A stretch of 64,000 bases of DNA from Gimesia aquarii. GTDB lineage: Bacteria > Planctomycetota > Planctomycetia > Planctomycetales > Planctomycetaceae. Positions within the stretch are counted from its first letter, which is position 1. Every line of letters begins with the position of its first letter. Where the stretch lies: positions 682,001 through 746,000 of the forward strand of contig NZ_CP037920.1 in assembly GCF_007748195.1 (NCBI RefSeq), written 5' to 3'. The notes beneath the pieces are model-generated. The model saw only the letters and a program-made list of their open reading frames with translations, was not told the DNA's origin and did not search any database. The position numbers and the translations under genes are program-made. This document shows, piece by piece, positions 1-64,000 of this stretch.

Positions 1-2
1 TT

Positions 3-611
3 CAACCTATGTTTTGCCAGCAATGTGAATTGGCTCCTTGCGAGCAGGTTTGCCCGGTTGCTGCGACTGTGCATACAGACGAAGGGTTAAATGACATGGT
101 GTATAATCGCTGTGTAGGAACCCGTTATTGTGCGAATAACTGCCCTTACAAGGTGCGAAGGTTTAATTACTTTAACTACAATAAGGTCTACGAGGATCCT
201 AATCGAAAATTACAGGCATTGGTTCTCAATCCTGAAGTGACTGTGCGTCATCGTGGAGTCATGGAAAAATGTACTTATTGTGTGCAGCGTATTAAGGCTG
301 TTCAGATCGAAGCCAAAAATGAGCAGCGTCCCATTGAAGATGGCGAAATTGTTACTGCCTGCCAACAGGCATGTCCCGCAAAAGCCATTGAATTTGGTGA
401 CTTGAATAATGAGAAATCACTTGTTGCTAAAGCACATGCAAATCCTAGATCCTATGCAGTTCTCTCGGAGTTGAATATCAAGCCGAGAACCGCTTACTTG
501 GCCCGTATATTAAATCCGCATCCTTCTTTGGCAAAACCATCGACAGAGGGGCATGGGCATGGAGAGCAACACGCTGATGCTGATCATCAAGAAAAAGCGG
601 AAAAGCATTAG
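3..611 (+). CDS. actB: Alternative complex III iron-sulfur subunit ActB, C-terminal part (5' end outside window)
   Basis: This is the C-terminal part of the peripheral Fe-S subunit of alternative complex III (quinol:cytochrome c/acceptor oxidoreductase). The reading frame is open to the window edge, so the Met at position 9 is internal and not a start. Ferredoxin-type cysteine clusters are visible: [14 protein letters not shown] at the very start, then [12 protein letters not shown], a CTYC motif and CQQACP. These match the set of [4Fe-4S]/[3Fe-4S] ligands in the ferredoxin-like part of ActB. The sequence ends in a His-rich hydrophilic tail. It is followed by actC, the fused actDE and actF in the canonical order, which supports the call. 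The molybdopterin-like N-terminal domain and actA should lie upstream, outside the window. Confidence 0.93.
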
Positions 612-686
612 TATTTAATAAATAGAGATGAGTTTAACGGTTAGATTTACCAATCCTTAGAATTATAAGTAAAGATATCAAAAGCC

Positions 687-2081
687 ATGGCTTCAGTAAC
701 AGCAGAGCCAATTGACACAACAATCGAAGTTCCCGGTAAGCGAACACCGCTTGTGACCGGCGCCCACAATTATGGCACAGTGACCGACGCCGTCTGTAGA
801 CTGGCTGAATGCAAAACGCCCCTGGCCTGGTATGTGGCGTTGGGTATTTCGGCTTCCCTGATGGGAATGCTATTTGGTCTGGTGGGGTACTTGATCATCA
901 CAGGTGTCGGTGTCTGGGGTAACCGCAGTCCTGTCTTCTGGGGCTGGCCGATTGTGAATTTCGTGTTTTGGGTCGGAATTGGTCACGCTGGTACTTTGAT
1001 TTCGGCTATTTTATTTTTGTTCCGTCAAGACTGGCGGACTGGAATCAACCGTGCTGCGGAAGCAATGACAATTTTTGCTGTCATTTGTGCAGGTTTGTTT
1101 CCTGGAATTCATATTGGTCGGGTTTGGCTGGCGTATTGGTTATTCCCAATTCCCAACCAGATGGCAATGTGGCCTAACTTTCGTAGTCCTTTGTTGTGGG
1201 ATGTATTTGCTGTTTCAACTTATGCAACAGTTTCCCTTTTGTTCTGGTATATGGGCATGATTCCTGACTTGGCATCGTTGCGAGATCGGGCAAAAGGAAA
1301 AATTCAACAATTTGCCTATGGTTTATTTTCGCTGGGATGGAATGGCTCTTCCAGGCATTGGCATCGTTACGAACGAGCTTACCTACTACTGGCCGCTTTG
1401 GCGACACCACTCGTGTTAAGTGTGCATACCATCGTTAGTTTTGACTTTGCTGTTTCTCAGTTACCGGGTTGGCATACAACGATTTTCCCCCCTTATTTTG
1501 TGGCAGGTGCTGTTTTCAGCGGGTTTGCGATGGTGTTGACTTTAATGATTCCCGTCAGATCGATTTGTGGAATCAAGGATTTACTCACTGATCGTCACCT
1601 CGAAAACATGACTAAGGTGATTATCGCCACAGGTTCGATGGTGGGATATGCCTATGCGATGGAATTTTTCATTGCCTGGTATGGTGGTAACCGTTATGAA
1701 ACCTTTGCTTTCATTAACCGGGCTTTTGGTCCCTATGCCTGGGCCTATTGGATTATGGTGACTTGCAACGTCATCAGCCCTCAGTTGTTCTGGATTAAAA
1801 AAATCCGCACCACCCCCTGGATGATATTTGTGGTTTGTATTTTTGTGAATATTGGTATGTGGTTTGAGCGTTTTGTAATTACGGTCACATCCCTAAGTCG
1901 TGACTTTCTGCCCTCCAGTTGGGGATATTTCAAACCCACCATTGTTGATGTTTTAATGTTAATTGGTAGTTTCGGTTTGTTTATGACATTGTTTCTGCTC
2001 TTCTGTAAATTTTTGCCTATGGTTGCAATGGCAGAAGTCAAAAGTGTAATGCCGCGTCCTCATGGCAAAGGTGATCATTGA
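687..2081 (+). CDS. actC: Alternative complex III membrane subunit ActC (NrfD/PsrC family)
   Basis: 464-residue polytopic protein of the NrfD/polysulfide reductase membrane-subunit family, about ten hydrophobic segments, no signal peptide. In alternative complex III this subunit sits in the membrane beneath ActB and helps form the quinol site. Its length and position between actB and actD-actE are as expected. The N-terminal roughly 45 residues are hydrophilic and precede the first membrane span, typical for ActC. The start is an ATG 75 bases after actB. No obvious disruption is seen. Confidence 0.93.
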
Positions 2082-2145
2082 TCAGAACTCACACTAGCAG
2101 CATGTCAGTCAAATACGACTTAACTTATTATTGAATTAAAAAATT

Positions 2146-3534
2146 ATGGCAACAACGATCGAACAATCTGAAGAAACAAAAGCAAAAGCAGAGCCTGAAC
2201 TTCTTGGGTTACTTGCTGAGTTCGATGATCCTGATGCATTGATCGAAGCATCAAAGAAAGTCCGTGATGCGGGCTATCGTAAGTGGGATACACACACTCC
2301 TTTTCCGATTCATGGAATTGATGAAGCGATGGGGATCAAGTGGACCATTCTCCCTTGGATCGTTGCCGGCTGTGGGCTCACCGGTGGTACGATTGCCGTT
2401 GGCATGCAATATTGGATGAATGCTGTCGATTACCCTTTCTTAATCAGTGGTAAGCCCCTCTTTAGTATTCCAGCCAGTATTCCGATTACGTTCGAACTTT
2501 CTGTCTTGTTGGCTGCCTTTGGTGCGTTTTTGGGAATGCTGGGCTTGAATCAGTTGCCAAAGCTATACAATCCGATTTTTAAGTCAGAGGCGTTTCGTCG
2601 TGTGACAAATGACCGGTTCTTTGTCAGTATGGACGCGAAAGATGCAAAGTTTTCTGAGATCGATACGGGCGAATTTTTGAAATCACTTAACCCGATTAAT
2701 GTTGAAGAGTTTTGGTCTGATACCGAATCTCCCAAATTACCTCGTAATCTCACATTGGGCTTAAGTCTAGTTGGCGTAGTGATGTTACTCTTGGCCGGTT
2801 TGGTGGCTTATGTACGTACAACAACATCGCCAGATCCGCGGATTCATATTATCCAGGATATGGACTTCCAGCCCAGTCTGAAGGCGCAAAATACGACAAA
2901 CCTCTTTCCCGATGGTCGGGAAATTCGTCCCAACCTCAAAGGAACTATTCCTCGCGGGCAATTCAAAGATGACAATATTCCTTTCTATTATGGCTTAAAA
3001 TATCTACCAGAAGATCAGGATGTGGTAACGATTGCGTTACAGGACGAGAAAAAAACTGATGATAAGAAGGCACCGGCAGACAAAGCTTCAGCAGAAAAAC
3101 CTGCTGCTCCTGCTGCAGTGGATCCTGTTGCAGCCAAACTGGACAAGTTACCCTGGGTGACGGAATTTCCGATACCAGTTACAGAAAAACTGATGGCTCG
3201 TGGTAAAGAACGTTATCGAATTTACTGTTCTGCCTGTCATGGGCTAGGTGGTGAGGGTGATGGTCTGGTTTCACTGAGAGCCATGGAATTACTACAAGGT
3301 ACTTGGGTGAAACCAGCCTCTTATCATACAGAAAATGTGCGAAAGCTTCCCATCGGGCGACTTTATCATACGATTACGAATGGTGTCCGCAAAATGCCTG
3401 CGTATGGTTCACAAGTGACACCTGAGGACCGCTGGGCCATAGTTCTTTATTTGAAAGCGTTGCAGAAGAGTCATCAAATTGACGCAGATACGATTTCAGA
3501 AGCTGAAAAAAGAAAACTTCGAGACACTAAGTAA
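2146..3534 (+). CDS. actDE: Fused ActD-ActE: DUF3341 membrane domain plus monohaem cytochrome c
   Basis: 462-residue protein joining two subunits of alternative complex III that are separate in many bacteria. Residues about 20-175 are an ActD-type DUF3341 domain with two membrane helices (near residues 65-90 and 108-130). A third hydrophobic segment lies near 202-222. After an Ala/Lys/Pro-rich linker (about 302-335) comes a class I cytochrome c domain with the haem motif CSACH (C361, C364, H365) and a probable axial Met at 417 in the sequence KMPAYG. The cytochrome would pass electrons from the quinol site toward the caa3 oxidase encoded just downstream. There is no sign of a frameshift that would artificially join two genes: one start and one continuous frame. 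Confidence 0.92.
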   Translation: MATTIEQSEETKAKAEPELLGLLAEFDDPDALIEASKKVRDAGYRKWDTHTPFPIHGIDEAMGIKWTILPWIVAGCGLTGGTIAVGMQYWMNAVDYPFLISGKPLFSIPASIPITFELSVLLAAFGAFLGMLGLNQLPKLYNPIFKSEAFRRVTNDRFFVSMDAKDAKFSEIDTGEFLKSLNPINVEEFWSDTESPKLPRNLTLGLSLVGVVMLLLAGLVAYVRTTTSPDPRIHIIQDMDFQPSLKAQNTTNLFPDGREIRPNLKGTIPRGQFKDDNIPFYYGLKYLPEDQDVVTIALQDEKKTDDKKAPADKASAEKPAAPAAVDPVAAKLDKLPWVTEFPIPVTEKLMARGKERYRIYCSACHGLGGEGDGLVSLRAMELLQGTWVKPASYHTENVRKLPIGRLYHTITNGVRKMPAYGSQVTPEDRWAIVLYLKALQKSHQIDADTISEAEKRKLRDTK

Positions 3535-3592
3535 TAAAGTAAACTCCACTGGCAACTTGTTGAATTTTAATCCGTGGTGAACAAGAAAAGTT

Positions 3593-4837
3593 ATGCAAAC
3601 CTCATCTGACACAAATAATAAAGTTTCCGTTCAAACACTGGCTGAACTGGGGCCGCTTCCTATGAAAGTCGCCCTTGGGTGCTCCGTGCTATTGCCAGTG
3701 GCGTTTGTGTTGGGCTTTTTAATGGATAACGGAACGGAACTTTTCGCGTTCTCTTATCTGCAAAGTACTTTTTTCTTTTTGAGCATTTCTCTAGGTGCGT
3801 TGTTCTTTGTACTCATTCAACAATTGACGCGCGCGGGTTGGAGTGTTGTCTTACGTCGTATTTCTGAATTTATTTCAATGGGAGTGATCCCTTTAGCCGT
3901 CCTGGTACTGCCAATTGTGTTAGTGACGCTTTCTGGAAGCGATGTTTTGTATCAATGGGCGAGTTCTAAAAACGTAGCTGGTGATCATCTTTTGCAGGCC
4001 AAGGCCCCTTACTTAAATAGTGGATTTTTTGCACTAAGATATGTGATCTATTTTGGATCCTGGATCTTTCTGGCACGATTCTTTTTAAATAAGTCCGTTG
4101 CTCAGGACGAAAATGGTGACCCTGAATTAACACTTTTGATGGAGCGTCGGAGTGGTCCGGCCATTTTGCTTTATGCATTTACGATTTCATTTGCAGCGAT
4201 CGATTTTATTATGTCTCTGGACGCTCACTGGTTCAGTACGATTTTTGGAGTCTATTATTTTGCTGCAGGTCTAGTTGGTTTCTTTAGCACTCTGGCCATC
4301 ACCTTAATTTATCTCCGCAGTAAAGGCCTATTACAAGAGCCGATCAATGTTGAGCATTTACATGATGTTGGTAAGTTACTGTTTGCTTTCAACTGCTTCT
4401 GGGCGTACATCGCCATTTCGCAATACCTTTTGATCTGGTATGCCAATATTCCTGAAGAAACTGTATTTTTCCTTCACCGCCAAGAGCATGGTTGGGGGAT
4501 AATTTCTTTGACCCTGGTTATCGGTCATTTTGCGATTCCTTTTGTATTTTTTATGTCACGCTGGATGAAGCGGAATCCCAAAACTTTGTTTTTCTGGGCC
4601 GCGTACTTACTGGTCATGAACTGGATTGATATTTTCTGGCTTGTAATGCCGAATGTAAAATCGGGAAGCGGTGAATCCTTAGGCGTTTCCTTTGCAATGA
4701 TCTTAATTAATATCTGTTGTACGGTTGGAGTTGGTGGAATCTATGTTGCTGGATTACTGAAATTTGCTGGTGAAAAATCAGTCATGCCGGTGAGGGATCC
4801 ACGTTTGGAAGAGTCACTTAAGTTTCACAATATTTAA
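3593..4837 (+). CDS. actF: Alternative complex III membrane subunit ActF
   Basis: 414-residue integral membrane protein with about ten predicted spans, matching ActF, the second NrfD-like, quinol-interacting subunit of alternative complex III. It follows actDE by 58 bases and precedes the one-TM protein and SCO gene, the usual order when the complex is encoded together with an aa3/caa3 oxidase. The N terminus is short and cytoplasmic-like, without a signal peptide. Function is assigned from family resemblance and operon position. Confidence 0.9.
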   Translation: MQTSSDTNNKVSVQTLAELGPLPMKVALGCSVLLPVAFVLGFLMDNGTELFAFSYLQSTFFFLSISLGALFFVLIQQLTRAGWSVVLRRISEFISMGVIPLAVLVLPIVLVTLSGSDVLYQWASSKNVAGDHLLQAKAPYLNSGFFALRYVIYFGSWIFLARFFLNKSVAQDENGDPELTLLMERRSGPAILLYAFTISFAAIDFIMSLDAHWFSTIFGVYYFAAGLVGFFSTLAITLIYLRSKGLLQEPINVEHLHDVGKLLFAFNCFWAYIAISQYLLIWYANIPEETVFFLHRQEHGWGIISLTLVIGHFAIPFVFFMSRWMKRNPKTLFFWAAYLLVMNWIDIFWLVMPNVKSGSGESLGVSFAMILINICCTVGVGGIYVAGLLKFAGEKSVMPVRDPRLEESLKFHNI

Positions 4838-4890
4838 TCACCGGCTGGTCTGGTAGAAGATCGGCTCCTTTAGAAATAAGAGAATGGAAT

Positions 4891-5220
4891 ATGTCGAGTC
4901 ATAAAGCAGCATATGATGATCTCGATACAACGATGATCGCTTATGTTGGGACCGTAGGAACTATCATTACCTTTTTCCTTGTATTTGGGATTGCCGCGTT
5001 TTATTACGCATTTGCAAAGACGGAAAACGAAAAAAAGGTAATCAATGTTCCAGAACTAAATGCGGAGAGTATTCTCGCCAATCAGGCAGCTGCTCTTACC
5101 GAATATCGATGGATCGATCAAGATAAAAATATCGTAGCGATACCTATTGACCAGGCTATGCAGATTGTTGTTCAAGAGGAACAGAAGAAGCAGGCAAATG
5201 CAAAAACAAAGAAACCATGA
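4891..5220 (+). CDS. Small single-TM protein of the ACIII/caa3 operon, function unknown
   Basis: 109-residue protein with one membrane helix (about residues 15-42) and a hydrophilic C-terminal domain containing the motif EYRWIDQDKNIVAIPIDQAM. From memory, small proteins with a Y-x-W-x-D ... IPID-x-AM motif often sit between actF and the SCO gene in such clusters. This suggests a role in assembly or as a small accessory subunit, but no function is established to my knowledge. Its stop codon overlaps the start of the SCO gene in an ATGA overlap, so the two are probably translationally coupled. It begins 53 bases after actF. Confidence 0.8.
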   Translation: MSSHKAAYDDLDTTMIAYVGTVGTIITFFLVFGIAAFYYAFAKTENEKKVINVPELNAESILANQAAALTEYRWIDQDKNIVAIPIDQAMQIVVQEEQKKQANAKTKKP

Positions 5221-6068
5221 ACTCTAAACATTCCTTTATTCTGACTCTTTTTCTCTCGGCATTATGTGTAATGCCCGTGCAGGCAGAGCGTATGGAAAAA
5301 GCACCTAAGGATATCGAGTCTCTCGATGTGATTGAGCATCTGGATAGTCGTCTTCCTTTAGGATTAGAGTTTCAGGACAGTAATGGTAAACGCGTTAAAC
5401 TCGAGGACTATTTTAAGAAAGATCGCCCCGTAATTCTTTCTCTGAACTATTCTAACTGTCCGATGTTGTGTTCGTTACAGCTGACAGGGTTGGTCAGGGG
5501 GCTTAAGGAATTAGAGTGGTCAACAGGTCAACAATATGATTTCGTGTCCGTGAGTATTGATCCGAAAGAGACATACCAGCGTGCCAATTTAACAAAGCAA
5601 AAATACTATAAAGAATATAATCGTTCGGGAACAGGCGACGGTTGGCACTTCCTTTGTGGTGATCAGCCAGCGATTACAGAAATAGCAAAGGCAATTGGAG
5701 TACAGTACAAATACGTTGAGGAACGCAAGGAATTTGCACACCCGGCTGTTTTAGTTGTGTGTACTCCTGACGGCCGCATTTCCAGATATTTATATGGAAT
5801 TCAATTTCCAGAGCAGACATTAAAATTAGCCTTAGTTGAAGCATCAGAAGGTAAGATTGGTTCAACCATTGATCGTTTTTTACTGTTTTGCTTCCATTAC
5901 GATGCAGATAGTGGTCGGTATGCCCCGACTGCTCGCAATATTATGAAAATTGGTGGTTTTGCGACCGTCTTTATTCTGACTGTTGTTTTGATTCCCTATT
6001 GGCGGGGTCGAAAAGGCAGAACTGAAATCGAAATAGTCCAAACACAAAAAACAGCAGACGGAACCTGA
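5217..6068 (+). CDS. SCO1/SenC/PrrC family copper chaperone for cytochrome oxidase
   Basis: 283-residue exported thioredoxin-fold protein. A cleavable signal peptide (residues 1-24, ending VQA|E) is followed by the SCO domain with the copper-binding CPMLC motif (C81 and C85) and the distal His (H175 in EFAHPAV), the three ligands used by SCO proteins to load CuA of subunit II. A C-terminal membrane helix (about 245-262) anchors it, unlike SCO proteins that have an N-terminal anchor. It is coupled to the upstream small gene by a 4-base overlap and lies directly before coxB, its expected client. Confidence 0.93.
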   Translation: MNSKHSFILTLFLSALCVMPVQAERMEKAPKDIESLDVIEHLDSRLPLGLEFQDSNGKRVKLEDYFKKDRPVILSLNYSNCPMLCSLQLTGLVRGLKELEWSTGQQYDFVSVSIDPKETYQRANLTKQKYYKEYNRSGTGDGWHFLCGDQPAITEIAKAIGVQYKYVEERKEFAHPAVLVVCTPDGRISRYLYGIQFPEQTLKLALVEASEGKIGSTIDRFLLFCFHYDADSGRYAPTARNIMKIGGFATVFILTVVLIPYWRGRKGRTEIEIVQTQKTADGT

Positions 6069-6161
6069 GTTACACTGGTTTCTTTTACTAAATTAATTTG
6101 TGTTTGAGCTGGATTTGGTAACAACTTTATTATTTTTAACACTCAACAGTTGATTGTGTGA

Positions 6162-7136
6162 ATGCAGATGAAACTATTCATCCCTAACTTATTAGCGAAT
6201 GACGAGGCCGGGTTCTGGTTCCCGCCCCAAGGTTCCACAGTGGCAGAGGGCGTTGATTCTGTCTACTTCTTTATCCTGTATGTTTGCACGTTTTTCTTCG
6301 TGTTAATCGTCGGTCTCATGGTTCTGTTTATGATCAAATACCGCCATCGACCAGGAGTGGAAGCAGAAAAAACTGTCACACATAATCTGACGTTAGAACT
6401 TTCCTGGTCAGTGATTCCTACAATCCTGACGATTATTATGTTCTGGGTAGGTTTCACTTCGTATCTTGACATGCGAACGCCTCCCGATTCTTCTTACGAA
6501 ATCGATGTGGTCGCCAAAAAATGGTCTTGGGCTTTCAAGTATCCAAATGGTTGGATTGAAAGTGAATTACACATTCCAAAAGGTGAAAACGTAACGTTAA
6601 CGATGGCTTCTGATGATGTACTTCATAGTCTGTGGATTCCAGCATTCCGGACCAAGATGGATGTTGTTCCGGGACGTTACACGCAGGAGTGGTTTAACGC
6701 AACAAAAGCAGGTACCTATCCACTGATGTGTGCAGAGTATTGTGGACAAAAACATTCAGAAATGATCACGAAAGTCGTCGTTCACGAAACCCGAGGCGAC
6801 TTTGACAAGTGGCTGAAAATTGCTGCCGATATCCATAAAAACAAGACACCTGTCGAAGCAGGAGAATATTTTTACAAAACTAGAGGCTGTATCCAGTGCC
6901 ATTCACTTGATGGTGTCAAAAAGAATGGCCCTTCATTTAAAGGCTTGTTTGGCAAAGAGCGGCAGTTTACTGATGGAACTTCGGCAGTAGCAGACGCCAA
7001 TTACATTCGCAATTCGATTCTCGAACCACAGTCTAAAATCGTAGTTGGGTTCCGACCAATTATGCCTACGTTTAAAGGGCAATTAACTGACCAGGATATT
7101 ACGGCGATTATCGCTTTTATCAAGAGTCAGAAATAA
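6162..7136 (+). CDS. coxB: Cytochrome c oxidase subunit II with fused cytochrome c domain (caa3 type)
   Basis: 324-residue subunit II. Two membrane helices (about 30-62 and 85-105) are followed by the cupredoxin CuA domain with ligands H155, C190, C194, H198 and M201 (CAEYCGQKHSEM). A C-terminal monohaem cytochrome c domain has CIQCH (C243, C246, H247) and a likely axial Met at 301. The extra cytochrome makes this a caa3-type enzyme that can take electrons directly from the ActE-type cytochrome. The annotated start is ATG 6162; a second in-frame ATG lies two codons later. No clear cleavable signal peptide is visible. Confidence 0.95.
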   Translation: MQMKLFIPNLLANDEAGFWFPPQGSTVAEGVDSVYFFILYVCTFFFVLIVGLMVLFMIKYRHRPGVEAEKTVTHNLTLELSWSVIPTILTIIMFWVGFTSYLDMRTPPDSSYEIDVVAKKWSWAFKYPNGWIESELHIPKGENVTLTMASDDVLHSLWIPAFRTKMDVVPGRYTQEWFNATKAGTYPLMCAEYCGQKHSEMITKVVVHETRGDFDKWLKIAADIHKNKTPVEAGEYFYKTRGCIQCHSLDGVKKNGPSFKGLFGKERQFTDGTSAVADANYIRNSILEPQSKIVVGFRPIMPTFKGQLTDQDITAIIAFIKSQK

Positions 7137-7192
7137 AAAAATAAGGCACATTACTACTTTAAGAATCTAGGTGATGTGGTGAATCAAAAAAG

Positions 7193-7234
7193 TGAGAACT
7201 TGGTTCTCAATTATGTTTCAGGATTATGTAATCC
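7193..7234 (+). promoter_or_regulatory. Two consecutive inverted repeats in the coxB-coxA gap
   Basis: Between coxB and coxA there is a perfect 7-bp stem with a 3-base loop (TGAGAAC-TTG-GTTCTCA, 7193-7209). It is followed by a second inverted repeat, GGATTA-TG-TAATCC (7221-7234). Neither is followed by a T-run, so they do not look like an intrinsic terminator. They could be an mRNA processing or stability element that sets subunit stoichiometry, or an operator. Function is unknown. Confidence 0.4.
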
Positions 7235-7267
7235 TACGTTATTTGAATTTATTCAGGAGGCTGGAAG

Positions 7268-8986
7268 ATGGCAACTATAGTTGACTCCTCCAATCCAAAA
7301 TCGAATTTACCGGTCCAATACCGTGAGTTAAATTATTTGAATTGTTCGAAGGGCTGGAAAAGCTGGTTCTTCACTCTCGATCATAAACGAATCGGTGTTA
7401 TGTATTTGATAGGCGTCACAGCTTCTTTCTTTTTTGGAGGAATCTTTGCCGTTCTATTGAGAACCGAGTTATTATCACCGACTAAACTCCTGATGGGACC
7501 TGATACTTACAATCAGATGTTTACGCTGCATGGTGCCATCATGACCTTCCTGGTAATCATTCCCGGTGTGCCTGCCGCGATAGGAAATGTGATACTTCCA
7601 GTCATGTTAGGGGCGAAAGATGTTGCGTTTCCGCGCATGAATCTTTGTAGTTTTTATCTCTGGATGTTTGGTGCTGCATTCTTTGTAGCGGCTATAGTCC
7701 TGGGTGGGCTGGATACAGGTTGGACGTTTTACACTCCCTATAGTATTACATCGAACACAAGTGTGATTACCGCTTTGTTAGGTGTGTTTATCTTGGGATT
7801 CAGCTCCATTTTTACGGGACTGAATTTCATTGTAACAATTCATACTATGAGGCCCCCGGGGATGACCTGGTTCAAAATGCCTCTGTTCTTATGGGCTCTT
7901 TATGCAACAGCCTTAATTCAAGTTCTGGCAACACCTGTACTTGGGATCACAGGACTTTTGTTAGTAGTAGAGCGTGCTTTTCACATCGGAATTTTTGATC
8001 CGGCATTAGGCGGTGACCCGGTTTTGTTTCAGCACTTCTTCTGGTTTTATTCCCACCCTGCTGTCTATGTTATGATTCTACCTGCCATGGGTGTAATCAG
8101 CGAAGTGATCGCTGTCCATAGCCGGAAACACATTTTTGGATATCGTTTTATTGCCTACAGTAGTATTGCAATTGCCATCTTTGGCTTTCTTGTATGGGGA
8201 CACCATATGTTTGTCTCCGGGCAATCCAAAGTAGTTGCAGTCATCTTCAGTGCGATTACTTTCAGTGTTTCTATCCCGTCAGCGATTAAAGTGTTTAACT
8301 GGCTTACGACGATGTATAAAGGCTCGATTCGTTTTACCACAGCCATGTGTTACGGTTTGTCTTTTATTTTCATCTTTTCGATTGGCGGCTTAACAGGATT
8401 GTTTTTAGCAACCTTAGCGACTGATGTTCATTTACATGATACCTATTTTGTGGTTGCGCACTTTCACTATGTGATGATGGGATCGTCACTGGTGGGATTG
8501 TTTGCAGCCGTTCATCACTGGTGGCCAAAAATCAGCGGTAAGCTGTTTAGCGAATTCTGGGGTCGGATTGCTTGTCTGGGTGTGTTTACCGGGTTCAACT
8601 TAACATTTTTCCCACAATTTATTCTGGGAACTCGAGGGATGCCACGAAGGTATTATACGTATTTGCCTGAGTTTCAAAATTTACATATTATGTCAACGAT
8701 GGGAGCATATCTGTTAGGGATTAGTTCCGCTTTGATGGCTGCTACGTTGATTTATTCGGTCTATCGTGGAAAGAAGGCCCCCGCAAATCCATGGGGAGGC
8801 GCATCACTTGAGTGGCAGTGTTCTTCGCCACCACCTCATAATAACTTCGACCATCCTCCACATGCCGGAGATCCGTATGTGATGGAATCGGTCGTTTATG
8901 ATGAGGAAGTTGAAGGTTTCGTTCCTGTTGAGTGTCATGAAAAAAAGACGGGAGCAACGACCGCATCAGGAGATAATGAAGTTTAA
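7268..8986 (+). CDS. coxA: Cytochrome c oxidase subunit I (A2-type haem-copper oxidase)
   Basis: 572-residue catalytic subunit with twelve expected membrane spans. Visible metal ligands are H88 (haem a), H263 and Y267 in YSHPAVY (CuB His and cross-linked Tyr), H312-H313 (CuB) and H398/H400 (haem a3 and haem a). The helix VI sequence YSHPAVY lacks the Glu of the A1 HPEVY motif and instead carries the Tyr-Ser pair, which marks the A2 subfamily with an alternative D-channel ending. A strong Shine-Dalgarno CAGGAGG (7254-7260) precedes the ATG. The stop codon overlaps the coxC start by one base (TAATG). Confidence 0.97.
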
Positions 8987-10056
8987 TGAATACTGCGGCC
9001 ACTACTACCACAGACGAACATGTTGATAGTCACGATCATGAACATCATGATTCCCGCTTGGCGCATCATTTTGACTCTCACCAGCAACAGTTTGATACAG
9101 GAAAGCTGGGGATCTGGCTATTTCTGGTCACGGAAGTTTTGTTCTTTAGCGGCTTATTTGGTTTTTACGCTGTCTATCGCTCATTACATCCTGAAGTATT
9201 CCTGTATGCCAGCCAGTTTCTGGATACCGTTTTAGGTGCAGCCAACACAGTTGTATTGCTCTTCAGTAGCTTGACAATGGCGTGGGGAGTCCGTTGTGCT
9301 CAACTAGGTCAAACGAGAGGCCTTTTGGTTTGTCTGGTGACCACACTTGCCTGTGCTGCGATCTTCCTGGGAGTGAAGTCCTTTGAGTACACAGAAAAAG
9401 CACACCATGGCCTCTTATGGGCAGGTATGTACCAGAGCCCTGAGCATCACGATCATGGAGACGAAACTGCAGCAGCGGCTGCGAATGGTAAAGATGCATC
9501 AGATCATGCACATGCGAGTGCAGATGATCATAGTGATGATGCTTTGTTTGAGAAAACGAAGCACACACTTTCTTACATGACTATAGTTTTATGGGGAGTG
9601 ATTGTCCTTGCCGGAATCGGCTTTGGTGCACTGATTAAAAATCCGAATAAGAAGACACTTGCGACAGTCGCAGGATGTGTTTTGGTTTCAGCAATTGGTA
9701 TGCAGTTAGGAGCATATGCCAGTATTGGTTATCATCATTTTGGGCATGCAGCTGAACCGACGGATCAAGAAATTGAGATGGCAGAAACGATTCCCGCAGA
9801 GTATGCAAAGCAAAAAGAAAAAGTACCTGAACCCAAATTGGCTGGTACGTTTTTTAGTGTGTATTTCTGTATGACTGGCTTACATGCAATTCATATTGTA
9901 GGTGGAATGATTGCCATCAGTTGGCTTATTGTTCGGACTGTTCATGGCGCGTTTACAACTTATTACTTTGGGGCCGTGGATTTTGTAGGCCTGTATTGGC
10001 ACCTGGTTGACTTAATCTGGATCTATCTATTCCCGTTGTTATACCTGATCAATTAG
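8986..10056 (+). CDS. coxC: Cytochrome c oxidase subunit III with a long His-rich insertion
   Basis: 356-residue subunit III, longer than the usual roughly 200-260. The N-terminal extension is His-rich (about residues 10-35). Canonical COX3 helices occupy about 40-140, and the conserved final part with FSVYFCMTGLHAIHIVGG and the terminal YWHLVDLIW motif lies at about 285-356. Between these is an insertion of roughly 140 residues. It starts with a very His/Asp/Ala-rich stretch (about 147-190), continues with two extra hydrophobic segments (about 195-245) and ends with a charged loop. The insertion could bind metal or contact ACIII, but that is a guess. The start overlaps the coxA stop by one base. 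Confidence 0.93.
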   Translation: MNTAATTTTDEHVDSHDHEHHDSRLAHHFDSHQQQFDTGKLGIWLFLVTEVLFFSGLFGFYAVYRSLHPEVFLYASQFLDTVLGAANTVVLLFSSLTMAWGVRCAQLGQTRGLLVCLVTTLACAAIFLGVKSFEYTEKAHHGLLWAGMYQSPEHHDHGDETAAAAANGKDASDHAHASADDHSDDALFEKTKHTLSYMTIVLWGVIVLAGIGFGALIKNPNKKTLATVAGCVLVSAIGMQLGAYASIGYHHFGHAAEPTDQEIEMAETIPAEYAKQKEKVPEPKLAGTFFSVYFCMTGLHAIHIVGGMIAISWLIVRTVHGAFTTYYFGAVDFVGLYWHLVDLIWIYLFPLLYLIN

Positions 10057-10134
10057 TGGATGTTGTTAATCCAATCAATGAGAAAGCTTTTGGGCTTCAA
10101 ATTATTTTAATAAAAAGAGACGGAATTATTCATC

Positions 10135-10551
10135 ATGTCAACTCATGCTGAAAGCGAGACTCACTCAGACGATACTCAAACTTGTGAGGTGCATATTGTA
10201 CCTGTCAAAGTTTTAGTAGGAGTTTTTATAGTACTGGTTGCTTTAACTGTCCTCACAGTTGAAGCGGCTAAGTTTGATGTGGGACGAGCAGATGTCATTG
10301 TTTCGATGACGATTGCCACGATTAAGGCTTCGTTAGTTGTATTTATTTTTATGCACCTGTGGTACGATAAGCCTCTTAATCGAATTGCATTCTTTTTCTC
10401 AATTGTCTTTGCTGCCTTCTTTCTTTGTATGATTTTGCTAGACTCACATGCTTACGACGATTATGTTAAAGGATTTCAGCAAGACAAAGCTTCCAATGCT
10501 GTTATGCCTGCACCGGCACCAGCACCTGAAACGGCACCAGCTCAAAAATAA
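10135..10551 (+). CDS. coxD: Cytochrome c oxidase subunit IV, prokaryotic type
   Basis: 138-residue protein with three membrane helices (about 28-48, 57-80 and 86-104) and the conserved region with MHLWYDKP between the second and third helices, typical of the bacterial COX4 family (small subunit IV of caa3/aa3 oxidases). The N terminus is short, acidic and His-containing; the C terminus ends in an Ala-Pro repeat tail. It follows coxC by 78 bases. The subunit is non-catalytic and is thought to stabilise the CuB site in other oxidases. Confidence 0.88.
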   Translation: MSTHAESETHSDDTQTCEVHIVPVKVLVGVFIVLVALTVLTVEAAKFDVGRADVIVSMTIATIKASLVVFIFMHLWYDKPLNRIAFFFSIVFAAFFLCMILLDSHAYDDYVKGFQQDKASNAVMPAPAPAPETAPAQK

Positions 10552-10555
10552 TGTT

Positions 10556-10571
10556 GAACTTGATCAAGTTC
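10556..10571. promoter_or_regulatory. 16-bp perfect palindrome after coxD
   Basis: GAACTTGATCAAGTTC is a perfect 16-bp palindrome starting five bases after the coxD stop and about 100 bases before the second subunit-III-like gene. A weaker hairpin (GCTCAT ... ATGAGC, 10596-10617) follows. There is no T-run, so a DNA operator is as likely as an RNA structure. I see no other copy of it in the window, but that was not searched systematically. Confidence 0.4.
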
Positions 10572-10658
10572 TCTGTGACAATAAAGATATCTTTTGCTCA
10601 TTCTTCTCATGATGAGCGCAAGTAACTACTCCTCGTTTAAGTACGATGGCAGGTTAGT

Positions 10659-11303
10659 ATGTCCACTTTCCGGAGTCGAACTGTTCGAAATCGTTTTGCG
10701 CTGTTATTCACTTCTCGAGATCGGCTAAGCCAAAGAGATTTTGGTTTGGCAATTTTCCTGTTTAGTATCGCGGTTCTTTTTTTGGGTGGATTAGTCGCTT
10801 ATATTATTGTGCGTGCTAATTTAGCTCAACATCATCAACCAGTGGCTCTCGTAATTCCCCCACTTCTTTGGTTGAGTACGGCTCTTCTGTTTTTGGGAAG
10901 TATTTCGATTCACCGTGCTTTGTATTTTGTCCGACAGGAAAAGCAACAGCAGTTTCGGAATTGTTTGAATCTGACGTTTCTTTTAGGTGGGGCTTTTTTT
11001 GTAATTCAAGCTTTAGGATTGGTTCATCTTCTCCGGCAACACTCAGAAATCCTACTTGGCGTAGAGCATCTCAAAAATGCGTATAATTATCCCAGTAGCT
11101 ATGGTGTTCTTTTTTCCTTTGTATTACTGCACGCTGCTCATTTTCTGGTTGCCTTTGGTCTTCTGGGGATGATCATTTTTAGAGCGTATCTCAATCAGTA
11201 TGACCATGAATATCATTGGGGAGTCCATGCCTGTTCGATAGTATGGCATTTTCTCGGAGCACTCTGGGTGATTATGTTGCTATTGTTCTGCTTTGTTGGA
11301 TAA
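10659..11303 (+). CDS. Second, divergent cytochrome c oxidase subunit III-like protein
   Basis: 214-residue protein with five membrane helices and the COX3-family signature near its end: YGVLFSFVLLHAAHFLVAFG, then YDHEYHWGVHACSIVWHFL. It is the last gene of the respiratory cluster and a distant paralogue of coxC. COX3-family proteins like this are found in several Bacteroidetes and planctomycete oxidase clusters. It may be an alternative subunit III or an extra stabilising subunit. Which one assembles with CoxA cannot be told from sequence. Confidence 0.82.
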   Translation: MSTFRSRTVRNRFALLFTSRDRLSQRDFGLAIFLFSIAVLFLGGLVAYIIVRANLAQHHQPVALVIPPLLWLSTALLFLGSISIHRALYFVRQEKQQQFRNCLNLTFLLGGAFFVIQALGLVHLLRQHSEILLGVEHLKNAYNYPSSYGVLFSFVLLHAAHFLVAFGLLGMIIFRAYLNQYDHEYHWGVHACSIVWHFLGALWVIMLLLFCFVG

Positions 11304-11532
11304 GTTGTTTGTCAATGAAGCTTTAAGAGCTCTTTCTTCATCCAGCTTGTGTTAATTTTACACAGCAGTCAATAGTGAACGGAACACCGAAAATTGAATA
11401 TTCGCGATCATCATATCACTAGAGAGTGTTTCTCTATTTCCTCAGGCTTGTGGCTTTTAGTATCATTAGATTCTAAAGCTTTTGCTTTCTGAGATAGTGT
11501 TTCAGAAGACTCTGGTTTCTTTTTTGTATTTC

Positions 11533-13263
11533 ATGATGCACCACCCTTCAAGTCAAATCGAATCTCAAACTGAAGAGGTGGAAGGCCGTTCCAACCTGTT
11601 TCGTATGGTGTTAGAGTCCGTTGTCTCGCTGGCGATTGCAGTGATTCTCTTCAGGACATTTCAAGCCGAAGGATATATGATTTCTACGGGATCTATGGCA
11701 CCCTCCTTGTTGGGTTATCATAAACAGGTGATTTGTCCTCGGTGCGATTTTTCATTTACTTATGGTGTTGCATATGATGATTCCGTTTCAGGGAACCGCT
11801 TTCAGGCAAAAGGGCATTCGGATGGTGAATCATTTCAGCAGGCTGGTCAATATGCGACATGTCCTAACTGTGGTACGCATTCGATAGATTTATCGAATGT
11901 TCCAAGAAACGAAGGTGACCAGCTACTTGTCTTCAAACACGCTTATTATCTAAAGCCACCAGAACGCTGGAGTGTTGCTGTATTTCAAAATCCAATGAAA
12001 CCAACACAAGCATATGTAAAAAGAGTGGTTGGTTTGCCGGGAGAGTCAGTTCAAGTTAGAAATGGTGATTTATATATTAATGGCAAAATTGAGCGTAAAA
12101 ATCTAAAAATTCAACGTGCTGTTCGGTTACTGGTTTATGATCATCACTATCGACCGACTAAGGATGATTTCTTTCAACCGCGTTTACTGCCTGACGAGAG
12201 TGAGTCACCAAATGGGGATCACTTGAGGGGTAAAAGAGCTTGGGTTGCCAAAGAAGATGGTTTTATTTTTGACGAAAATCATGAAAGTTCACAGAATGTA
12301 TCTAGCAGAAACGAATGGGCCTGGGTGAATTACCAACATTGGATACGACAAGGCGGACACTATGTGACATCAGTTTCACTTGAGGAGTGGCCCGCAGAGG
12401 TCGAAAAACCAGAACCGGTTTTAGCGAACATTGAATATGATGAAGAACAAAAAAAATTGATCTGTAAAGGGTCAATGTCGGCAGAGACTTGTCATCGATA
12501 TCTTGATCAAACAGCAAATGAGGAATTCCGTTATGCGATTGCATTACTATATGAAAAATCGCATGTATCTCCTCTCTTTGATGATTATGGTTACAATACA
12601 GGAGTCGAAAATCAACAAGCAATTCCTGTTCACGATGTCATGTTTCAATGTGATTTGAAAGTCAATTCCGGAGTGGGCGAGTTTGCGATTGAAGTTTTTG
12701 AGGGACATCATAAGTTTAGAAATGTTTTTGACTTTCAGCAAAGACGAGTTTCGCTATTTGTAGATGGTCAAAAAAAAGCGATTCGTACTGGCAATCTTTC
12801 CGGTGATTTTCGGACTCGAACCGCATTGCTTGAGATGTCTGTTATGGACCGTCAGGTTTTGTTAGCCATCGATGGGCAATTGGTTTACAAGCCGCTTTTA
12901 TATAGTGAGACCACAACTCCGCGGAAAGAAATTCGTGTACCCGTTCGATTTGGTGCCAATGGGGGTGATTTTTACGTTTCAAATCTAAAACTATTCCGAG
13001 ATATTCACTACGCACGCGGTAAGGCGCTGCATGGTGTCGATGAATCTTATCAACTGGATCACCAGAGTTATTTTGTACTCGGTGACAATAGTCCCGTTTC
13101 ATTAGACAGCCGGAGTTGGTCAGACGGAAAAGTAGACTATAAATACTTACTGGGGAAGCCTTTTTTGGTGCATTTACCCTCACGTCAAGGAGAGGTGAAA
13201 ATCGGAGATCATGTTGGCCACATGCGCATTCCAGATTTCTCCCGAATTCGTTATATTCAGTGA
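11533..13263 (+). CDS. lepB: Signal peptidase I (family S26) with zinc-ribbon and large insertion, copy 1
   Basis: 576 residues from ATG 11533. A TTG 51 bases upstream also keeps the frame open but gives an implausible extra N terminus; no clear ribosome site decides between them. After one membrane helix (about 30-48) comes the catalytic Ser in STGSMAPS (S54) and the general-base Lys in YVKRVVGLPGE (K163). Box E, GDNSPVSLDSR, begins near 517, so the Lys-to-box-E distance is about 350 residues instead of roughly 100. A four-Cys zinc-ribbon (C68, C71, C110, C113) sits directly after the Ser. The later insertion contains a beta-rich LamG/DUF1080-like region (about 365-480). It cleaves signal peptides of exported proteins at the outer face of the inner membrane. 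Confidence 0.88.
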   Translation: MMHHPSSQIESQTEEVEGRSNLFRMVLESVVSLAIAVILFRTFQAEGYMISTGSMAPSLLGYHKQVICPRCDFSFTYGVAYDDSVSGNRFQAKGHSDGESFQQAGQYATCPNCGTHSIDLSNVPRNEGDQLLVFKHAYYLKPPERWSVAVFQNPMKPTQAYVKRVVGLPGESVQVRNGDLYINGKIERKNLKIQRAVRLLVYDHHYRPTKDDFFQPRLLPDESESPNGDHLRGKRAWVAKEDGFIFDENHESSQNVSSRNEWAWVNYQHWIRQGGHYVTSVSLEEWPAEVEKPEPVLANIEYDEEQKKLICKGSMSAETCHRYLDQTANEEFRYAIALLYEKSHVSPLFDDYGYNTGVENQQAIPVHDVMFQCDLKVNSGVGEFAIEVFEGHHKFRNVFDFQQRRVSLFVDGQKKAIRTGNLSGDFRTRTALLEMSVMDRQVLLAIDGQLVYKPLLYSETTTPRKEIRVPVRFGANGGDFYVSNLKLFRDIHYARGKALHGVDESYQLDHQSYFVLGDNSPVSLDSRSWSDGKVDYKYLLGKPFLVHLPSRQGEVKIGDHVGHMRIPDFSRIRYIQ

Positions 13264-13408
13264 CAGTAATACTGGTTATTTTGCAATAAATTCCCTGAAT
13301 TTCATAAAAATATTCATAAATCGATCCTTACAGCGAATAACTGAGACTAACTGAAAATAATCAACCGCAGTCTTAAGTTATCACTGAATTTTTGATAGGT
13401 CGTCTGAG

Positions 13409-15277
13409 ATGGCAAAAAATGTTGAAAAAGCAAAAGCGAAAAAACTCCCCGTAGAGCAAACTGAAGAAAAGAAGGACGAAGGTGAAAAGGCTCGTGGCCG
13501 GCATAATGAAATTCGAGATACGTTAGAGTCGATCATTATTGCGTTAGTATTTGCATTTGTATTTCGTGCTTATTCAGCAGAAGCGTTTGTGATTCCAACG
13601 GGGTCGATGGCACCAACATTATATGGTCGCCATAAAGAATTGAGCTGTGCGGAGTGTGGTGTGAAATACGCGGTGGGCGCCAGTGATGAACTGATCGGAA
13701 AATCTGGGTATTATGATCCAGATAAGAAAGTCACGGGAGCTTATTGCCCCAACTGCCGGTACTATACTAATCTTAGGAATGCGTCTCCATTTACAGGGGA
13801 CCGGATTATCGTCAATAAGTTTCCCTTTGATTTTGGAGATCCTGACCGTTGGGATGTGATCGTCTTCAAGTATCCGGAAGAAGCACAGACGAATTACATT
13901 AAGCGATTAGTTGGCTTACCCGGAGAACAAATTCAGATTTCCCGGGGAGATGTCTACGCTAGAAAAAATGAAAAAGAACCATTTCAGATTCTGCGTAAAG
14001 ACAATTTGGAGAAACAACTGTCAGTTCAACAGTTAGTATACGATGACGATTATCCACCCAGGGAGATCTTAAATTACGATTGGCCTGAGCGGTGGTCACC
14101 CATGGCTCAGGTTTCCCCTAACGAGACGAAGTTCCAGAATTTGAAGAAGTCTGCCTGGGAAATTGATACTGACGCACGTGTTTACCAATTTCAAGGTAGC
14201 GCTCTGGCTGCGGGTATCAGAAATCTTCAATGGTTACGCTACCAGCATATTGTCCCGCGTCAATCAGAGTGGGCACTACTTGAAGAAAATCCAGAACTAT
14301 TCAAACAGACGATGCAGTCATCCCCGCCTCAACCACGTTTAATCAATGATTATACAGCCTACAATGATTATTCAGGTGGATTGTCAAAAGGAAGTTTTAA
14401 ATATGATGCCGCTTTTTGGGTCGGCGATTTGACAGTCAGTTTTGATGTTGAAATTCAGACGGATGAAGGTGAATTTTTCGTTGAACTGATGCGGGGAGAT
14501 CGCCATTATCGGGTACGTTTTGATATCAAGACGGGTCAGGCAAAGTTGTATTATGTAGAAGATTTTCCTAATCCCGAGCCTGTTGAAGTTGAGCTGACAA
14601 CTGTGGAAACGGTTTTAAAAGGGAAAGGATCGCATTCGGTGATGTTTGCTAATGTTGATCAGAGGCTCTGTTTATGGATTGATGGTTCGGAAGTAAGTTT
14701 CGAAAACAAAACGGAATATGAACCGCCGGTTTCTCCTGCACCTCGCGATGGTGATCTCGCTCCTGTAGGAATTGCGGGACTCAATGTTGATTTTGTAGTT
14801 TCTCATTTATTGTTGCAGCGCGATATTTATTATCGTGCAGTTGAGTATTATCAGAATCAGGAATATTCTGGCGATCGGTCACACCTTTGGGAATTACTTT
14901 GGGATCCGGCAGCATGGAGTCGGCAATATGAAGACCATCGTCAACAGGTACGATTTGAGAAATTGTCAGACGATGAGTTTTTCGTGCTGGGAGATAACTC
15001 AGCGCGCAGTGCAGATAGTCGTCTTTGGGATAATAAGCGAAAAGCCGAACGGCGTCACGCAGTTCCTCGCTCTGCCCTGGTTGGAAAAGCGTTCATGATT
15101 TATTGGCCACATGGCATTCCGTTTCTGAATGATGGTCGTGGCTATTCACCTAATGTAGGGCCATTGAAGAGATTTTTCTATCATCAGACTTCGCCAGGTT
15201 CCTATCCCAGAGATCCTTACGCTAAGCTGTCATTTCCGTTTTACCCTAATTTTTCCAGAATGAAACGAATTCGATAG
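13409..15277 (+). CDS. lepB: Signal peptidase I (family S26) with zinc-ribbon and large insertion, copy 2
   Basis: 622-residue paralogue of the preceding gene, same architecture. A charged N terminus leads to one membrane helix (about 40-58), the catalytic Ser in PTGSMAPTLYG (S66), a zinc-ribbon (C80, C83, C113, C116), the catalytic Lys in YIKRLVGLPGE (K165) and box E GDNSARSADSR beginning near 528. The insertion before box E carries a beta-sandwich-like stretch (about 325-470) with motifs such as FDIKTGQAKLYY and LCLWIDGSEV, similar to LamG/laminin-G-like domains. Both catalytic residues are intact in both copies, so both are probably active, perhaps with different substrate sets. The duplication is clearly old, since the two are much diverged. 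Confidence 0.9.
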   Translation: MAKNVEKAKAKKLPVEQTEEKKDEGEKARGRHNEIRDTLESIIIALVFAFVFRAYSAEAFVIPTGSMAPTLYGRHKELSCAECGVKYAVGASDELIGKSGYYDPDKKVTGAYCPNCRYYTNLRNASPFTGDRIIVNKFPFDFGDPDRWDVIVFKYPEEAQTNYIKRLVGLPGEQIQISRGDVYARKNEKEPFQILRKDNLEKQLSVQQLVYDDDYPPREILNYDWPERWSPMAQVSPNETKFQNLKKSAWEIDTDARVYQFQGSALAAGIRNLQWLRYQHIVPRQSEWALLEENPELFKQTMQSSPPQPRLINDYTAYNDYSGGLSKGSFKYDAAFWVGDLTVSFDVEIQTDEGEFFVELMRGDRHYRVRFDIKTGQAKLYYVEDFPNPEPVEVELTTVETVLKGKGSHSVMFANVDQRLCLWIDGSEVSFENKTEYEPPVSPAPRDGDLAPVGIAGLNVDFVVSHLLLQRDIYYRAVEYYQNQEYSGDRSHLWELLWDPAAWSRQYEDHRQQVRFEKLSDDEFFVLGDNSARSADSRLWDNKRKAERRHAVPRSALVGKAFMIYWPHGIPFLNDGRGYSPNVGPLKRFFYHQTSPGSYPRDPYAKLSFPFYPNFSRMKRIR

Positions 15278-15305
15278 TATCTACTGATGTCCAGAAATGT
15301 AGAGG

Positions 15306-15343
15306 AAATCGATATTTAGTAGAATCATCGATTTTACTAGAAT
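15306..15343 (+). repeat. Imperfect tandem repeat and hairpin between lepB copy 2 and lptB
   Basis: Two near-identical units of 17-18 bases, ATCGATATTTAGTAGAAT and ATCGATTTTACTAGAAT, lie end to end. Because ATCGAT is self-complementary, AAATCGAT (15306-15313) and ATCGATTT (15327-15334) can also form an 8-bp stem with a 13-base loop followed by a short T-run. It may be a weak terminator for the signal peptidase gene or a regulatory site for lptB. Confidence 0.35.
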
Positions 15344-15390
15344 GCTTTTAATGCCCCAATAAAGAATGATCGTCAAGGAGGACGTGTGCA

Positions 15391-16173
15391 ATGGCATTGC
15401 TGGAATGTGTTGGTCTGGTAAAAGATTATCCTGGGAAACGCGCCGTTGACGGTGTCGATTTTTACGTGGAACGCGGTGAAATTGTAGGGCTCTTGGGTCC
15501 GAACGGTGCTGGAAAGACAACGACTTTTCGAATGGCATGCGGGATGATTGCTCCTACCAAAGGACGCGTTTATCTGGAAGACACAGATGTGACTTCTTGG
15601 CCCATGTATAAACGTGCTCGACAGGGGATGGGATATCTTCCTCAGGATGAGAGTGTCTTTGTAAAACTTTCTATAGAACAGAATATCTATGCGATTCTTG
15701 AGTTTCTGGACTTAAGTCGCAAGCAAAGACATGAGACGGTAGATCATTTGCTTGATCAGTTTGGACTGACTGCGAAACGAAAGCAGATAGCGTCTACACT
15801 TTCAGGTGGTGAAAGACGACGTTTAGAGATCGCCCGTTGTCTGGCAAGTTCTCCTGAGCTGATTTTGCTGGATGAACCGTTCACGGGAATTGATCCGGTA
15901 ACGATTCATGATATTCAGGACATTATTGCTGATTTACGGGACAGTGGTATTTCAATTTTGTTAACTGACCATCGCGAACGTGAAACACTTACAATTACCG
16001 ATCGCAGCTATATTATTAGTGCTGGTCAAGTGTTGGTAAGTGGAGACGCGGAAACCGTTCTTAGTGATGAATCAGCTCAGGCGTTATACTTTGGTAAGCG
16101 CTTTGACAAAGGATCAATTATTGAAGGTCGTGAAGCCTTTGGTACACGCATCTCAGATCGAGATGCTGCCTAA
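15391..16173 (+). CDS. lptB: ABC transporter ATPase, LptB-like
   Basis: 260-residue ABC ATPase. Walker A is GPNGAGKTT (about residues 35-43), the signature motif is LSGGERRRLEIAR, Walker B is LILLDEPFTGIDP, and the switch His is in LLTDHRERETL. The arrangement and the sequence around the signature match LptB, the ATPase that drives lipopolysaccharide export with LptF/LptG. No lptA, lptC, lptF or lptG is next to it, so partners must be elsewhere, or it serves another export system. A good ribosome site, AAGGAGG (15375-15381), precedes the ATG by 9 bases. Its stop codon overlaps that of the convergent gene by three bases. Confidence 0.82.
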   Translation: MALLECVGLVKDYPGKRAVDGVDFYVERGEIVGLLGPNGAGKTTTFRMACGMIAPTKGRVYLEDTDVTSWPMYKRARQGMGYLPQDESVFVKLSIEQNIYAILEFLDLSRKQRHETVDHLLDQFGLTAKRKQIASTLSGGERRRLEIARCLASSPELILLDEPFTGIDPVTIHDIQDIIADLRDSGISILLTDHRERETLTITDRSYIISAGQVLVSGDAETVLSDESAQALYFGKRFDKGSIIEGREAFGTRISDRDAA

Positions 16174-17273
16174 GCCCTGTTTTCGTAACGACTCGGTTGC
16201 CATTGAATGGCGGCTCTTCCGATACACATGGAATCTGTCAAGCGGTTCATGCAGATTCCCGCAGCCGGCAGAAGAATGACATCGCCATCATTTACAGGAG
16301 CATAGCCATTTGCGTAAACCACTTCCTCAAGACGTGCCAGAATGGTGGGAATCGTAGAAGAAATGGAATTTCCATAGAATGGTAGATTGTTGAGGTAATC
16401 AGCAGTAATCGGGACTTGGCGTGCGGCTGCAATCATTGCTTTCAGTAATTTTCCGCTGGGCTGGTGCGGCGCAATTAAGATCCGGTCTGCTTGCCCTGCA
16501 ACTTGTTCATACGATTTCAAACACGCTTCAAGCATCAGGTCAACACCGTTCAGGAAAACAGACTCACCATCCATGTGCATTACTAGTTTATGCTCAGGAC
16601 GCCCTCGGAAATCAAACATATCTCCTTGCTCAGTCCAGAATAAAGGAACCTCTTGTTTACGGCGTTCTGCAGGAATGTATTCTGTAGATGTTTCTACATG
16701 TAGCAAAGAATGACCGGGACCTTTCCAAAGCGTCGTCCCGGTAGCTCCCGCAGAAACGATTCCACAGAATGCTTTGTCAGACGAATCATGCCAATGTTCT
16801 GGAGTTTCCACAGTGAGTAGGGGAATGTGGACTCTTTCAGGTAGATTTTCTAATAGTTCGGCAGCACGCTTCAGAAGTTCAACAAAACCGACACATCCAT
16901 AGTTTAATGCGATAAATTTCTTAGAAGGTACTCTTAGGATATTTGAAAGTTCGTCACATAATTGCCGGGCAGAATCATGATTTGTATGAGAATGACACAG
17001 CATAATTGCCGGACAGTCTGCCCATTCAAATCCGACAGTCGACTGTAGTTTTTCTGCTATGGCAGCAGCGATGTCTATTGGAGAGAGTTGAGGTTGTAAT
17101 AATCGACGAGTTTCTATACCAGTTGAGCGACTAATTGCCTTAACACTGGAAAAGCCATCCGTTATGCCTTGGTGTGAAAGAGCATAGACACTCTCATTAT
17201 CCAATAGTTCGAAAAGGTCATCATGATCAGCCAGATCTACTATTTCCGTTAGTGCAAATCCATTATTCTGCAT
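16170..17273 (-). CDS. 3-oxoacyl-ACP synthase III-like protein (FabH-like thiolase fold)
   Basis: 367-residue thiolase-fold protein related to ketoacyl-ACP synthase III. The candidate catalytic triad is visible: Cys127 in NYGCVGFVELL, His270 in APHQPSGKLL and Asn302 in YGNSISSTIP, with the expected spacing and order. FabH-type enzymes condense an acyl-CoA or similar starter with malonyl-ACP. The rest of the sequence is far from house-keeping FabH, so a role in a specialised lipid or a related condensation/acyl-transfer reaction is likely. No acyl carrier protein or other fatty acid gene adjoins it. Its 3' end overlaps that of lptB on the other strand, so neither gene has room for its own terminator between them. 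Confidence 0.72.
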   Translation of the reverse strand: MQNNGFALTEIVDLADHDDLFELLDNESVYALSHQGITDGFSSVKAISRSTGIETRRLLQPQLSPIDIAAAIAEKLQSTVGFEWADCPAIMLCHSHTNHDSARQLCDELSNILRVPSKKFIALNYGCVGFVELLKRAAELLENLPERVHIPLLTVETPEHWHDSSDKAFCGIVSAGATGTTLWKGPGHSLLHVETSTEYIPAERRKQEVPLFWTEQGDMFDFRGRPEHKLVMHMDGESVFLNGVDLMLEACLKSYEQVAGQADRILIAPHQPSGKLLKAMIAAARQVPITADYLNNLPFYGNSISSTIPTILARLEEVVYANGYAPVNDGDVILLPAAGICMNRLTDSMCIGRAAIQWQPSRYENRA

Positions 17274-17471
17274 AAAGTAATCCCAACCTAATTATTGCAG
17301 AAAGGGAATCCATAACCCCGCAATCGTCTGAGTATGTGCAACATGTGCTCAAAGTGCAATTGAATATGAATAAATGAGGAGAAAATTTTAATAACTCGAA
17401 TGATAATCGCCTGGCAGGAAGTGCTTTGGCATGAACATTTTGAATAAAATAGATGCAGGTAGTTCGTTAAT

Positions 17472-17678
17472 TTAAAGGTTCCACGAAAGTAGTGCTAATA
17501 AGGTCATCAAAGCCCCCATAATAATGATGGCTGTGAAGAAAAAACGAATAGAACGTTGAATGATAATTTGAGGGACTTCATAACGAGTCGCATTATACAC
17601 TAGGCTAATCACTGCCAAAAGTGGAATCAGATAGACAACGGCATTGATCTGATTCGCTAACAGGAATGGGATCGACAT
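17472..17678 (-). CDS. Small two-TM membrane protein, unknown function
   Basis: 68-residue protein almost entirely made of two hydrophobic segments (about 8-30 and 45-66) joined by a short polar loop containing RYEVPQIIIQRS. No family recognised. It lies 73 bases downstream of the DUF6677 gene on the same strand, so co-transcription is likely. Coding status is supported by its composition (a clean two-helix hairpin) and the convincing operon position, but not by any known domain. Confidence 0.65.
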   Translation of the reverse strand: MSIPFLLANQINAVVYLIPLLAVISLVYNATRYEVPQIIIQRSIRFFFTAIIIMGALMTLLALLSWNL

Positions 17679-17751
17679 GATAAAACTGCCTTTGTTTTCT
17701 GAAATAAGGTTATAAACTGTATGTGACTGCTAATGGATCTGGAAATATTTG

Positions 17752-18639
17752 CTAGGATTTCGAATTTGCCTGTTCTTTGTCTTTTGATGCTGGTTCCTCT
17801 TCGTCACCTCTTCCATAAGCTGGTCCTTCAAATGCATCCCAGATTACCAGCAGATTTAACAATCCTGCGATCCACGTGAATACGACGGCGAATTCATAAC
17901 GTTTCCCCAGCTTTTTATTGATATCATCAAGTTCCTGATTACTTAAAGGCATTTCAAACCAGTTTAGAAAGGGCCTGGGAATCGTTCCTTCAATGTGGCC
18001 TGTGTCTGTCCGACGTCCATTTACTTCTCGAACGACAGCACATTCAAGAACTCGTCTTTGATTGCCTCCCAATGGTAAACCTATTCCTACAGGATCAGAC
18101 AGGTTTAATGCCGAGATCGGCTTATTATCCAAAGTCCCTTCAAAAACACCGGTAATTTCAGTGCCAAACTCACCAGGAACTGTTTTTAATTTAATGGAAC
18201 CCTCTAATTGCCCACTAATGTTTTTGCCATCATCAGTACGGTCTAAGAGTGTTCCCTTAAAAGGAGCTTCTAAGGGCATTTCCTGATGATAGGGGTGTGA
18301 GTCAAAATAGTTAGCGTCAAAGTCATTTTGGCCAAGTCTAATTGGTGAAACAACTTTATTATAACGCGAAGTTTGTATCAAAGCGGGTAGTGCAGGTAAG
18401 CCGACACCTACTTGTGCAAAATAACCCAGATTTCTTTTACCAGGTTCTGACTGATAATAAACAGTCTTCCAATCACCTAATGCCATACCACAAAAGAACG
18501 TACTCAAGATGCAGAAACAGTAAATGGCTGCTTTAAATGTCCTTCCTTGGTAAAAGTGACCTGCACCAGGAATAAGGAATGCTAAAATTGCAGCGACAAC
18601 AGGATTTTTCAATTCAATTTTGTTGTGGCTCTCCGTCAT
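17752..18639 (-). CDS. DUF6677-like membrane protein
   Basis: 295 residues from ATG 18639. A GTG six codons upstream is possible, but a GAGGG motif lies about 7 bases before the ATG and supports it. N-terminal hydrophobic segments (about 13-50) include the sequence FLIPGAGHFYQGR, the pattern of small TM2-like domains, then a central soluble beta-rich region (about 90-240) and a C-terminal helix (about 250-272), ending with an acidic/Lys tail. It resembles the planctomycete family DUF6677, whose function is unknown. Confidence 0.7.
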   Translation of the reverse strand: MTESHNKIELKNPVVAAILAFLIPGAGHFYQGRTFKAAIYCFCILSTFFCGMALGDWKTVYYQSEPGKRNLGYFAQVGVGLPALPALIQTSRYNKVVSPIRLGQNDFDANYFDSHPYHQEMPLEAPFKGTLLDRTDDGKNISGQLEGSIKLKTVPGEFGTEITGVFEGTLDNKPISALNLSDPVGIGLPLGGNQRRVLECAVVREVNGRRTDTGHIEGTIPRPFLNWFEMPLSNQELDDINKKLGKRYEFAVVFTWIAGLLNLLVIWDAFEGPAYGRGDEEEPASKDKEQANSKS

Positions 18640-18903
18640 TTCAGGACCCTCTAGCACTGGTTGTATAAAATGTTTTTAGTAAATGATTTTCGTTTTTCAG
18701 CGCTGGATATTAGGCTTTGTAGCCAACAAACTGAAAGATTACTCTTTTTTAGTTTAGGTTCTCTTATATAGCTCAGGATGAGACGTAGTGTATCTCATAC
18801 AGAATCAAAGGGCCAGTCCAACCTGAAGTCTTTACTATTTCAGGAGTTGGGGCTCTTGTCTTCTCAAAAAACGAAGGATTGGATGTCCCCGTTTGCTCTA
18901 AGG

Positions 18904-19686
18904 CTATTGTCCCCCTTCGGCTCGATTTGACCACCACGGCAGACTGATCCCGCCATCGATAGTAGTTGTACCTCCTGTCATATAATCAGCATCACCACTG
19001 GAGAGAAAGGTAACAAGCTTTCCGACTTCATTGGGGCTCCCCAGTCGTTTCCAGGGGATATTTTCTGCTCCTGCTTCAAGTTGTTCATCAGTGAAGAACT
19101 TTCTTTCTCCCGGAGTATCAATCCAACCTGGGTGAACAGTGTTTACGCGGATTCTGTACGGTGCAAATTCAATGGCAGCGGTTCTCGCCATATGATCAAT
19201 TGCCGCTTTGGCCATGTTGTAGGCAGCTGAAGTGGGAATTGCTATTACTGCGTGCGGAGAACTAATCACAACGATAGATCCTCCCTCTCCTTGCTTTGTC
19301 ATTTGTTGTGCCGCAGCACGGACACCAAAGAACGCGCCCCACATTGTCACATCTATGGTTTTTTTGAAGCCTTCCATATCCGCTTCGAGAATCAGCTCTC
19401 GATCACTGTAAGCAGAATTAGAAACAAATAAATCGAGGCTCCCAAACTCTTCCGCGACTGTTGAAACGGCAGCATCTACAGATTGTTGGTCTGAGACATC
19501 GGCCTGAATTGTGATTGCTTTGACGCCAAATGATCGTGCTTCTTCTGCTGCTGTTTCTGCTTCTTCAGGATGAGATCGGTAATTGATTGCGACGTTTGCT
19601 CCTGCTTTGGCCATTTCAATCGCACAGCCACGACCGATTCCACGCGAGGCACCTGTTACGAGCGCGTTTCGCCCTTCCAGCTTCAT
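18904..19686 (-). CDS. Short-chain dehydrogenase/reductase (classical SDR)
   Basis: 260-residue Rossmann-fold oxidoreductase with the cofactor motif TGASRGIGRG (about residues 10-19), NxxxS-region VVISSPHA and catalytic Y156/K160 in YNMAK. The C-terminal part contains VHPGWIDTPGE and TGGTTTIDGG, both usual for classical SDRs. Residues following strand 2 (NYRSHPEEAE) suggest NADP(H) preference. It resembles glucose 1-dehydrogenase and 3-oxoacyl-ACP reductase type SDRs; substrate cannot be assigned. It appears to be a single-gene unit on the - strand. Confidence 0.88.
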   Translation of the reverse strand: MKLEGRNALVTGASRGIGRGCAIEMAKAGANVAINYRSHPEEAETAAEEARSFGVKAITIQADVSDQQSVDAAVSTVAEEFGSLDLFVSNSAYSDRELILEADMEGFKKTIDVTMWGAFFGVRAAAQQMTKQGEGGSIVVISSPHAVIAIPTSAAYNMAKAAIDHMARTAAIEFAPYRIRVNTVHPGWIDTPGERKFFTDEQLEAGAENIPWKRLGSPNEVGKLVTFLSSGDADYMTGGTTTIDGGISLPWWSNRAEGGQ

Positions 19687-19992
19687 TGTTTTTATTCCTT
19701 AGTTGTATGAACGTTTGGTTTTGGCATAGCAAACCGTTGTGAATGAGGATTCTAATCAAATAGATTTTTTAATGGGTAAGGCTTTTAGAAGAATTTACAG
19801 GGCTACAATGTACTCTGCAAATGACGCTACTGCGAGGCCTGATCTATGATATGGAATAATCAAATCTAAACTGTAAACAAGAACGACCTAAAAACAAAGA
19901 AAACCGAGGAGCATTCTCTGCTCCTCGGCAAAATTTATGAAGATATCAGGTACTGTCATTGGTAATACAATGGGGAGAAAAAGATCTCTCAA
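19687..19992. other. Non-coding gap between the Fe-S carrier gene and the SDR gene
   Basis: This stretch carries the terminator hairpin of the Fe-S carrier gene at 19904-19928 and presumably the promoter of the SDR gene in 19690-19850. I see no other gene or repeat in it. Confidence 0.6.
19890..19929 (-). terminator. Intrinsic terminator downstream of the A-type Fe-S carrier gene
   Basis: A perfect 10-bp stem, CCGAGGAGCA paired with TGCTCCTCGG (19904-19913 with 19919-19928), has a 5-base loop. Read on the - strand it is followed by a T-rich tract (TTTTCTTTGTTTTT). It lies about 65 bases past the stop codon of the - strand gene ending at 19993. Confidence 0.88.
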
Positions 19993-20325
19993 TTAAGCAG
20001 AGAAGCTGCTTCCACATCCACAAGATTTAACCGCATTCGGATTTTCAAACGTAAATCCACGTTTTTCGAGGCTTTCATAGAAATCTACAGTCGTTCCATC
20101 TAAGTAAAGACCACTTTTCTTATCGACAACGACCTTGACACCATGTTGTTCAGAGACGGTGTCATTTTCTTCATCGATTTCATCGACGAAACGAAAATCG
20201 TATTGGAACCCACTGCAACCACCAGAAACGATTCCGATTCTCAGTAAAGAACCTTCACCCATATTCTGGTCTTCCATAAATCGCTTCAGTTCTTTGGAAG
20301 CATTTTCAGTAATTGTGACGGCCAT
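19993..20325 (-). CDS. A-type iron-sulfur carrier protein (HesB/IscA/ErpA family)
   Basis: 110-residue protein with the three invariant cysteines of A-type carriers: C37 in GGCSGF and C102/C104 in SCGCGSSF. It holds or delivers [Fe-S] clusters to apo-targets; many such targets are encoded here (ActB, NqrF, Rieske). Length is normal. It is a single gene with its own terminator and a divergent 416-base upstream gap. Whether it is the ErpA, IscA or SufA type cannot be settled from sequence alone. Confidence 0.93.
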
Positions 20326-20741
20326 GGAAAAAAATCTCCAGTTTAAAAGTTGTTTGGTATATTAACCTTTGGTGATATCGATTAATAGAAAATGATCCCA
20401 AATCAGACTTTGAATTGGGAAAAGTGAGCCAATCGTGCTATTTCAGCCTCTTATAATTATAGCAGGAGTTTTATATTTTCCGAGATGCTTTTATTATCTA
20501 AACCATTTTATCTAACTGTTTTTTATAAGTATTATACTAATAACATTTTATGTCAATGTTTGCATTATGAATATACCTGAACTTGTTCGGAATCTGTGTT
20601 GTAAAAAAGAATCTGTAATTGGACTTGAATATCTGTTTTGAGGTTACTTCTAAAAGTAGTGCCTTTTGCACTAATTACATCGTGGCTTTAGAATAGGAAC
20701 TCCTCTTATTTCTTTGTTTAAAAGTTGCTGAGACAGGATGC
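20326..20741. promoter_or_regulatory. Divergent intergenic region between the Fe-S carrier and the HD nuclease
   Basis: 416 bases without a gene between two divergent start codons, so promoters for both directions are expected. The middle (20460-20560) is very AT-rich and includes TATACT at 20533-20538. No convincing -35 box was found at the right spacing, so no promoter is placed. Confidence 0.5.
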
Positions 20742-21761
20742 ATGAATTCACCTCACCAAGTAATGTTGCTGAGCGAAATGGAGCCAGGGCAGTTTGCAGA
20801 CAGCTTTGTTCTGCTGGTTTCCAAAGAGCGATCTACAACCAAAGATGGTAAACCGTACTTTCGCACTCAATTCCGAGATAATAGTGTTACAGCAACGGCA
20901 ATGATTTGGAGTGACACCACCTGGTTTGAAGATTGTGAGTCGAATTGGACAGAAGGAGAATTTTACAAAGTTCGTGCTCGGTATGAAGAGAGTAAGTATG
21001 GTCCTCAATTAGACATTGATCGAATTCGTTTGGCTAATACTGACGATGAGGCGGATGGTTTTGATCCTGGTTTCTATTTTAAGAGATCCCGCTTTTCGAG
21101 TGAGGAAATGTTCCAGAAACTGACTGAAATCACAAATACAGAAATCAGTGATGTGCCTTTGAGAAATTTAGTGTTGGATATCCTTTCGGAGTACGAAGAA
21201 CAAATCAAGACAATCGCGGCAGCAAGCAAGAACCACCATGCATTTACAGGAGGCTTTCTTGAACATGTTTTGTCAGTCACGAAAACGGCTTGCTATTTTG
21301 CAGACAAGTATCTGGCATACTATCAGAAGATGCAGCCACCTTTGAATAAATCGTTGGTCATTGCAGGTGCCATTTTGCATGATATTGGTAAATTAACGGA
21401 GTTGGAATATAAACCTCACGGTTCTCAGTATACACCCGCTGGACGCTTGATCGGCCATATTTTACTAGGACGCGATTTGGTTCGCGAACATGCTGTAAAA
21501 ATAGAGGGACTCGATCCCGAAATGTTATTACGTCTAGAGCATCTCATAGTAGCACATCAGAATTTACCGGAATGGGGATCTCCGATTGCTCCTCACACTC
21601 CAGAAGCTTTGCTGGTACATTATGCTGATGATGTCGATGCGAAATTCCATATGATGGCGACGACGCTGGAAAATGTTTTGCCTGGAAGCCAAGAAGAGTT
21701 TTCAAGTCGCGATAATGCTTTACGACGAAGCATTTTTGTTGGCTTGAAGTCAAACGAATAA
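20742..21761 (+). CDS. HD-domain 3'-5' exoribonuclease, YhaM-like
   Basis: 339-residue protein with an N-terminal OB-fold nucleic-acid-binding domain (about 10-100) and a C-terminal HD phosphohydrolase domain. Metal-binding positions are visible in GGFLEHVLSV, in LHDIGK (H213-D214) and in the later LIVAHQN region. This two-domain arrangement is that of YhaM (CBF1) 3'-5' exoribonucleases, acting on single-stranded RNA in the cytoplasm. dapF follows 55 bases downstream, so they may share a transcript. Confidence 0.85.
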   Translation: MNSPHQVMLLSEMEPGQFADSFVLLVSKERSTTKDGKPYFRTQFRDNSVTATAMIWSDTTWFEDCESNWTEGEFYKVRARYEESKYGPQLDIDRIRLANTDDEADGFDPGFYFKRSRFSSEEMFQKLTEITNTEISDVPLRNLVLDILSEYEEQIKTIAAASKNHHAFTGGFLEHVLSVTKTACYFADKYLAYYQKMQPPLNKSLVIAGAILHDIGKLTELEYKPHGSQYTPAGRLIGHILLGRDLVREHAVKIEGLDPEMLLRLEHLIVAHQNLPEWGSPIAPHTPEALLVHYADDVDAKFHMMATTLENVLPGSQEEFSSRDNALRRSIFVGLKSNE

Positions 21762-21816
21762 ATATTTCTTCGTTTCGTCAATCACAAGTTTTTTTGTTCA
21801 AAAATAGAAATCTACA

Positions 21817-22656
21817 ATGAAATTCACCAAGATGCAGGGAGCAGGAAACGACTACGTCTATGTTAACTGTTTTAAAGAAACCCTTCCTCAAGACATTCCG
21901 AATTTGGCAAGACAGGTCAGTGATCGACATAAGGGGATCGGCTCCGATGGTTTAATTTTGATTTGTCCTTCCGAAAAAGCAGATGCGCAGATGCGAATGT
22001 TCAATGCCGATGGTAGTGAATCAGAAATGTGTGGTAATGGAATTCGTTGTGTTGCGAAGTACGTTTATGATCATGGTATTGCACAGTCTCAGACACTAAA
22101 GATTGAGACGGGTGCAGGCATTCTGAGCCTCGATCTCGACATCATTGATCAAAGAGTCAGCCAGGTTCGCGTGAATATGGGGGGACCGATTTTAAACAGC
22201 TCCGAAATTCCGACACTGCTCACCGGAGATCCTCCCGTGAATGCGGATTTGCAGGTAGCGCATCAGACAATTCAGGTTACCTGTGTTTCAATGGGGAACC
22301 CGCACTGTGTGTGTTTCGTGGAAGAGATTACCGATTATTGGGTGCATGAAATAGGTCCTCAGGTGGAAGTCCATCCGATGTTTCCCAAGCGAATCAATGC
22401 TGAATTCATCGAAATTATTTCACAGAACGAGATGATAATGCGCGTCTGGGAAAGGGGTTCAGGAGAAACCCAGGCTTGTGGGACTGGTGCGTGTGCCTCA
22501 GCTGTTGCAGGAGTCTTAACAGGACGTACCGAACGCAATGTGCTTATCCATTTACCTGGTGGTGACTTACGATTAGAGTGGTCTGAATCAGATGAAGTGT
22601 TTATGACGGGACCTGCGGTAGAAGTTTACGAAGGAGTTTGGACAGGTCCACAATAA
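21817..22656 (+). CDS. dapF: Diaminopimelate epimerase
   Basis: 279-residue enzyme converting LL- to meso-diaminopimelate for lysine and peptidoglycan synthesis in the cytoplasm. The two catalytic cysteines are present: C72 in EMCGNGIRC and C221 in [11 protein letters not shown]. Further family motifs are MQGAGNDY at the N terminus and MGNPHCV. Length is normal. The presence of an intact dapF is consistent with peptidoglycan in this organism. Confidence 0.96.
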
Positions 22657-22777
22657 TGAAAGTAGGGATTCAGCAGTGAGGCTGTGTATTTGTCTTGATT
22701 CAGGGATGACATTTTTTTGAAATGGTCTTGCAGTAAAATAAGAGAACTGTTAAATATCGGCCTCTCTCAATCTCATA

Positions 22778-23269
22778 ATGAATTTCGACCTAAAACCTGC
22801 AACAAACAATACAGGCAATGAACCATTATCGGCTGTTCTTGCATCTGATTCGGGAAAACGAATTGGATGGAGACTTCAGATGCTGTTAATTGGTTGGAGT
22901 CTGTTTTTGATTGCCGGATTTAGTCTTGCAGTTCAAATAAAGCCGGACTCACGTGGGTTCGGTACCCATCAAAAACTTGGTTTTGCACCTTGTGTCATAC
23001 GAAATCGATTATCCATTCCCTGTCCCAGTTGTGGGATGACAACTTCCTTTTCACATTTTGTTCGAGGTCAGATCCGTCAGTCTGCTCAGGCCAATACTTC
23101 TGGTTTGGTTCTGGCAGTCGTTTGTCTTGTGATGATCCCCTGGTCCTGGATCAGTGTTTATCATAAGCGACTCTGGTTGGTCTCAAACCCTGAAAGTTGC
23201 TTACTCTGGTTGATGTGTGGTTTAGTCACTATCACCCTGATGGAGTGGTTTTTTCGGCTGGCCTTTTAA
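22778..23269 (+). CDS. DUF2752 membrane protein
   Basis: 163-residue protein with three hydrophobic segments and the DUF2752 hallmark CPSCGMTTSFSHFVRG (middle of the protein) followed by an Asn in AQANTSG. DUF2752 proteins are widespread small membrane proteins of unknown role; the CPxCG motif could bind a metal or form a disulfide. The ATG lies 122 bases after dapF. No operon partner is evident. Confidence 0.85.
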   Translation: MNFDLKPATNNTGNEPLSAVLASDSGKRIGWRLQMLLIGWSLFLIAGFSLAVQIKPDSRGFGTHQKLGFAPCVIRNRLSIPCPSCGMTTSFSHFVRGQIRQSAQANTSGLVLAVVCLVMIPWSWISVYHKRLWLVSNPESCLLWLMCGLVTITLMEWFFRLAF

Positions 23270-23355
23270 AATAATATATTTTCCGGATTCCCGGTGACAA
23301 TTAAGTTCCTCTCGCGTTTAATCCAAAATCATTTCTTGAGTAGCTATTTCGGTTT

Positions 23356-24069
23356 ATGCCAAGGACGGCAGAAAATATGCGGAATTCAATACAGATAAAA
23401 AAAACAGGTTCATTGAACCAGTACTGTTTGTCAGGCTTCTTGCTAGCGCTGGTTTGCTTGGGGGCCAGTGGATGCTCTTTATACGTCATGGCGGGCAAAA
23501 TGTTTTTTGGCGATCCGCTCCAAACTTGTGAGTTCAGTAGAACCACCAAGGTTGATCTGTCTGAAGAAGATAAAAAAGTTCTCGTCATCTGTTCGACACC
23601 GGAATCCATTCGTTCGGATTATCCCTCTTTAAATTACGATTTGCTGGAACAGATTACTTATCGTTTACGTCGCAATGATGTGAATGTGATGGATACTGGT
23701 AAGGTCGCTACCTGGCTGGATGACAATGGCGGCGTTTGGAACAACGTTGATGAATTAGCAGAAAATTTTGATGCCGACTATATTATTCATGTTGACATAG
23801 ATGAATTTGATTACCGAGAGCCAAACAGCCCCAACTTACTAAGAGGAAAAGCATTCGGGACTGTTTCAGCATATGAAGTCCGCGAGATAGACGGAATCAA
23901 ACGAGCTTTGGAAGTGTTTGCCAGTGAATATACTTCCGAGTATCCCAGTCACTTACCTGTGTCCATTGAATCTGAATCACCAAAAGTATTCAGGAAAAAA
24001 TACTTGGATCGCATTGCCGATCAGATTGGTCGTTTCTTCTATAACTATCGGACAGGAGCTGATATCTAG
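23356..24069 (+). CDS. Predicted lipoprotein, paralogue of the next gene
   Basis: 237 residues (230 if translation starts at the in-frame ATG 23377). The signal peptide ends in a lipobox LGASGC (Cys40, or Cys33 with the later start), so this is an envelope lipoprotein. The mature part has a beta/alpha pattern with VLVICSTPESIRSDYPSLNYD, a WLDDNG segment, YIIHVDIDEFDYRE and a C-terminal YLDRIADQIGRFFYNY. The same landmarks occur in the following gene, so the two are tandem duplicates. No family or function is recognised. Confidence 0.8.
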   Translation: MPRTAENMRNSIQIKKTGSLNQYCLSGFLLALVCLGASGCSLYVMAGKMFFGDPLQTCEFSRTTKVDLSEEDKKVLVICSTPESIRSDYPSLNYDLLEQITYRLRRNDVNVMDTGKVATWLDDNGGVWNNVDELAENFDADYIIHVDIDEFDYREPNSPNLLRGKAFGTVSAYEVREIDGIKRALEVFASEYTSEYPSHLPVSIESESPKVFRKKYLDRIADQIGRFFYNYRTGADI

Positions 24070-24133
24070 CTTTACCTGTAATTATCCAAAGATTGCGTCC
24101 AAAACTTATTTCGGAGTTGTGAAGGATCACACG

Positions 24134-24829
24134 ATGACAATTTTTTCGTTCGGACAACGATTTCATAAACAGTTTTTTAATACGGTCACCAAGCTTGTGA
24201 TGGTGTTGGTGTTATGTACGACCATGTCTGGTTGTAATTATTTCATCCTGTTGGGGTACTTGATTGGTGGCCCTCCCTCTATTGAGCCAGACTTCGATGC
24301 TCAGACACAAAAATCAATGACGGATAAGGATGTGACCGTTGCCATTGTTTGTTATGCCCCATTGGAATTGCAGTATAACTTCGATGGTCTCCACAATGAC
24401 TTGGCTAAATACACTACATTTCGCTTACACAGTCATGGAGTGAAAGTGGTCAATCCAGATCGTATTCGGGCCTGGTTGGATGAAAATCCTGATTGGGATA
24501 AGCCGGAAGAAATCGGCGAAGCTTTTGATGTGACTTATGTGATTCATGTCGAATTGCATGAATACAGTTTGTATGAGGAAAACAGCTCTGATCTGTATCG
24601 TGGTCACGCGGAAGGAATGGTGACCGTTTATGAAATGGACGAGGACGGGGAAGGTGAAAAACTTTACAGCAAGGAAATTACTTCTACTTATCCGCTCCGT
24701 GCTCCCAGAGCAACTTCGGAAGTCACCTTTTCCAAGTTCAAGAAAGAATATCTCTCTCGTTTAAGTGATGAAATTGGTCGACTGTTTTACGAATATTATC
24801 GTGGTGACGATTTCACTCATGCGATTTAG
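24134..24829 (+). CDS. Predicted lipoprotein, paralogue of the previous gene
   Basis: 231 residues from ATG 24134. The frame is open further upstream into the previous gene, but a GAAGGA ribosome site at 24121-24126 and the signal peptide fix this start. The lipobox is TMSGC (Cys34). The mature part aligns by eye with its neighbour: VAIVCYAPLELQYNFDGLHND, AWLDENPDW, YVIHVELHEYSLYEEN, and the C-terminal YLSRLSDEIGRLFYEYY. The conserved IHV-x-h-x-E/D-(F/Y) strand may be functional. Unknown family. Confidence 0.82.
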   Translation: MTIFSFGQRFHKQFFNTVTKLVMVLVLCTTMSGCNYFILLGYLIGGPPSIEPDFDAQTQKSMTDKDVTVAIVCYAPLELQYNFDGLHNDLAKYTTFRLHSHGVKVVNPDRIRAWLDENPDWDKPEEIGEAFDVTYVIHVELHEYSLYEENSSDLYRGHAEGMVTVYEMDEDGEGEKLYSKEITSTYPLRAPRATSEVTFSKFKKEYLSRLSDEIGRLFYEYYRGDDFTHAI

Positions 24830-24934
24830 CCTGTATCCAGGTTTATTGTAGCGTCTCCAGGCCTGTTTGGATCTCGTATCATCGCTTTAAAGCCGCTATG
24901 GTTAAATTGGATGTGCGATAGTATGGTATCCTGA

Positions 24935-24973
24935 TACACCGATCAGCTTCATTCGACTTGGAATCTCGGTGTA
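24935..24973. repeat. 8-bp inverted repeat with 23-base spacer
   Basis: TACACCGA (24935-24942) and its exact complement TCGGTGTA (24966-24973) flank a 23-base spacer about 100 bases upstream of the small helical gene. It may be an operator or a chance occurrence. There is no T-run. Confidence 0.25.
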
Positions 24974-25072
24974 CCCGACTACAATAATGTATTGATTGTT
25001 TCGGAGCCCCAGTAACTCGCAAGTGTATGTCGCAGAATAGTTGTTGCTCGAATTCAAGATACCTCTACGTTA

Positions 25073-25420
25073 ATGTCCTATAGCAAACAAGAAGTCGTTG
25101 ATCGTTGTCAGATTTTATTGGCTCATGCCTGGATGGTACGTACTTTCGTCAAACATAGTGACGAGATCGATGATTTTCCGGAGCTGATGAATATCACTCG
25201 TGCTGTGTTCGATACATCAAGGGCTCTGGAAACGCGTGTAGATGATCTTGACGCCTATCTTAAAATGCTGCGAAAAAAAATGAGGAAGCTGCGTCAGGCG
25301 ACTGATCAATTTGCAGTGGATGCTCCCAACGCTTCATTGCATACAAATTTTCAACAGGCTGTCATTTCGATGAAAGCTTGCACAACAGAGTTGGAAGAAT
25401 TACTTGAGAAGGTTGAATAA
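25073..25420 (+). CDS. Small helical protein, unknown function
   Basis: 115-residue soluble protein that reads as nearly all alpha-helix, with heptad-like patterns (about 50-80 and 95-113) rich in Leu, Lys and Glu. No signal peptide, no membrane segment and no recognised domain. It stands alone between the lipoprotein pair and the convergent lepA gene. Coding status is supported by the clean helical composition and absence of a better overlapping frame. Confidence 0.6.
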   Translation: MSYSKQEVVDRCQILLAHAWMVRTFVKHSDEIDDFPELMNITRAVFDTSRALETRVDDLDAYLKMLRKKMRKLRQATDQFAVDAPNASLHTNFQQAVISMKACTTELEELLEKVE

Positions 25421-25484
25421 CGCACGGCAATAGTGTTGCTTGCTTTTTGTTCCGGCATACTGTTTGAGCAACATTAGATTTTAG

Positions 25485-27293
25485 TTATTCATCCTTAGTC
25501 GCATCGAGGACTGCCAGGAATGCTTTCTGTGGAATTTCGACTTGACCAAATTGTTTAAGACGTTTTTTACCTTCTTTCTGCTTCTCCCACAGTTTTCGTT
25601 TTCTGGTAATGTCGCCTCCATAACATTTCGCAGTTACATTTTTACGCAATGCTTTAATGGTTTCTCGCGCAATAATCTTTCCACCGATGGCTGCCTGAAC
25701 TGGGATTTCAAATTGATGTTTAGAGATTTCTTCTTTCAGACGTTTTACTAAGGCACGACCTCTGCGTTCCGATTGTGTGCGGTGGACAATTGTGGAAAGA
25801 GCATCGACCTTTTCCGATTTTACGAGGATATCCATTTTCACCAGATCTGCTGGGCGGAATCCAATGATTTCATAATCCATTGTTCCATAACCGCGCGTGG
25901 CGCTTTTGAGTCGGTCATACATGTCATACACAATTTCCGCCAAAGGTAATTCATAAACCAGTTGTGCACGATTAGTACCCAGGTACTCCGTATTTTTATA
26001 AATTCCTCGGCGGTCTGCGCATAACTGCATAATGGTGCCGATACTTTCTGCTGGCAAGATGAATGTCACTAGAGCGATCGGCTCACGGAATTCCTCAATC
26101 CTACTGGCATCGGGAACCGTTTGTGGGTTATCGATATGTAAAATGTCCCCATTTCGTTCTAAGATTTCATAGGTCACGTTTGGCGCAGTTTGCAACAGAT
26201 CAATATTAAATTCCTGTTCCAGTCTTTGCTGAATGATTTCCATATGCAGCATCCCCAGGAAACCACAGCGGAAGCCAAAACCCAGGGCATCACTCGTTTC
26301 AGGAACAAAACTGAAGCTGGCGTCATTTAAACTGAGCTTTTGTAACTCTTCACGCAACTTTTCGAAGTCTGTAGCTTCAATTGGATACATACCACAGAAG
26401 ACCATTTGCTGTGGTTTTTGGTATCCCGGTAACGGTTCTGGTGGCAGGTCTTTCGGATTAGCAATCGTGTCGCCCACATGCACATGGCTCAGTTCTTTGG
26501 CACCACTGACCAGGTAACCTACTTGCCCGGGGCCAAGTGATTTCGCGACCGTCATCTGAGGTGTAAATTGACCAATTTCTATAATGTCGAGCTTTGCACC
26601 ACCACGCATTAAGACAACGGTTTGCCCTTTTTCAATTGTGCCCTCTATGATACGAACGTAGGTAACAACACCGCGATAGTGGTCGTATTTACTATCGAAG
26701 ACAAGTGCTCGCAGGGGGGCGTCGGCTTTACCTTTGGGAGGTTCAATACGTTCAACAATCGCGTCTAGTACTTCGTCAATACCGATTCCATTTTTCGCAC
26801 TGACCATCAAGGCTTCTGTGGGATCCAGACCGATAACCGTTTCGACTTCTTCGAGAACTTCATCAATGCGCGTTACTGGTAAATCAATTTTGTTAACAAC
26901 GGGGATGATTGCCAAATCTGAATTAATGGCTGCATAAGCATTCGCGACAGTTTGTGCCTGCACCCCTTGAAAGGCATCGACTAATAACAGAGCGCCTTCA
27001 CAGGCTGCCAGGCTACGGGAAACCTCATAGTGAAAATCCACATGTCCGGGAGTATCAATGAGATTCAATTCGTAGGTTTCTCCCTTGTACTCATAATAAA
27101 TGGCGACCGTACGGGCTTTGACAGTAATACCACGCTCTTGTTCAATTTGTAAATCGTCCAGAATTTGAGCTTTGAATTCTCTGGCAGTGATTGCACCAGT
27201 CTTCAGAAGTAATTGATCAGCGAGTGTACTCTTTCCGTGATCGATGTGTGCTACGATCGAAAAGTTACGAATTAAACGTGTCTCAGTTGCCAT
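25485..27293 (-). CDS. lepA: Elongation factor 4 (LepA)
   Basis: 602 residues from ATG 27293. The frame extends 35 codons upstream into the preceding gap, but homology begins at MATETRLIRNFSIVAHIDHG. This is a translational GTPase with G1 AHIDHGKST, G2 with RGITVKARTV, G3 DTPGH and G4 NKID, then EF-G-like domains and the LepA-specific C-terminal domain (GGDITRKRKLWEKQKEGKK). It binds ribosomes and helps translation under stress and in assembly. It follows the ROK kinase gene by 65 bases on the same strand and is probably co-transcribed with it. Confidence 0.97.
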   Translation of the reverse strand: MATETRLIRNFSIVAHIDHGKSTLADQLLLKTGAITAREFKAQILDDLQIEQERGITVKARTVAIYYEYKGETYELNLIDTPGHVDFHYEVSRSLAACEGALLLVDAFQGVQAQTVANAYAAINSDLAIIPVVNKIDLPVTRIDEVLEEVETVIGLDPTEALMVSAKNGIGIDEVLDAIVERIEPPKGKADAPLRALVFDSKYDHYRGVVTYVRIIEGTIEKGQTVVLMRGGAKLDIIEIGQFTPQMTVAKSLGPGQVGYLVSGAKELSHVHVGDTIANPKDLPPEPLPGYQKPQQMVFCGMYPIEATDFEKLREELQKLSLNDASFSFVPETSDALGFGFRCGFLGMLHMEIIQQRLEQEFNIDLLQTAPNVTYEILERNGDILHIDNPQTVPDASRIEEFREPIALVTFILPAESIGTIMQLCADRRGIYKNTEYLGTNRAQLVYELPLAEIVYDMYDRLKSATRGYGTMDYEIIGFRPADLVKMDILVKSEKVDALSTIVHRTQSERRGRALVKRLKEEISKHQFEIPVQAAIGGKIIARETIKALRKNVTAKCYGGDITRKRKLWEKQKEGKKRLKQFGQVEIPQKAFLAVLDATKDE

Positions 27294-27358
27294 TGAGTGA
27301 ATCTCATTTTTCTTATTTAATAAAGGGTCCGGGCAAAATAGCCTGGGAAAATTGACGT

Positions 27359-28378
27359 TTATTGCAACTCGGTTTTCAGGCTGGCCCGTCGAGCGCAACC
27401 GGCTGCACCGATATAACCTGCGTCAGATCCGAGAGTTGCAAAGTCAATGATTGTATTTTCATAGGGGACGCTAAACGCGCGGATTTTGACTTCTTCGCGA
27501 ATTCGATTCATAAAACGCTGACCTAATGTGGAGTCCTTGCCTCCAAATGTTGCAGCACCGCCAAACAGAACCATATCAGGATCAATGGTATGCATCAAAG
27601 TGGTTGTTCCCACGCCCAGATACATGGCTGAATCCATAATCAGTTCGTTTGATAGTTCATCATTTTGTTCTGCTTCCTGTGCAATTAATAGTGGTGTCAG
27701 TTTGATTCCTTCTTGCAATCGTTCATTCAAGCTGGAAGCACGTCCCGAATCGAGTTCCTCCTGACAACGACGTACCAGAGACTTAGCTCCTGCATATGCT
27801 TCGAGCGTTCCATATTGGCCCGAATCACACAAGCGTCCATTTGTCATTTGAATAATCATATGACCGCATTCACCTCCATGTGAATGTCGACCTTCAATGA
27901 TCATCTCATCGATAATGATACCACAGCCAATTCCAGTACCCAACGTCCAGAAAACCAGGCTCTGTGCATGCTGGGCACCTCCCACCCAGTATTCTCCATA
28001 GGCGGCTGCATTGGCATCGTTTTGAAGTATCGTTTTTTTACCTGAGTAATGATCACAGATGACCTGCCGGATAGGAAAATCTTTCCATGTTGGTAGATTG
28101 GGAGGATCTACCAGTTTTCCACCTGGAATATCCATCGTACCTGGTGTGGCAATTCCAATCGCTTTGACATCGTCCATCGTAAAATTACAGTCTGACAAAA
28201 CGTCCTGAATCGCGTGGTAAAGGTTTTGTATACCGACGTCAACTCCTTTGACTACTTCGGTTTTAGTTTTGCAAAACGCGAGAGTTTGTCCAGAGTCATC
28301 TACAACGCCAACCTTGATATTTGTACCACCAATATCAACACCGACAAAATAAGGTGCATTGTGTTTTGTCGGTTTCAT
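27359..28378 (-). CDS. ROK family sugar kinase (glucokinase-like)
   Basis: 339-residue ROK protein with ATP-binding phosphate motif VGVDIGGTNIKVGVVD at the N terminus, catalytic NDANAAAYGEY and the GTGIGCGIII motif. No N-terminal HTH, so it is a kinase, not a repressor. The usual ROK zinc motif CxCGxxGCxE is degenerate: LCDSGQYGTLE keeps only the first Cys, although the preceding GGECGHM His is present. It therefore probably lacks structural zinc or uses other ligands. Likely phosphorylates glucose or a related hexose in the cytoplasm. Confidence 0.88.
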   Translation of the reverse strand: MKPTKHNAPYFVGVDIGGTNIKVGVVDDSGQTLAFCKTKTEVVKGVDVGIQNLYHAIQDVLSDCNFTMDDVKAIGIATPGTMDIPGGKLVDPPNLPTWKDFPIRQVICDHYSGKKTILQNDANAAAYGEYWVGGAQHAQSLVFWTLGTGIGCGIIIDEMIIEGRHSHGGECGHMIIQMTNGRLCDSGQYGTLEAYAGAKSLVRRCQEELDSGRASSLNERLQEGIKLTPLLIAQEAEQNDELSNELIMDSAMYLGVGTTTLMHTIDPDMVLFGGAATFGGKDSTLGQRFMNRIREEVKIRAFSVPYENTIIDFATLGSDAGYIGAAGCARRASLKTELQ

Positions 28379-28837
28379 TTGGCAAGTTGTTCCTCTGATG
28401 TAATTTGTTGTACTGATTTATTGAAATTGAAAATCATGCCTAGCGATTGAGATAAAGAGATCCCTCAGTGTTTGATGATGTCGATGTGCATTTGTTGGTT
28501 CGATGGCAGTCAATCGACGTCAGTACAGAGGAAGATCAGGACGTCATCCAGAAGTATAGTCGAGCAGGTGAGATTGATGCAATCAATCAGCTTACAAAAC
28601 AGAAGCCGCTTTAGGGCATTTTGAACCGAACTTAAGGTTTTTTATCGAATCTGGCTAGTAGTAGAAAATAAACTTCGTATGAGCTTTCAGCAATCTGTCA
28701 AATAATATGGAAGAACTTCCTGGAAAATCAACAAGCGAGAGTGAAATTCCTTGGCGCCCCCTTCAAATTGGAACAGGATAGAGCGGATTGGTTATATGGT
28801 TACTTCTCACTGATGTCTTTCAAATCAGAGGCATGAT
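28379..28837. other. Gap between the ROK kinase and the sulfatase; contains a possible gene remnant
   Basis: 459 bases between divergent genes. The left end must hold the promoter of the ROK-lepA transcript, the right end that of the sulfatase. In the middle is a 48-codon open stretch described separately. Nothing else is recognisable. Confidence 0.5.
28468..28614 (+). pseudogene. Short open stretch, possible gene remnant or tiny gene
   Basis: From a GTG at 28468 the frame reads 48 codons (VFDDVDVHLLVRWQSIDV..., ending LTKQKPL) to a TAG. The composition is protein-like (acidic, with VDVHLLVRW and an amphipathic DQDVIQKYSRAGEIDAINQL segment), and an AAAGAGA lies upstream of the GTG. It may be the remains of a larger gene or a real small protein. 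Family unknown; chance cannot be excluded. Confidence 0.25.
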
Positions 28838-30316
28838 ATGAATTTTCATGGTAGAGTTTTTGTCGTCATTTTGTTTTGTTGTTTTTGCATAAGCAGTGCC
28901 ACACATTCTGTAGGTGCAGTTCAAAGGCAAGCCAGCCGTCCGAATATCATTCTTTGTATGACCGACGATCAAGGTTGGGGTGAAACCAGTTTCAATGGTC
29001 ACTCGATCCTCAAAACTCCCCATCTTGATGATATGGCTGCCAGTGGGCTTCGCTTTGATCGGTTTTATGCCGCGGCTCCTGTCTGTTCGCCAACACGAGG
29101 GAGCTTTCTCACAGGAAGACATCCCAATCGATTTGCTTGTTTCAGTTGGGGGCACACACTCAGGCCACAGGAAGTGACAGTCGCGGAAGCCGTCAAGTCA
29201 GCAGGATATACGACAGGACACTTTGGCAAGTGGCATCTGGGATCAGTGCAGGCGAATAGTCCCGTGTCCCCTGGAAACAGCGGTTTTGATGAGTGGGTTT
29301 CAAGTCCGAATTTTTATGAAAACGACCCTTATATGAGTCACAATGGAACTGTGACTCAGTTGAAAGGGGAGAGTTCACGTGTAACCGTTGATGCCGCGCT
29401 TGAGTTTATCAAACAATCAAAGATGAAGGAGAAGCCCTTCCTTGCTGTAATCTGGTTTGGAAATCCTCATACACCTCATGAAGCGACTTCCGAATTAAAA
29501 GATCTTTATCAGAACCAGTCAGCAGATTTTCAAAACTATTTTGGCGAGATTACCGGCGTCGATCGAGCCATGGGGTATTTACGTCGACAGTTAAGAGATT
29601 TAGGGTTAGCAGAAAACACACTTCTCTGGTTTACCAGTGACAATGGGCCTCGTCCTCCTCGATTTAAAAAAGAAGACTCTCGTTCACAAGCTACGGGAGG
29701 ACTTGCCGGGTGGAAGGGGAATCTCTGGGAGGGAGGCATTCGTGTGCCTTCAATCATCGAGTGGCCTGCCCAAATTCAAAAACCGGAAGTTACCAATGTA
29801 CCCTGTGGGACTATCGATATTTATCCAACTGTTCTGGCTGTTACCGGAGCGAAGGTTTCACATCAACCTCATTTAGATGGTGTCAGCCTTTTGCCGCTGA
29901 TAGAAGGACAAATGACGTCTCGTTCCAAGCCAATGGGATTCTGGACCTATCCTGCTAAAGGACATCCCAAACGTAGTACAGAAATATTGCTTAAACTAAA
30001 ACAACAACAGACGCCAGAAAAACCGAATCCTGAAGGCCCAGTTCCCGATGCGGGGGCTGCCAGTCTAAAAACAAAGTACTCAAAGGACGACTTACCAGGA
30101 GCAGCAGCTTGGATTGATGGTGATTATAAATTATTAAAAATGATTTCTAAAGAGAATCAGCCTCAATATACGCTTTATAATCTCGCTCAAGACCATTCTG
30201 AGAAAAAAGATCTTTCGAAAGTTGACCCCAAGCGATTTCGGAAGATGAAAGCAGGTCTACTTGATTGGCAGCACTCAGTAGTTGATAGTCTGAATGGGAA
30301 GGATTACTCAGATTGA
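28838..30316 (+). CDS. Secreted sulfatase (formylglycine-dependent, type I)
   Basis: 492-residue enzyme with a signal peptide (about residues 1-28). The metal-binding start TDDQGWGE and the sulfatase signature CSPTRGSFLTGRHPNR are present, with C83 the residue expected to become formylglycine. Later sulfatase features are FGKWHLG, HTPHEA and FTSDNGP. It should hydrolyse sulfate esters, probably from sulfated polysaccharide, in the periplasm or outside the cell. The anaerobic or aerobic maturase is not in the window. Substrate class cannot be assigned by eye. An AGAGG lies 9 bases before the ATG. Confidence 0.94.
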   Translation: MNFHGRVFVVILFCCFCISSATHSVGAVQRQASRPNIILCMTDDQGWGETSFNGHSILKTPHLDDMAASGLRFDRFYAAAPVCSPTRGSFLTGRHPNRFACFSWGHTLRPQEVTVAEAVKSAGYTTGHFGKWHLGSVQANSPVSPGNSGFDEWVSSPNFYENDPYMSHNGTVTQLKGESSRVTVDAALEFIKQSKMKEKPFLAVIWFGNPHTPHEATSELKDLYQNQSADFQNYFGEITGVDRAMGYLRRQLRDLGLAENTLLWFTSDNGPRPPRFKKEDSRSQATGGLAGWKGNLWEGGIRVPSIIEWPAQIQKPEVTNVPCGTIDIYPTVLAVTGAKVSHQPHLDGVSLLPLIEGQMTSRSKPMGFWTYPAKGHPKRSTEILLKLKQQQTPEKPNPEGPVPDAGAASLKTKYSKDDLPGAAAWIDGDYKLLKMISKENQPQYTLYNLAQDHSEKKDLSKVDPKRFRKMKAGLLDWQHSVVDSLNGKDYSD

Positions 30317-30641
30317 TGTTGAACAAGTAGCTTCAATTGAAAACAAGAACTCCCTAATACATGTTTTTTGATGTGATTTCTTTTAATCTTTTATTGAATT
30401 AAACGTCTCAAGTCGTTTTTTAGTAAGACTTTTAGCGATGGTTCAAATTTTTTTACTCTCGGTTACTCGAAATTTCAGACTCAAAGCCTTTGTTTGATTG
30501 CATTTCGTAATCGGAGTCTGCAATAATCGAATTTATAAACATTCATAAGGAAACCAAAGCGATTCTTCCGTTGTTTAAAGGGTATTGCTTTTCCTGCCAG
30601 TTTCCTGCTTGCTTACCTGTCACACTTGATTGAGGATCATT
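30317..30641. other. Non-coding gap between sulfatase and oxidoreductase-DUF1080 genes
   Basis: 325 AT-rich bases. It presumably carries the promoter of the next gene. I see no hairpin with a T-run after the sulfatase, and no gene. Confidence 0.5.
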
Positions 30642-32336
30642 ATGAACTCGGGACTTTTGAAACGGCTATTCAGCCTGACAACTCTTTTGTTATTGGTACT
30701 ATCAGTGGCGTTTAACAGTTCTTTGATGGCTGCAGAGGCCAAAAAAGAATTAAAGGCAGGCATCATTGGTCTCGATACTTCCCATGCAATCGCTTTCACG
30801 AAAATGCTTAATACCGGAACTCCTGAGGGAGAACTGGCCGGTGTGCGGATAGTTGCTGCCTATCCGAAGGGGAGCCCCGATATTGAATCCAGTGTATCTC
30901 GTGTTCCAAAATATACGGAAGAAGTCAAAAAAATGGGGGTCGAGATTGTTGGTTCCATTGACGACCTACTTAAGAAAGTAGACGTAGTTTTTCTGGAAAC
31001 TAACGACGGGCGTCCCCATTTAGAGCAAGCGATTCCTGTATTTCAAGCGGGTAAACCAGTCTTTATTGATAAGCCCATTGCCGGTTCACTTACTGATGCC
31101 GTTGCCTTGTTTGAACTTTCGCGCAAATATAACACTCCCATGTTTTCCTCATCTTCTCTTCGTTTTTCGAAAGGGGCACAGCGTCTGAGAAATGGTAAAG
31201 AGGGAAAGATTACTAAATGCAGTACGCATAGCCCTTGTTCTTTAGAGAAAACACATCCCAGTCTCTTCTGGTATGGAATTCATGGTGTAGAAACTTTGTT
31301 TACTGTGATGGGGCCAGGCTGCCAGTCAGTTAAAAGGACAGTCAGCAATGCTGATCGTGATGAGGTCGTCGGACGATGGGCCGGGGGAAGAGTGGGACAA
31401 TTCTCTGGTGTACGCAAGGGGGCTCCCAAGGGGTATGGCGGAACAGCTGTTGGCGAGAACGGGGAAGTGGCAGTTGGTGGCTACGACGGCTACAAGCCTT
31501 TGCTGGTCGAAATTGTCAAATTTTTCCGTTCGGGTAAACCACCTGTGAGTGAAGAGGAAACACTGGAGATCTATAGCTTCATGGAAGCCGCCGACGAAAG
31601 TAAGCGTCAGGGAGGCGCTGAGGTCACGCTCGCGAGTGTTCTCGAAAAAGCAGAAAGAGCAGCAAATAAGAAACTCGCGAAACTGGATTTGGCGGGTGGT
31701 AGTGTTTCTGCCACTGATAATAAACTTTCTGCTGCTGAGAAAGCCGCTGGTTGGAAGTTGCTGTTTAACGGGAAAAACTATGCAGGATGGAAATGTAATA
31801 ACGGCAAGCCGATCGCGGCTCCCATCGAAGATGGGGCTCTGGTTCCCTATAAATCAGGTGGTTATCTAATCGTTTACGACAAGGCGTTTAGTGATTTTAA
31901 ATTCAAATGCGATGTAAAAATGCCTAAAGAATGCAACTCAGGAATTTTCTTTCGCATTGGTAATTTGAAAGACCCGGTTCAGACTGGGTTTGAGGCTCAG
32001 ATTCTGAGTGGGAAAGGGACTGGTATGCATGATTTTGGAGCGATCTATGACCTTGTTGCTCCAGCAGAGAACCGGGCAAGTGCACCCGGTGAATGGACCA
32101 GTATTGAGATCACCTGCCAGGGGCCACATATTAGTGTCGCCGTGAATGGAAAAGTTGTTGCCAGTCTGGATGCGGATGAGTGGACTCAACCAGGAAAAAG
32201 GCTGGACGGTTCAAAGCATAAGTTTAAGACTGCTGTGAAAGACTTTCCTAGAAAGGGATATCTTGGATTTCAGGATCACGGTCATAAAGTTTGGTATAAA
32301 AATGTGAAGCTGCTGGATCTCTCAAAGAAGAAATAA
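30642..32336 (+). CDS. Exported Gfo/Idh/MocA-type oxidoreductase fused to DUF1080 (3-keto-disaccharide hydrolase family)
   Basis: 564 residues from ATG 30642; TGAGGA (30631-30636) lies just before it, so the upstream TTG is not the start. A Sec-like signal peptide (1-30, ending LMAAEA) is followed by a Gfo/Idh/MocA-like domain (about 35-345). That domain has GIIGLDTSHAIAFTKML in place of the usual GxGxxG, a FIDKPIAG motif where family members have EKP, and a candidate catalytic His in WYGIHGVETL. A C-terminal DUF1080/LamG-like domain (about 365-564) begins at GWKLLFNGKNYAGW. DUF1080 is now linked to hydrolysis of 3-keto-glycosides, so oxidation and cleavage could be done by one polypeptide. 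This pairing is inference. Confidence 0.85.
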   Translation: MNSGLLKRLFSLTTLLLLVLSVAFNSSLMAAEAKKELKAGIIGLDTSHAIAFTKMLNTGTPEGELAGVRIVAAYPKGSPDIESSVSRVPKYTEEVKKMGVEIVGSIDDLLKKVDVVFLETNDGRPHLEQAIPVFQAGKPVFIDKPIAGSLTDAVALFELSRKYNTPMFSSSSLRFSKGAQRLRNGKEGKITKCSTHSPCSLEKTHPSLFWYGIHGVETLFTVMGPGCQSVKRTVSNADRDEVVGRWAGGRVGQFSGVRKGAPKGYGGTAVGENGEVAVGGYDGYKPLLVEIVKFFRSGKPPVSEEETLEIYSFMEAADESKRQGGAEVTLASVLEKAERAANKKLAKLDLAGGSVSATDNKLSAAEKAAGWKLLFNGKNYAGWKCNNGKPIAAPIEDGALVPYKSGGYLIVYDKAFSDFKFKCDVKMPKECNSGIFFRIGNLKDPVQTGFEAQILSGKGTGMHDFGAIYDLVAPAENRASAPGEWTSIEITCQGPHISVAVNGKVVASLDADEWTQPGKRLDGSKHKFKTAVKDFPRKGYLGFQDHGHKVWYKNVKLLDLSKKK

Positions 32337-32358
32337 GGTCTGGTTACCAAGTCATTGA

Positions 32359-32396
32359 GCCACCTGAAAGGCATTTCCTCTTCAGGTGGCTTTTTT
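32359..32396 (+). terminator. Intrinsic terminator after the oxidoreductase-DUF1080 gene
   Basis: A perfect 10-bp stem GCCACCTGAA / TTCAGGTGGC (32359-32368 with 32381-32390), a 12-base loop and then TTTTTT (32391-32396), starting 22 bases after the stop codon. Confidence 0.93.
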
Positions 32397-32741
32397 CATT
32401 GGCACTTGTATTTGAATGATCGCATGGGAGCAGAGGGGGAATCATGGCAACATTAAAGAGGTAATTCCTTCTTGGGGAGATCGATAAGGTTATGCTACTA
32501 TACTGTGAATACAAGATCATTAATTCTTGAATGATTAAGTCATTGGTGGCACGAAGCCATTTTTTTGAAACAGAATGGAAAATGATTCAATTTGTGCCTC
32601 GCTTTGACTACAAAAAAAGGGGGATCTGTGTAAAATAGCCGCGAAATCTTGGGTATTTGTGCTTCCATGCCTAAAATGGAAATAGCAAGGATGCGTGTGT
32701 ATTGCGGGCAGCATCCAGATAGCTTAATAAACCTCTTCAAG

Positions 32742-32769
32742 CGAGTTTTTCTGAAAAACTCGTTATTTT
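32742..32769 (+). promoter_or_regulatory. Leader hairpin immediately upstream of nqrA
   Basis: CGAGTTTTT (32742-32750) pairs exactly with AAAAACTCG (32754-32762) around a 3-base loop and is followed by TTATTTT. It ends about 22 bases before the nqrA ATG. The AT-rich 9-bp stem with a weak T-run could act as an attenuator or affect ribosome access. Confidence 0.4.
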
Positions 32770-32784
32770 CAGGTTCATAATTCA

Positions 32785-34131
32785 ATGATTACAATTAAAA
32801 AAGGGTTGGATCTGCCTATTTCGGGTGAGCCTTCCGCTCTGATCGAACAGGGGCCAGAAATTCGATCGATTGCTCTGATTGGTCCTGATTATATTGGCAT
32901 GAAGCCCACATTGGCTGTTGAAATCGGTGATACGGTCAAAAAAGGTCAGATGCTTTTCAGCGACAAAAAAACGGAAGGTGTGATATATACTTCTCCAGTT
33001 GGCGGGAAAGTAACGGAAATCAATCGAGGTGCCAAACGCGCCTTTCAGAGTATGGTGCTTGAAGTCCAGGGAACTGATGAAGAAACATTTGCCTCTTATG
33101 GTGATGAAGAACTGGCGAATCTGACACGCGAACAAGTTCAAGAGAACTTGTTGAATTCTGGTTTGTGGTCAAGTTTGAGAACACGCCCCTTTAGTCGTGT
33201 GCCTGCTCCGGGATCAATACCACATTCTATTTTTGTGACTGCGATCGATACAAATCCCTTAGCACCACCTCCGGAAGTCATTCTTAGTGAAGAACCTCGC
33301 GCTTTCTCACAGGGATTGCAGTTATTGAAGACTTTAACCGACGGAAAGCTATTTCTTTGCAAGGCGCCGGGAACAAATTTACCTGGTTGCGATCTTGATT
33401 TTGTTACAGTTGAGGAATTTGGCGGTCCGCATCCCGCGGGGCTCGTGGGGACACATGTTCATTTTCTTGATCCGGTCAGCGAGAAAAAAACAGTTTGGAA
33501 TATCAATTATCAAGACGTGATTGCCATCGGCAAGTTGTTTACTACAGGTAAGCTCTCCGTAGAACGTGTTATTTCGATTGCGGGTCCTGCGGTTAAAAGT
33601 CCAAAGTTAGTGAAAACGATTCTGGGGGCCAGTCTCGCTGACTTGACAGATGGAAATCTTGAAGAAGGCGAAAATCGGTTAGTTTCGGGTTCAGCGCTTT
33701 CGGGGCGGACTGGCGAAGGTCCTTTTGCATATTTAGGCCGTTATGCCTCGCAGGTAACGGGATTAAAAGAGGGCAATCATCGCGACTTTCTCGGATGGAT
33801 GGGACCTGGTTTCAATAAGTTCTCTGTCGTTCCGGTATTTATTTCTTCCTGGTTGGGACAGGGGAAAAAGTTCCCTTTTACCACTTCCACAGAAGGTAGT
33901 AAACGGGCCATGATTCCGATTGGAACTTATGAAAAAGTCATGCCGTTGGATATTTTACCTACGTTCCTGTTGCGTGCCTTGATTACCGAAGATACAGAAC
34001 AGGCAAAAGAGTTGGGATGCCTGGAACTTGATGAAGAAGACTTATCGTTATGCACCTTTGTGTGTCCCGGGAAATATAACTACGGATCACTATTGCGTAA
34101 AAACCTGACAAAGATAGAAATTGAAGGTTAA
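32785..34131 (+). CDS. nqrA: Na+-translocating NADH:quinone reductase subunit A
   Basis: 448-residue soluble NqrA, first gene of the sodium-pumping NADH:quinone oxidoreductase operon. The N-terminal [12 protein letters not shown] and the C-terminal [14 protein letters not shown] segments are characteristic, and the length matches the family. NqrA sits on the cytoplasmic side and contributes to quinone binding. It is followed by an intrinsic-terminator-like hairpin and a 214-base gap before nqrB, which is wider than between any other genes of the operon. Confidence 0.96.
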
Positions 34132-34143
34132 TTTTATAGATGT

Positions 34144-34172
34144 TCTCCCTCTTTGAAATAGGGAGATTTTTT
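34144..34172 (+). terminator. Intrinsic-terminator-like hairpin between nqrA and nqrB
   Basis: TCTCCCT (34144-34150) pairs with AGGGAGA (34160-34166) around a 9-base loop, directly followed by TTTTTT (34167-34172). It lies 12 bases after the nqrA stop. In form it is a complete intrinsic terminator, inside an operon whose products form one complex. Confidence 0.75.
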
Positions 34173-34345
34173 AAATACGATGCGTTCAACTGTGCTGTCA
34201 TTAGCCTGATAGATAAAAGTTGTTAGCCCTGATTTTCATCTTCAAACAAGTTTGTTTCAGATGATAACCGATATAAGTTAAAGTCGACAATTACTTGGCT
34301 TACCATGTATCGGAAGGGCATCACACAAGAAAGATAAACTACGAA

Positions 34346-35590
34346 ATGAAGCCGTTACGAAATCTTCTTGATAAGGTGCACCCTCTTTTTGATAAAGGAG
34401 GGAAGTTCGAGAAGCTTTACCCACTTTATGAGGCGAATGATACATTCCTCTATACTCCGGGTGAAGTGACAAATGAAGCTTCTCATGTGCGTGATTCGAT
34501 TGACCTGAAACGCATGATGAGCATGGTGATCGTGGCTTTGCTTCCCTGTGTCTTCATGGCTCTTTACAATACCGGTTATCAAGCCAACGCTGCGATGAGT
34601 ACCATGGGCATAGAATCTGTTCCTGGTTGGCGCGGAACTGTAATGGCCTCTCTGGGAGTCATCCCGGATGCTAACAGCATGCTTTCTAACCTGTTACATG
34701 GTGCGCTTTACTTCTTCCCAGTCTACATCGTATGTATGGCCGTTGGTGGGATGTGGGAAGGCCTCTTTTGCATCATCCGACGTCATGAAATCAATGAAGG
34801 CTTCCTCGTAACTGGGATGCTCTTTCCCTTATCGCTGCCACCCACAATTCCACTTTGGCAAGTCGCCATAGGAATCTCGTTTGGAGTTGTGGTTGGTAAA
34901 GAAATATTTGGGGGGACTGGTAAGAACTTTTTGAATCCAGCGTTAACCGCTCGTGCATTTCTTTATTTCGCTTATCCCGCTCAGATTGTGGGTGATACTG
35001 TCTGGACTGCCGTGGATGGCTTCAGTGGTGCTACTTCACTCGGTCAGTTAGCTGTCGCAAGTCCTGAAGTTGGAATGAAATCCATAACGAACCCTGTCGC
35101 CGACGGTGGTTTGGGGATTAGCTGGATGCAGGCCTTTATGGGGCAGATTCAAGGATCGATGGGAGAGACCTCGACCTTTGCTTGCCTGTTAGGTGCTATC
35201 TTTCTGATACTGGCAGGCATTGGTTCCTGGCGGGTGATGGCAGGAGTTTTGGCCGGATCGATGGGGCTTTCTGTTCTGCTTTGGTTAATTGGCAGTAACA
35301 CAAATGCGATGTTCTCGATGCCACCTCAATGGCATTTAGTTGTAGGAGGGCTGGCCTTTGGTCTGGTCTATATGGCCACAGATCCGGTTTCAGCAGCGAT
35401 GACTGATACAGGGCGATGGGTCTATGGAATTTTAATTGGTGGAATGACGATCCTGATTCGGGTCATCAATCCAGCGTATCCAGAGGGGATTATGTTGGCA
35501 ATTTTGTTTGGAAATGTCTTCGCGCCTCTGATTGACTTCTATGTGGTTCAAGCAAACATTAAAAGAAGGTTGGCGCGAAATGTCGCGTGA
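34346..35590 (+). CDS. nqrB: Na+-translocating NADH:quinone reductase subunit B
   Basis: 414 residues from ATG 34346 ([10 protein letters not shown]), the start that fits NqrB; a TTG 51 bases upstream only adds a non-conserved tail. Polytopic membrane subunit that carries covalent FMN on Thr in the SGAT motif (T230, in GFSGATSLG) and forms part of the sodium channel with a riboflavin site. Flavinylation would be done by the ApbE encoded downstream. The last 11 bases overlap nqrC. Confidence 0.96.
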
Positions 35591-36383
35591 TTCAATTGGT
35601 TTCACATTTATGGTGTCGGCTGCGTTATGCGTAGTCTGTTCAATTCTCGTATCCGGTGCTGCTGTAGGTTTACGCAGTCGTCAGGATTTGAATAAAGAGA
35701 ATGAGCGTAAGAAAAATATCCTTTCCGCAGCAGGATTGATCAATCCCGATGCTGCTGCTAATGAGATCAGTAAAGTTTACGATGAGCGGGTCAAGGGTAT
35801 CATCGTGGATCTCAACACAGGAAAAGTTGTTACCGATGATAAGGAATTATTTCCTAATCCTCAGGAGTACGATCAAAAAGCGGCGGCTGATAACCCAAAG
35901 ATGAGTATGGAAATCCCTTCGGCTGAAGATTTAGCTGGAATCAAACGCCGCGAGAATTATTCCTGGGTCTATTTGATCAACGACGAAAATGGCAAGCTGT
36001 CGCAGTACGTGCTTCCCGTCAGAGGAAAAGGACTCTGGTCGACTTTATGGGGGTTCCTGGCTTTAGATACCAATTTAAACACAATAGCCGGCTTGACGTT
36101 TTACGAACATGGGGAAACACCTGGATTAGGTGGAGAAGTTGATAATCCCAAATGGAAAGCACTTTGGAAAGGCAAAGAAGCCTACGGCAAAGACTTCGAA
36201 CCTGAGATTGAAGTTATTAAGGGGACAGTGGTTCCAGATTCTAAGAATGCCATACATGAAGTGGATGGACTCTCCGGGGCAACGATTACCTCACGTGGTG
36301 TGACCCACCTACTGGATTTCTGGCTTGGAAATTTAGGATTTAGACCTTATCTCGAAAGTATTCGAGAACAGGGAGAAAAATAG
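35580..36383 (+). CDS. nqrC: Na+-translocating NADH:quinone reductase subunit C
   Basis: 267 residues from ATG 35580, chosen because AGAAGG lies about 10 bases upstream and [10 protein letters not shown] matches the family start; the open frame extends 16 codons further into nqrB. One N-terminal membrane helix (about 6-30) and a periplasmic FMN domain with covalent attachment Thr in [10 protein letters not shown] (T235). It passes electrons between NqrF/NqrD-E and NqrB. It overlaps nqrB by 11 bases and nqrD starts 1 base after its stop. Confidence 0.95.
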
Positions 36384-36384
36384 A

Positions 36385-37008
36385 ATGAATTCAAAACAAA
36401 AAGAGGTTCTGACAGGACCGATTTTCAATAATAACCCCATTGCTTTACAAATTCTCGGAATTTGTTCTGCTTTGGCTGTAACCACCAAAATGGAGACAGC
36501 ACTCGTTATGAGTATCGCAGTGATTTTGGTGACTGCCTGCTCCAATGCCGCGGTGGCTTCTATCAGATTACAGATTCCTAGCAGCATTCGAATTATCGTC
36601 CAAATGACAATTATTGCTTCGTTGGTGATCCTGGTAGATCAGTTTCTAAAGGCATTCGCATTTGGAATCAGCAAACAGCTTTCAGTATTTGTAGGGTTGA
36701 TTATCACCAACTGTATTGTGATGGGGCGCGCAGAAGGTTTTGCTATGAAAAATGAGCCCGGTATCAGTTTTCTGGATGGGCTGGGAAATGGTTTAGGTTA
36801 TAGCCTCATTTTAATGATCGTGGCCTTCTTTCGGGAACTGTTTGGATCAGGCAGCTTATTTGGAATCCCATTATTAAAACTAAGTCGCGATGGTGGTTGG
36901 TATGAGGCCAATGGTTTGATGTTATTACCTCCGAGCGCGTTTTTTATTATCGGTATTTTCATTTGGATTTTGAGAGTTTGGAAAACCGATCAAATGGAGG
37001 AGGCATAA
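36385..37008 (+). CDS. nqrD: Na+-translocating NADH:quinone reductase subunit D
   Basis: 207-residue membrane subunit with six hydrophobic segments. The conserved cysteines proposed to ligate the intramembrane Fe-S centre shared with NqrE are present in LGICSAL (C27) and [17 protein letters not shown]. Homologous to RnfE and to NqrE, of which it is a partner in an inverted-repeat fold. Tightly packed: one base from nqrC and one base from nqrE. Confidence 0.96.
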
Positions 37009-37009
37009 C

Positions 37010-37621
37010 ATGTTTGAACATTATCTGAGCCTGTTTATAAAATGCTTGTTCATTGAGAATCTGGCTTTGGCTTTCTTTTTGGGAATGTGTACCTTTTTGG
37101 CCGTTTCCAAGAATGTTAAAACCGCCATTGGTTTGGGGATTGCTGTTATCGTGATTCAGACGATTACAGTACCCGTAAATAATGTGATCTATCAACACCT
37201 CCTGAAAAAAGGAGCTTTAGCCTGGGCTGGATATCCCAATGTAGATCTTACATTTGTGGGATTGATCTGCTATATCGGCGTGATAGCTGCCATGGTTCAG
37301 ATTCTGGAAATGACTTTGGATCGGTTTTTTCCTGCTTTGTATAACACGTTGGGAATTTTCCTGCCTTTGATTACTGTAAACTGTGCGATTTTGGGAGGCA
37401 CATTGTTCATGGTCGAACGTGATTATAACTTCCCTGAAAGTTGTGTTTTCGGCTTTGGATCAGGTGTAGGCTGGGCTCTAGCGATTATGGCATTGGCTGG
37501 AATTCGCGAAAAAATGAAGTACAGCGATGTCCCACTCGGATTACAGGGATTAGGGATCACATTCATTACCGTAGGATTGATGGCGATGGCCTTCATGGCG
37601 TTTTCTGGAATCCAATTATAA
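37010..37621 (+). CDS. nqrE: Na+-translocating NADH:quinone reductase subunit E
   Basis: 203-residue membrane subunit, six hydrophobic segments, homologous to RnfA and NqrD. The conserved Cys pair is in [10 protein letters not shown] (C27) and [11 protein letters not shown]. With NqrD it holds the intramembrane Fe-S centre that connects NqrF with NqrC. GGAGG lies ahead of the ATG inside the end of nqrD. Confidence 0.96.
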
Positions 37622-37665
37622 GTCTTTTAACTACTTCTATTTTTTAGAGCGGTCAACGTTTTATC

Positions 37666-38889
37666 ATGGTTATAGAAATTCTGTTCGGCGTTGTTATGTT
37701 TACGGGCATTGTCATAGCCCTGGTTGCCATCATCTTGGTTGCAAAGTCGAAACTGGTTGCCTCTGGTAATGTCACAATCACGGTTAACGAACAGAAGCAG
37801 ATTGAAGTCCCCGTTGGTGGTAAATTACTGAACGCACTTGCCGAAAATCAGATTTTCGTCTCTTCGGCCTGTGGTGGTGGTGGAACTTGTGCTCAATGTG
37901 AAGTCAAAGTTCTGGAAGGTGGAGGAGATATCTTACCGACGGAACGTTCCCATTTTAATAATCGGGAAGTACGCGAAGGCTGTCGTTTATCCTGTCAGGT
38001 GCCTGTAAAGAGCAGTATGGAAATCGAAGTCCCACCAGAGGTCTTCGAAACTAAGAAGTGGGTTTGTAAAGTCAGATCCAACGACAACGTTGCAACCTTT
38101 ATTAAAGAACTTGTTCTCGAATTGCCTGCTGGTGAAGATGTGGACTTCAAGGCGGGCGGATTTATTCAGATTGAAGCACCGCCACACCATATTAAATATA
38201 GTGACTTCGATATTCCTGAAGAATACAAGGAAGACTGGGATAATTTCAACTTATGGCGATTTGAATCTAAAGTAGATGAAGAAGTAATTCGCGCCTATTC
38301 CATGGCCAATTACCCGGGGGAAAAGGGAATCATCATGCTGAATGTGCGTGTTGCGTCTCCACCTCCCCGTTCACCAGAAGGCACACCTCCTGGTAAAATG
38401 TCTTCCTATATCTTCGACTTAAAACCGGGTGATGAAGTTACGATCTCCGGTCCGTATGGAGAATTTTTCATCCAGGAAACAGAGGCGGAAATGATCTATA
38501 TCGGTGGGGGAGCCGGTATGGCTCCTCTACGATCACATATCTATGAGCTCTTCAAAGAACGTGAAACGAACCGAAAAGTGTCGTATTGGTACGGTGCTCG
38601 TAGCTTACGGGAAATGTTTTACGAAGATGAGTTCCGAGCTCTCGAAGAGAAGTTCCCCAATTTCAAAATGCACGTTGCCTTGTCTGATCCGGTTCCAGAA
38701 GACAACTGGGATGGTCTACAAGGTTTTATTCACCAAGTGTTATTGGATGAGTATTTAAGTAAACATCCTGCACCCGAGGACTGTGAATACTATATCTGTG
38801 GACCTCCAATGATGTTGTCTGCCGTTCGGAATATGCTGGATGACTTAGGAGTCGAGCCTGAGAATATCCGCTATGATGACTTTGGCTAG
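37666..38889 (+). CDS. nqrF: Na+-translocating NADH:quinone reductase subunit F
   Basis: 407-residue NADH-oxidising subunit. An N-terminal membrane helix (about 3-26), a [2Fe-2S] ferredoxin domain with C69, C75, C78 and C110 (spacing exactly that of NqrF), an FAD domain with RAYSMANYP and an NADH-binding domain with [11 protein letters not shown] and a C-terminal YICGPPMM. It starts electron flow into the complex from cytoplasmic NADH. Its last 17 bases overlap the start of apbE. Confidence 0.97.
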
Positions 38890-39955
38890 TCGCCGCCACA
38901 AACTGTTTCTGCGCGTTGCCGTTTTACTGCTGTTGATCTTTCCTGCCACGGCATGTCAAACTGACCAGTCTGATTCTACTGCAGACTCACTGAGTAAGCA
39001 GCAGTTTCAGGGCCCCACAATGGGGACGTCTTACCATATCACGATCTGCACTATGCCTGTGGATCAGGTTAATGCCGATCTGCTTAAACAAGAAGTAGAT
39101 CAACTTTTAGAAAACGTCAACGCTCAGATGTCAACTTACATCGAGACATCTGAGTTATCCCGATTCAATCAATCGCAATCCGATCAATGGTTTGAAGTTT
39201 CTCCATCGGTATTAAAAGTCGTTGAAGCAGGCCTCAACTTAAGTAAAGAGAGTGCAGGCGCCTTTGATATGACGGTAGGTCCTCTAGTCAACCTGTGGCA
39301 CTTTGGTCCCGTTCCAGGTAAAAAAGCATTACCAGAATCCACTCAGATATTAGCGACGAAAAAGAAAGTGGGTTATCAGTACATTGAATTACAACATGAT
39401 GAAGCTGCGTTGAAGAAGTTAATACCCAATGTCTACCTTGACCTCTCGGCAATTGCAAAAGGGTACGCTGTAGATATTGTTGCAAAATATCTTGACTCAC
39501 AATTCATCGAAAACTATCTGGTCGAAATTGGTGGGGAGATGCGGGCTAAAGGTGTGAATCAAAAACAAGTTCCCTGGAAAGTGGGAATTGAAAAACCAAT
39601 TAGTGAAACACGCACAATCCAAAAAGTTGTTCCACTTTCCAATCTGTCGATGGCTACTTCGGGCAATTATCGTAATTTTTTTGAAGTGGATGGTAAAACG
39701 TTTTCTCATACCATTGATCCCCGTACAGGTTATCCTGTGGAACATTCTCTGGCCTCTGTCACGGTTGTCGGAGAAACTTGTATGAACTGTGATGCACTTG
39801 CAACATGCCTGATGGTATTAGGCCCCGATGAGGGGTATAATTGGGCTAAAGAGCGGAAGATCGCTGCTTACTTTATTGTAAAAGAGGAAAATGGTTTTAC
39901 AGAACGATATTCCCCACGCTGGCAGAAATTGTTGGGAGAGGAAAACGAATCATGA
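38873..39955 (+). CDS. apbE: FAD:protein FMN transferase (ApbE), lipoprotein
   Basis: 360-residue lipoprotein (lipobox PATAC, C28) of the ApbE family, which attaches FMN by a phosphoester bond to Thr in SGAT motifs such as those of NqrB and NqrC. Family features include [11 protein letters not shown] near residue 44, [16 protein letters not shown] and [14 protein letters not shown]. Overlap with nqrF and with nqrM at either end makes it a fixed part of the nqr transcript. Confidence 0.95.
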
Positions 39956-40185
39956 TGGCCACAATCTTGCTTGCACTTGGTATTTTTGTCCTTGCTTTCC
40001 TGGGAATGGCAGTGGGTGTCATCGTCAGTAATCGTTGTATCAAAGGGTCCTGTGGGGGCTTGTCTAATCTTGAAGGAGTTGAAGGTTGCTCACACTGTGG
40101 CGGTTGCTCTGTTTCTGATCAACAACAGAGACAAGGTGATGAAGTGACTGCAGCTAATTCATGTTCTGTTGACCAAGAAAATTAG
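39952..40185 (+). CDS. nqrM: Na+-NQR maturation protein NqrM
   Basis: 77-residue protein: one membrane helix at the N terminus and a Cys-rich tail with RCIKGSCGGL and GCSHCGGCS. NqrM (DUF539) is needed to deliver iron for the Fe-S centre between NqrD and NqrE. Last gene of the operon; starts in an ATGA overlap with apbE (a second ATG follows directly). Confidence 0.93.
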   Translation: MMATILLALGIFVLAFLGMAVGVIVSNRCIKGSCGGLSNLEGVEGCSHCGGCSVSDQQQRQGDEVTAANSCSVDQEN

Positions 40186-40321
40186 TCTCTTGGACGAAAC
40201 TGGAAAATACTATTTTTCGGTCAGTCTTTTGTTATCATCAAATGATCAATTGCCATCGATCTTACCTGTAGCTTTTTCGAGAGAATTCATTCTGATGATG
40301 TTTCGATGTTGAAAAGTTGGC

Positions 40322-40342
40322 CAGAAATTTTCAATATTTCTG
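40322..40342 (+). repeat. Small hairpin upstream of the hsp20 gene
   Basis: CAGAAAT (40322-40328) and ATTTCTG (40336-40342) form a 7-bp stem with a 7-base loop. It lies in the 290-base gap between nqrM and the small heat-shock gene. No CIRCE element (the HrcA operator of heat-shock genes) is present. Possible regulatory role only. Confidence 0.25.
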
Positions 40343-40475
40343 CTAGTAGTTCGAATAAGATATGAGACAATGAAGGCGGTATATTATTCTTCAAGAGTGA
40401 AGAAACTTGTGAAAGAATAGCACCAACATTTAAGCTCTAATTTTCAGTGCATTCGCTATCAAGAGGAGATTTGTG

Positions 40476-41045
40476 ATGGAATCAGATGAGAATCAAGCCG
40501 AACCAGTTCATGTTTCTACCGAAGAGGAAACAGGGGAACAGCCGCGGGCTGAGCATGATAAAAAAAGTGATTCATCAGGAGTGAATACTTCGATTGAGCG
40601 ATTACGATCCGAATTCGACAAATTGCTGGGAGTTGCCGTTGAACAAGGGGAACGCGCATTGGATAAGCTCGGTTTATTTGGAAGTGAGTCAGTTTGGATA
40701 CCCCGCGTAGATATTCTCGAACTAGAAGAGCAATTTCAAGTTCAGTTTGATTTACCAGGCGTAGCAGCTGAGGAAATCAATATCACTCTGGCTGGAAATA
40801 TGCTAACGATTGCAGGCACACGAAATACGGGAACAATCACGACGTCCGGCCAAACCGTTCGATTGAGTGAACGACCTGCAGGGCAGTTTCGACGGTCTGT
40901 TCCCATGCCTGTTGCCGTCGATCCAGATAAGGTTACCGCGTCGGTACAGAATGGTATTTTGAACGTTTTACTAGATAAGTCTGCTACAGAAAAGCCTCGG
41001 CAGATTCCGATCAAAACTGGCTCCGAAGCTGGTGTTTCCTCTTAG
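40476..41045 (+). CDS. Small heat-shock protein, Hsp20/alpha-crystallin family
   Basis: 189 residues from ATG 40476; GAGGAG (40463-40468) lies 7 bases upstream and favours it over the adjacent GTG. An acidic, low-complexity N-terminal region (1-70) is followed by an alpha-crystallin domain (about 75-170) with VDILELEEQFQVQFDLPG, RSVPMPVAVDPDKVTAS and the conserved NGILNVLL. ATP-independent holdase that binds unfolding proteins. Single gene. Confidence 0.93.
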   Translation: MESDENQAEPVHVSTEEETGEQPRAEHDKKSDSSGVNTSIERLRSEFDKLLGVAVEQGERALDKLGLFGSESVWIPRVDILELEEQFQVQFDLPGVAAEEINITLAGNMLTIAGTRNTGTITTSGQTVRLSERPAGQFRRSVPMPVAVDPDKVTASVQNGILNVLLDKSATEKPRQIPIKTGSEAGVSS

Positions 41046-41330
41046 CTTGCAGGTTTTTGTCCTGGTAATCGCTCTAAAAATTCAACTGATGTAACTGCGA
41101 CTCGAATTTTTCTGTTTTCTCGTTTCAGTCACTATTGGCCTCTATTACGAGCATAAATCGGACATAGAGGTTGCTATTGACCTATTTTGAGAGATCGGCG
41201 ATATTTGCCTCTCACAAAAGAGAGCTGGGGATTTCCATTGATGCAATTAGCGTTTATGTACCATTTCTAGCCTCTTTCAACGGTTTTTTGAATTTCTGAT
41301 CTCATTGTTACGCCAGGGAAGGCTACTTTG

Positions 41331-41999
41331 ATGCGATTATTCAAACGTGGATTAGCATGTCTAACCATTATCGGTTATCTGGGTGTTTTAATGTTTGGCA
41401 TCTTTTGCCACACCTTTTCCTATAGAACAGCCCAGCATCCCGCTATGTATTATATTGTCTGGGATATGTTCTGCGGCTGGTCTGCTTATTCGATTCGCAC
41501 CCACATCGTTGGGGAAGGGGTAAGCGGGAAATATTATGAATTGTCACCGGGGCCGTGGGGAGATTATAAACCCTATGGTGATTTGGGGCGACGGCATTAC
41601 GATACGACCGGTGATGCCTGGTTGAGAATGGCAATGAATACACTCGATAAAACCGAGCATGAGCCCATGCTTCGAATTTTGTGTATTGAGGAAGCCTGGT
41701 GTAAGAAATATAACTTACCGGATTCTGTCTGGGACAAGCGTTATGAAGAGCCCAAGGATTTTAAAAATTATTATCGTTTACGCAAAGTAATTACACCGGA
41801 GGGCATTGTCGCGCAAACTTATGTGCCCTGGCTGACCAGACAGCGATTTTTACAAATCAATGATAATCCTCGGTTGACTGCAGATATGAGTCGAGGGCGT
41901 CCTTTTTTTGCTGGAACAGTGGGTAGTCGTATTGAGCCCCAGGGACCGCAACATGATCCCGACGTTCCCATTCATCTCGCTTCGCCCGTGGGGAATTAA
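41331..41999 (+). CDS. Single-TM anchored protein preceding the HTTM gene, unknown function
   Basis: 222 residues from ATG 41331 (a TTG one codon earlier is also in frame). One N-terminal helix (about 7-27) anchors an otherwise soluble, aromatic-rich extracytoplasmic domain with HPAMYYIVWDMFCGWSAYS, KYYELSPGPWGDY and a C-terminal GPQHDPDVP. No family recognised. It lies 76 bases upstream of the HTTM protein gene on the same strand; I infer a functional pair. Confidence 0.7.
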   Translation: MRLFKRGLACLTIIGYLGVLMFGIFCHTFSYRTAQHPAMYYIVWDMFCGWSAYSIRTHIVGEGVSGKYYELSPGPWGDYKPYGDLGRRHYDTTGDAWLRMAMNTLDKTEHEPMLRILCIEEAWCKKYNLPDSVWDKRYEEPKDFKNYYRLRKVITPEGIVAQTYVPWLTRQRFLQINDNPRLTADMSRGRPFFAGTVGSRIEPQGPQHDPDVPIHLASPVGN

Positions 42000-42075
42000 G
42001 AACGATTTACTTTCGGTTTGTTGTTTTACAACTTCAGTTGGTTTTTGAGTCGTCAGATCAAACAGGATTTCAAGC

Positions 42076-43611
42076 ATGGATGCTAAAGAATTGATTCCAA
42101 CGCAACAAAATTCCATTCGGAATCGCTTTCATCGATTCTTTTTTGCAAAAGAAATACCCTTTGGATTGGCCATTGTACGCATATTAGTTCCTCTCATCTT
42201 ATTTGGAACTGTGTGTACCAGATGGAGGTATTCAAGAGAATTGTTTTCAAGCGATGGAGCTCCAGCTCCCCTGGCAGATATCTTTCGCTATTATGATTTT
42301 CTTCCAGTCCTTCCAGGCAGTGTTGTTGTTGGACTATTTGCAGCACTGGGATTTTTTCTGATTTGTAGCAGCATTGGCTGGATGACCCGATTTTCCCTGA
42401 TCGCTTCTGTCGTGCTATATACATATTTCTGTTTCATGGATTGTATCAGTATGGCAACGAAGTATTCTGTCATTGCTTCACATGTCTTGTTTTTACTTTC
42501 CCTATCCAATTGTGGTGCCATCTGGTCAGTTGATAGTTGGTTGAAAGGGAGGCGACAAAACCGATCGTTACCACAGTATACAAAATATGAACTTCCTCGA
42601 TTTGAGATATGGCCACAAAGACTGATGCAGATTCTTATTGGGGTGGTTTATTTTGGAGCTGCTATGACAAAGCTTCATACTCCTGGATATCTCGAAGGAG
42701 ACCAAATCAGTTATTGGGCAATGTCACGCTATAATAATCCACATCCTATGGGGGATTTCCTGACGATGTATCCCATCGTCTTTTCAGTCATGTCTTACGT
42801 TGCACTTGTCTGGGAAATCGTGTTTGTGTTTATCGTCTGGCAAAAGTGGGGCCGAATTGTTGGATTAGGTTTGGGAGCGGCTTTTCACATCGGAACGCTG
42901 TTTTCACTTGGATTATATATCTTCCCTATGATTTCGATTTCAATTTATTTTTGTTTTCTTACGGAAAAGGATGTTCGATGGTTATCGGCTCAGTTCCGTC
43001 GTTTCTATCGCCAAGGTGTTTGGTTGGCACAGTATTTCTTTAAGTTGAATGCCAGGATTGAAAGTTTACGTCCGCACCATGTTACAGCTTGGAAGTCATC
43101 GGCTGCTTGGGGAGCAGGGATTGTTGTTGTTCTGTTCCTGAGTATTTATGTGGAAGACCGACTGGACCTATATGGCCTTAGACGAGCTGAAGGCCGAATG
43201 ACGTTGCATGAAGTTGCCCCTGAATTAATAGAAGAAATGTTGGTACCAGAACAAGTGATGAGACAAAAAGACAAATTTCTCAGTGTTGATGTCGGAACAC
43301 GGATGGTGGGGGGATGGCTCACAGATCGTAAATCGGAATTCATGGTTGGGGATTTAATACTCGTGCAATGCTGTCTGAATCCTCCTCACGAAGACATCTG
43401 GATTGATTGTCATTTCTGTGAAGAGAATGGACGAATTGTTACCCGGGTTGGACAAATCGTTCCGCGCGAGAACTTACGATATACTTTTCAGATTTACGCG
43501 CCTGAGATCTTAGCTCCGGGTAACTATTATGTTTCCATCAAATCAAAAGGCAAAGAAATGATGCGACGTTCAATTACGTTGCTTCCCAAACTTTCGGCAG
43601 TCGCAAACTGA
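42076..43611 (+). CDS. HTTM-domain polytopic membrane protein
   Basis: 511-residue protein with eight or more hydrophobic segments (about 35-345) resembling the HTTM (horizontally transferred transmembrane) domain shared with vitamin K-dependent gamma-carboxylase. It includes ARTK-like basic loops, the sequence GAAMTKLHTPGYLEG and the helix YVALVWEIVFVFIVWQ. The last 130 residues (about 380-511) form a predicted beta-rich extracytoplasmic domain. Bacterial HTTM proteins have no settled function. Whether it has the carboxylase Lys was not verified. Confidence 0.75.
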   Translation: MDAKELIPTQQNSIRNRFHRFFFAKEIPFGLAIVRILVPLILFGTVCTRWRYSRELFSSDGAPAPLADIFRYYDFLPVLPGSVVVGLFAALGFFLICSSIGWMTRFSLIASVVLYTYFCFMDCISMATKYSVIASHVLFLLSLSNCGAIWSVDSWLKGRRQNRSLPQYTKYELPRFEIWPQRLMQILIGVVYFGAAMTKLHTPGYLEGDQISYWAMSRYNNPHPMGDFLTMYPIVFSVMSYVALVWEIVFVFIVWQKWGRIVGLGLGAAFHIGTLFSLGLYIFPMISISIYFCFLTEKDVRWLSAQFRRFYRQGVWLAQYFFKLNARIESLRPHHVTAWKSSAAWGAGIVVVLFLSIYVEDRLDLYGLRRAEGRMTLHEVAPELIEEMLVPEQVMRQKDKFLSVDVGTRMVGGWLTDRKSEFMVGDLILVQCCLNPPHEDIWIDCHFCEENGRIVTRVGQIVPRENLRYTFQIYAPEILAPGNYYVSIKSKGKEMMRRSITLLPKLSAVAN

Positions 43612-43859
43612 TCAGGCGATATTATTCTGATCCAGATTGGAAAGATGTGTGGATTATAACGACAGGCAATTTAAAACCGACATATCTTTGCCAAGCTACC
43701 AAAAGTCCTTAATAGCCATAACAGTTTTCACTGATAATGTGCGGCATGAATATGTACTACTCATATTGATTCCAGCATTCTAAATGGTAGTTCAGTCAAT
43801 CACTTTGTCGATATCCTGAGTAAGCTATTTTACGTATCAGGAATTTGCAAAGGACTGCA

Positions 43860-45488
43860 ATGGCGAAGCTGTATTACGATTTTTTCGGTGTTTTGAGTGA
43901 AAGAAGTCGTCAGAAGCAAGTTAGATTTGCTGATTTTGCCGTTAGGCTAATTTTTTTCGCTTGTTTACTCTTCTCTTTTTCAAGTTGTTCACATTTCGAG
44001 CAATATGCTGAAAAAGAATCAGGCATCGTATCTCCCCAGCCTCCGCTCGCCGCAAAAACCACCGCAAGAAAAACAAAAGCTCCCAATGATTCTGGTAAAC
44101 TGCCAGCAATTGAACTGGTGGAATCTGAATGGCAGGAATTCGACGAAACCCAGGATACACGGTCCTCAGAGTCACAAATTGAGCGAGTTGCTTTGAATAC
44201 CCCTTTAGTCCCGCCTGATTCTACAAAAGAAAAAGGGACAACTTGGAGTTCGGGGAAGAAAAGTTACTCACTAACAGAGTTGGAATTGATGGCCAGCGAA
44301 TATAATCCAACGTTGGCTCAGGCATCTGCTGTCGTCGGTAAAGCATGTGGTATTCAAACGCAAGTTGGTAAACGACCTAATCCAATTGTGGGATATTTTG
44401 GTGACGAAATTGGTGATCAGGGAACAGCGGGTCGACAGGGAGCTTTTATCTCCCAGACGTTCATTACAGGTGATAAACTCAGACTAAATGAACTCGTTGC
44501 AGAAAAAGACGTTCAGGAAACGTCGTGGCAGTATGAAGCTCAGCGGATGCGAGTTAAGAACGATGTCAGTTCACGCTATTACGAAACCTTAGGCGCGCAA
44601 CGAAGAATTGAACTAGCGAACGAATTGCTTAAAGTCGCTGAAGACGGACTAAAAGTGACTCAGCAACTATTTAAAGCGCAACAGGCGAGTCGGGCAGATA
44701 TCTTACAATCGAAAATTCAGCTCAATGAAGTGCAGATCATTCAGCAAAATGCGGTTTTGGCTTTTGAAGCATCCTGGAAACGATTGGTGAATATCATTGG
44801 ACTACCTGATCTGGTGCAGGGCCGATTAACGGGAAACCTGGAAGAACAGTTTTCTCCCATTTCAGATTGGGACATTGTTTATAACGAATTAGTGAGCAAG
44901 AGTCCGGAGTTGCAAGCAGCCTACTATCGTGTTCAACGCGCGTGGTCTCAAATCGAAAGACAACAGGTACAGGCAAAACCAAACCTACAAACACAAGTGG
45001 GAATCGGACACGATTATCAAACAGGGAGTGAAATCGTAAATGCACAATTAGGCGTGTTTTTGCCGATATTTAATCAGAATGAAGGTAACATCGCAATTGC
45101 ATCTTCTGACTATCATCGTGCACTAAAAGATGCAGAACGGATCGAGTTAAACTTGCGTGATCGATTGACATCGGTCTATCGAAATCATCAGCAGGCTGCC
45201 CAGCAGGTTAACCGTTTTCAGAAAGAGATCTTACCTTCCGCAAAAGAAAACCTGGAATTAACAAATGAAGGTTATCGTCAGGGAGAATTTGAATTCTTAC
45301 GCGTTTTGACAGCACGTCGTACTTTTTTTGAGGCAACACAGTCATATGTCTCGTCACTCATTGCACTGCGACAGGCAGAGATAGGAATCTCCGGTCTTCT
45401 TCTCACAGGTGGACTCAATGCGGTACCTGATATAAGCCAGGGAGCAGGTGGAACAACCCAACGTGGACAGGCTTTGAATGGTCAGTAA
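43860..45488 (+). CDS. TolC-family outer-membrane efflux-type protein, lipid-anchored
   Basis: 542 residues from ATG 43860 (AAAGGA about 6 bases before it). The N-terminal hydrophobic segment ends in a lipobox-like FSSC (C43), so it is probably a lipoprotein. After a Pro/Thr-rich linker (about 50-130) come two long helical repeats typical of outer-membrane-factor proteins, with landmarks such as YNPTLAQASA and the late TNEGYRQGEFEFLRVLTAR. This would be the channel component of a tripartite exporter or a copper/silver CusC-type system, but no membrane-fusion protein or pump gene is adjacent. Confidence 0.88.
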   Translation: MAKLYYDFFGVLSERSRQKQVRFADFAVRLIFFACLLFSFSSCSHFEQYAEKESGIVSPQPPLAAKTTARKTKAPNDSGKLPAIELVESEWQEFDETQDTRSSESQIERVALNTPLVPPDSTKEKGTTWSSGKKSYSLTELELMASEYNPTLAQASAVVGKACGIQTQVGKRPNPIVGYFGDEIGDQGTAGRQGAFISQTFITGDKLRLNELVAEKDVQETSWQYEAQRMRVKNDVSSRYYETLGAQRRIELANELLKVAEDGLKVTQQLFKAQQASRADILQSKIQLNEVQIIQQNAVLAFEASWKRLVNIIGLPDLVQGRLTGNLEEQFSPISDWDIVYNELVSKSPELQAAYYRVQRAWSQIERQQVQAKPNLQTQVGIGHDYQTGSEIVNAQLGVFLPIFNQNEGNIAIASSDYHRALKDAERIELNLRDRLTSVYRNHQQAAQQVNRFQKEILPSAKENLELTNEGYRQGEFEFLRVLTARRTFFEATQSYVSSLIALRQAEIGISGLLLTGGLNAVPDISQGAGGTTQRGQALNGQ

Positions 45489-46162
45489 ACCCTAGTCGAT
45501 TAATCTTTGGGTAACGAGTGTCTACTTTTTTGTGCTGAATAGATCAGCTTTTCGCGCATATTAGTAAGTACAGCTTCCAATTCTTGATCTATAAGACTCG
45601 AGCAAGGATACCCATCGTATTCCCTTGTGAAAAAGCAGTCTTGGTACAAACGAGTCCAAGGTTATCGCTAGCATAAATTCTGCTATGAATACGATATTTA
45701 TAGCACGGACTCTCGAGATTTCTTCATAAATCCTAAGTACATAGATAATTTAATCTGTCTACCCGTTCCTTCTAATTAGAAGCAATACTGCCCGTGGTGC
45801 GGAGTCACATCTAAGTAGTACTAATTATTCTGAAAACACTCAATTGCAAATTCGTGCATGGAATCTGGAAAAACGCTTCGATCCGTTTTGAGTCGTTCGA
45901 GAATTGTCGTTCAGTCGTCTTCTTACTGTGGGCCAAGGACGAGACTCGGAGAACCCTGTTTGAAATACAGATTGACAGAAATTTTTATTTTTTTCGCAAT
46001 TTCCCCAGTCTCACTTACGTCCAATCTTTCAGACAATGAACGAAAAAAACTATACTGGTTTCTATAAACTCTGAATTTAACGCTTTTTACGCGATCGCCC
46101 TGTTTGCCATCTATTCTCAACCAGATAACAGGGTATTGGACAATGTACAAAAGGTGGGTAGT
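45489..46162. other. 674-base non-coding region ahead of the giant-protein genes
   Basis: This is the longest gap in the window. Short open frames in it (such as 45854-46039) have no protein-like character. No tRNA, no terminator with a T-run and no clear repeat were found. It should contain the promoter and leader of the giant-protein locus; AAGGTGGG (46151-46158) serves as the ribosome site of the next gene. It could hide a small RNA, but I see no evidence for one. Confidence 0.5.
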
Positions 46163-49100
46163 ATGCAATATCTAAGATTGGCACCTCGTTTTTCCCTTTT
46201 TTTGTTTGTAGCAACTACCTTACTTGGACTACCTGAATTCACGCGTGGTCAGACACCAGTTGATGCTGGTAAGCCTGTTCTCAGTACGAAAGACAAAGCA
46301 CCCGAAAAGGAAAATGAATGGGACCATCTGATATATATCCCCTTTAAAAACATTAAGGACGTTTTCAACAAGTCAGAAGCGACCATTTTTATGCCGTATT
46401 TGGAGTATTTAAAACTCTGGTCCCAGTCAGCAGGCATCGGCACTGAAGGTGGTATCAACTTTCCTGTCAAAGCGGTCGTAACAAGTTCTTCTTACACTGG
46501 CACGGTTGAAGAAAACGTAGCGCGTATTCAATGTGATTTAACGATTCAAGTGATAGGGGATCCTTGGGTAGAAGTTCCATTACGTTTTGGAAAAGCTGCA
46601 ATTGGAAAGGTCAGCTCTACGAATTCGAAAGTTTTTTTGCGGGGCACTGGAAATGGAAGTTATGCACTATTGCTCTCTGAAAAAGGAGAGCATCGGGTGC
46701 AGATTGAACTATTAACGCGTGTAAAAAATTCGCCCGAAGGACACAGTTTTCAGTTTGAGTGTCCAACGGTTGGGGTTACAACCTTGGAACTAAAGATTCC
46801 TGAAGCAGATCAAACTGTGAAGATTACCCCCCAACTGGTGCGGCTGCCAATTAAGTCACCTCAAGATGCCACTTTGGTTAAGTCGACATTGGGAGCAACC
46901 AATCAGATTACAGTGCTCTGGTATCCTCGTGAAAGCACAAAGCCAGAAATGGACTTGCTGGCTAGTGTCGAGAATTCTACATTGGTTTCAATTCGAGATG
47001 GTTTAGTCCATACAGAATCATTATTAAAATATGAGGTCCTCAGAGGGGATATGCAAAGTGCACGGATTGCAGTTCCTCTCAAAGATCGTATTTTGGATCT
47101 TTCTTCCTCCAACACCAAAATTAAAAGCTGGGAAATAGAGAAAACAGATAACAAACAAATCATTGCAGTTGAATTCCTCAATAAGTTGCAAAATGGTGCG
47201 CTGATTCAAGTGAATACGGAAAAAGATATTCCAGATGAGCCATTTAACATTCTCGGCTTATCGGAGACAGCAACGAGTGGAATTCATGCACTCGATGTTA
47301 TCAGAGAGAGCGGCCAGATTGCTATTGTCCCCGGAGAAAGTATGACGTTTTCTGTTACTAATACAGAAGGTGTCACTCGCAGTGAAGTTGCAAGTATTCC
47401 CAAGAGTATTCAAAGACCCAACGCCGTTTATTATCGTTTTTTCAATCCCTCAGCAAAACTGCAGATCAGTATACAGCCACTCAAACCTCGTATTTTTGTA
47501 AATCAGTTGACCGAGTGTTTTTTCGGTGAAGATGAAATTCGAGTGCGAGCACAACTAGACTATGACATTCAACGAGCGGGTATTTTTTCGTTTCAGTTAA
47601 AAGTTCCAGAAAAATTGGTCATTGATTCTGTAAATGTGGCTGGCCTGAAAGAATATAATTTTGATAAGAAAACGCGGCAGTTAACGGTTGCCTTGCTGCA
47701 AAAATATCAGGGGAAATTGAAACTACAGATTCGTGCGCATCAGGATTTCAATAAAGGATCGCAAGAATCAAAAGTCAATGTTCCATTACCGGAGCCAATC
47801 AACGTTGAGCGGGAGACAGGTCAAGTTGCCATTTATGCTCCCGAGTCAATGGAGTTGATTATTAGAAATCAGGATGTCGTTGGTGCGCAGCCTGCCACGT
47901 ATTCGAACCCAAGAATTACCAAGACTTCATTAGCTTCTGCTTGGGATTATAATCGTCGTCCAGTTGAGATTCCGGTTCAGATTCAAATTAAGCCAACACG
48001 ACTGGTCGCAGATGTTGCAACCAGTATCGAAGTCAAAGAACAAATTGCCGAAGTACTCAGCAGAATTGATTATCAGGTTCAATATGCCGGAGTGGATACT
48101 TTTCGTTTCGCTGTTCCTGAAGCAATTGCTGATCTGATCCAGATTCGATCTTTATCACCGGCTCCAGCACCATCCATCAAGCAGAAAAGTCGTGCTGAAA
48201 AAGCGGTTGAAGGTTGGGTTGTCTGGACTGTAACAACGCAGAGAAATGTCCAAGGCCGTTATTCACTCGAAGTACGTTATGACATTACATCAGGTTTGTT
48301 AGCATCTGCGGCAAAGCCAGATTCTGAAGCAGAGAATACAGACAAAGAAAAGAATGAAGCATCAAAAGCGGAAACAGGAGATATGTTGCTGGATAAGATC
48401 GCTTTACAACCATTGAAAGTATTAGGGTTAGAAAAAACGAATGAGAATCAGCGTTCGCGCGATGTTCCTCTGGCAAGGGTTTACGGTGAAATTGCAGTTC
48501 AGAAGTCGAGAACGCTTTCTGTTTCGACTTCAAATCTGGAAGAGCAACTGGATCCAATTGACATCCGCGAATTGAAATTATTACCGAAGGAAGGTTTTTT
48601 AGCGTTTCGTTATTTTAGTCAACCGGTAAGTCTGGAACTCATATCTACGAGACACAAAATTCAGGAAGTCGTAGAAACGATTATTATGAAATCTCTGGTT
48701 GAGGTTGTTGTGACTAAAGAAGGGCGTTCAACTTATCGTTGTCGTTATTTGATGAAATCAAGTGAAAGACAGCAATTAAAAGTGGCTTTGCCAGAAAATA
48801 TGGAACCGTTAAGTATTACTGTAGCCGGTCAACCAGTTCCTTTGGAAAAAGATGAGCAAAGTCAAAGTGAAGATGGTTGGTCAACGTTTTTTATTAACGT
48901 TGCCCGAGACCAGTCTTCAGATCAACCTTTTTTGATCACCTTATTATTTACAAAATCTGTTCCCAGGATTACAGAATCATTTGGTGGTAATTTAAAATTG
49001 CCCTTGCCACTTTTTGGTGGAATCGATGGTGAAAATGTTGTCGTTCAGCAATTGAAAACAGCAATTTGGGTACCTGATCAGTATACCTTGGTTGGTGTGG

Positions 49101-49663
49101 CTGATGAATTTGAGCCCGATGACCAGGTTTTTATATCTGGAATCATTCCTGGGAGAGGGGGGATTCAGGCATCAGGAACCGATTTTGATTCTTGGATTGG
49201 GGCTTCCGGAGGAGCCTTGGTGGATTTTCCCACTGAAGGCCGTGTGTTTTCTTATACGCGATTGGGAGACAGTCCTGAAATCAGTGTTTCCTGGTGGAAG
49301 CTTTCCTTTTCTACCTGGGTCTTGAGTGGTGCCCTAATTGCGATTGCCTTCGTCATGCGAAAAAAGACTTGGGAAAATAAGCTCGCTCTGTTGATCTTTT
49401 TAATATTTATACTTGCGATTTACTCAATAACTGATGCAGACAAAGTGCTGGTTGGTGTTTATGCCGCGCGTTTTGGAATTGTCGCAATGCTTAGCCTCTG
49501 GATTTTGTATGCTTTCGCAGGATTGCGGGCTGGAAAGAAACTTTCGTCAGGTGCAGTAATCCAACATAGTTCCAATATAGATGGCAGTGGTCATTCAGCC
49601 GCTGTGATTCCACCTCCGGGTATATTTGATGAATTTATGCAAAATCAATCTGGTAAAAAATAG
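46163..49663 (+). CDS. Giant exported beta-rich protein with C-terminal membrane helices (module copy 1)
   Basis: 1166 residues from ATG 46163. A signal peptide (about 1-32, ending TRGQ) is followed by a motif block IYIPFKNIKDVF (I57-) and MPYLEYLKLW (about 77-86), then roughly 950 residues of repeated beta-strands with few cysteines. The C terminus has three membrane helices (about 1052-1068, 1077-1092 and 1098-1125) and a short polar tail. The same motif block and the following strand pattern recur twice in the next gene, so these are homologous. No known domain recognised. Most of the chain would be in the periplasm or outside, anchored to the membrane at the C-terminus. Confidence 0.8.
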   Translation: MQYLRLAPRFSLFLFVATTLLGLPEFTRGQTPVDAGKPVLSTKDKAPEKENEWDHLIYIPFKNIKDVFNKSEATIFMPYLEYLKLWSQSAGIGTEGGINFPVKAVVTSSSYTGTVEENVARIQCDLTIQVIGDPWVEVPLRFGKAAIGKVSSTNSKVFLRGTGNGSYALLLSEKGEHRVQIELLTRVKNSPEGHSFQFECPTVGVTTLELKIPEADQTVKITPQLVRLPIKSPQDATLVKSTLGATNQITVLWYPRESTKPEMDLLASVENSTLVSIRDGLVHTESLLKYEVLRGDMQSARIAVPLKDRILDLSSSNTKIKSWEIEKTDNKQIIAVEFLNKLQNGALIQVNTEKDIPDEPFNILGLSETATSGIHALDVIRESGQIAIVPGESMTFSVTNTEGVTRSEVASIPKSIQRPNAVYYRFFNPSAKLQISIQPLKPRIFVNQLTECFFGEDEIRVRAQLDYDIQRAGIFSFQLKVPEKLVIDSVNVAGLKEYNFDKKTRQLTVALLQKYQGKLKLQIRAHQDFNKGSQESKVNVPLPEPINVERETGQVAIYAPESMELIIRNQDVVGAQPATYSNPRITKTSLASAWDYNRRPVEIPVQIQIKPTRLVADVATSIEVKEQIAEVLSRIDYQVQYAGVDTFRFAVPEAIADLIQIRSLSPAPAPSIKQKSRAEKAVEGWVVWTVTTQRNVQGRYSLEVRYDITSGLLASAAKPDSEAENTDKEKNEASKAETGDMLLDKIALQPLKVLGLEKTNENQRSRDVPLARVYGEIAVQKSRTLSVSTSNLEEQLDPIDIRELKLLPKEGFLAFRYFSQPVSLELISTRHKIQEVVETIIMKSLVEVVVTKEGRSTYRCRYLMKSSERQQLKVALPENMEPLSITVAGQPVPLEKDEQSQSEDGWSTFFINVARDQSSDQPFLITLLFTKSVPRITESFGGNLKLPLPLFGGIDGENVVVQQLKTAIWVPDQYTLVGVADEFEPDDQVFISGIIPGRGGIQASGTDFDSWIGASGGALVDFPTEGRVFSYTRLGDSPEISVSWWKLSFSTWVLSGALIAIAFVMRKKTWENKLALLIFLIFILAIYSITDADKVLVGVYAARFGIVAMLSLWILYAFAGLRAGKKLSSGAVIQHSSNIDGSGHSAAVIPPPGIFDEFMQNQSGKK

Positions 49664-49749
49664 TCCAGTAAATATTGGTAAGACCTGACCTTGCATATAT
49701 GTGGCGTTGTTGAGTGTTTTAAAAGACTAACTGTGAGCGACTAACTTCA

Positions 49750-52700
49750 ATGGGGTTCGCCATGATTTCGAATTCGACAAATTCTTCAGAACATAAAACG
49801 ATTCCCCGGCAGCGTATTCGGTATAAAAGAGGTTTGCTGTTCTGGTCAGTCTGTTGGTTGAGTATGTCTGTCTGCATGAATTCAGTTTTGCAGCAGACTG
49901 GGTTGGCGCAGAAGCCCGTTGCTCACAAAGAAGCCTCCAATTCTGATCAGAAAAAATGGCCGAAGACGGCTGTTTATATCCCCGTCGATGAGTTAGATGC
50001 ATTGTTGATGCGCGATCGTAGTGGTGTGCTCTTACCACGTACCCAATATGAGGCATTAAAAAAACAAGCTAAAGTTAACTCTGACGGTATTGTTCTCCCG
50101 AATTCGAACATCATCATTCATGACGCTACTTATCAAGCAACGGTCTCTGATCGCCAATTAATGATCGAAGCAACGATTTCAATTCAACAGTTTCAACAAA
50201 AACTAACTGTAGTCAATCTACCCTTGCATGGTTTGGCGGTGGAATCTGCTATGTTAGATCAACAGCCAGCAATGATCGCACGTTCGTCAGGAAAAATTGA
50301 TTTACTTCAGTTATTCAGTCAACAACAAGGTGAACATCAACTTGTAATAAAATTGTCGGCTCCACTGAATTCTGTTGGCAGCGATCAAGTTGCGCAGTTT
50401 CGACTCTTGCCAAACGTAGCCAGCCGCTTCAAATTGGAAATGCCTTCAAATCAATATTTGATCGTAAATGATTTAAAGTTGAAACCATCTACTAAGAACA
50501 AAAAAACGGGTTATGAATTTCCAATTGGCGGTACTGGACAAGTCAATTTAAAGATAACAGAACAAACACATGAACAGACTAACGATTCGTTGGTTTTTGC
50601 CCGAAGTGCAATTGGTGTGTCGGTGAGTCCAGGGAAAGTCGCCTGGCAGGCGCAGACGGCATTGAGTATCTATGGGCAATCACTTGATCAAATCATTTTT
50701 AGTGTTCCTCAGTTTCTGGAAATTGTGAGTGTGGAATCAACGGGACTTGAATCTTGGGAATTAAACGATAGTGTTAAAGACCAGCAGAGAACCGAAATCA
50801 CTTTGAACTATCGCCAACCGATTGAAGGTGAGCGGCAAATTATCTGTCGTGGCGTCATGACTACAAAAACGGATCAAGCGTGGAACGTTCCAGACCTCCA
50901 TATTGAAAAAGTGAATTCCCATGTTGGTTCAGTTTTAATTCGATATCCTTATGGAGTTCGTTTACAAGTTGAAAATACCGATAGTGTAAGACGCCGTGTT
51001 ATTAAAAATTCAGCAAATATGAAAAAGGCAACTGAACGTTCGGTGAATAGCCCAGGGATGGACTTTGATTTCTGGCAGCAGATGTTTGACATAACCTTAG
51101 TGACACAGGAAAAACGGTCCGAAGTTCAGATGGCGGCTTCAACAATTGTTGAAATCAATGAGCAGGGTCTGAATTTGCAATTAGTGACGACTGTGGAAAG
51201 TTTGTTTGCGCCACTCTTCGAATTTCAAATGCATATTCCCGCTGAATGGACAATCCTCGGAGCGACCATACAAAACCAGAATGCCAATTGGAAAGAATCA
51301 TCCAGAGAAGCAGGTAGCAAATTGATTCGGCTACCATTCGTCAAAGCATTACCTGCGAATACTGAAGCTAAAGTTGTGATTCTCGCTCATCGTGATCTGG
51401 AAAACTGGCCTCCTGATTCTGGTAGTCAATTACTGGAATTACCCAAAATTGAATTACCCCAGGCGAAAATATTGGAAGGGTCTATCATCATTAATGCTGA
51501 CAGTGATTGGGATCTGGTTCCCAGCGGATTGACGAATTTAGAGCCGATGCAGGAACGAATTTCTAAAATGCGTTTTGGGTATCAGTATCAGGACAATAAC
51601 TATAAAGGGAGTTTGACAGTTTCTCGAAAGCCGCTTCAGTTAGCTGCACATCACCTACAATATGTAAGACTAGACCAAACTACCTTTTTCTCTCATTTTG
51701 AAACGACTCTCAATGTGGAGCGGGGTAGCTATCGAAAATTAATGGTAGCACTTCCGGAGAATGTCGGAACCGATCTTCAGTTTCGACTAATGAAAACAGA
51801 CGGAAAAATCATCGAACAAGTGGCTGATAAACCACAGAATGGCCTGCGCGTCTGGACTCTCAAAATGGACCGACGTTTAAGCGGGAAGCAAATTTTAGTT
51901 GTCACAATAGAACAGCCTCGAAAAGAAGGCGAGATTGTCACTATCCCTCAATTACAAATCATGTCCGCCGATAGACAATATGGTGAGGTCGCTTTTGAAG
52001 CTGAAGGGGATCAGCGTTTGAGAATCCAAACAATAGGCCTGCGAGGACAACCTTTAACGTCAATTGACGCAGCTGAACTACAATTACCTGTATCGTATTG
52101 GTCTCGTGAACGGATTGTGGCAGCGTATCGATTTGTTGGAGTTGGTCATCAAATTCAAGCTGAAGAAACTCGCTTCAAACAAACGGTTGTACCTACAGCA
52201 ATAGCACATCAGCTTGCTCTAAAAAGTTTACTGGGACATGCGGGTGAAGTCCAAAACGAAGTATTACTCTCATTTTCTGCTGTTGGGATCCAATCTTTGA
52301 AAGTCGCTTTACCAGATCAGGCTCTCTTATTGTCTGCTCTGGTAGATGGAATTCCTGTGGAAGTTCGTAATACGGGCAAGGCTTTTATCATTCCGGTTGC
52401 CTCCGGTAGTCAAAGTGCTGGGACTCGTACTTTGAAGTTATTGTATGATGTGAATCAAAGGCCTTTAGATCAAACACAACAGTTTTCTCAGTCACCACCT
52501 CAGGTTGCTGTTGTAGATGGAGCGGGACAGACTCAACCTTTGGAAATTTTAAATCAATCATGGTCTGTACTTTATCCAGATGAGCTTTTAATCACAGAAA
52601 GTAAAGGAGACTTCATACCTGCCAAACCGTTAGTCCGACCTGGCATGCTGGAGAGTATTCGTCGGCAACTTTCCCTTCTCTCGCCGCGCCAAATGGTAGG

Positions 52701-55700
52701 CAGGTTTTTCATGCTCTTCTTTATTTGCATAGCGATTTTGATTTGTACCTACTGTTTTCGTAGAGGGGGTATCTCTGGTATGGCATTTCTGATCGGCGGG
52801 TTCTGTGTGTTGTTTCTGATGATTTTATTATTAATGCCGGCATTAAATTCGAAACGTGCATTGGTTAGAATTTCTTCATCACGAAATCTGCAGGAGCAAC
52901 CAGGGCAAGCCGCCGCTGCATATAGTTCTGATGATGGCTCAGAAACTGATGGTTATTATCTTAAAGACAAAATGGAAATGATTCCGAATGTTCAAGATGG
53001 GATCGAAACCGAGAGTATGGGCCGATCGCGAGTTAGTGGAGTGACGGAAAGAGCTGAGAAAGCACTGGGGCTCAAGCGGAATCAACCACAGTTGGCTGCA
53101 CCAATGGACCAACCTTCTCTGGCAAAAAGTCCTCAAGGTGTGAGAAGTCATGCCATCAGTGGTGTTCCTAAATCACAACTTCCAGAACCATCTGCGTCTA
53201 TTGAGATAGAGGGGAAACTCGGTGGACTTGGTGGGGGTGCATTACCTGCTGCAGAGACTCCTGCTGCACCGAAAGAGCAGTCGAAAAATGACTTCGTTGC
53301 CGGATTTGAATCACCGTTGCCTGCAAGAACATTAGGCGGGCGTTTGTCTGTTGTTGCGCCATTACCAGAACCAGTTGGGTTCCACTCATTGGCATTCCAA
53401 TATTATGGAGCACCTCGGCAAGAACCATTGTCTCTTAGCATTTCATTACAGCAGTTACAACGAAGTAGGCGATTTTGCCTGGCTGTGATTGCAGGTCTGC
53501 TTTGGCTGAGTTGGTTATTTCGAGGGATTTCCTGTAGACGAAAGCTGGCACTGGTAATCTTTGGGATTTTACTTCCTGTTACCTGTAGCGCGCTTGTCTC
53601 AGTCCAGTATCAATCGTTACTGGATGGTGTCTTTTGGGGATCAATCCTTGCTAGTATTCTGTGGAGCCTCGAGTGGTTCTATCAGCGGCTTCGGTCTGAG
53701 ATTAAAGCGCTCCTACATTCGACTGATAAACAGGCAACCGTTACATCGTTGATTTTGTTGGGATCTTTCTTATGTAGTCCAGAAGCTGTTTTTGCACAGA
53801 ATAAACCTGTAGTAGAGCCCAAACTGCCTCAGAACCTGGTGATTCCCTATGAAGTGGGGAAAGATCCCTTGAGTTCGCAGCGGATCTTTCTCTCACGTGA
53901 AGAGTTTATCAAGCTCTGGAATGAAGCCCACCCTGATCAACGGATGAATCAAGAGTCTGAATCAGGGGGTGTTATTAGCCAGGCACTTTACTCGGCTAAG
54001 GTTAAGGCGGGAGCAGAAGCGGGACAAGCAATTGTGCATGTGAAGGGCCGACTGGTAATCCACACAATTGGTAATCAACCGGCGACGCTACCACTTCCTC
54101 TGGGAGAAGCAGCAATCAGTAGCGCACTTCTGGACGGGAAATCGGCGACAATTTTAGTTCGTCAAGCCAAAGCCAAAAAAACAAGGTTAGAAAACGTTTA
54201 CTCTATCATGATCTCTAAGCCAGGCTTACATCTGTTGGACCTGGAATTTGATCTTCCTGCACGGCAGACGGGAGTCACTGGCAGCTTCCGAATTAGTTTG
54301 CAACCGGTTGCCAGCGGAAGATTCACTCTGGAACTTTCTGACAAAGACTCACAAATCAGCATCACAGGTTCGAGAGCCTCTTATCGAAAGCAGACGCTTT
54401 CAGGAAAAACAACATTGGAACTTCCCATCGATCAGGGAGGCACAATCCAATTTGCCTGGAGACCTGCGGAAGAACGTGGAGCAATTCAAGGGATTGTGCA
54501 ATGCAAGTCGACTCAGGCAACTGTTGTTCAAGATGCTGGTCTGGTGTTGCGCAACGAATATGATTACCGCGTTCGTCAAGGAGAAATAAATCAGGCCAGC
54601 TTGAAGATTTTTGAAGGTTTACGCATCCAGTCAATCTATGGACCAGATGTCGGAGGCTGGGAAATGGTTGGCACCGGAGAAGAACGCCGCGTTAAGGTTT
54701 TTTTACGACGAGATATTAAGGGTTCAACGAAAATCAATATCGTCGCCTTTCATCCGTTGTCAGTTAGCAAACAATCCCGTGTTGTTAATATACCTCAAAT
54801 TGCACCTGAAAATATTACCAATGAAACAGGCACTGTCGGCGTGTATGCGGAATCACAATTTCAAATTCGTCCAGAGGAAATCGCTGGTGCAATTCAAATT
54901 GATGTTGGACAATTTAAAAACCCTGCGACGTCTTCACCTGCTTTGAAGGTTGCCGGTCAGGTCTTAAGACCGCAATGGGCTTATCGTTTTTCTCGACGTC
55001 CATTGACTTTTCGCTTTTCTGTTTCTCGTCGACAGCCTGAAAAACTGGCAGTGGCCGAACATGCGGTTTTAGTTTCTCCTCGAAAAATGAGCCTTTCCAG
55101 TCGAGTGAAGTATCAATTAAAGGGAACGCCTGAGTCAACATTTGTAATTGAACTCCCAGAAACGTACCTGATTTTAAACGTGAATGCTGAAGAATTGGAT
55201 GACTGGTATGTCATTGAACAAAACGCTGATGATATGCGGGTTTTGGTTCTTGAATTTAAAGAATTGAAAACAAATCAAGTAGAAGTGGTCTTTGATGGCG
55301 TAATCCCTCGAAATGCAAACAAACTTGAAGCAGAAGTGATGATGCCGACACCCTTGGAAGTTTCATCTATACGTAGCGATCTCGCTATCTGGTGTGATGA
55401 TTCTTTACTGGCAAGTGCGCCGGAATTAAAAGACTGGCGATCGATTTCACCTGAAGATTTATCAGCCGAACTAAAAGAGCAGCAACCTCGATTGCCTCAG
55501 TTTGCTTTCCGTTCTACAGCTGAATTACCAGAGTGGATCAATTTGGAATTGTCACCCGCTCGGCCGATGGTCACTGCTAATTCTCTGGTTATGACGACTG
55601 TAGGTAATGTTTCAGTGAGTTATACAGTAGGAATACGTTGGATGATTCAGGGCGCTGCCACCGATGTATTCTCGTTTACAACTCCCGCATGGCTGGGGGA

Positions 55701-57840
55701 ACAGCTTGATTTTCGAGGAGAATCCATTCGTCAGGTAGATAAGAAAGTGATTGGTGGTGCTGTCGTCCAATGGACGATCTATTTGCAGGATTCCGTTGAA
55801 GGTTCGTACTTCATTACGGCCGAATCGACTTTGTCTCCCCCTGATTCCGGTAAAATTGAGATCCCACAAGTACGCGTAATGGATACCAGAGGCAATGTTG
55901 ATCCTCAAACAACGGAATTAGAAACTCAACAACATTTTCTGATGCTCGTAAATCACTCATGGGCACGACTTTCTTTATTGAATCAAGACAGTATTGCCCC
56001 AGTTGAGCGTCAGGAAATGCCCTTAGTGATCAATGATTCTCTTGCGAATCAGGCGATGGAGTTAGCACGCATTATCCGCAACCGTAAACCACCGATTTAT
56101 CAGATACAACAGTTTCAGGCAGATCAGGGAGCTGCCGCTGCAGTAAATCTGGCAGATTTGACCACTGTTTTGGCCAATGACGGAAGCTGGAAGACTCAGG
56201 CTGACTATCGAATACGAAATCGTTCGCGACAATTCTTGGCGATTCGACTTCCTGAAAAAACACAGGTTTTGAGTGCTTTTGTCAAAGGCAGACCAACGGC
56301 TCCCGTCCTGTTAAAACCTGATGCGCAAAACAAAGAGACTAAAAAAAATCTCATTTATCTAGTTGCCTTACCTAAGGCGAGTGCGGCTGATCTATCATTT
56401 TCGGTGAAGTTGATTATAGCAGGCCGTTTAGCACAACCATTGTCCCAAAGCACACTCCGATGGCAGGCACAACTAGTTGATATGCAGCCTCCGCAGGTTG
56501 TTGTCCCATCCGAAAATGCAGACTATGGAATTCCAGTGGCGCAGACCAAATGGACAGTGTATATTCCCAATGACTATACTGCGACAGCACTGCTGGACGA
56601 TCCACGTACTAATATGATTCCTATCAAGAATAGTCGCTCTTACTCTTCCGGTGGTCTCGATATTTCCAATCTTGCCAAAGACGTTGACAATTTATACTCC
56701 GTCTATAGTGGTAGTAAGAGTAGTCGTGTTCGAAGTCGAGTGATCAAAAATCTCAAACGATTGGAAGAGGGATTGAAAAATAGGCCAAGTTCGGAAATGG
56801 GACAAGGACAACAAGGCCTGCAAATCAAGCAAAAGATTGGTGAAATTCAATTGAGAGAACAACAGCGTCAGGCACAGCAGGAAAAATTATTTGGTAATTC
56901 CAGAGATATGAATGGCGATGGGCAAGTTGATTTTGATTCCGATGAAACATTTAACCAGTTAGTAATTGGTAATAATGCAGCTTTATTTGAAGCGAATAAG
57001 GGAGTTACTTTTCAAAAAAATGTGAAGGGTAAAACAAAAACTTCCGCAGGGGATCTCTCCGGAAAGTCAAGACTTTCAAAAGAAAAAGCTGAATTAAGAG
57101 GCTTTTCTTTTCAAAGGGAATTAGACAAAAAAGGTGCCAAGAAGAAAGCCACCAGTAAGCCCGTTGACAGTCGCGCACTCAGGCGAAAGCAAAGTTTTGA
57201 AAATGCCGCTGGGCAAATCCAGTCCCCATTTGGTCTTCCTCAACAGCAAAGTGCAGAACCCAATGCTTCAACTCCCCGGTTCAATGATCAAGTTCGTTCT
57301 GAAAAGTTGTCTCAAAAAGGTAAAAGTGATCTTTGGATGCAGCTAAATGAAGTGGAAGAATCACTGGCAGATGCGAAATCTCCAAATCTGAGCTTTGGTA
57401 GTAATTTTTCTGGTTTAGAGCGTGAAGATATTCTTAACCGATCAATGGATACCGAAAGCCGTGGACAACAGGCAGGTTGGACACAGGCAGGGGGAATTTC
57501 TCTGAAGTTTAATCTCCCCATTCACGGCCACAAACTTGAGTTCACAAAAATCAACGGGCAGCCTAAGTTGGCACTTAGTTTACGATCTGAAAATACGTAT
57601 GAAATTGGTTCTGCTGTACTTTGGACTTTGATTTGGGGGCTGATTTTGCTTGCATTGATCTGGTACGGATTTCGTTTTTCTCAGTCAGAGATTGCACAAG
57701 TTCGGTTAGGTGCCATACTGATTCTGATCGGTTTAGCTGGTTGGTTATTCCTCTCCGGAGTATTAGCAATTTTCGGCATGGTATTCTTTCTCACTGGCTC
57801 AATCTGTCTTGCCTACCGGTATGTGAGGCGAGCTACTTGA
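49750..57840 (+). CDS. 2696-residue giant exported protein: two fused copies of the same module family
   Basis: Signal peptide near residues 28-50, then module A (about 70-980) starting with VYIPVDELDALL (V75-). Two membrane segments (about 986-1006, 1011-1034) are followed by a polar, Gly/Pro/Ala-rich stretch (1040-1235), then three to four more membrane segments (1242-1345). The last of these ends in an Ala-x-Phe-Ala|Gln site (near 1349) like a signal-peptidase site. Module B (about 1360-2610) begins with VIPYEVG and RIFLSREEFIKLW. Near its end are a coiled-coil-like region and an EF-hand/dockerin-like calcium loop DMNGDGQVDFDSDE (2386-2399). The C terminus has two or three helices (2617-2690). 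A single continuous frame; no known family recognised beyond similarity to the preceding gene. Confidence 0.82.
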   Translation: MGFAMISNSTNSSEHKTIPRQRIRYKRGLLFWSVCWLSMSVCMNSVLQQTGLAQKPVAHKEASNSDQKKWPKTAVYIPVDELDALLMRDRSGVLLPRTQYEALKKQAKVNSDGIVLPNSNIIIHDATYQATVSDRQLMIEATISIQQFQQKLTVVNLPLHGLAVESAMLDQQPAMIARSSGKIDLLQLFSQQQGEHQLVIKLSAPLNSVGSDQVAQFRLLPNVASRFKLEMPSNQYLIVNDLKLKPSTKNKKTGYEFPIGGTGQVNLKITEQTHEQTNDSLVFARSAIGVSVSPGKVAWQAQTALSIYGQSLDQIIFSVPQFLEIVSVESTGLESWELNDSVKDQQRTEITLNYRQPIEGERQIICRGVMTTKTDQAWNVPDLHIEKVNSHVGSVLIRYPYGVRLQVENTDSVRRRVIKNSANMKKATERSVNSPGMDFDFWQQMFDITLVTQEKRSEVQMAASTIVEINEQGLNLQLVTTVESLFAPLFEFQMHIPAEWTILGATIQNQNANWKESSREAGSKLIRLPFVKALPANTEAKVVILAHRDLENWPPDSGSQLLELPKIELPQAKILEGSIIINADSDWDLVPSGLTNLEPMQERISKMRFGYQYQDNNYKGSLTVSRKPLQLAAHHLQYVRLDQTTFFSHFETTLNVERGSYRKLMVALPENVGTDLQFRLMKTDGKIIEQVADKPQNGLRVWTLKMDRRLSGKQILVVTIEQPRKEGEIVTIPQLQIMSADRQYGEVAFEAEGDQRLRIQTIGLRGQPLTSIDAAELQLPVSYWSRERIVAAYRFVGVGHQIQAEETRFKQTVVPTAIAHQLALKSLLGHAGEVQNEVLLSFSAVGIQSLKVALPDQALLLSALVDGIPVEVRNTGKAFIIPVASGSQSAGTRTLKLLYDVNQRPLDQTQQFSQSPPQVAVVDGAGQTQPLEILNQSWSVLYPDELLITESKGDFIPAKPLVRPGMLESIRRQLSLLSPRQMVGRFFMLFFICIAILICTYCFRRGGISGMAFLIGGFCVLFLMILLLMPALNSKRALVRISSSRNLQEQPGQAAAAYSSDDGSETDGYYLKDKMEMIPNVQDGIETESMGRSRVSGVTERAEKALGLKRNQPQLAAPMDQPSLAKSPQGVRSHAISGVPKSQLPEPSASIEIEGKLGGLGGGALPAAETPAAPKEQSKNDFVAGFESPLPARTLGGRLSVVAPLPEPVGFHSLAFQYYGAPRQEPLSLSISLQQLQRSRRFCLAVIAGLLWLSWLFRGISCRRKLALVIFGILLPVTCSALVSVQYQSLLDGVFWGSILASILWSLEWFYQRLRSEIKALLHSTDKQATVTSLILLGSFLCSPEAVFAQNKPVVEPKLPQNLVIPYEVGKDPLSSQRIFLSREEFIKLWNEAHPDQRMNQESESGGVISQALYSAKVKAGAEAGQAIVHVKGRLVIHTIGNQPATLPLPLGEAAISSALLDGKSATILVRQAKAKKTRLENVYSIMISKPGLHLLDLEFDLPARQTGVTGSFRISLQPVASGRFTLELSDKDSQISITGSRASYRKQTLSGKTTLELPIDQGGTIQFAWRPAEERGAIQGIVQCKSTQATVVQDAGLVLRNEYDYRVRQGEINQASLKIFEGLRIQSIYGPDVGGWEMVGTGEERRVKVFLRRDIKGSTKINIVAFHPLSVSKQSRVVNIPQIAPENITNETGTVGVYAESQFQIRPEEIAGAIQIDVGQFKNPATSSPALKVAGQVLRPQWAYRFSRRPLTFRFSVSRRQPEKLAVAEHAVLVSPRKMSLSSRVKYQLKGTPESTFVIELPETYLILNVNAEELDDWYVIEQNADDMRVLVLEFKELKTNQVEVVFDGVIPRNANKLEAEVMMPTPLEVSSIRSDLAIWCDDSLLASAPELKDWRSISPEDLSAELKEQQPRLPQFAFRSTAELPEWINLELSPARPMVTANSLVMTTVGNVSVSYTVGIRWMIQGAATDVFSFTTPAWLGEQLDFRGESIRQVDKKVIGGAVVQWTIYLQDSVEGSYFITAESTLSPPDSGKIEIPQVRVMDTRGNVDPQTTELETQQHFLMLVNHSWARLSLLNQDSIAPVERQEMPLVINDSLANQAMELARIIRNRKPPIYQIQQFQADQGAAAAVNLADLTTVLANDGSWKTQADYRIRNRSRQFLAIRLPEKTQVLSAFVKGRPTAPVLLKPDAQNKETKKNLIYLVALPKASAADLSFSVKLIIAGRLAQPLSQSTLRWQAQLVDMQPPQVVVPSENADYGIPVAQTKWTVYIPNDYTATALLDDPRTNMIPIKNSRSYSSGGLDISNLAKDVDNLYSVYSGSKSSRVRSRVIKNLKRLEEGLKNRPSSEMGQGQQGLQIKQKIGEIQLREQQRQAQQEKLFGNSRDMNGDGQVDFDSDETFNQLVIGNNAALFEANKGVTFQKNVKGKTKTSAGDLSGKSRLSKEKAELRGFSFQRELDKKGAKKKATSKPVDSRALRRKQSFENAAGQIQSPFGLPQQQSAEPNASTPRFNDQVRSEKLSQKGKSDLWMQLNEVEESLADAKSPNLSFGSNFSGLEREDILNRSMDTESRGQQAGWTQAGGISLKFNLPIHGHKLEFTKINGQPKLALSLRSENTYEIGSAVLWTLIWGLILLALIWYGFRFSQSEIAQVRLGAILILIGLAGWLFLSGVLAIFGMVFFLTGSICLAYRYVRRAT

Positions 57841-57916
57841 AATCGATGATGATTCTGTTGTATCTTGCAGCAATGAATTTCAAGTAACTTTCTCGTTCCA
57901 ATTGTTAGAGGCCATT

Positions 57917-58600
57917 ATGGGAACCAAAGTCATCTGGCTGGGACATGCCACTTATCAAATTGAAACTGCTGGTAAAACGATTTTGCTGGACCCCTTTCTG
58001 ACCGGCAATCCAAGCGCCACGATCTCAGCAGATAGCTTATCAGCAGAGGCCATTATTGTAAGCCACGGCCACGGCGATCATGTTGGTGATACTGTCGAGA
58101 TTGCGAAGCGGACAAGTGCTCTTGTGATTGCTAACTTTGAAATCGCAGAGTGGATGCAAAAACAAGGTGTGGAAAATGTGCATCCCCAGCATATTGGTGG
58201 AGCGCATCAATACGATTTTGGAACGATTAAACTTACGATTGCACACCACGGCTCCATGTTACCGGATGGGAGTAATGGTGGCAGCCCTTGCGGAGTTTTA
58301 TTGAAATTAGCAGAGGGGACAATTTACTTCGCTGCTGACACTGGCTTATTTTATGATATGACTTTGATTGGTGAGGAAGGTGTAGATCTGGCGATCTTAC
58401 CCATAGGTGATAATTTTACAATGGGACCGGAGGACTCAGTAAAGGCAACCAAATTCATTGCCCCAAAACGAGTGACACCAATGCATTATAACACGTGGCC
58501 ACTCATTGAACAGGATGCAGTGGCATGGGCCGAGCAGATAAAAGCGCAGACAACAGCAGAACCGGTTGTATTAGAGCCGGGGGAATCTTTCGAATTATGA
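57917..58600 (+). CDS. Metal-dependent hydrolase of the UPF0173 family (MBL fold)
   Basis: 227 residues from ATG 57917 (AGAGG at 57907-57911 supports it over the TTG at 57902). Metallo-beta-lactamase fold with the motif SHGHGDHVGD, a HHGSM segment, the Asp in YFAADTGLFYD and a late His in MHYNTWP. UPF0173 members are probably general phosphoesterases or lactonases; substrate unknown. Its stop codon is 4 bases from that of the convergent Rieske gene. Confidence 0.9.
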   Translation: MGTKVIWLGHATYQIETAGKTILLDPFLTGNPSATISADSLSAEAIIVSHGHGDHVGDTVEIAKRTSALVIANFEIAEWMQKQGVENVHPQHIGGAHQYDFGTIKLTIAHHGSMLPDGSNGGSPCGVLLKLAEGTIYFAADTGLFYDMTLIGEEGVDLAILPIGDNFTMGPEDSVKATKFIAPKRVTPMHYNTWPLIEQDAVAWAEQIKAQTTAEPVVLEPGESFEL

Positions 58601-58604
58601 GAGT

Positions 58605-58949
58605 TCACTGAGCTTCAGCCTCTTCTGGAGGAAGCTCTAGTCCCACTTGTATTTCATCTCCTTCAATACGAACAGGATATGTGGGAACTTGAAGCTTGGA
58701 TTTAGGATTATCAAGCCACGTTCCGTCTTTGATACAAAATCGCCATGCATGCCAGGGACAAGTTACGGCTCCCTCTTCGTCGACGTACCCTGTAGAAAGT
58801 GGGGCTCCCTGGTGAGGACAAAAGTCATTTATAGCAGTGTAGTTCCCTTCTTTTAGGAAAACAGCAATCATCTGTCCTTCCAAGTGAAAGGCGCGGCCTT
58901 CACCTTCAGGAATATCTTTGATTTTGGCAATCGAATAATATGTGGTCAC
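58605..58949 (-). CDS. Rieske [2Fe-2S] ferredoxin (NirD-like)
   Basis: 114-residue soluble Rieske domain protein. Cluster ligands are C44 and H46 (CPHQGAPLS) and C64 and H67 (CPWHAWRF). No signal peptide and no membrane helix, so it is a cytoplasmic electron carrier, or a subunit of an oxygenase or reductase whose partner is not seen. It lies 26 bases downstream of the DUF4350 gene on the same strand and may be its operon's last gene, although a functional link is not obvious. Confidence 0.9.
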   Translation of the reverse strand: MTTYYSIAKIKDIPEGEGRAFHLEGQMIAVFLKEGNYTAINDFCPHQGAPLSTGYVDEEGAVTCPWHAWRFCIKDGTWLDNPKSKLQVPTYPVRIEGDEIQVGLELPPEEAEAQ

Positions 58950-58975
58950 AAAAACAATTCCAGTTATTTAATGAG

Positions 58976-60208
58976 TCAACGTCCAGGCTGGGCCGCTTGG
59001 CGAATTTTCGATAGTTTACGGATCAGGCTACCCATTTGGTGACGTGTGATAGATTTTGAATTCGAAAGTTTAGCAGCTTTCATTAACAAGGCTTTGACTT
59101 TTTGCGGATCTTGTTTGAGACGTCTTGCGATTGGATCAATCACGCGGTGCTCTTCTCCGCGAAAGTGCCTGAGATGTAGCTCCGTAAAGAGTTGCTTGAC
59201 ATACGCACGAAATAATGCATGTGCGTTACCATTTTTAAAGTGTAAATTTCCTACATTATCAGTATGCGAGACAATGTTATGTCGTGCAAGAATGTGAGAT
59301 GAAAGAAAAGGACCAAAACGGATACTGTGCCACCATCCATACAGCAGCAGTGCTATCAATATTTGTATAGTTAAAGGTCGAAAAGTAGGATTGATCAATA
59401 AAGCCACGACTTTTGAAGTTCCTGAAGCATTCAGAGATTCATCGACGACTACATAATCAAGCATCCCCGCTGATTCGATCAGTCGAAAGGCAGCAACGCT
59501 TCCGCCATCAATCATAGACTGATTGGAAAAAATATCTGAGGACGCAGCTACAACGATGTCGCCAAACCCGTGTTTCAGTCGAACTGCTTGTTTGGTCTCT
59601 CCTAATGAAATCAGTGTCTGGCCTGATTTAGAATTCACTTGGGCATTCGTTTCCCAGATAATCGATTTCGCATCGGGAAATACCGTAGTTGCTTTACCAG
59701 CCAGAAGACTATGCTTGTCATCGAAAGAGAAAGTAATTCGGCTTTCCTTATTCTTCTGTTTTTCAACATAATCTAAAGGAATATTTTCGCGTTCTGTTTC
59801 ATCAAGATAACTTACACTGATTTCCAATGGATTGATTTCAAACTCTGGGTGTTTATCACTTGCTGAGATGATTAGCCGCCCTCCTTCATTGACCCAGTCA
59901 AGTAAGATAGACCATTCTAAAGGACTGGGATATCTGGCTGGCCCCAAAATGCAGAGCGTGTCATTATAATCCAGAGACTGATTCAGCATTGATAATGGAA
60001 CACGATTGCGTTCCGTATAGTTGGTTTCGTATTCCAACAACAGAAAAAACGCTTTTTTCCCACTGCCTGATGAACTATATGTATCATCCATTGCTCCTGT
60101 GCCGAATTCCGGAAACCAGAAATGGAGACTAAGTAGGGTGCAAAGGAAGAGCAGCCAGATCCAGCCGACGTTCCTGCGTTCACGCTTTTTTCTGGAAGGC
60201 TGCTTCAT
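58976..60208 (-). CDS. DUF4350 domain-containing membrane protein
   Basis: 410 residues. A basic N terminus and helix (about 13-35) precede an extracytoplasmic domain of DUF4350 type, with AMDDTYSSSGSGKKAFFLLL and LDYNDTLCILGP, the start of a glutamine-amidotransferase-like fold. A second helix follows (about 285-305), then a cytoplasmic C-terminal helical tail. DUF4350 proteins usually occur with RDD, SpoIIM, DUF4129, MoxR and DUF58 genes. This gene overlaps the DUF4129 gene by 29 bases. Confidence 0.85.
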   Translation of the reverse strand: MKQPSRKKRERRNVGWIWLLFLCTLLSLHFWFPEFGTGAMDDTYSSSGSGKKAFFLLLEYETNYTERNRVPLSMLNQSLDYNDTLCILGPARYPSPLEWSILLDWVNEGGRLIISASDKHPEFEINPLEISVSYLDETERENIPLDYVEKQKNKESRITFSFDDKHSLLAGKATTVFPDAKSIIWETNAQVNSKSGQTLISLGETKQAVRLKHGFGDIVVAASSDIFSNQSMIDGGSVAAFRLIESAGMLDYVVVDESLNASGTSKVVALLINPTFRPLTIQILIALLLYGWWHSIRFGPFLSSHILARHNIVSHTDNVGNLHFKNGNAHALFRAYVKQLFTELHLRHFRGEEHRVIDPIARRLKQDPQKVKALLMKAAKLSNSKSITRHQMGSLIRKLSKIRQAAQPGR

Positions 60209-60980
60209 AACTGTTTAAAGTACTTTCAAAATGTTCTTTGGTGGCTTCTCGTCGCCCAAACCCTAAAGGCTCATATGTACGAATTATTTTGCGAAATGAA
60301 TCACCGGGTAAGCCGTGAGGTCGCGCCGCTCGAAGGTAATCTCGATAAGTCAATCCTTTACGGAAACGAATCCACCCTGATCGTTCAATGAAACTCATTG
60401 AGCCGTATAACAATTGTACGATGGCATTGTGGTAATCACCGGATTTGGCGAATTTTTTTGCTCGTTGTAGATAGATGGACGCTTCATTTTCTGCAGGCGA
60501 AACAATCTGTTCTATAATCATTTCACCTTGTAATTGTGCTCTTTTTGGCTCATCACTCTTTTTTCGTGCGTAATCGATTCCTTTAAAGGATCGATAGAGC
60601 AAATACAAAATCAAACAGCAGATAGAAAAGATAAACGCATAAGATAGAATCAATAGAAATAGTCCTCCGAAGGCAAAGAAGAAGGGTTCGGCCGCATTAG
60701 CTTCTTGTTCCTGGGACTCTTTTAAAAATTCTTCCCAATCAAAGGGTAAATCAGAAGCTGTTTCACGTTGTTGGGTTAGATGGCGAAATTCGGGCCGACT
60801 GAGGATTTGTCTCGTATCTTGTTCGATGATTGTTCGGTCAGGCGATAAAGCTTTGGAATAGTCGTTCTCAATCGTCTGAGAAAATATTGTGGTTGCATCT
60901 AATAGAAAGCAAGTTATTAAAACAAAACTTAATACAAAACTCCTTACTGGTTCATAATTCCACGGGAGGTAATAAATCAT
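60180..60980 (-). CDS. DUF4129 domain-containing membrane protein
   Basis: 266 residues: an N-terminal signal or anchor segment (about 10-32), an acidic extracytoplasmic stretch, a long helix (about 98-130) and a C-terminal cytoplasmic DUF4129 domain (about 165-260) with AIVQLLYGSMSFIERSGW and LTYRDYLRAA. DUF4129 is typical of transglutaminase-associated and MoxR/DUF58 clusters. It begins in an ATGA overlap with the upstream gene. Confidence 0.85.
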   Translation of the reverse strand: MIYYLPWNYEPVRSFVLSFVLITCFLLDATTIFSQTIENDYSKALSPDRTIIEQDTRQILSRPEFRHLTQQRETASDLPFDWEEFLKESQEQEANAAEPFFFAFGGLFLLILSYAFIFSICCLILYLLYRSFKGIDYARKKSDEPKRAQLQGEMIIEQIVSPAENEASIYLQRAKKFAKSGDYHNAIVQLLYGSMSFIERSGWIRFRKGLTYRDYLRAARPHGLPGDSFRKIIRTYEPLGFGRREATKEHFESTLNSYEAAFQKKA

Positions 60981-61894
60981 AATAATGCCTCTCCCTTTTT
61001 GAGGTTCTGAGAAACTTCTGCCATACGTAATTCCATATCCCAGCAGTCACGATGAACCCGCAGATCTATGTATGTGAAGAACCAGGCTAGACGACCAATC
61101 GGATAAACGAGCAGGATGAATCCTGTCAATACAGCTAAAACTCGTGGATCGGATGTCATCAATAGCAGAATATTGGATAAGGATTGATCGATTGCTTCAA
61201 TATCAAATAAATATGGGATTTTCCCCATGACGATTGGAAATTCTAATAATTTATAAGATAGATAATCGAACGTAACAAAAAAAATCAAAGTCAGGACGTA
61301 GCAGAAAAAGAACGACCAGAGACCACGAAAAAAAAGTGCCCCAAAATCATGTGAGATCAGATTTTTCGTTCGATGATCATGTGAAGTTCCTGACTGTGAA
61401 GCAATCCCGGCATAACGGAGTGAAGATTGTTCTGCACGAAAACTGCTTCGTAGTGTCAACCAGATTCCAGGAATAAAAATGTATATAAAACCTACTAAAA
61501 TCAATATGTTATCAGAGAAAAATATCAAAGCGGGGCCGATAAAAATAATCGCTCGGTCAAACAGACAGCGGAAGATTAAGGAGATCAATTGTGGGTTAAA
61601 TTGATTCCTCAAAGCACGAAAGCCTTGTTGATTTCCAAAAGTATATAAAGCAGTATTCCAGGTGAGAATCACACCCAACGGTGAAGTTGCGAAGTAGGCA
61701 ACTGTAATAGCAGTGCTAAGATTGACCAGAAAATAGTAGCTGAGAAGATAGACTAACGTGCAAGCAGGTATGGCAAACAAAGCCCAAATTTTTAAAAGAG
61801 GGATTAGAAAACGTCCATAAAACATAATTGCCAGATCCAAACATTTGACTGCCTTACGGGGAACGAGAGCAATATTGACATGATCAAATCTCAT
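60977..61894 (-). CDS. Polytopic membrane protein of the RDD/SpoIIM operon, unknown function
   Basis: 305 residues with six hydrophobic segments (about 28-50, 54-75, 105-135, 137-155, 180-205 and 250-275). Its place between the SpoIIM and DUF4129 genes is conserved in comparable operons as far as I recall. It is coupled to both neighbours by 4-base ATGA overlaps, indicating strictly linked expression. No domain can be named with confidence. Confidence 0.75.
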   Translation of the reverse strand: MRFDHVNIALVPRKAVKCLDLAIMFYGRFLIPLLKIWALFAIPACTLVYLLSYYFLVNLSTAITVAYFATSPLGVILTWNTALYTFGNQQGFRALRNQFNPQLISLIFRCLFDRAIIFIGPALIFFSDNILILVGFIYIFIPGIWLTLRSSFRAEQSSLRYAGIASQSGTSHDHRTKNLISHDFGALFFRGLWSFFFCYVLTLIFFVTFDYLSYKLLEFPIVMGKIPYLFDIEAIDQSLSNILLLMTSDPRVLAVLTGFILLVYPIGRLAWFFTYIDLRVHRDCWDMELRMAEVSQNLKKGEALL

Positions 61895-62991
61895 GAATGC
61901 GGTCCCCTGTTGAAACCAACTTCACTGGATTTACTTCGTTCCCTTTTTTTAACTGGTAATGGAGTTATATCTGCCTGTCGTCCTGCAAATCCCAGGTAAA
62001 TGAAAACAATTATCCAAAGGCCGCTACCAACTACATATTTGACAAGGTTAGATATTCCAGAAGGAGACCAGAACGCTTCAATCAAGGCAGCCACAACCAG
62101 CATGACGGCAGCTCCTCCTGCGATTTGAACCGCCTCGAGTCCACGGACTTGTAATGACTGAAAACGCGTTCTTTGACCAGGATGAATGAGGGCGTCACCC
62201 AAAATCAATCCCGCTCCTCCGGCAACGGCTATCGCCGTCAATTCAAATGAGCCATGTGAGATGACGAAACTCAAAAATCGCTCTCCATTTCCCTGGCTGA
62301 CAATATAACCTGAAACAGCTCCCAGAAAGATGCCATTGAATAACAAGGTGTAGATCGTCCCAACTCCCAGTAGAATCCCCAGTGCAAAACACTGTAGCGC
62401 AATTCCTACATTATGATTAATATAAAACCCCGCCATCGATGCCCTTTGATCTCCGAATGTGGATTCCTCAGATAGAAAACTGTCTTTCTCATCTGTTCTA
62501 TCTGTTGTTTTTTCCTCTTCATTATTTAAGGGACTCTCTTCACCATACATCAGATCGAAGTTAGCCATCATCTCTTCTGGAATGATGCGAGTTGCCAGGC
62601 TGGGATTATTCTGCACAACATACCAACTGATACCGAGGGGTAAAAAAAACAAGAGGCATGCAGTAAGAAAGTAACCAATATTGGCTCGAAAGAGGCGAGG
62701 AAAACCAACAGCGAGATAATGGAATACACCTGCTAAATTTGCAGGTGGTGCACCATAAAACAGGTTATGTCCACGGGCTACCAGATCGTTCAAGTAGGAA
62801 GTTAAATCATGTCCCCAGCCACGAGAACGAATCGTGGCCAAGTCATTGGAGACTTCTCGTAACAGTTGAGAATATTTCGAAATTTCTTCTGCAGGTAGTT
62901 TGGTAAACGATTCCCTCCGTATACTCATCAGAAATTCTTCAAATTGTTTCCAATGTGGTTGGCGCTGTTGAATAAATTTGTGTTTATCCAA
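61891..62991 (-). CDS. SpoIIM-family membrane protein
   Basis: 366 residues. A cytoplasmic helical N-terminal region (1-95) is followed by a SpoIIM-like membrane domain with several helices (about 105-345), containing GVGTIYTLLFNGIFLGAVSG and the late SHGSFELTAIAVAGGAG. SpoIIM belongs to the stage II sporulation complex in Bacillus, but the family is widespread in non-sporulating bacteria with RDD/DUF4129/MoxR genes, where its role is not known. It overlaps the RDD gene by 8 bases. Confidence 0.88.
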   Translation of the reverse strand: MDKHKFIQQRQPHWKQFEEFLMSIRRESFTKLPAEEISKYSQLLREVSNDLATIRSRGWGHDLTSYLNDLVARGHNLFYGAPPANLAGVFHYLAVGFPRLFRANIGYFLTACLLFFLPLGISWYVVQNNPSLATRIIPEEMMANFDLMYGEESPLNNEEEKTTDRTDEKDSFLSEESTFGDQRASMAGFYINHNVGIALQCFALGILLGVGTIYTLLFNGIFLGAVSGYIVSQGNGERFLSFVISHGSFELTAIAVAGGAGLILGDALIHPGQRTRFQSLQVRGLEAVQIAGGAAVMLVVAALIEAFWSPSGISNLVKYVVGSGLWIIVFIYLGFAGRQADITPLPVKKRERSKSSEVGFNRGPHS

Positions 62992-63874
62992 GACTCACCT
63001 CCCTATTTCGAATTCGACTTTGGTTAGAAACCGTGAATTCATCTTCTTCCTGATGATTGGAAAGACTAAATGTTTGATAAACTGAAGCAAGAAATGCCAT
63101 GGGGTATTGTTCCACTTTTTGAGAATCGCCAGAATATTTTAATCGTTCTGCCAAACTTTTAGCTAAAATACCGGCCAATGCGTGCCCACGTTCGTAAGTG
63201 AGCACATGTCGGCGTCCCATAAATTCATCAATGAGGGAGAGGACTTCATCCCGTGGTACAAAACTACCGATGTCATTTTTATTCAGTGGTTGAATTTTCT
63301 TGAGTATCACTGGCTTTCTAGGCAGCTTCAACGAACGTTCCTGGATCACTACAGTTCCCGCTACAAGGTCACCAAGTCTTTGAAAGCGTCTTGTCAGCAG
63401 CATGGATGTGATGCCGATACCATAGAAAATAATTGCGTCTGCACTACGCGCGAGGTTGCGCAACAATGCCGGCCAGAAAGTTATAGGATATCCACCATCG
63501 CGAATTACACGTAAACCACAAATATGCTTACCAATAGATTGTCCTTTGAAGAAGCCTTCCGAAATAGTGTAGTAGCCCCAGGTATTTAAAAACATGATAA
63601 CCAGGAAGATCCCAATGGCTGTCCCCGGTAACACTATGCCAATCATGTTTATAACCATCATCGCTCCGAACAAAATTGCTAAGCGAATTGCCAGATCGAT
63701 CATATAGGCGATGTATCGTTGAGCAGGACCAGCAAGTTGATATGTCAGAACAACATTCTCAGGTGTTTCAATTTTCATTTCCAAGCTGAGAACTTCACGC
63801 TGAGCTGTAAAATTCTGCTGAGGAAAATTAGCTGAAGTGGGGACCGTTTCGTCGCTGGTTATTGTAGAAATCAT
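62984..63874 (-). CDS. RDD-family membrane protein
   Basis: 296 residues, first gene of a five-gene coupled operon. An RDD domain (about 45-175) shows the typical RYIAYMIDLAIRLAILFG with its conserved Arg-Asp, a second hydrophobic pair and a RFQRLGDLVAGTVV segment. A cytoplasmic C-terminal part of about 110 residues follows. RDD proteins are membrane proteins of uncertain function, often transport-related. The promoter should be in 63875-64000, of which the last 126 bases of the window show no gene. Confidence 0.88.
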   Translation of the reverse strand: MISTITSDETVPTSANFPQQNFTAQREVLSLEMKIETPENVVLTYQLAGPAQRYIAYMIDLAIRLAILFGAMMVINMIGIVLPGTAIGIFLVIMFLNTWGYYTISEGFFKGQSIGKHICGLRVIRDGGYPITFWPALLRNLARSADAIIFYGIGITSMLLTRRFQRLGDLVAGTVVIQERSLKLPRKPVILKKIQPLNKNDIGSFVPRDEVLSLIDEFMGRRHVLTYERGHALAGILAKSLAERLKYSGDSQKVEQYPMAFLASVYQTFSLSNHQEEDEFTVSNQSRIRNREVSLG

Positions 63875-64000
63875 GAAACGCTAATGTTTGAGCATACAGG
63901 GATGTTTAAGTTCACAAAGTACTGACATTTATACTGCTTATTATAGACCAACTGTCGTTTTCGTATCTATACTCACATATTTTTTTACTGAAATCTCGAT

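Follow-up and report, generated by a model that had tools for sequence, protein, structure and literature searches.

Oxidation of a sugar at C3 followed by elimination is a young route of glycan breakdown with broad specificity, and work from 2024 is said to describe such a broad-specificity alternative for breaking down glycans. To our knowledge, C3 oxidation with elimination has so far been tied to ordinary NAD-dependent Gfo/Idh/MocA enzymes, a superfamily in which the Asp and His of a D-x-x-x-H motif are the catalytic residues.

On the cleaving side, a DUF1080 protein was reported to be important for lactose use in Caulobacter, and BT2157 was named a 3-ketotrehalose hydrolase, both in one paper (PMC9007349). 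The same paper describes a periplasmic 3'-ketolactose route in Caulobacter with LacABC and a DUF1080 protein (CCNA_01705), which resembles the proposal made below in its exported cleaving step and in placing C3 oxidation before cleavage. There, the oxidant is a membrane-bound dehydrogenase, whereas in the locus described here a Gfo/Idh/MocA-fold domain is joined to the DUF1080 domain itself. A contrasting view proposed DUF1080 proteins as xanthan glycosidases (PMC5673643), and 3-keto glycosides also undergo beta-elimination by unrelated Mn enzymes (PMC10628242).

The fusion gene and its surroundings

The window, i.e. the whole 64-kb stretch of DNA analysed, corresponds to positions 682001-746000 of a Gimesia genome of 7.40 Mb on a single contig. 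Within it, one frame runs uninterrupted from an ATG at 30642 to a stop codon ending at 32336 and encodes 564 amino acids; the program-made list of open reading frames starts the same frame upstream at TTG 30630. The features discussed below are as follows.

27359..28378, minus strand: sugar kinase of the ROK family, a divergent neighbour that is kept in the genus
28838..30316, plus strand: sulfatase (PF00884, E 2.2e-56; weak SGSH_C; CSPTR read), kept in the genus
30642..32336, plus strand: fusion gene, signal peptide, DTSH-type Gfo/Idh/MocA-fold domain and DUF1080 (PF06439), 564 aa
30642..30734, plus strand: Sec-type signal peptide, residues about 1-31, read by eye; twin arginine absent
30747..31649, plus strand: Gfo/Idh/MocA-fold domain of the DTSH subfamily, residues about 36-336, from model and structure comparison
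30768..30785, plus strand: GLDTSH in place of GxGxxG, residues 43-48
31068..31076, plus strand: DKP, counterpart of the Gfo/Idh/MocA EKP, residues 143-145
31272..31292, plus strand: YGIHGVE, residues 211-217; His214 aligns with the His of the TM_0414 D-x-x-x-H
31746..32327, plus strand: DUF1080 / 3-keto-disaccharide hydrolase domain, residues about 369-562, from Pfam and model
32359..32396, plus strand: likely intrinsic terminator, hairpin of 9-10 base pairs with a loop of about 12, then a T run, read from the sequence

An earlier note on this DNA had described a single exported chain carrying both domains, and this description holds, with PF01408 and PF06439 both matched over their cut-offs behind an N-terminal signal that was read by eye. 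The fusion is not a chance product and recurs in relatives. It was found at 63-95% identity in eight named loci (L003-L010, one of them truncated by a contig end) and in further genomes of the same genus; in an even sample of the phylum (245 planctomycetotal genomes), it is limited to five genomes of that genus. A literature search found no paper on a DTSH-DUF1080 fusion.

Downstream of the fusion lies an NqrA-F-like operon with an ApbE-type gene (window 32785-39955), named by eye and kept in the genus. With a hairpin and T run directly after the fusion gene, transcription into these NqrA-F-like genes probably stops short. The terminator scan had a loop limit of 8, and this hairpin is absent from its list; promoter and terminator counts of the scan were no higher than in shuffles, and an Rfam scan of the window gave zero matches. 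Elsewhere in the window, two similar consecutive genes for small lipoprotein-like products were seen at 23356-24829.

The C-terminal domain

The DUF1080 assignment is, together with the rebuilt loop of the DTSH domain, the strongest part of the analysis. PF06439 (3-keto-disaccharide hydrolase, the former DUF1080) was matched over residues 370-557 (E 3.1e-43, 148.4 bits against a cut-off of 26.8), spanning positions 1-186 of the 187 in the profile. Since the full-length model was weaker over this part (block pLDDT about 44-91), a separate model of the domain was built from 45 related sequences and reached a pLDDT of 95.6. The solved structures nearest to this model all belong to the DUF1080 family, and those with a named function are 9fbe and 8rr2 (3-keto-glycoside eliminase/hydratase), 8v31 and 8tda (3-keto-2-hydroxy-glucal hydratase) and 3osd (BT2157), all at Z 24-25; the next other family is CBM66 at Z 16. 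With BT2157 (3osd, 8tda), 8v31, 8rr2 and 9fbe, the window domain has in common the fold (189-190 of 197 residues aligned), the Pfam family and the conserved positions, and it differs from them in being joined to the C-terminal end of a DTSH domain.

Where at least 70% of 54 DUF1080 rows agree on a residue, the window protein has it too, for example at the family-conserved positions E451, Q453, G466, Y469, W485, N502, Q544 and H546. Compared with the characterised enzyme 8v31, it has a shorter loop behind the ExQ. Judged by the model, the DUF1080 half probably cleaves 3-keto sugars, and the tie to 3-keto-glycoside cleavage that had been suggested for it is backed by the match to the solved eliminase/hydratases.

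The N-terminal domain and its rebuilt loop

One reading of the N-terminal half is that of an NAD(P)-dependent C3 dehydrogenase, by which the chain alone would oxidise and then cleave a glycoside. The overall fold speaks for it. Residues 33-336 were modelled with a pLDDT of about 95 and adopt the Gfo/Idh/MocA fold, at Z 24-28 against NAD(P)-dependent structures (GenD2, KanD2, TM_0414 and others) and, among the 50 rows listed, with an rmsd of 2.3-3.4 over 265-289 aligned residues. The described oxidoreductases closest by sequence (TM_0414, 3ezy) and by fold (GenD2, 6nor; KanD2, 6jw6) have a lysine of the EKP type, here in DKP, and a histidine in the C-terminal domain in common with the window protein, and the retention of these two residues also counts in favour of this reading.

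The cofactor side of the domain argues against this reading. The PF01408 (GFO_IDH_MocA) match covers residues 84-164 (E 1.1e-8, 36.3 bits against a cut-off of 24) and opens at profile position 42, which is behind the dinucleotide-binding loop. Unlike ordinary Gfo/Idh/MocA enzymes, the DTSH domain lacks the GxGxxG, and strand 2 does not end in an acidic residue, as read from a 29-row alignment. When aligned with TM_0414, the window protein has Trp210 where the D-x-x-x-H motif has its Asp, and it retains His214. It has GxDxxH where GxGxxG would stand and was hence not classed among the NAD(P)-dependent oxidoreductases; its score against NF058561 (BT2158-type) is 15.6 bits against a cut-off of 750. 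The unusual dinucleotide motif that had been pointed out from the sequence, GLDTSH, is thus present, and D-[T/S]-S-H turned out to be a trait of the whole subfamily.

Among 82 aligned relatives (A2), the loop reads GLDTSH in 77 rows, GLDTGH in three, and GCDTSH and GVDTSH in one each. Twenty more distant planctomycetotal members keep D45, H126 and H214 throughout and S47, H48 and K144 in 19/20 each; four of them (L090, L091, L095 and L098) have Asp in place of the first motif glycine and still keep D-[T/S]-S-H. Lys144 of DKP is invariant in A2 and also in the 29-row alignment (A3, which excludes the decayed L096, and L104), where D45, H48, F52, D114, H126, D143, P145, S171, R174, Y211, H214 and P301 are invariant as well. 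Going by these alignments, the active-site side of the fold is conserved and the dinucleotide loop rebuilt. As GxGxxG is lost and D-[T/S]-S-H is conserved, canonical NAD(P) binding by the DTSH half is doubtful.

A solved structure with D-T-S-H was sought by two profile searches, and among the matches listed the best stretches start behind the loop: none of the 60 listed PDB rows had its best stretch starting before profile position 44 and 30, respectively, with negligible side matches to 3uuw as the exception, and absence from these lists is silent on other folds. This, too, counts against the dehydrogenase reading.

Two further observations concern the loop in other proteins. A DTSH paralogue in another genome (L096, G137) has a decayed motif (GFDNYQ) and no DKP, and is perhaps a pseudo-enzyme. 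In the window's own genome, two PF01408 proteins without export signal (L191 and L192, G000:C1 at 3.32 Mb and 4.57 Mb) have a first strand ending in NDTSAH or NETGAH and may possibly represent a second lineage with a rebuilt loop.

Export signals

The earlier note had also raised export without Tat, and this was borne out by a hydrophobic N-terminus without a twin arginine, read by eye. PF01408 has 49 matches in the window's genome, of which two are DTSH proteins (the window protein and its paralogue L084), both with plain signal peptides without RR as read by eye. The other 47 comprise 27 with a Tat signal and 20 without a signal, so that Tat is found in 27/27 of the exported ordinary relatives in the same genome. 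Signals were assigned with a crude script plus inspection by eye; the script alone gave 23 Tat, 18 without signal, three Sec and three unread, and reading of the frames by eye turned these into the counts above. The loops of 22 script-readable other PF01408 proteins (30 loci examined) were 17 GxGxx[GSAM], three GxAxxA, one GxNxxG and one misreading, and GxDxxH occurred in 0/22.

Planctomycete DTSH proteins use Sec export (signals read by eye), in contrast to the exported ordinary Gfo/Idh/MocA proteins of this genome, which weighs against an NAD(P)-loaded dehydrogenase. On the other side, cofactor-loaded proteins often carry Tat signals, and all 25 Bacteroidota/Balneolota DTSH proteins read have one (6/6 and 20/20, one gene common to both). 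This favours the dehydrogenase and argues against a simple rule of 'no cofactor, no Tat'.

Repeated linkage of DTSH and DUF1080

DUF1080 is fused to DTSH in 16 of 114 DTSH frames (15 without one duplicate), the number of DUF1080 domains ranging from one to three; the 80 named loci were selected by likeness to the fusion, and this fraction is no population frequency. In five more of the 114 frames, a same-strand DUF1080 gene lies within 800 bp of DTSH. Most DTSH loci have no DUF1080 partner. The DUF1080 tree unites the Gimesia-type partners, those of L009 and L010 and the unfused neighbour in L024 in one 100/100 clade. It places the DUF1080 partners of L015, L028 and L031 at three other points and the Bacteroidota/Balneolota ones at another. 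In the DTSH tree, the fusion label requires at least three changes. By these two trees, DTSH joined DUF1080 more than once and with different DUF1080 subfamilies. Such repeated and independent linkage makes a joint function of both domains on one sugar likely.

The DTSH subfamily was found in 143/222 genomes of one Bacteroidota family and in 32/245 planctomycetotal genomes. The nearest relatives of the window DUF1080 (at least 60% identity) are confined to six of the 245 planctomycetotal genomes, five of them of one genus, and DTSH is present in all six; in G220, the closest unfused DUF1080 and the DTSH gene are on different contigs. Other arrangements were seen as well. An N-terminal WD40 beta-propeller is present on 25/114 DTSH frames (L017, L018, L022-L024, L032 and others), an architecture seen in planctomycetes. 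Apart from the fusion, two DUF1080 genes of the window's genome adjoin ordinary Tat-exported Gfo/Idh/MocA genes (G000:C1:6185852-6186971, L111/L158; 3392243-3393351, L112/L161).

Link to GlcNAc (nag) genes

The Bacteroidota family with 143 DTSH-positive genomes is the one in which GTDB places the L060 genome (label Spirosomataceae). For a count of nagA, every second positive genome was taken by hand (72 of 143), and nagA was present in 72/72. Five whose DTSH place fell outside the listing (G256, G284, G423, G425 and G459) were dropped, which left 67. In these, nagA lies within 15 kb of DTSH in 57, within 10 kb in 55 and within 1 kb in 11, where the 57 are genomes of kin and reflect persistence of the cluster, not 57 independent events. 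It is downstream of DTSH in all 57 (46 same strand, 11 convergent). Genomes with nagA not within 15 kb were G312 (32 kb), G384, G389, G400, G402, G405, G416, G430, G453 and G455, some of them at contig ends. About 0.6 would be expected by chance (hand estimate from two nagA, 30 kb and about 7 Mb), and chance adjacency in Bacteroidota was ruled out by the 57/67.

Twenty Bacteroidota stretches, chosen mostly for a near nagA and spanning the spacing classes, contained NagP in 19/20, NagA in 19/20, a BT2158-like dehydrogenase in 17/20, NagB in 17/20 and a LacI-type regulator in 10/20. The usual order was DTSH, BT2158-like dehydrogenase (often with intervening genes), NagP, NagA, NagB; the names of nag-cluster genes were confirmed by NCBIfam for one cluster and L026. 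Glycoside 3-dehydrogenases of the BT2158 and BT2159 types (NF058561, NF058563) belong to the same superfamily as DTSH and are its genomic partners in these clusters; the BT2158-type partners carry Tat signals where read, unlike the window protein. An ordinary BT2158-like dehydrogenase, usually present in the same cluster, would make a second oxidising enzyme redundant, unless DTSH is a reductase, and this again speaks against a DTSH dehydrogenase.

A DUF1080 gene of the L026 type is located at most 65 bp from DTSH in 8/67 genomes. NagX is also present in L026, and L143, L145 and L147 each have a distant NagX-like gene immediately before DTSH on its upstream side (profile match for L143 and L147); NagX is the glucosamine N-acetyltransferase treated in PMC9007349. 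At L203:11961-13382, a Gfo/Idh/MocA relative of lipoprotein-like appearance was noticed, which ends in PF16490 and has EPGHFH where the glycine motif would be; relatives of it occur in six other of the 20 stretches, and the type closes several nag clusters.

In planctomycetes, nagA or nagB is near DTSH in L009 (nagA 73 bp from a fusion gene), L027, L040, L073, L102 and L103. The 32 planctomycetotal DTSH genomes have nagA in 27 cases, near DTSH in only two (G105 and G194, of one family). In the window's genome, nagA is at 2.03 Mb, nagB at 0.15 and 4.60 Mb and the fusion at 0.71 Mb, i.e. there is no nag link. Strong as it is in one Bacteroidota family, the link is suggestive for the window. For the Gimesia fusion, the assignment to GlcNAc is carried over from relatives, since in planctomycetes the link is rare and in the window's genome it is absent.

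Proposed function and alternatives

Several observations, namely the domain make-up, the folds, the missing glycine motif, the recurrent joining of DTSH and DUF1080 and the placement of DTSH in Bacteroidota nag clusters, can be combined in an exported two-domain enzyme. Its extracytoplasmic substrate would be a 3-keto pyranoside, most likely a GlcNAc-type one, and the chances of this proposal are put at about even. C3 of the sugar would be oxidised by a Tat-exported ordinary Gfo/Idh/MocA 3-dehydrogenase, a BT2158-like partner. The DUF1080 half would eliminate the aglycone and then re-add water to the 2-substituted-3-keto-glucal. The DTSH half would work on the same 3-keto or 3-hydroxy sugar, with D45, H48, D122, H126, K144 and H214 as the putative site, and could be either an acid-base enzyme that needs no cofactor or an oxidoreductase whose cofactor is unusual or comes from outside. 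Uptake of the free amino sugar via NagP may follow, and a kinase, NagA and NagB would then degrade it. More tentatively, and with a clearly smaller probability, DTSH proteins as a group may be Gfo/Idh/MocA-fold enzymes without canonical dinucleotide binding that perform an extracytoplasmic, cofactor-independent or differently fuelled 3-keto-amino-sugar step feeding GlcNAc to nag catabolism, fused in Gimesia to an eliminase/hydratase.

The idea that the chain first oxidises and then cleaves, as the earlier note had it, stands in so far as a Gfo/Idh/MocA fold and DUF1080 are on one chain and their linkage recurs; for oxidation with NAD(P), the sequence lends no such support, as the NAD(P) glycine motif is absent and D-[T/S]-S-H is found instead. 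On balance, a self-sufficient NAD(P)-dependent C3 dehydrogenase is considered unlikely, and it is the best surviving of the alternatives.

Less probable still is a DTSH half that is a non-catalytic sugar-binding or scaffold domain and offers the substrate to both DUF1080 and the partner dehydrogenase. Such a role would fit the lost cofactor motif and the fusion of relatives to an interaction-type module, the WD40 propeller on 25 of the 114 frames, but catalysis-like polar residues (D45, H48, D114, H126, D143, K144, R174, Y211 and H214) are invariant in 29 divergent rows, beyond what a scaffold needs.

The sulfatase gene is directly upstream, with a gap of 325 bases from its end at 30316 to the fusion start. 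A same-strand sulfatase about 200-330 bp upstream of the fusion is seen in the window, L003, L004, L005, L007 and L008, in L006 it is about 1.25 kb away, and L136-L139 have the same gene order as the window. Within 6 kb, a sulfatase was present in 13/81 loci, six of them the Gimesia loci L003-L008, which by hand estimate is not above what sulfatase density would give; it is near DTSH in 3/20 Bacteroidota stretches. The window's genome has 96 sulfatase-profile matches, a few of which are halves of one gene, and with so many a sulfatase neighbour is cheap. At fusion loci outside the genus (L009, L010, L015 and L031), a search for sulfatases found none. As a general functional partner, the sulfatase was ruled out by the 96 matches and the 13/81 loci, and it remains a genus trait. 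The neighbourhood noted earlier is thus confirmed and kept in the genus, co-occurrence of fusion and sulfatase extends over L003-L008 and L136-L139 and was not found at the four loci outside, and the polysaccharide-degrading context drawn from it is weak. That the fusion acts with this sulfatase on a sulfated polysaccharide, the Bacteroidota GlcNAc link being not applicable to Gimesia, is favoured by the conserved gene order and the three Bacteroidota stretches and is nevertheless, given the counts above, the least probable reading, and a very unlikely one.

Significance

DTSH is a widespread subfamily that has the Gfo/Idh/MocA fold without its dinucleotide motif, was joined several times to a cleaving domain and is kept in nag clusters, which points to an exported step of amino-sugar salvage. 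It raises a testable puzzle, namely how a cofactor is supplied to exported enzymes of the Gfo/Idh/MocA fold, or whether these enzymes may dispense with it.

Follow-up and report, generated by a model that had tools for sequence, protein, structure and literature searches.

Tandem copies of the beta-sandwich fold found in the N-domain of M1 aminopeptidases (M1-N) have so far been known from a eukaryotic translocon-associated protein. Ribophorin I (Ost1 in yeast) carries exoplasmic tandem domains of this kind behind a signal peptide and has a C-terminal membrane anchor, which is a single helix. A different type of precedent is provided by FbcH, the cytochrome b/c1 precursor of Bradyrhizobium japonicum. 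Here one gene encodes two exported membrane proteins, which are split at an internal signal-peptidase site located behind transmembrane helices. Neither the M1-N/Ost1 fold nor an internal signal peptide as such is new.

Planctomycetes have unusual envelopes, and most of their large exported proteins lack annotation. The locus of Gimesia aquarii described here combines features of the systems above: two adjacent genes encode three homologous exported modules, two of which are joined in a single open reading frame (ORF) that probably gives rise to two proteins.

The locus and its two genes

The window analysed is a stretch of 64,000 nucleotides (C1:682001-746000) from a single-contig genome of 7.40 Mb. 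The features of S and L described below lie on its forward strand. The first gene (46136..49663) encodes an exported protein, S (module 1), of 1175 residues if translation starts at a TTG codon or 1166 residues from an alternative ATG at 46163. The second (49750..57840) encodes L, a predicted polyprotein of 2696 residues in which an N-terminal half (LN) is fused to a C-terminal half (LC). Orthologues of S are present in all members of the genus listed and in most genera of the family. Loci in relatives carry labels such as L173 or L104, while L051 is a paralogous locus in the same genome.

Scans of S and L against Pfam, NCBIfam and PHROGs gave sub-threshold matches to helices only, and no family. 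Scanning the locus for promoters and terminators gave a signal no higher than that of shuffled sequences. The neighbours of the pair in the window are a TolC-type OEP, an HTTM protein and a metal-dependent hydrolase (NF001911; 57902-58600, 62 bp downstream of L on the same strand), whose linkage to L is kept in the genus only. An operon of S and L with these neighbours was rejected because the flanking genes are conserved within the genus only.

Homology of the three modules

A sequence-only reading of this locus had proposed that S and the two halves of L are homologous, citing short motifs at the start of each and hydrophobic segments towards their C-terminal ends. The motifs are present, and the homology extends far beyond them. 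With BLASTP, S matches LC with an E value of 4e-16 (19% identity, spanning 926 residues of S) and LN matches LC with an E value of 1e-8. Profile-profile comparison with hhalign, using 17 orthologues for each module, gave collinear alignments with a probability of 100 for S and LN (E 4e-58, 957 columns), S and LC (E 2e-62, 899 columns) and LN and LC (E 1e-58, 913 columns). Controls with reversed or column-shuffled profiles gave probabilities of less than 5.

Each module can also be aligned to itself with a shift of about 178 residues, so that all three consist of domains repeated in an array. The membrane segments at the C-terminal side can be paired in the same way (S 1000-1101 with LN 1182-1291, and S 1000-1093 with LC 1241-1345, equivalent to L 2571-2675), so that the hydrophobic segments correspond to a helical anchor common to the modules. 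Each module has the same layout: a signal peptide, a tandem beta-sandwich array and a C-terminal three-helix anchor.

Fold of the ectodomains

The S ectodomain (residues 108-1055; 46457..49300) is a series of tandem M1-N/Ost1-like beta-sandwich domains, as judged from AlphaFold2, VIA-align and the internal repeat detected by hhalign. That of LC (module 3; residues 1350-2340; 53797..56769) was assigned by AlphaFold2, VIA-align (Z 11-14.6) and hhalign, and that of LN (module 2; residues 60-975; 49927..52674) by hhalign. The AlphaFold2 model of S, built with 43 orthologues, has a mean pLDDT of 78 and shows a chain of beta-sandwiches ending in a helical anchor. The model of L residues 1331-2420 (29 orthologues, pLDDT 80) is again a beta-sandwich chain.

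Three parts of the S ectodomain were matched to known folds (residues 108-265, 274-652 and 844-1055; VIA-align Z 13-14.5). For example, residues 108-265 match PepN (Z 13.5, rmsd 3.1 over 152 residues) and residues 274-652 match human ribophorin I (Z 14.5, 325 aligned). LC includes M1-N-like domains at L 1404-1573, 1574-1761 and 1763-1936 (model residues 74-243, 244-431 and 433-606). Singly, these three match the M1 aminopeptidase N-domain with Z 11-12, and a pair of LC domains matches yeast Ost1 with Z 14.6 (316 aligned). The overall rmsd of the ribophorin I/Ost1 matches is about 20 Å because the domain orientations differ. Integrin alpha ectodomains are also among the Foldseek matches of both the S and LC models, with an rmsd of 20-40 Å, and alpha-2-macroglobulin is a weak match (probability 0.33-0.38). 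According to the models, S and LC are built of repeated M1-N/Ost1-type beta-sandwich domains. Structure prediction of each module had been suggested as a check of their common origin; the models cover S and LC, in which the domain fold is the same.

Such a fold represents a structural likeness and not a functional assignment, since neither HExxH nor GxMEN motifs occur in S or L and a search of the genome for STT3 (PF02516) gave no match, while four archaeal controls were positive. A catalytic M1 peptidase is ruled out by the absence of both motifs from S and L, and an Ost1-like glycosylation partner is disfavoured in a genome without STT3. A search of PDB sequences with the S profile returned chance matches only; sequence searches miss relatives that are visible by fold alone.

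Signal peptides and membrane segments

The predicted N-terminal signal peptide of S (residues 10-38; 46163..46249) ends between TRG and Q, as judged from the sequence, the alignment and a simple site rule, and the protein terminates in a three-helix membrane anchor (residues 1056-1132; 49301..49531) identified by hydropathy and from the model helices. L starts with its own signal peptide (49750..49908), with a site between GLA and Q after residue 53 (sequence and site rule). At the end of the LN ectodomain there are two extra transmembrane helices (residues 982-1029; 52693..52836; hydropathy), which are conserved in relatives. These are followed by a three-helix anchor (residues 1242-1312; 53473..53685) defined by hhalign, hydropathy and comparison with relatives, and homologous to the C-terminal helices of S. 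Hydropathy places its helices at 1242-1260, 1267-1285 and, more weakly, at about 1290-1311, the last being the counterpart of the third helix of the S anchor. LC ends in a membrane anchor at residues 2619-2692 (57604..57825; hydropathy, and hhalign to the S anchor).

Because five helices follow the exported LN module, the chain would be back in the cytoplasm before residue 1331, and the positive loop YQRLRSEIKALLHSTDKQ agrees with this placement. This topology depends on the number of helices being odd, which is probable but not certain because the fifth helix is weakly hydrophobic. With this likely count, L resembles FbcH in that an odd number of helices precedes the internal signal peptide.

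An internal signal peptide in L

The predicted internal signal peptide of L occupies residues 1331-1349 (53740..53796). It has the sequence SLILLGSFLCSPEAVFA and is followed by QNKP; signal peptidase I is predicted to cleave after the codon that ends at 53796, between this position and 53797. An alanine is found at position -1 in 29 of 29 L proteins of the family in the alignment. The signal is also present in all 20 of the phylum-level or paralogous L proteins inspected, which belong to many families; for a few of these the segment was read by eye as the automatic pick was wrong. For example, the L' protein of the paralogous locus in the same genome carries such a segment, ...TTARLFFFIILSLTATVYA, followed by QSLP, as do L086 and L088. 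In the L protein of the relative L190 (L190:5465-12016, reverse strand) the internal signal ends in a lipobox-like LPGC; the second protein would in this case be a lipoprotein.

Cleavage sites were scored with a simple hand-made rule, not with SignalP, but the segments compared all come from one set of proteins. The internal signal of the 29 L proteins has a mean score of 7.57, with 76% at 7 or above, and their N-terminal signals a mean of 7.72, with 90% at 7 or above. In contrast, the eight helix classes in L score between 4.95 and 6.2, with 3-41% at this level. The 12 residues upstream of the internal signal have a net charge of +2.4 and its h-region includes about 15 residues. It lies immediately ahead of the '(I/V)(Y/L)(V/I)PY' motif that opens module 3, and the N-terminal signals in S and LN are placed in the same way. 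The YIP/VIP motif (VIPY/VYVPY) cited in the sequence-only reading is, from this position, the mark of the start of the predicted mature protein.

Separate genes, a split gene and phylogeny

In two genomes from different planctomycete families, S, LN and LC are three tandem genes, each ORF starting with a signal peptide. In L173 these lie at 3333-6719, 6709-10422 and 10470-13886, and in L174 at 3912-7520, 7520-11779 and 11837-16249. The best profiles for the three products are, in order, those of S, LN and LC (484, 372 and 374 bits in L173; 436, 342 and 291 bits in L174). In a third case, L104, a repeat-rich insertion of about 240 bp with a stop codon (L104:17950-18260) splits L exactly at the boundary between the anchor of LN and the internal signal, which is found near the start of the downstream ORF (...MRWLPTLSSLCLFAFLVANSAFA, followed by Q). 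The separate genes and the split indicate that the covalent link between LN and LC is dispensable.

A FastTree phylogeny of the ectodomains forms for the most part three clades, S, LN and LC, each including the family of the window, phylum-level relatives, the separate genes and the paralogous S'-L' pair. The exceptions that fall outside the expected clades are LN of L185 and both halves of L182, and several of the deep supports are low. From this three-clade tree, the triplication appears to be older than most of the diversification of the phylum and than the split between the two paralogous systems. Profiles, tree and fold together strongly support the duplication of an ancestral exported, membrane-anchored protein that had been proposed from the sequence.

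The conserved internal signal peptide, the separate genes in two families and the three-clade phylogeny lead us to read L as, probably, a fusion of two proteins separated by signal peptidase. The 'giant protein' of the sequence-only reading is probably the wrong picture of this ORF of 2696 residues; its product is probably a polyprotein of two proteins, given the conserved internal signal and the halves that are separate in two relatives.

Distribution, paralogue and gene context

Modules of the S type occur in 94 of 294 evenly sampled Planctomycetota genomes, and 88 of the 294 have matches to the LC profile. The sequence-only reading had suggested a search for the gene pair in other planctomycetes, and S and L do recur together across the phylum: where the flanking sequence is long enough, the two are neighbours at almost every locus. 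They often overlap by 4 nucleotides, which in several relatives points to coupled translation. Nearly every genome whose contigs are complete has L as one ORF.

There are variations on this arrangement. Two loci (L111:7631-11143 and L129:5595-9047) have S with no neighbouring L although the contig continues. At L201:1394-16721 there are three consecutive family ORFs of 1210, 2714 and at least 1186 residues, an order that would place an S-type gene on both sides of L.

The genome also includes a second, diverged pair, S'-L' (L051:1-9394; C1 5.900-5.909 Mb), with an S' of 1171 residues and an L' of at least 1960. An inositol monophosphatase gene lies directly upstream of S' (L051:9556-10341), and the same order is seen in L073 and L081.

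In some distant relatives the system is preceded by regulatory or vWA genes. The pair lies directly behind genes for an ECF sigma factor and a zf-HC2/vWA-YfbK protein in L183 and L187, and directly behind a vWA-YfbK protein gene in L184, L185 and L190. A VIT-vWA protein is encoded directly before S or L in L098, L111 and L178 (in L178 with zf-HC2). This sigma/vWA linkage is seen at only about nine examined distant loci and not in the family of the window; around the pair in the window, neighbours are conserved within the genus only.

A proposed polyprotein and its alternatives

The explanation that we favour, and consider reasonably likely, is that the locus specifies three paralogous envelope proteins from two genes, with L being an LN-LC fusion cut by signal peptidase I, and that these form a complex anchored in the inner membrane. 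S, LN and LC would each be exported by a signal peptide to form a long periplasmic rod of tandem M1-N/Ost1-fold domains, held in the cytoplasmic membrane by the C-terminal helical anchor. The second gene would have arisen by fusion of the LN and LC genes with retention of the LC signal peptide. L would be exported as a precursor, the LN helices would return the chain to the cytoplasm, and the internal signal would restart export of the LC part. Signal peptidase I would then cut after AVFA (residue 1349), freeing the LC N-terminus, Q1350, and the cleaved signal would stay behind as the last helix of LN. A single precursor cut in two would supply LN and LC in a 1:1 ratio. Finally, the three proteins would assemble into an elongated complex; that they do so together is probable from their synteny. 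We infer the cleavage of L, the co-assembly and perhaps a scaffold or sensor role, to which only the ECF sigma and anti-sigma/vWA genes ahead of the system in distant relatives point.

Alternatively, L could be a true giant protein in which the internal segment is an uncleaved signal anchor threading the second module back to the periplasm, so that LN and LC remain one covalent chain. That L is one ORF in nearly every genome with complete contigs would fit this, and a fusion kept over most of the phylum could mean that the link matters. However, an anchor does not need a conserved AxA-type site combined with a short h-region, and such a site is missing from the other helices of L; the link can be dispensed with, as the separate genes of L173 and L174 and the split L of L104 show, and L190 has a lipobox-like LPGC instead. 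We regard an uncleaved L as rather unlikely.

Other alternatives concern function. Export, large size and arrays of beta-sandwiches would be appropriate for a surface adhesin or an S-layer-like coat, as would the integrin alpha ectodomains among the Foldseek matches of both models and the VIT-vWA or vWA neighbours in distant relatives. The three-helix anchor nevertheless looks like one of the inner-membrane type and not like an outer-membrane or cell-wall anchor, Pfam and NCBIfam reveal no adhesion, S-layer or sorting domain, and integrin matches with so high an rmsd reflect generic beta-sandwich arrays. Such a role, raised as a guess in the sequence-only reading, remains a guess, and an improbable one. 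It is more improbable still, to the point of being very hard to credit, that S, LN and LC descend from M1 peptidases and have lost catalysis, or that they are ribophorin I/Ost1-like partners in a protein-glycosylation complex. Although the best fold matches are to ribophorin I/Ost1 (Z 14.5) and to M1 aminopeptidase N-domains (Z 13.5), S and L have no HExxH or GxMEN, the genome has no STT3 catalytic subunit where archaeal controls are positive, the S profile finds only chance matches among PDB sequences, and a shared fold shows no function.

If the favoured polyprotein is correct, a giant bacterial ORF encodes a precursor cut by signal peptidase, and the size of the proteins here cannot be read from the length of the ORF. 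It would be worth seeking internal signal peptides in other giant bacterial ORFs. S, LN and LC in any event form a clear three-component family that has no Pfam or NCBIfam model and is found in about one-third of the sampled Planctomycetota genomes. More tentatively, and with somewhat less confidence than we would need to favour it, the system may be an envelope machine, found throughout the phylum, that consists of three rods of M1-N/Ost1 fold which are ancient paralogues. Two of these rods would be produced as a polyprotein and set apart by signal peptidase I, and some members of the phylum would control the system through ECF-sigma/anti-sigma-vWA proteins. Both the protein family and the envelope complex would then be new, and an entire bacterial phylum would make use of a polyprotein strategy.

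Comparison with known systems

The sequence-only reading knew of no described system of this composition, and our literature searches agree: those on planctomycete giant proteins, internal signal peptides, fbcH, Ost1 domains and ECF/vWA found nothing on an S-L system. The main text of a cell-biology paper on P. limnophila (PMC5394234) mentions neither giant proteins nor signal peptides. As far as these searches reach, the fusion of paralogous Ost1-fold rods into one polyprotein throughout a phylum is undescribed.

The three modules share with ribophorin I/Ost1 the tandem domains, the signal peptide and the C-terminal anchor. Ribophorin I/Ost1 is, however, eukaryotic and part of an STT3 complex, has two domains compared with about five here, and shows no sequence similarity to S detectable by profile search of PDB sequences. 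The N-domain of M1 aminopeptidases (PepN, LTA4H, ERAP1) resembles a single domain of S or LC, with an rmsd of 3-4 Å over about 150 residues, but S and L lack the catalytic domain and the zinc motif, and in these proteins the domains are repeated. ECF sigma/anti-sigma-vWA (YfbK-type) and VIT-vWA sets are found directly upstream of some distant relatives of S-L; they are absent at the window locus, and S, LN and LC themselves include no vWA or VIT domain.

The closest parallel for the organisation of L is FbcH. L has a predicted internal signal-peptidase site behind transmembrane helices, and its halves are separate exported proteins in L173 and L174 and are split in L104. FbcH differs in that its proteins are unrelated and its cleavage is a precedent for one that in L is predicted; the halves of L are paralogous to each other, and their arrangement extends across a phylum and two paralogous systems.
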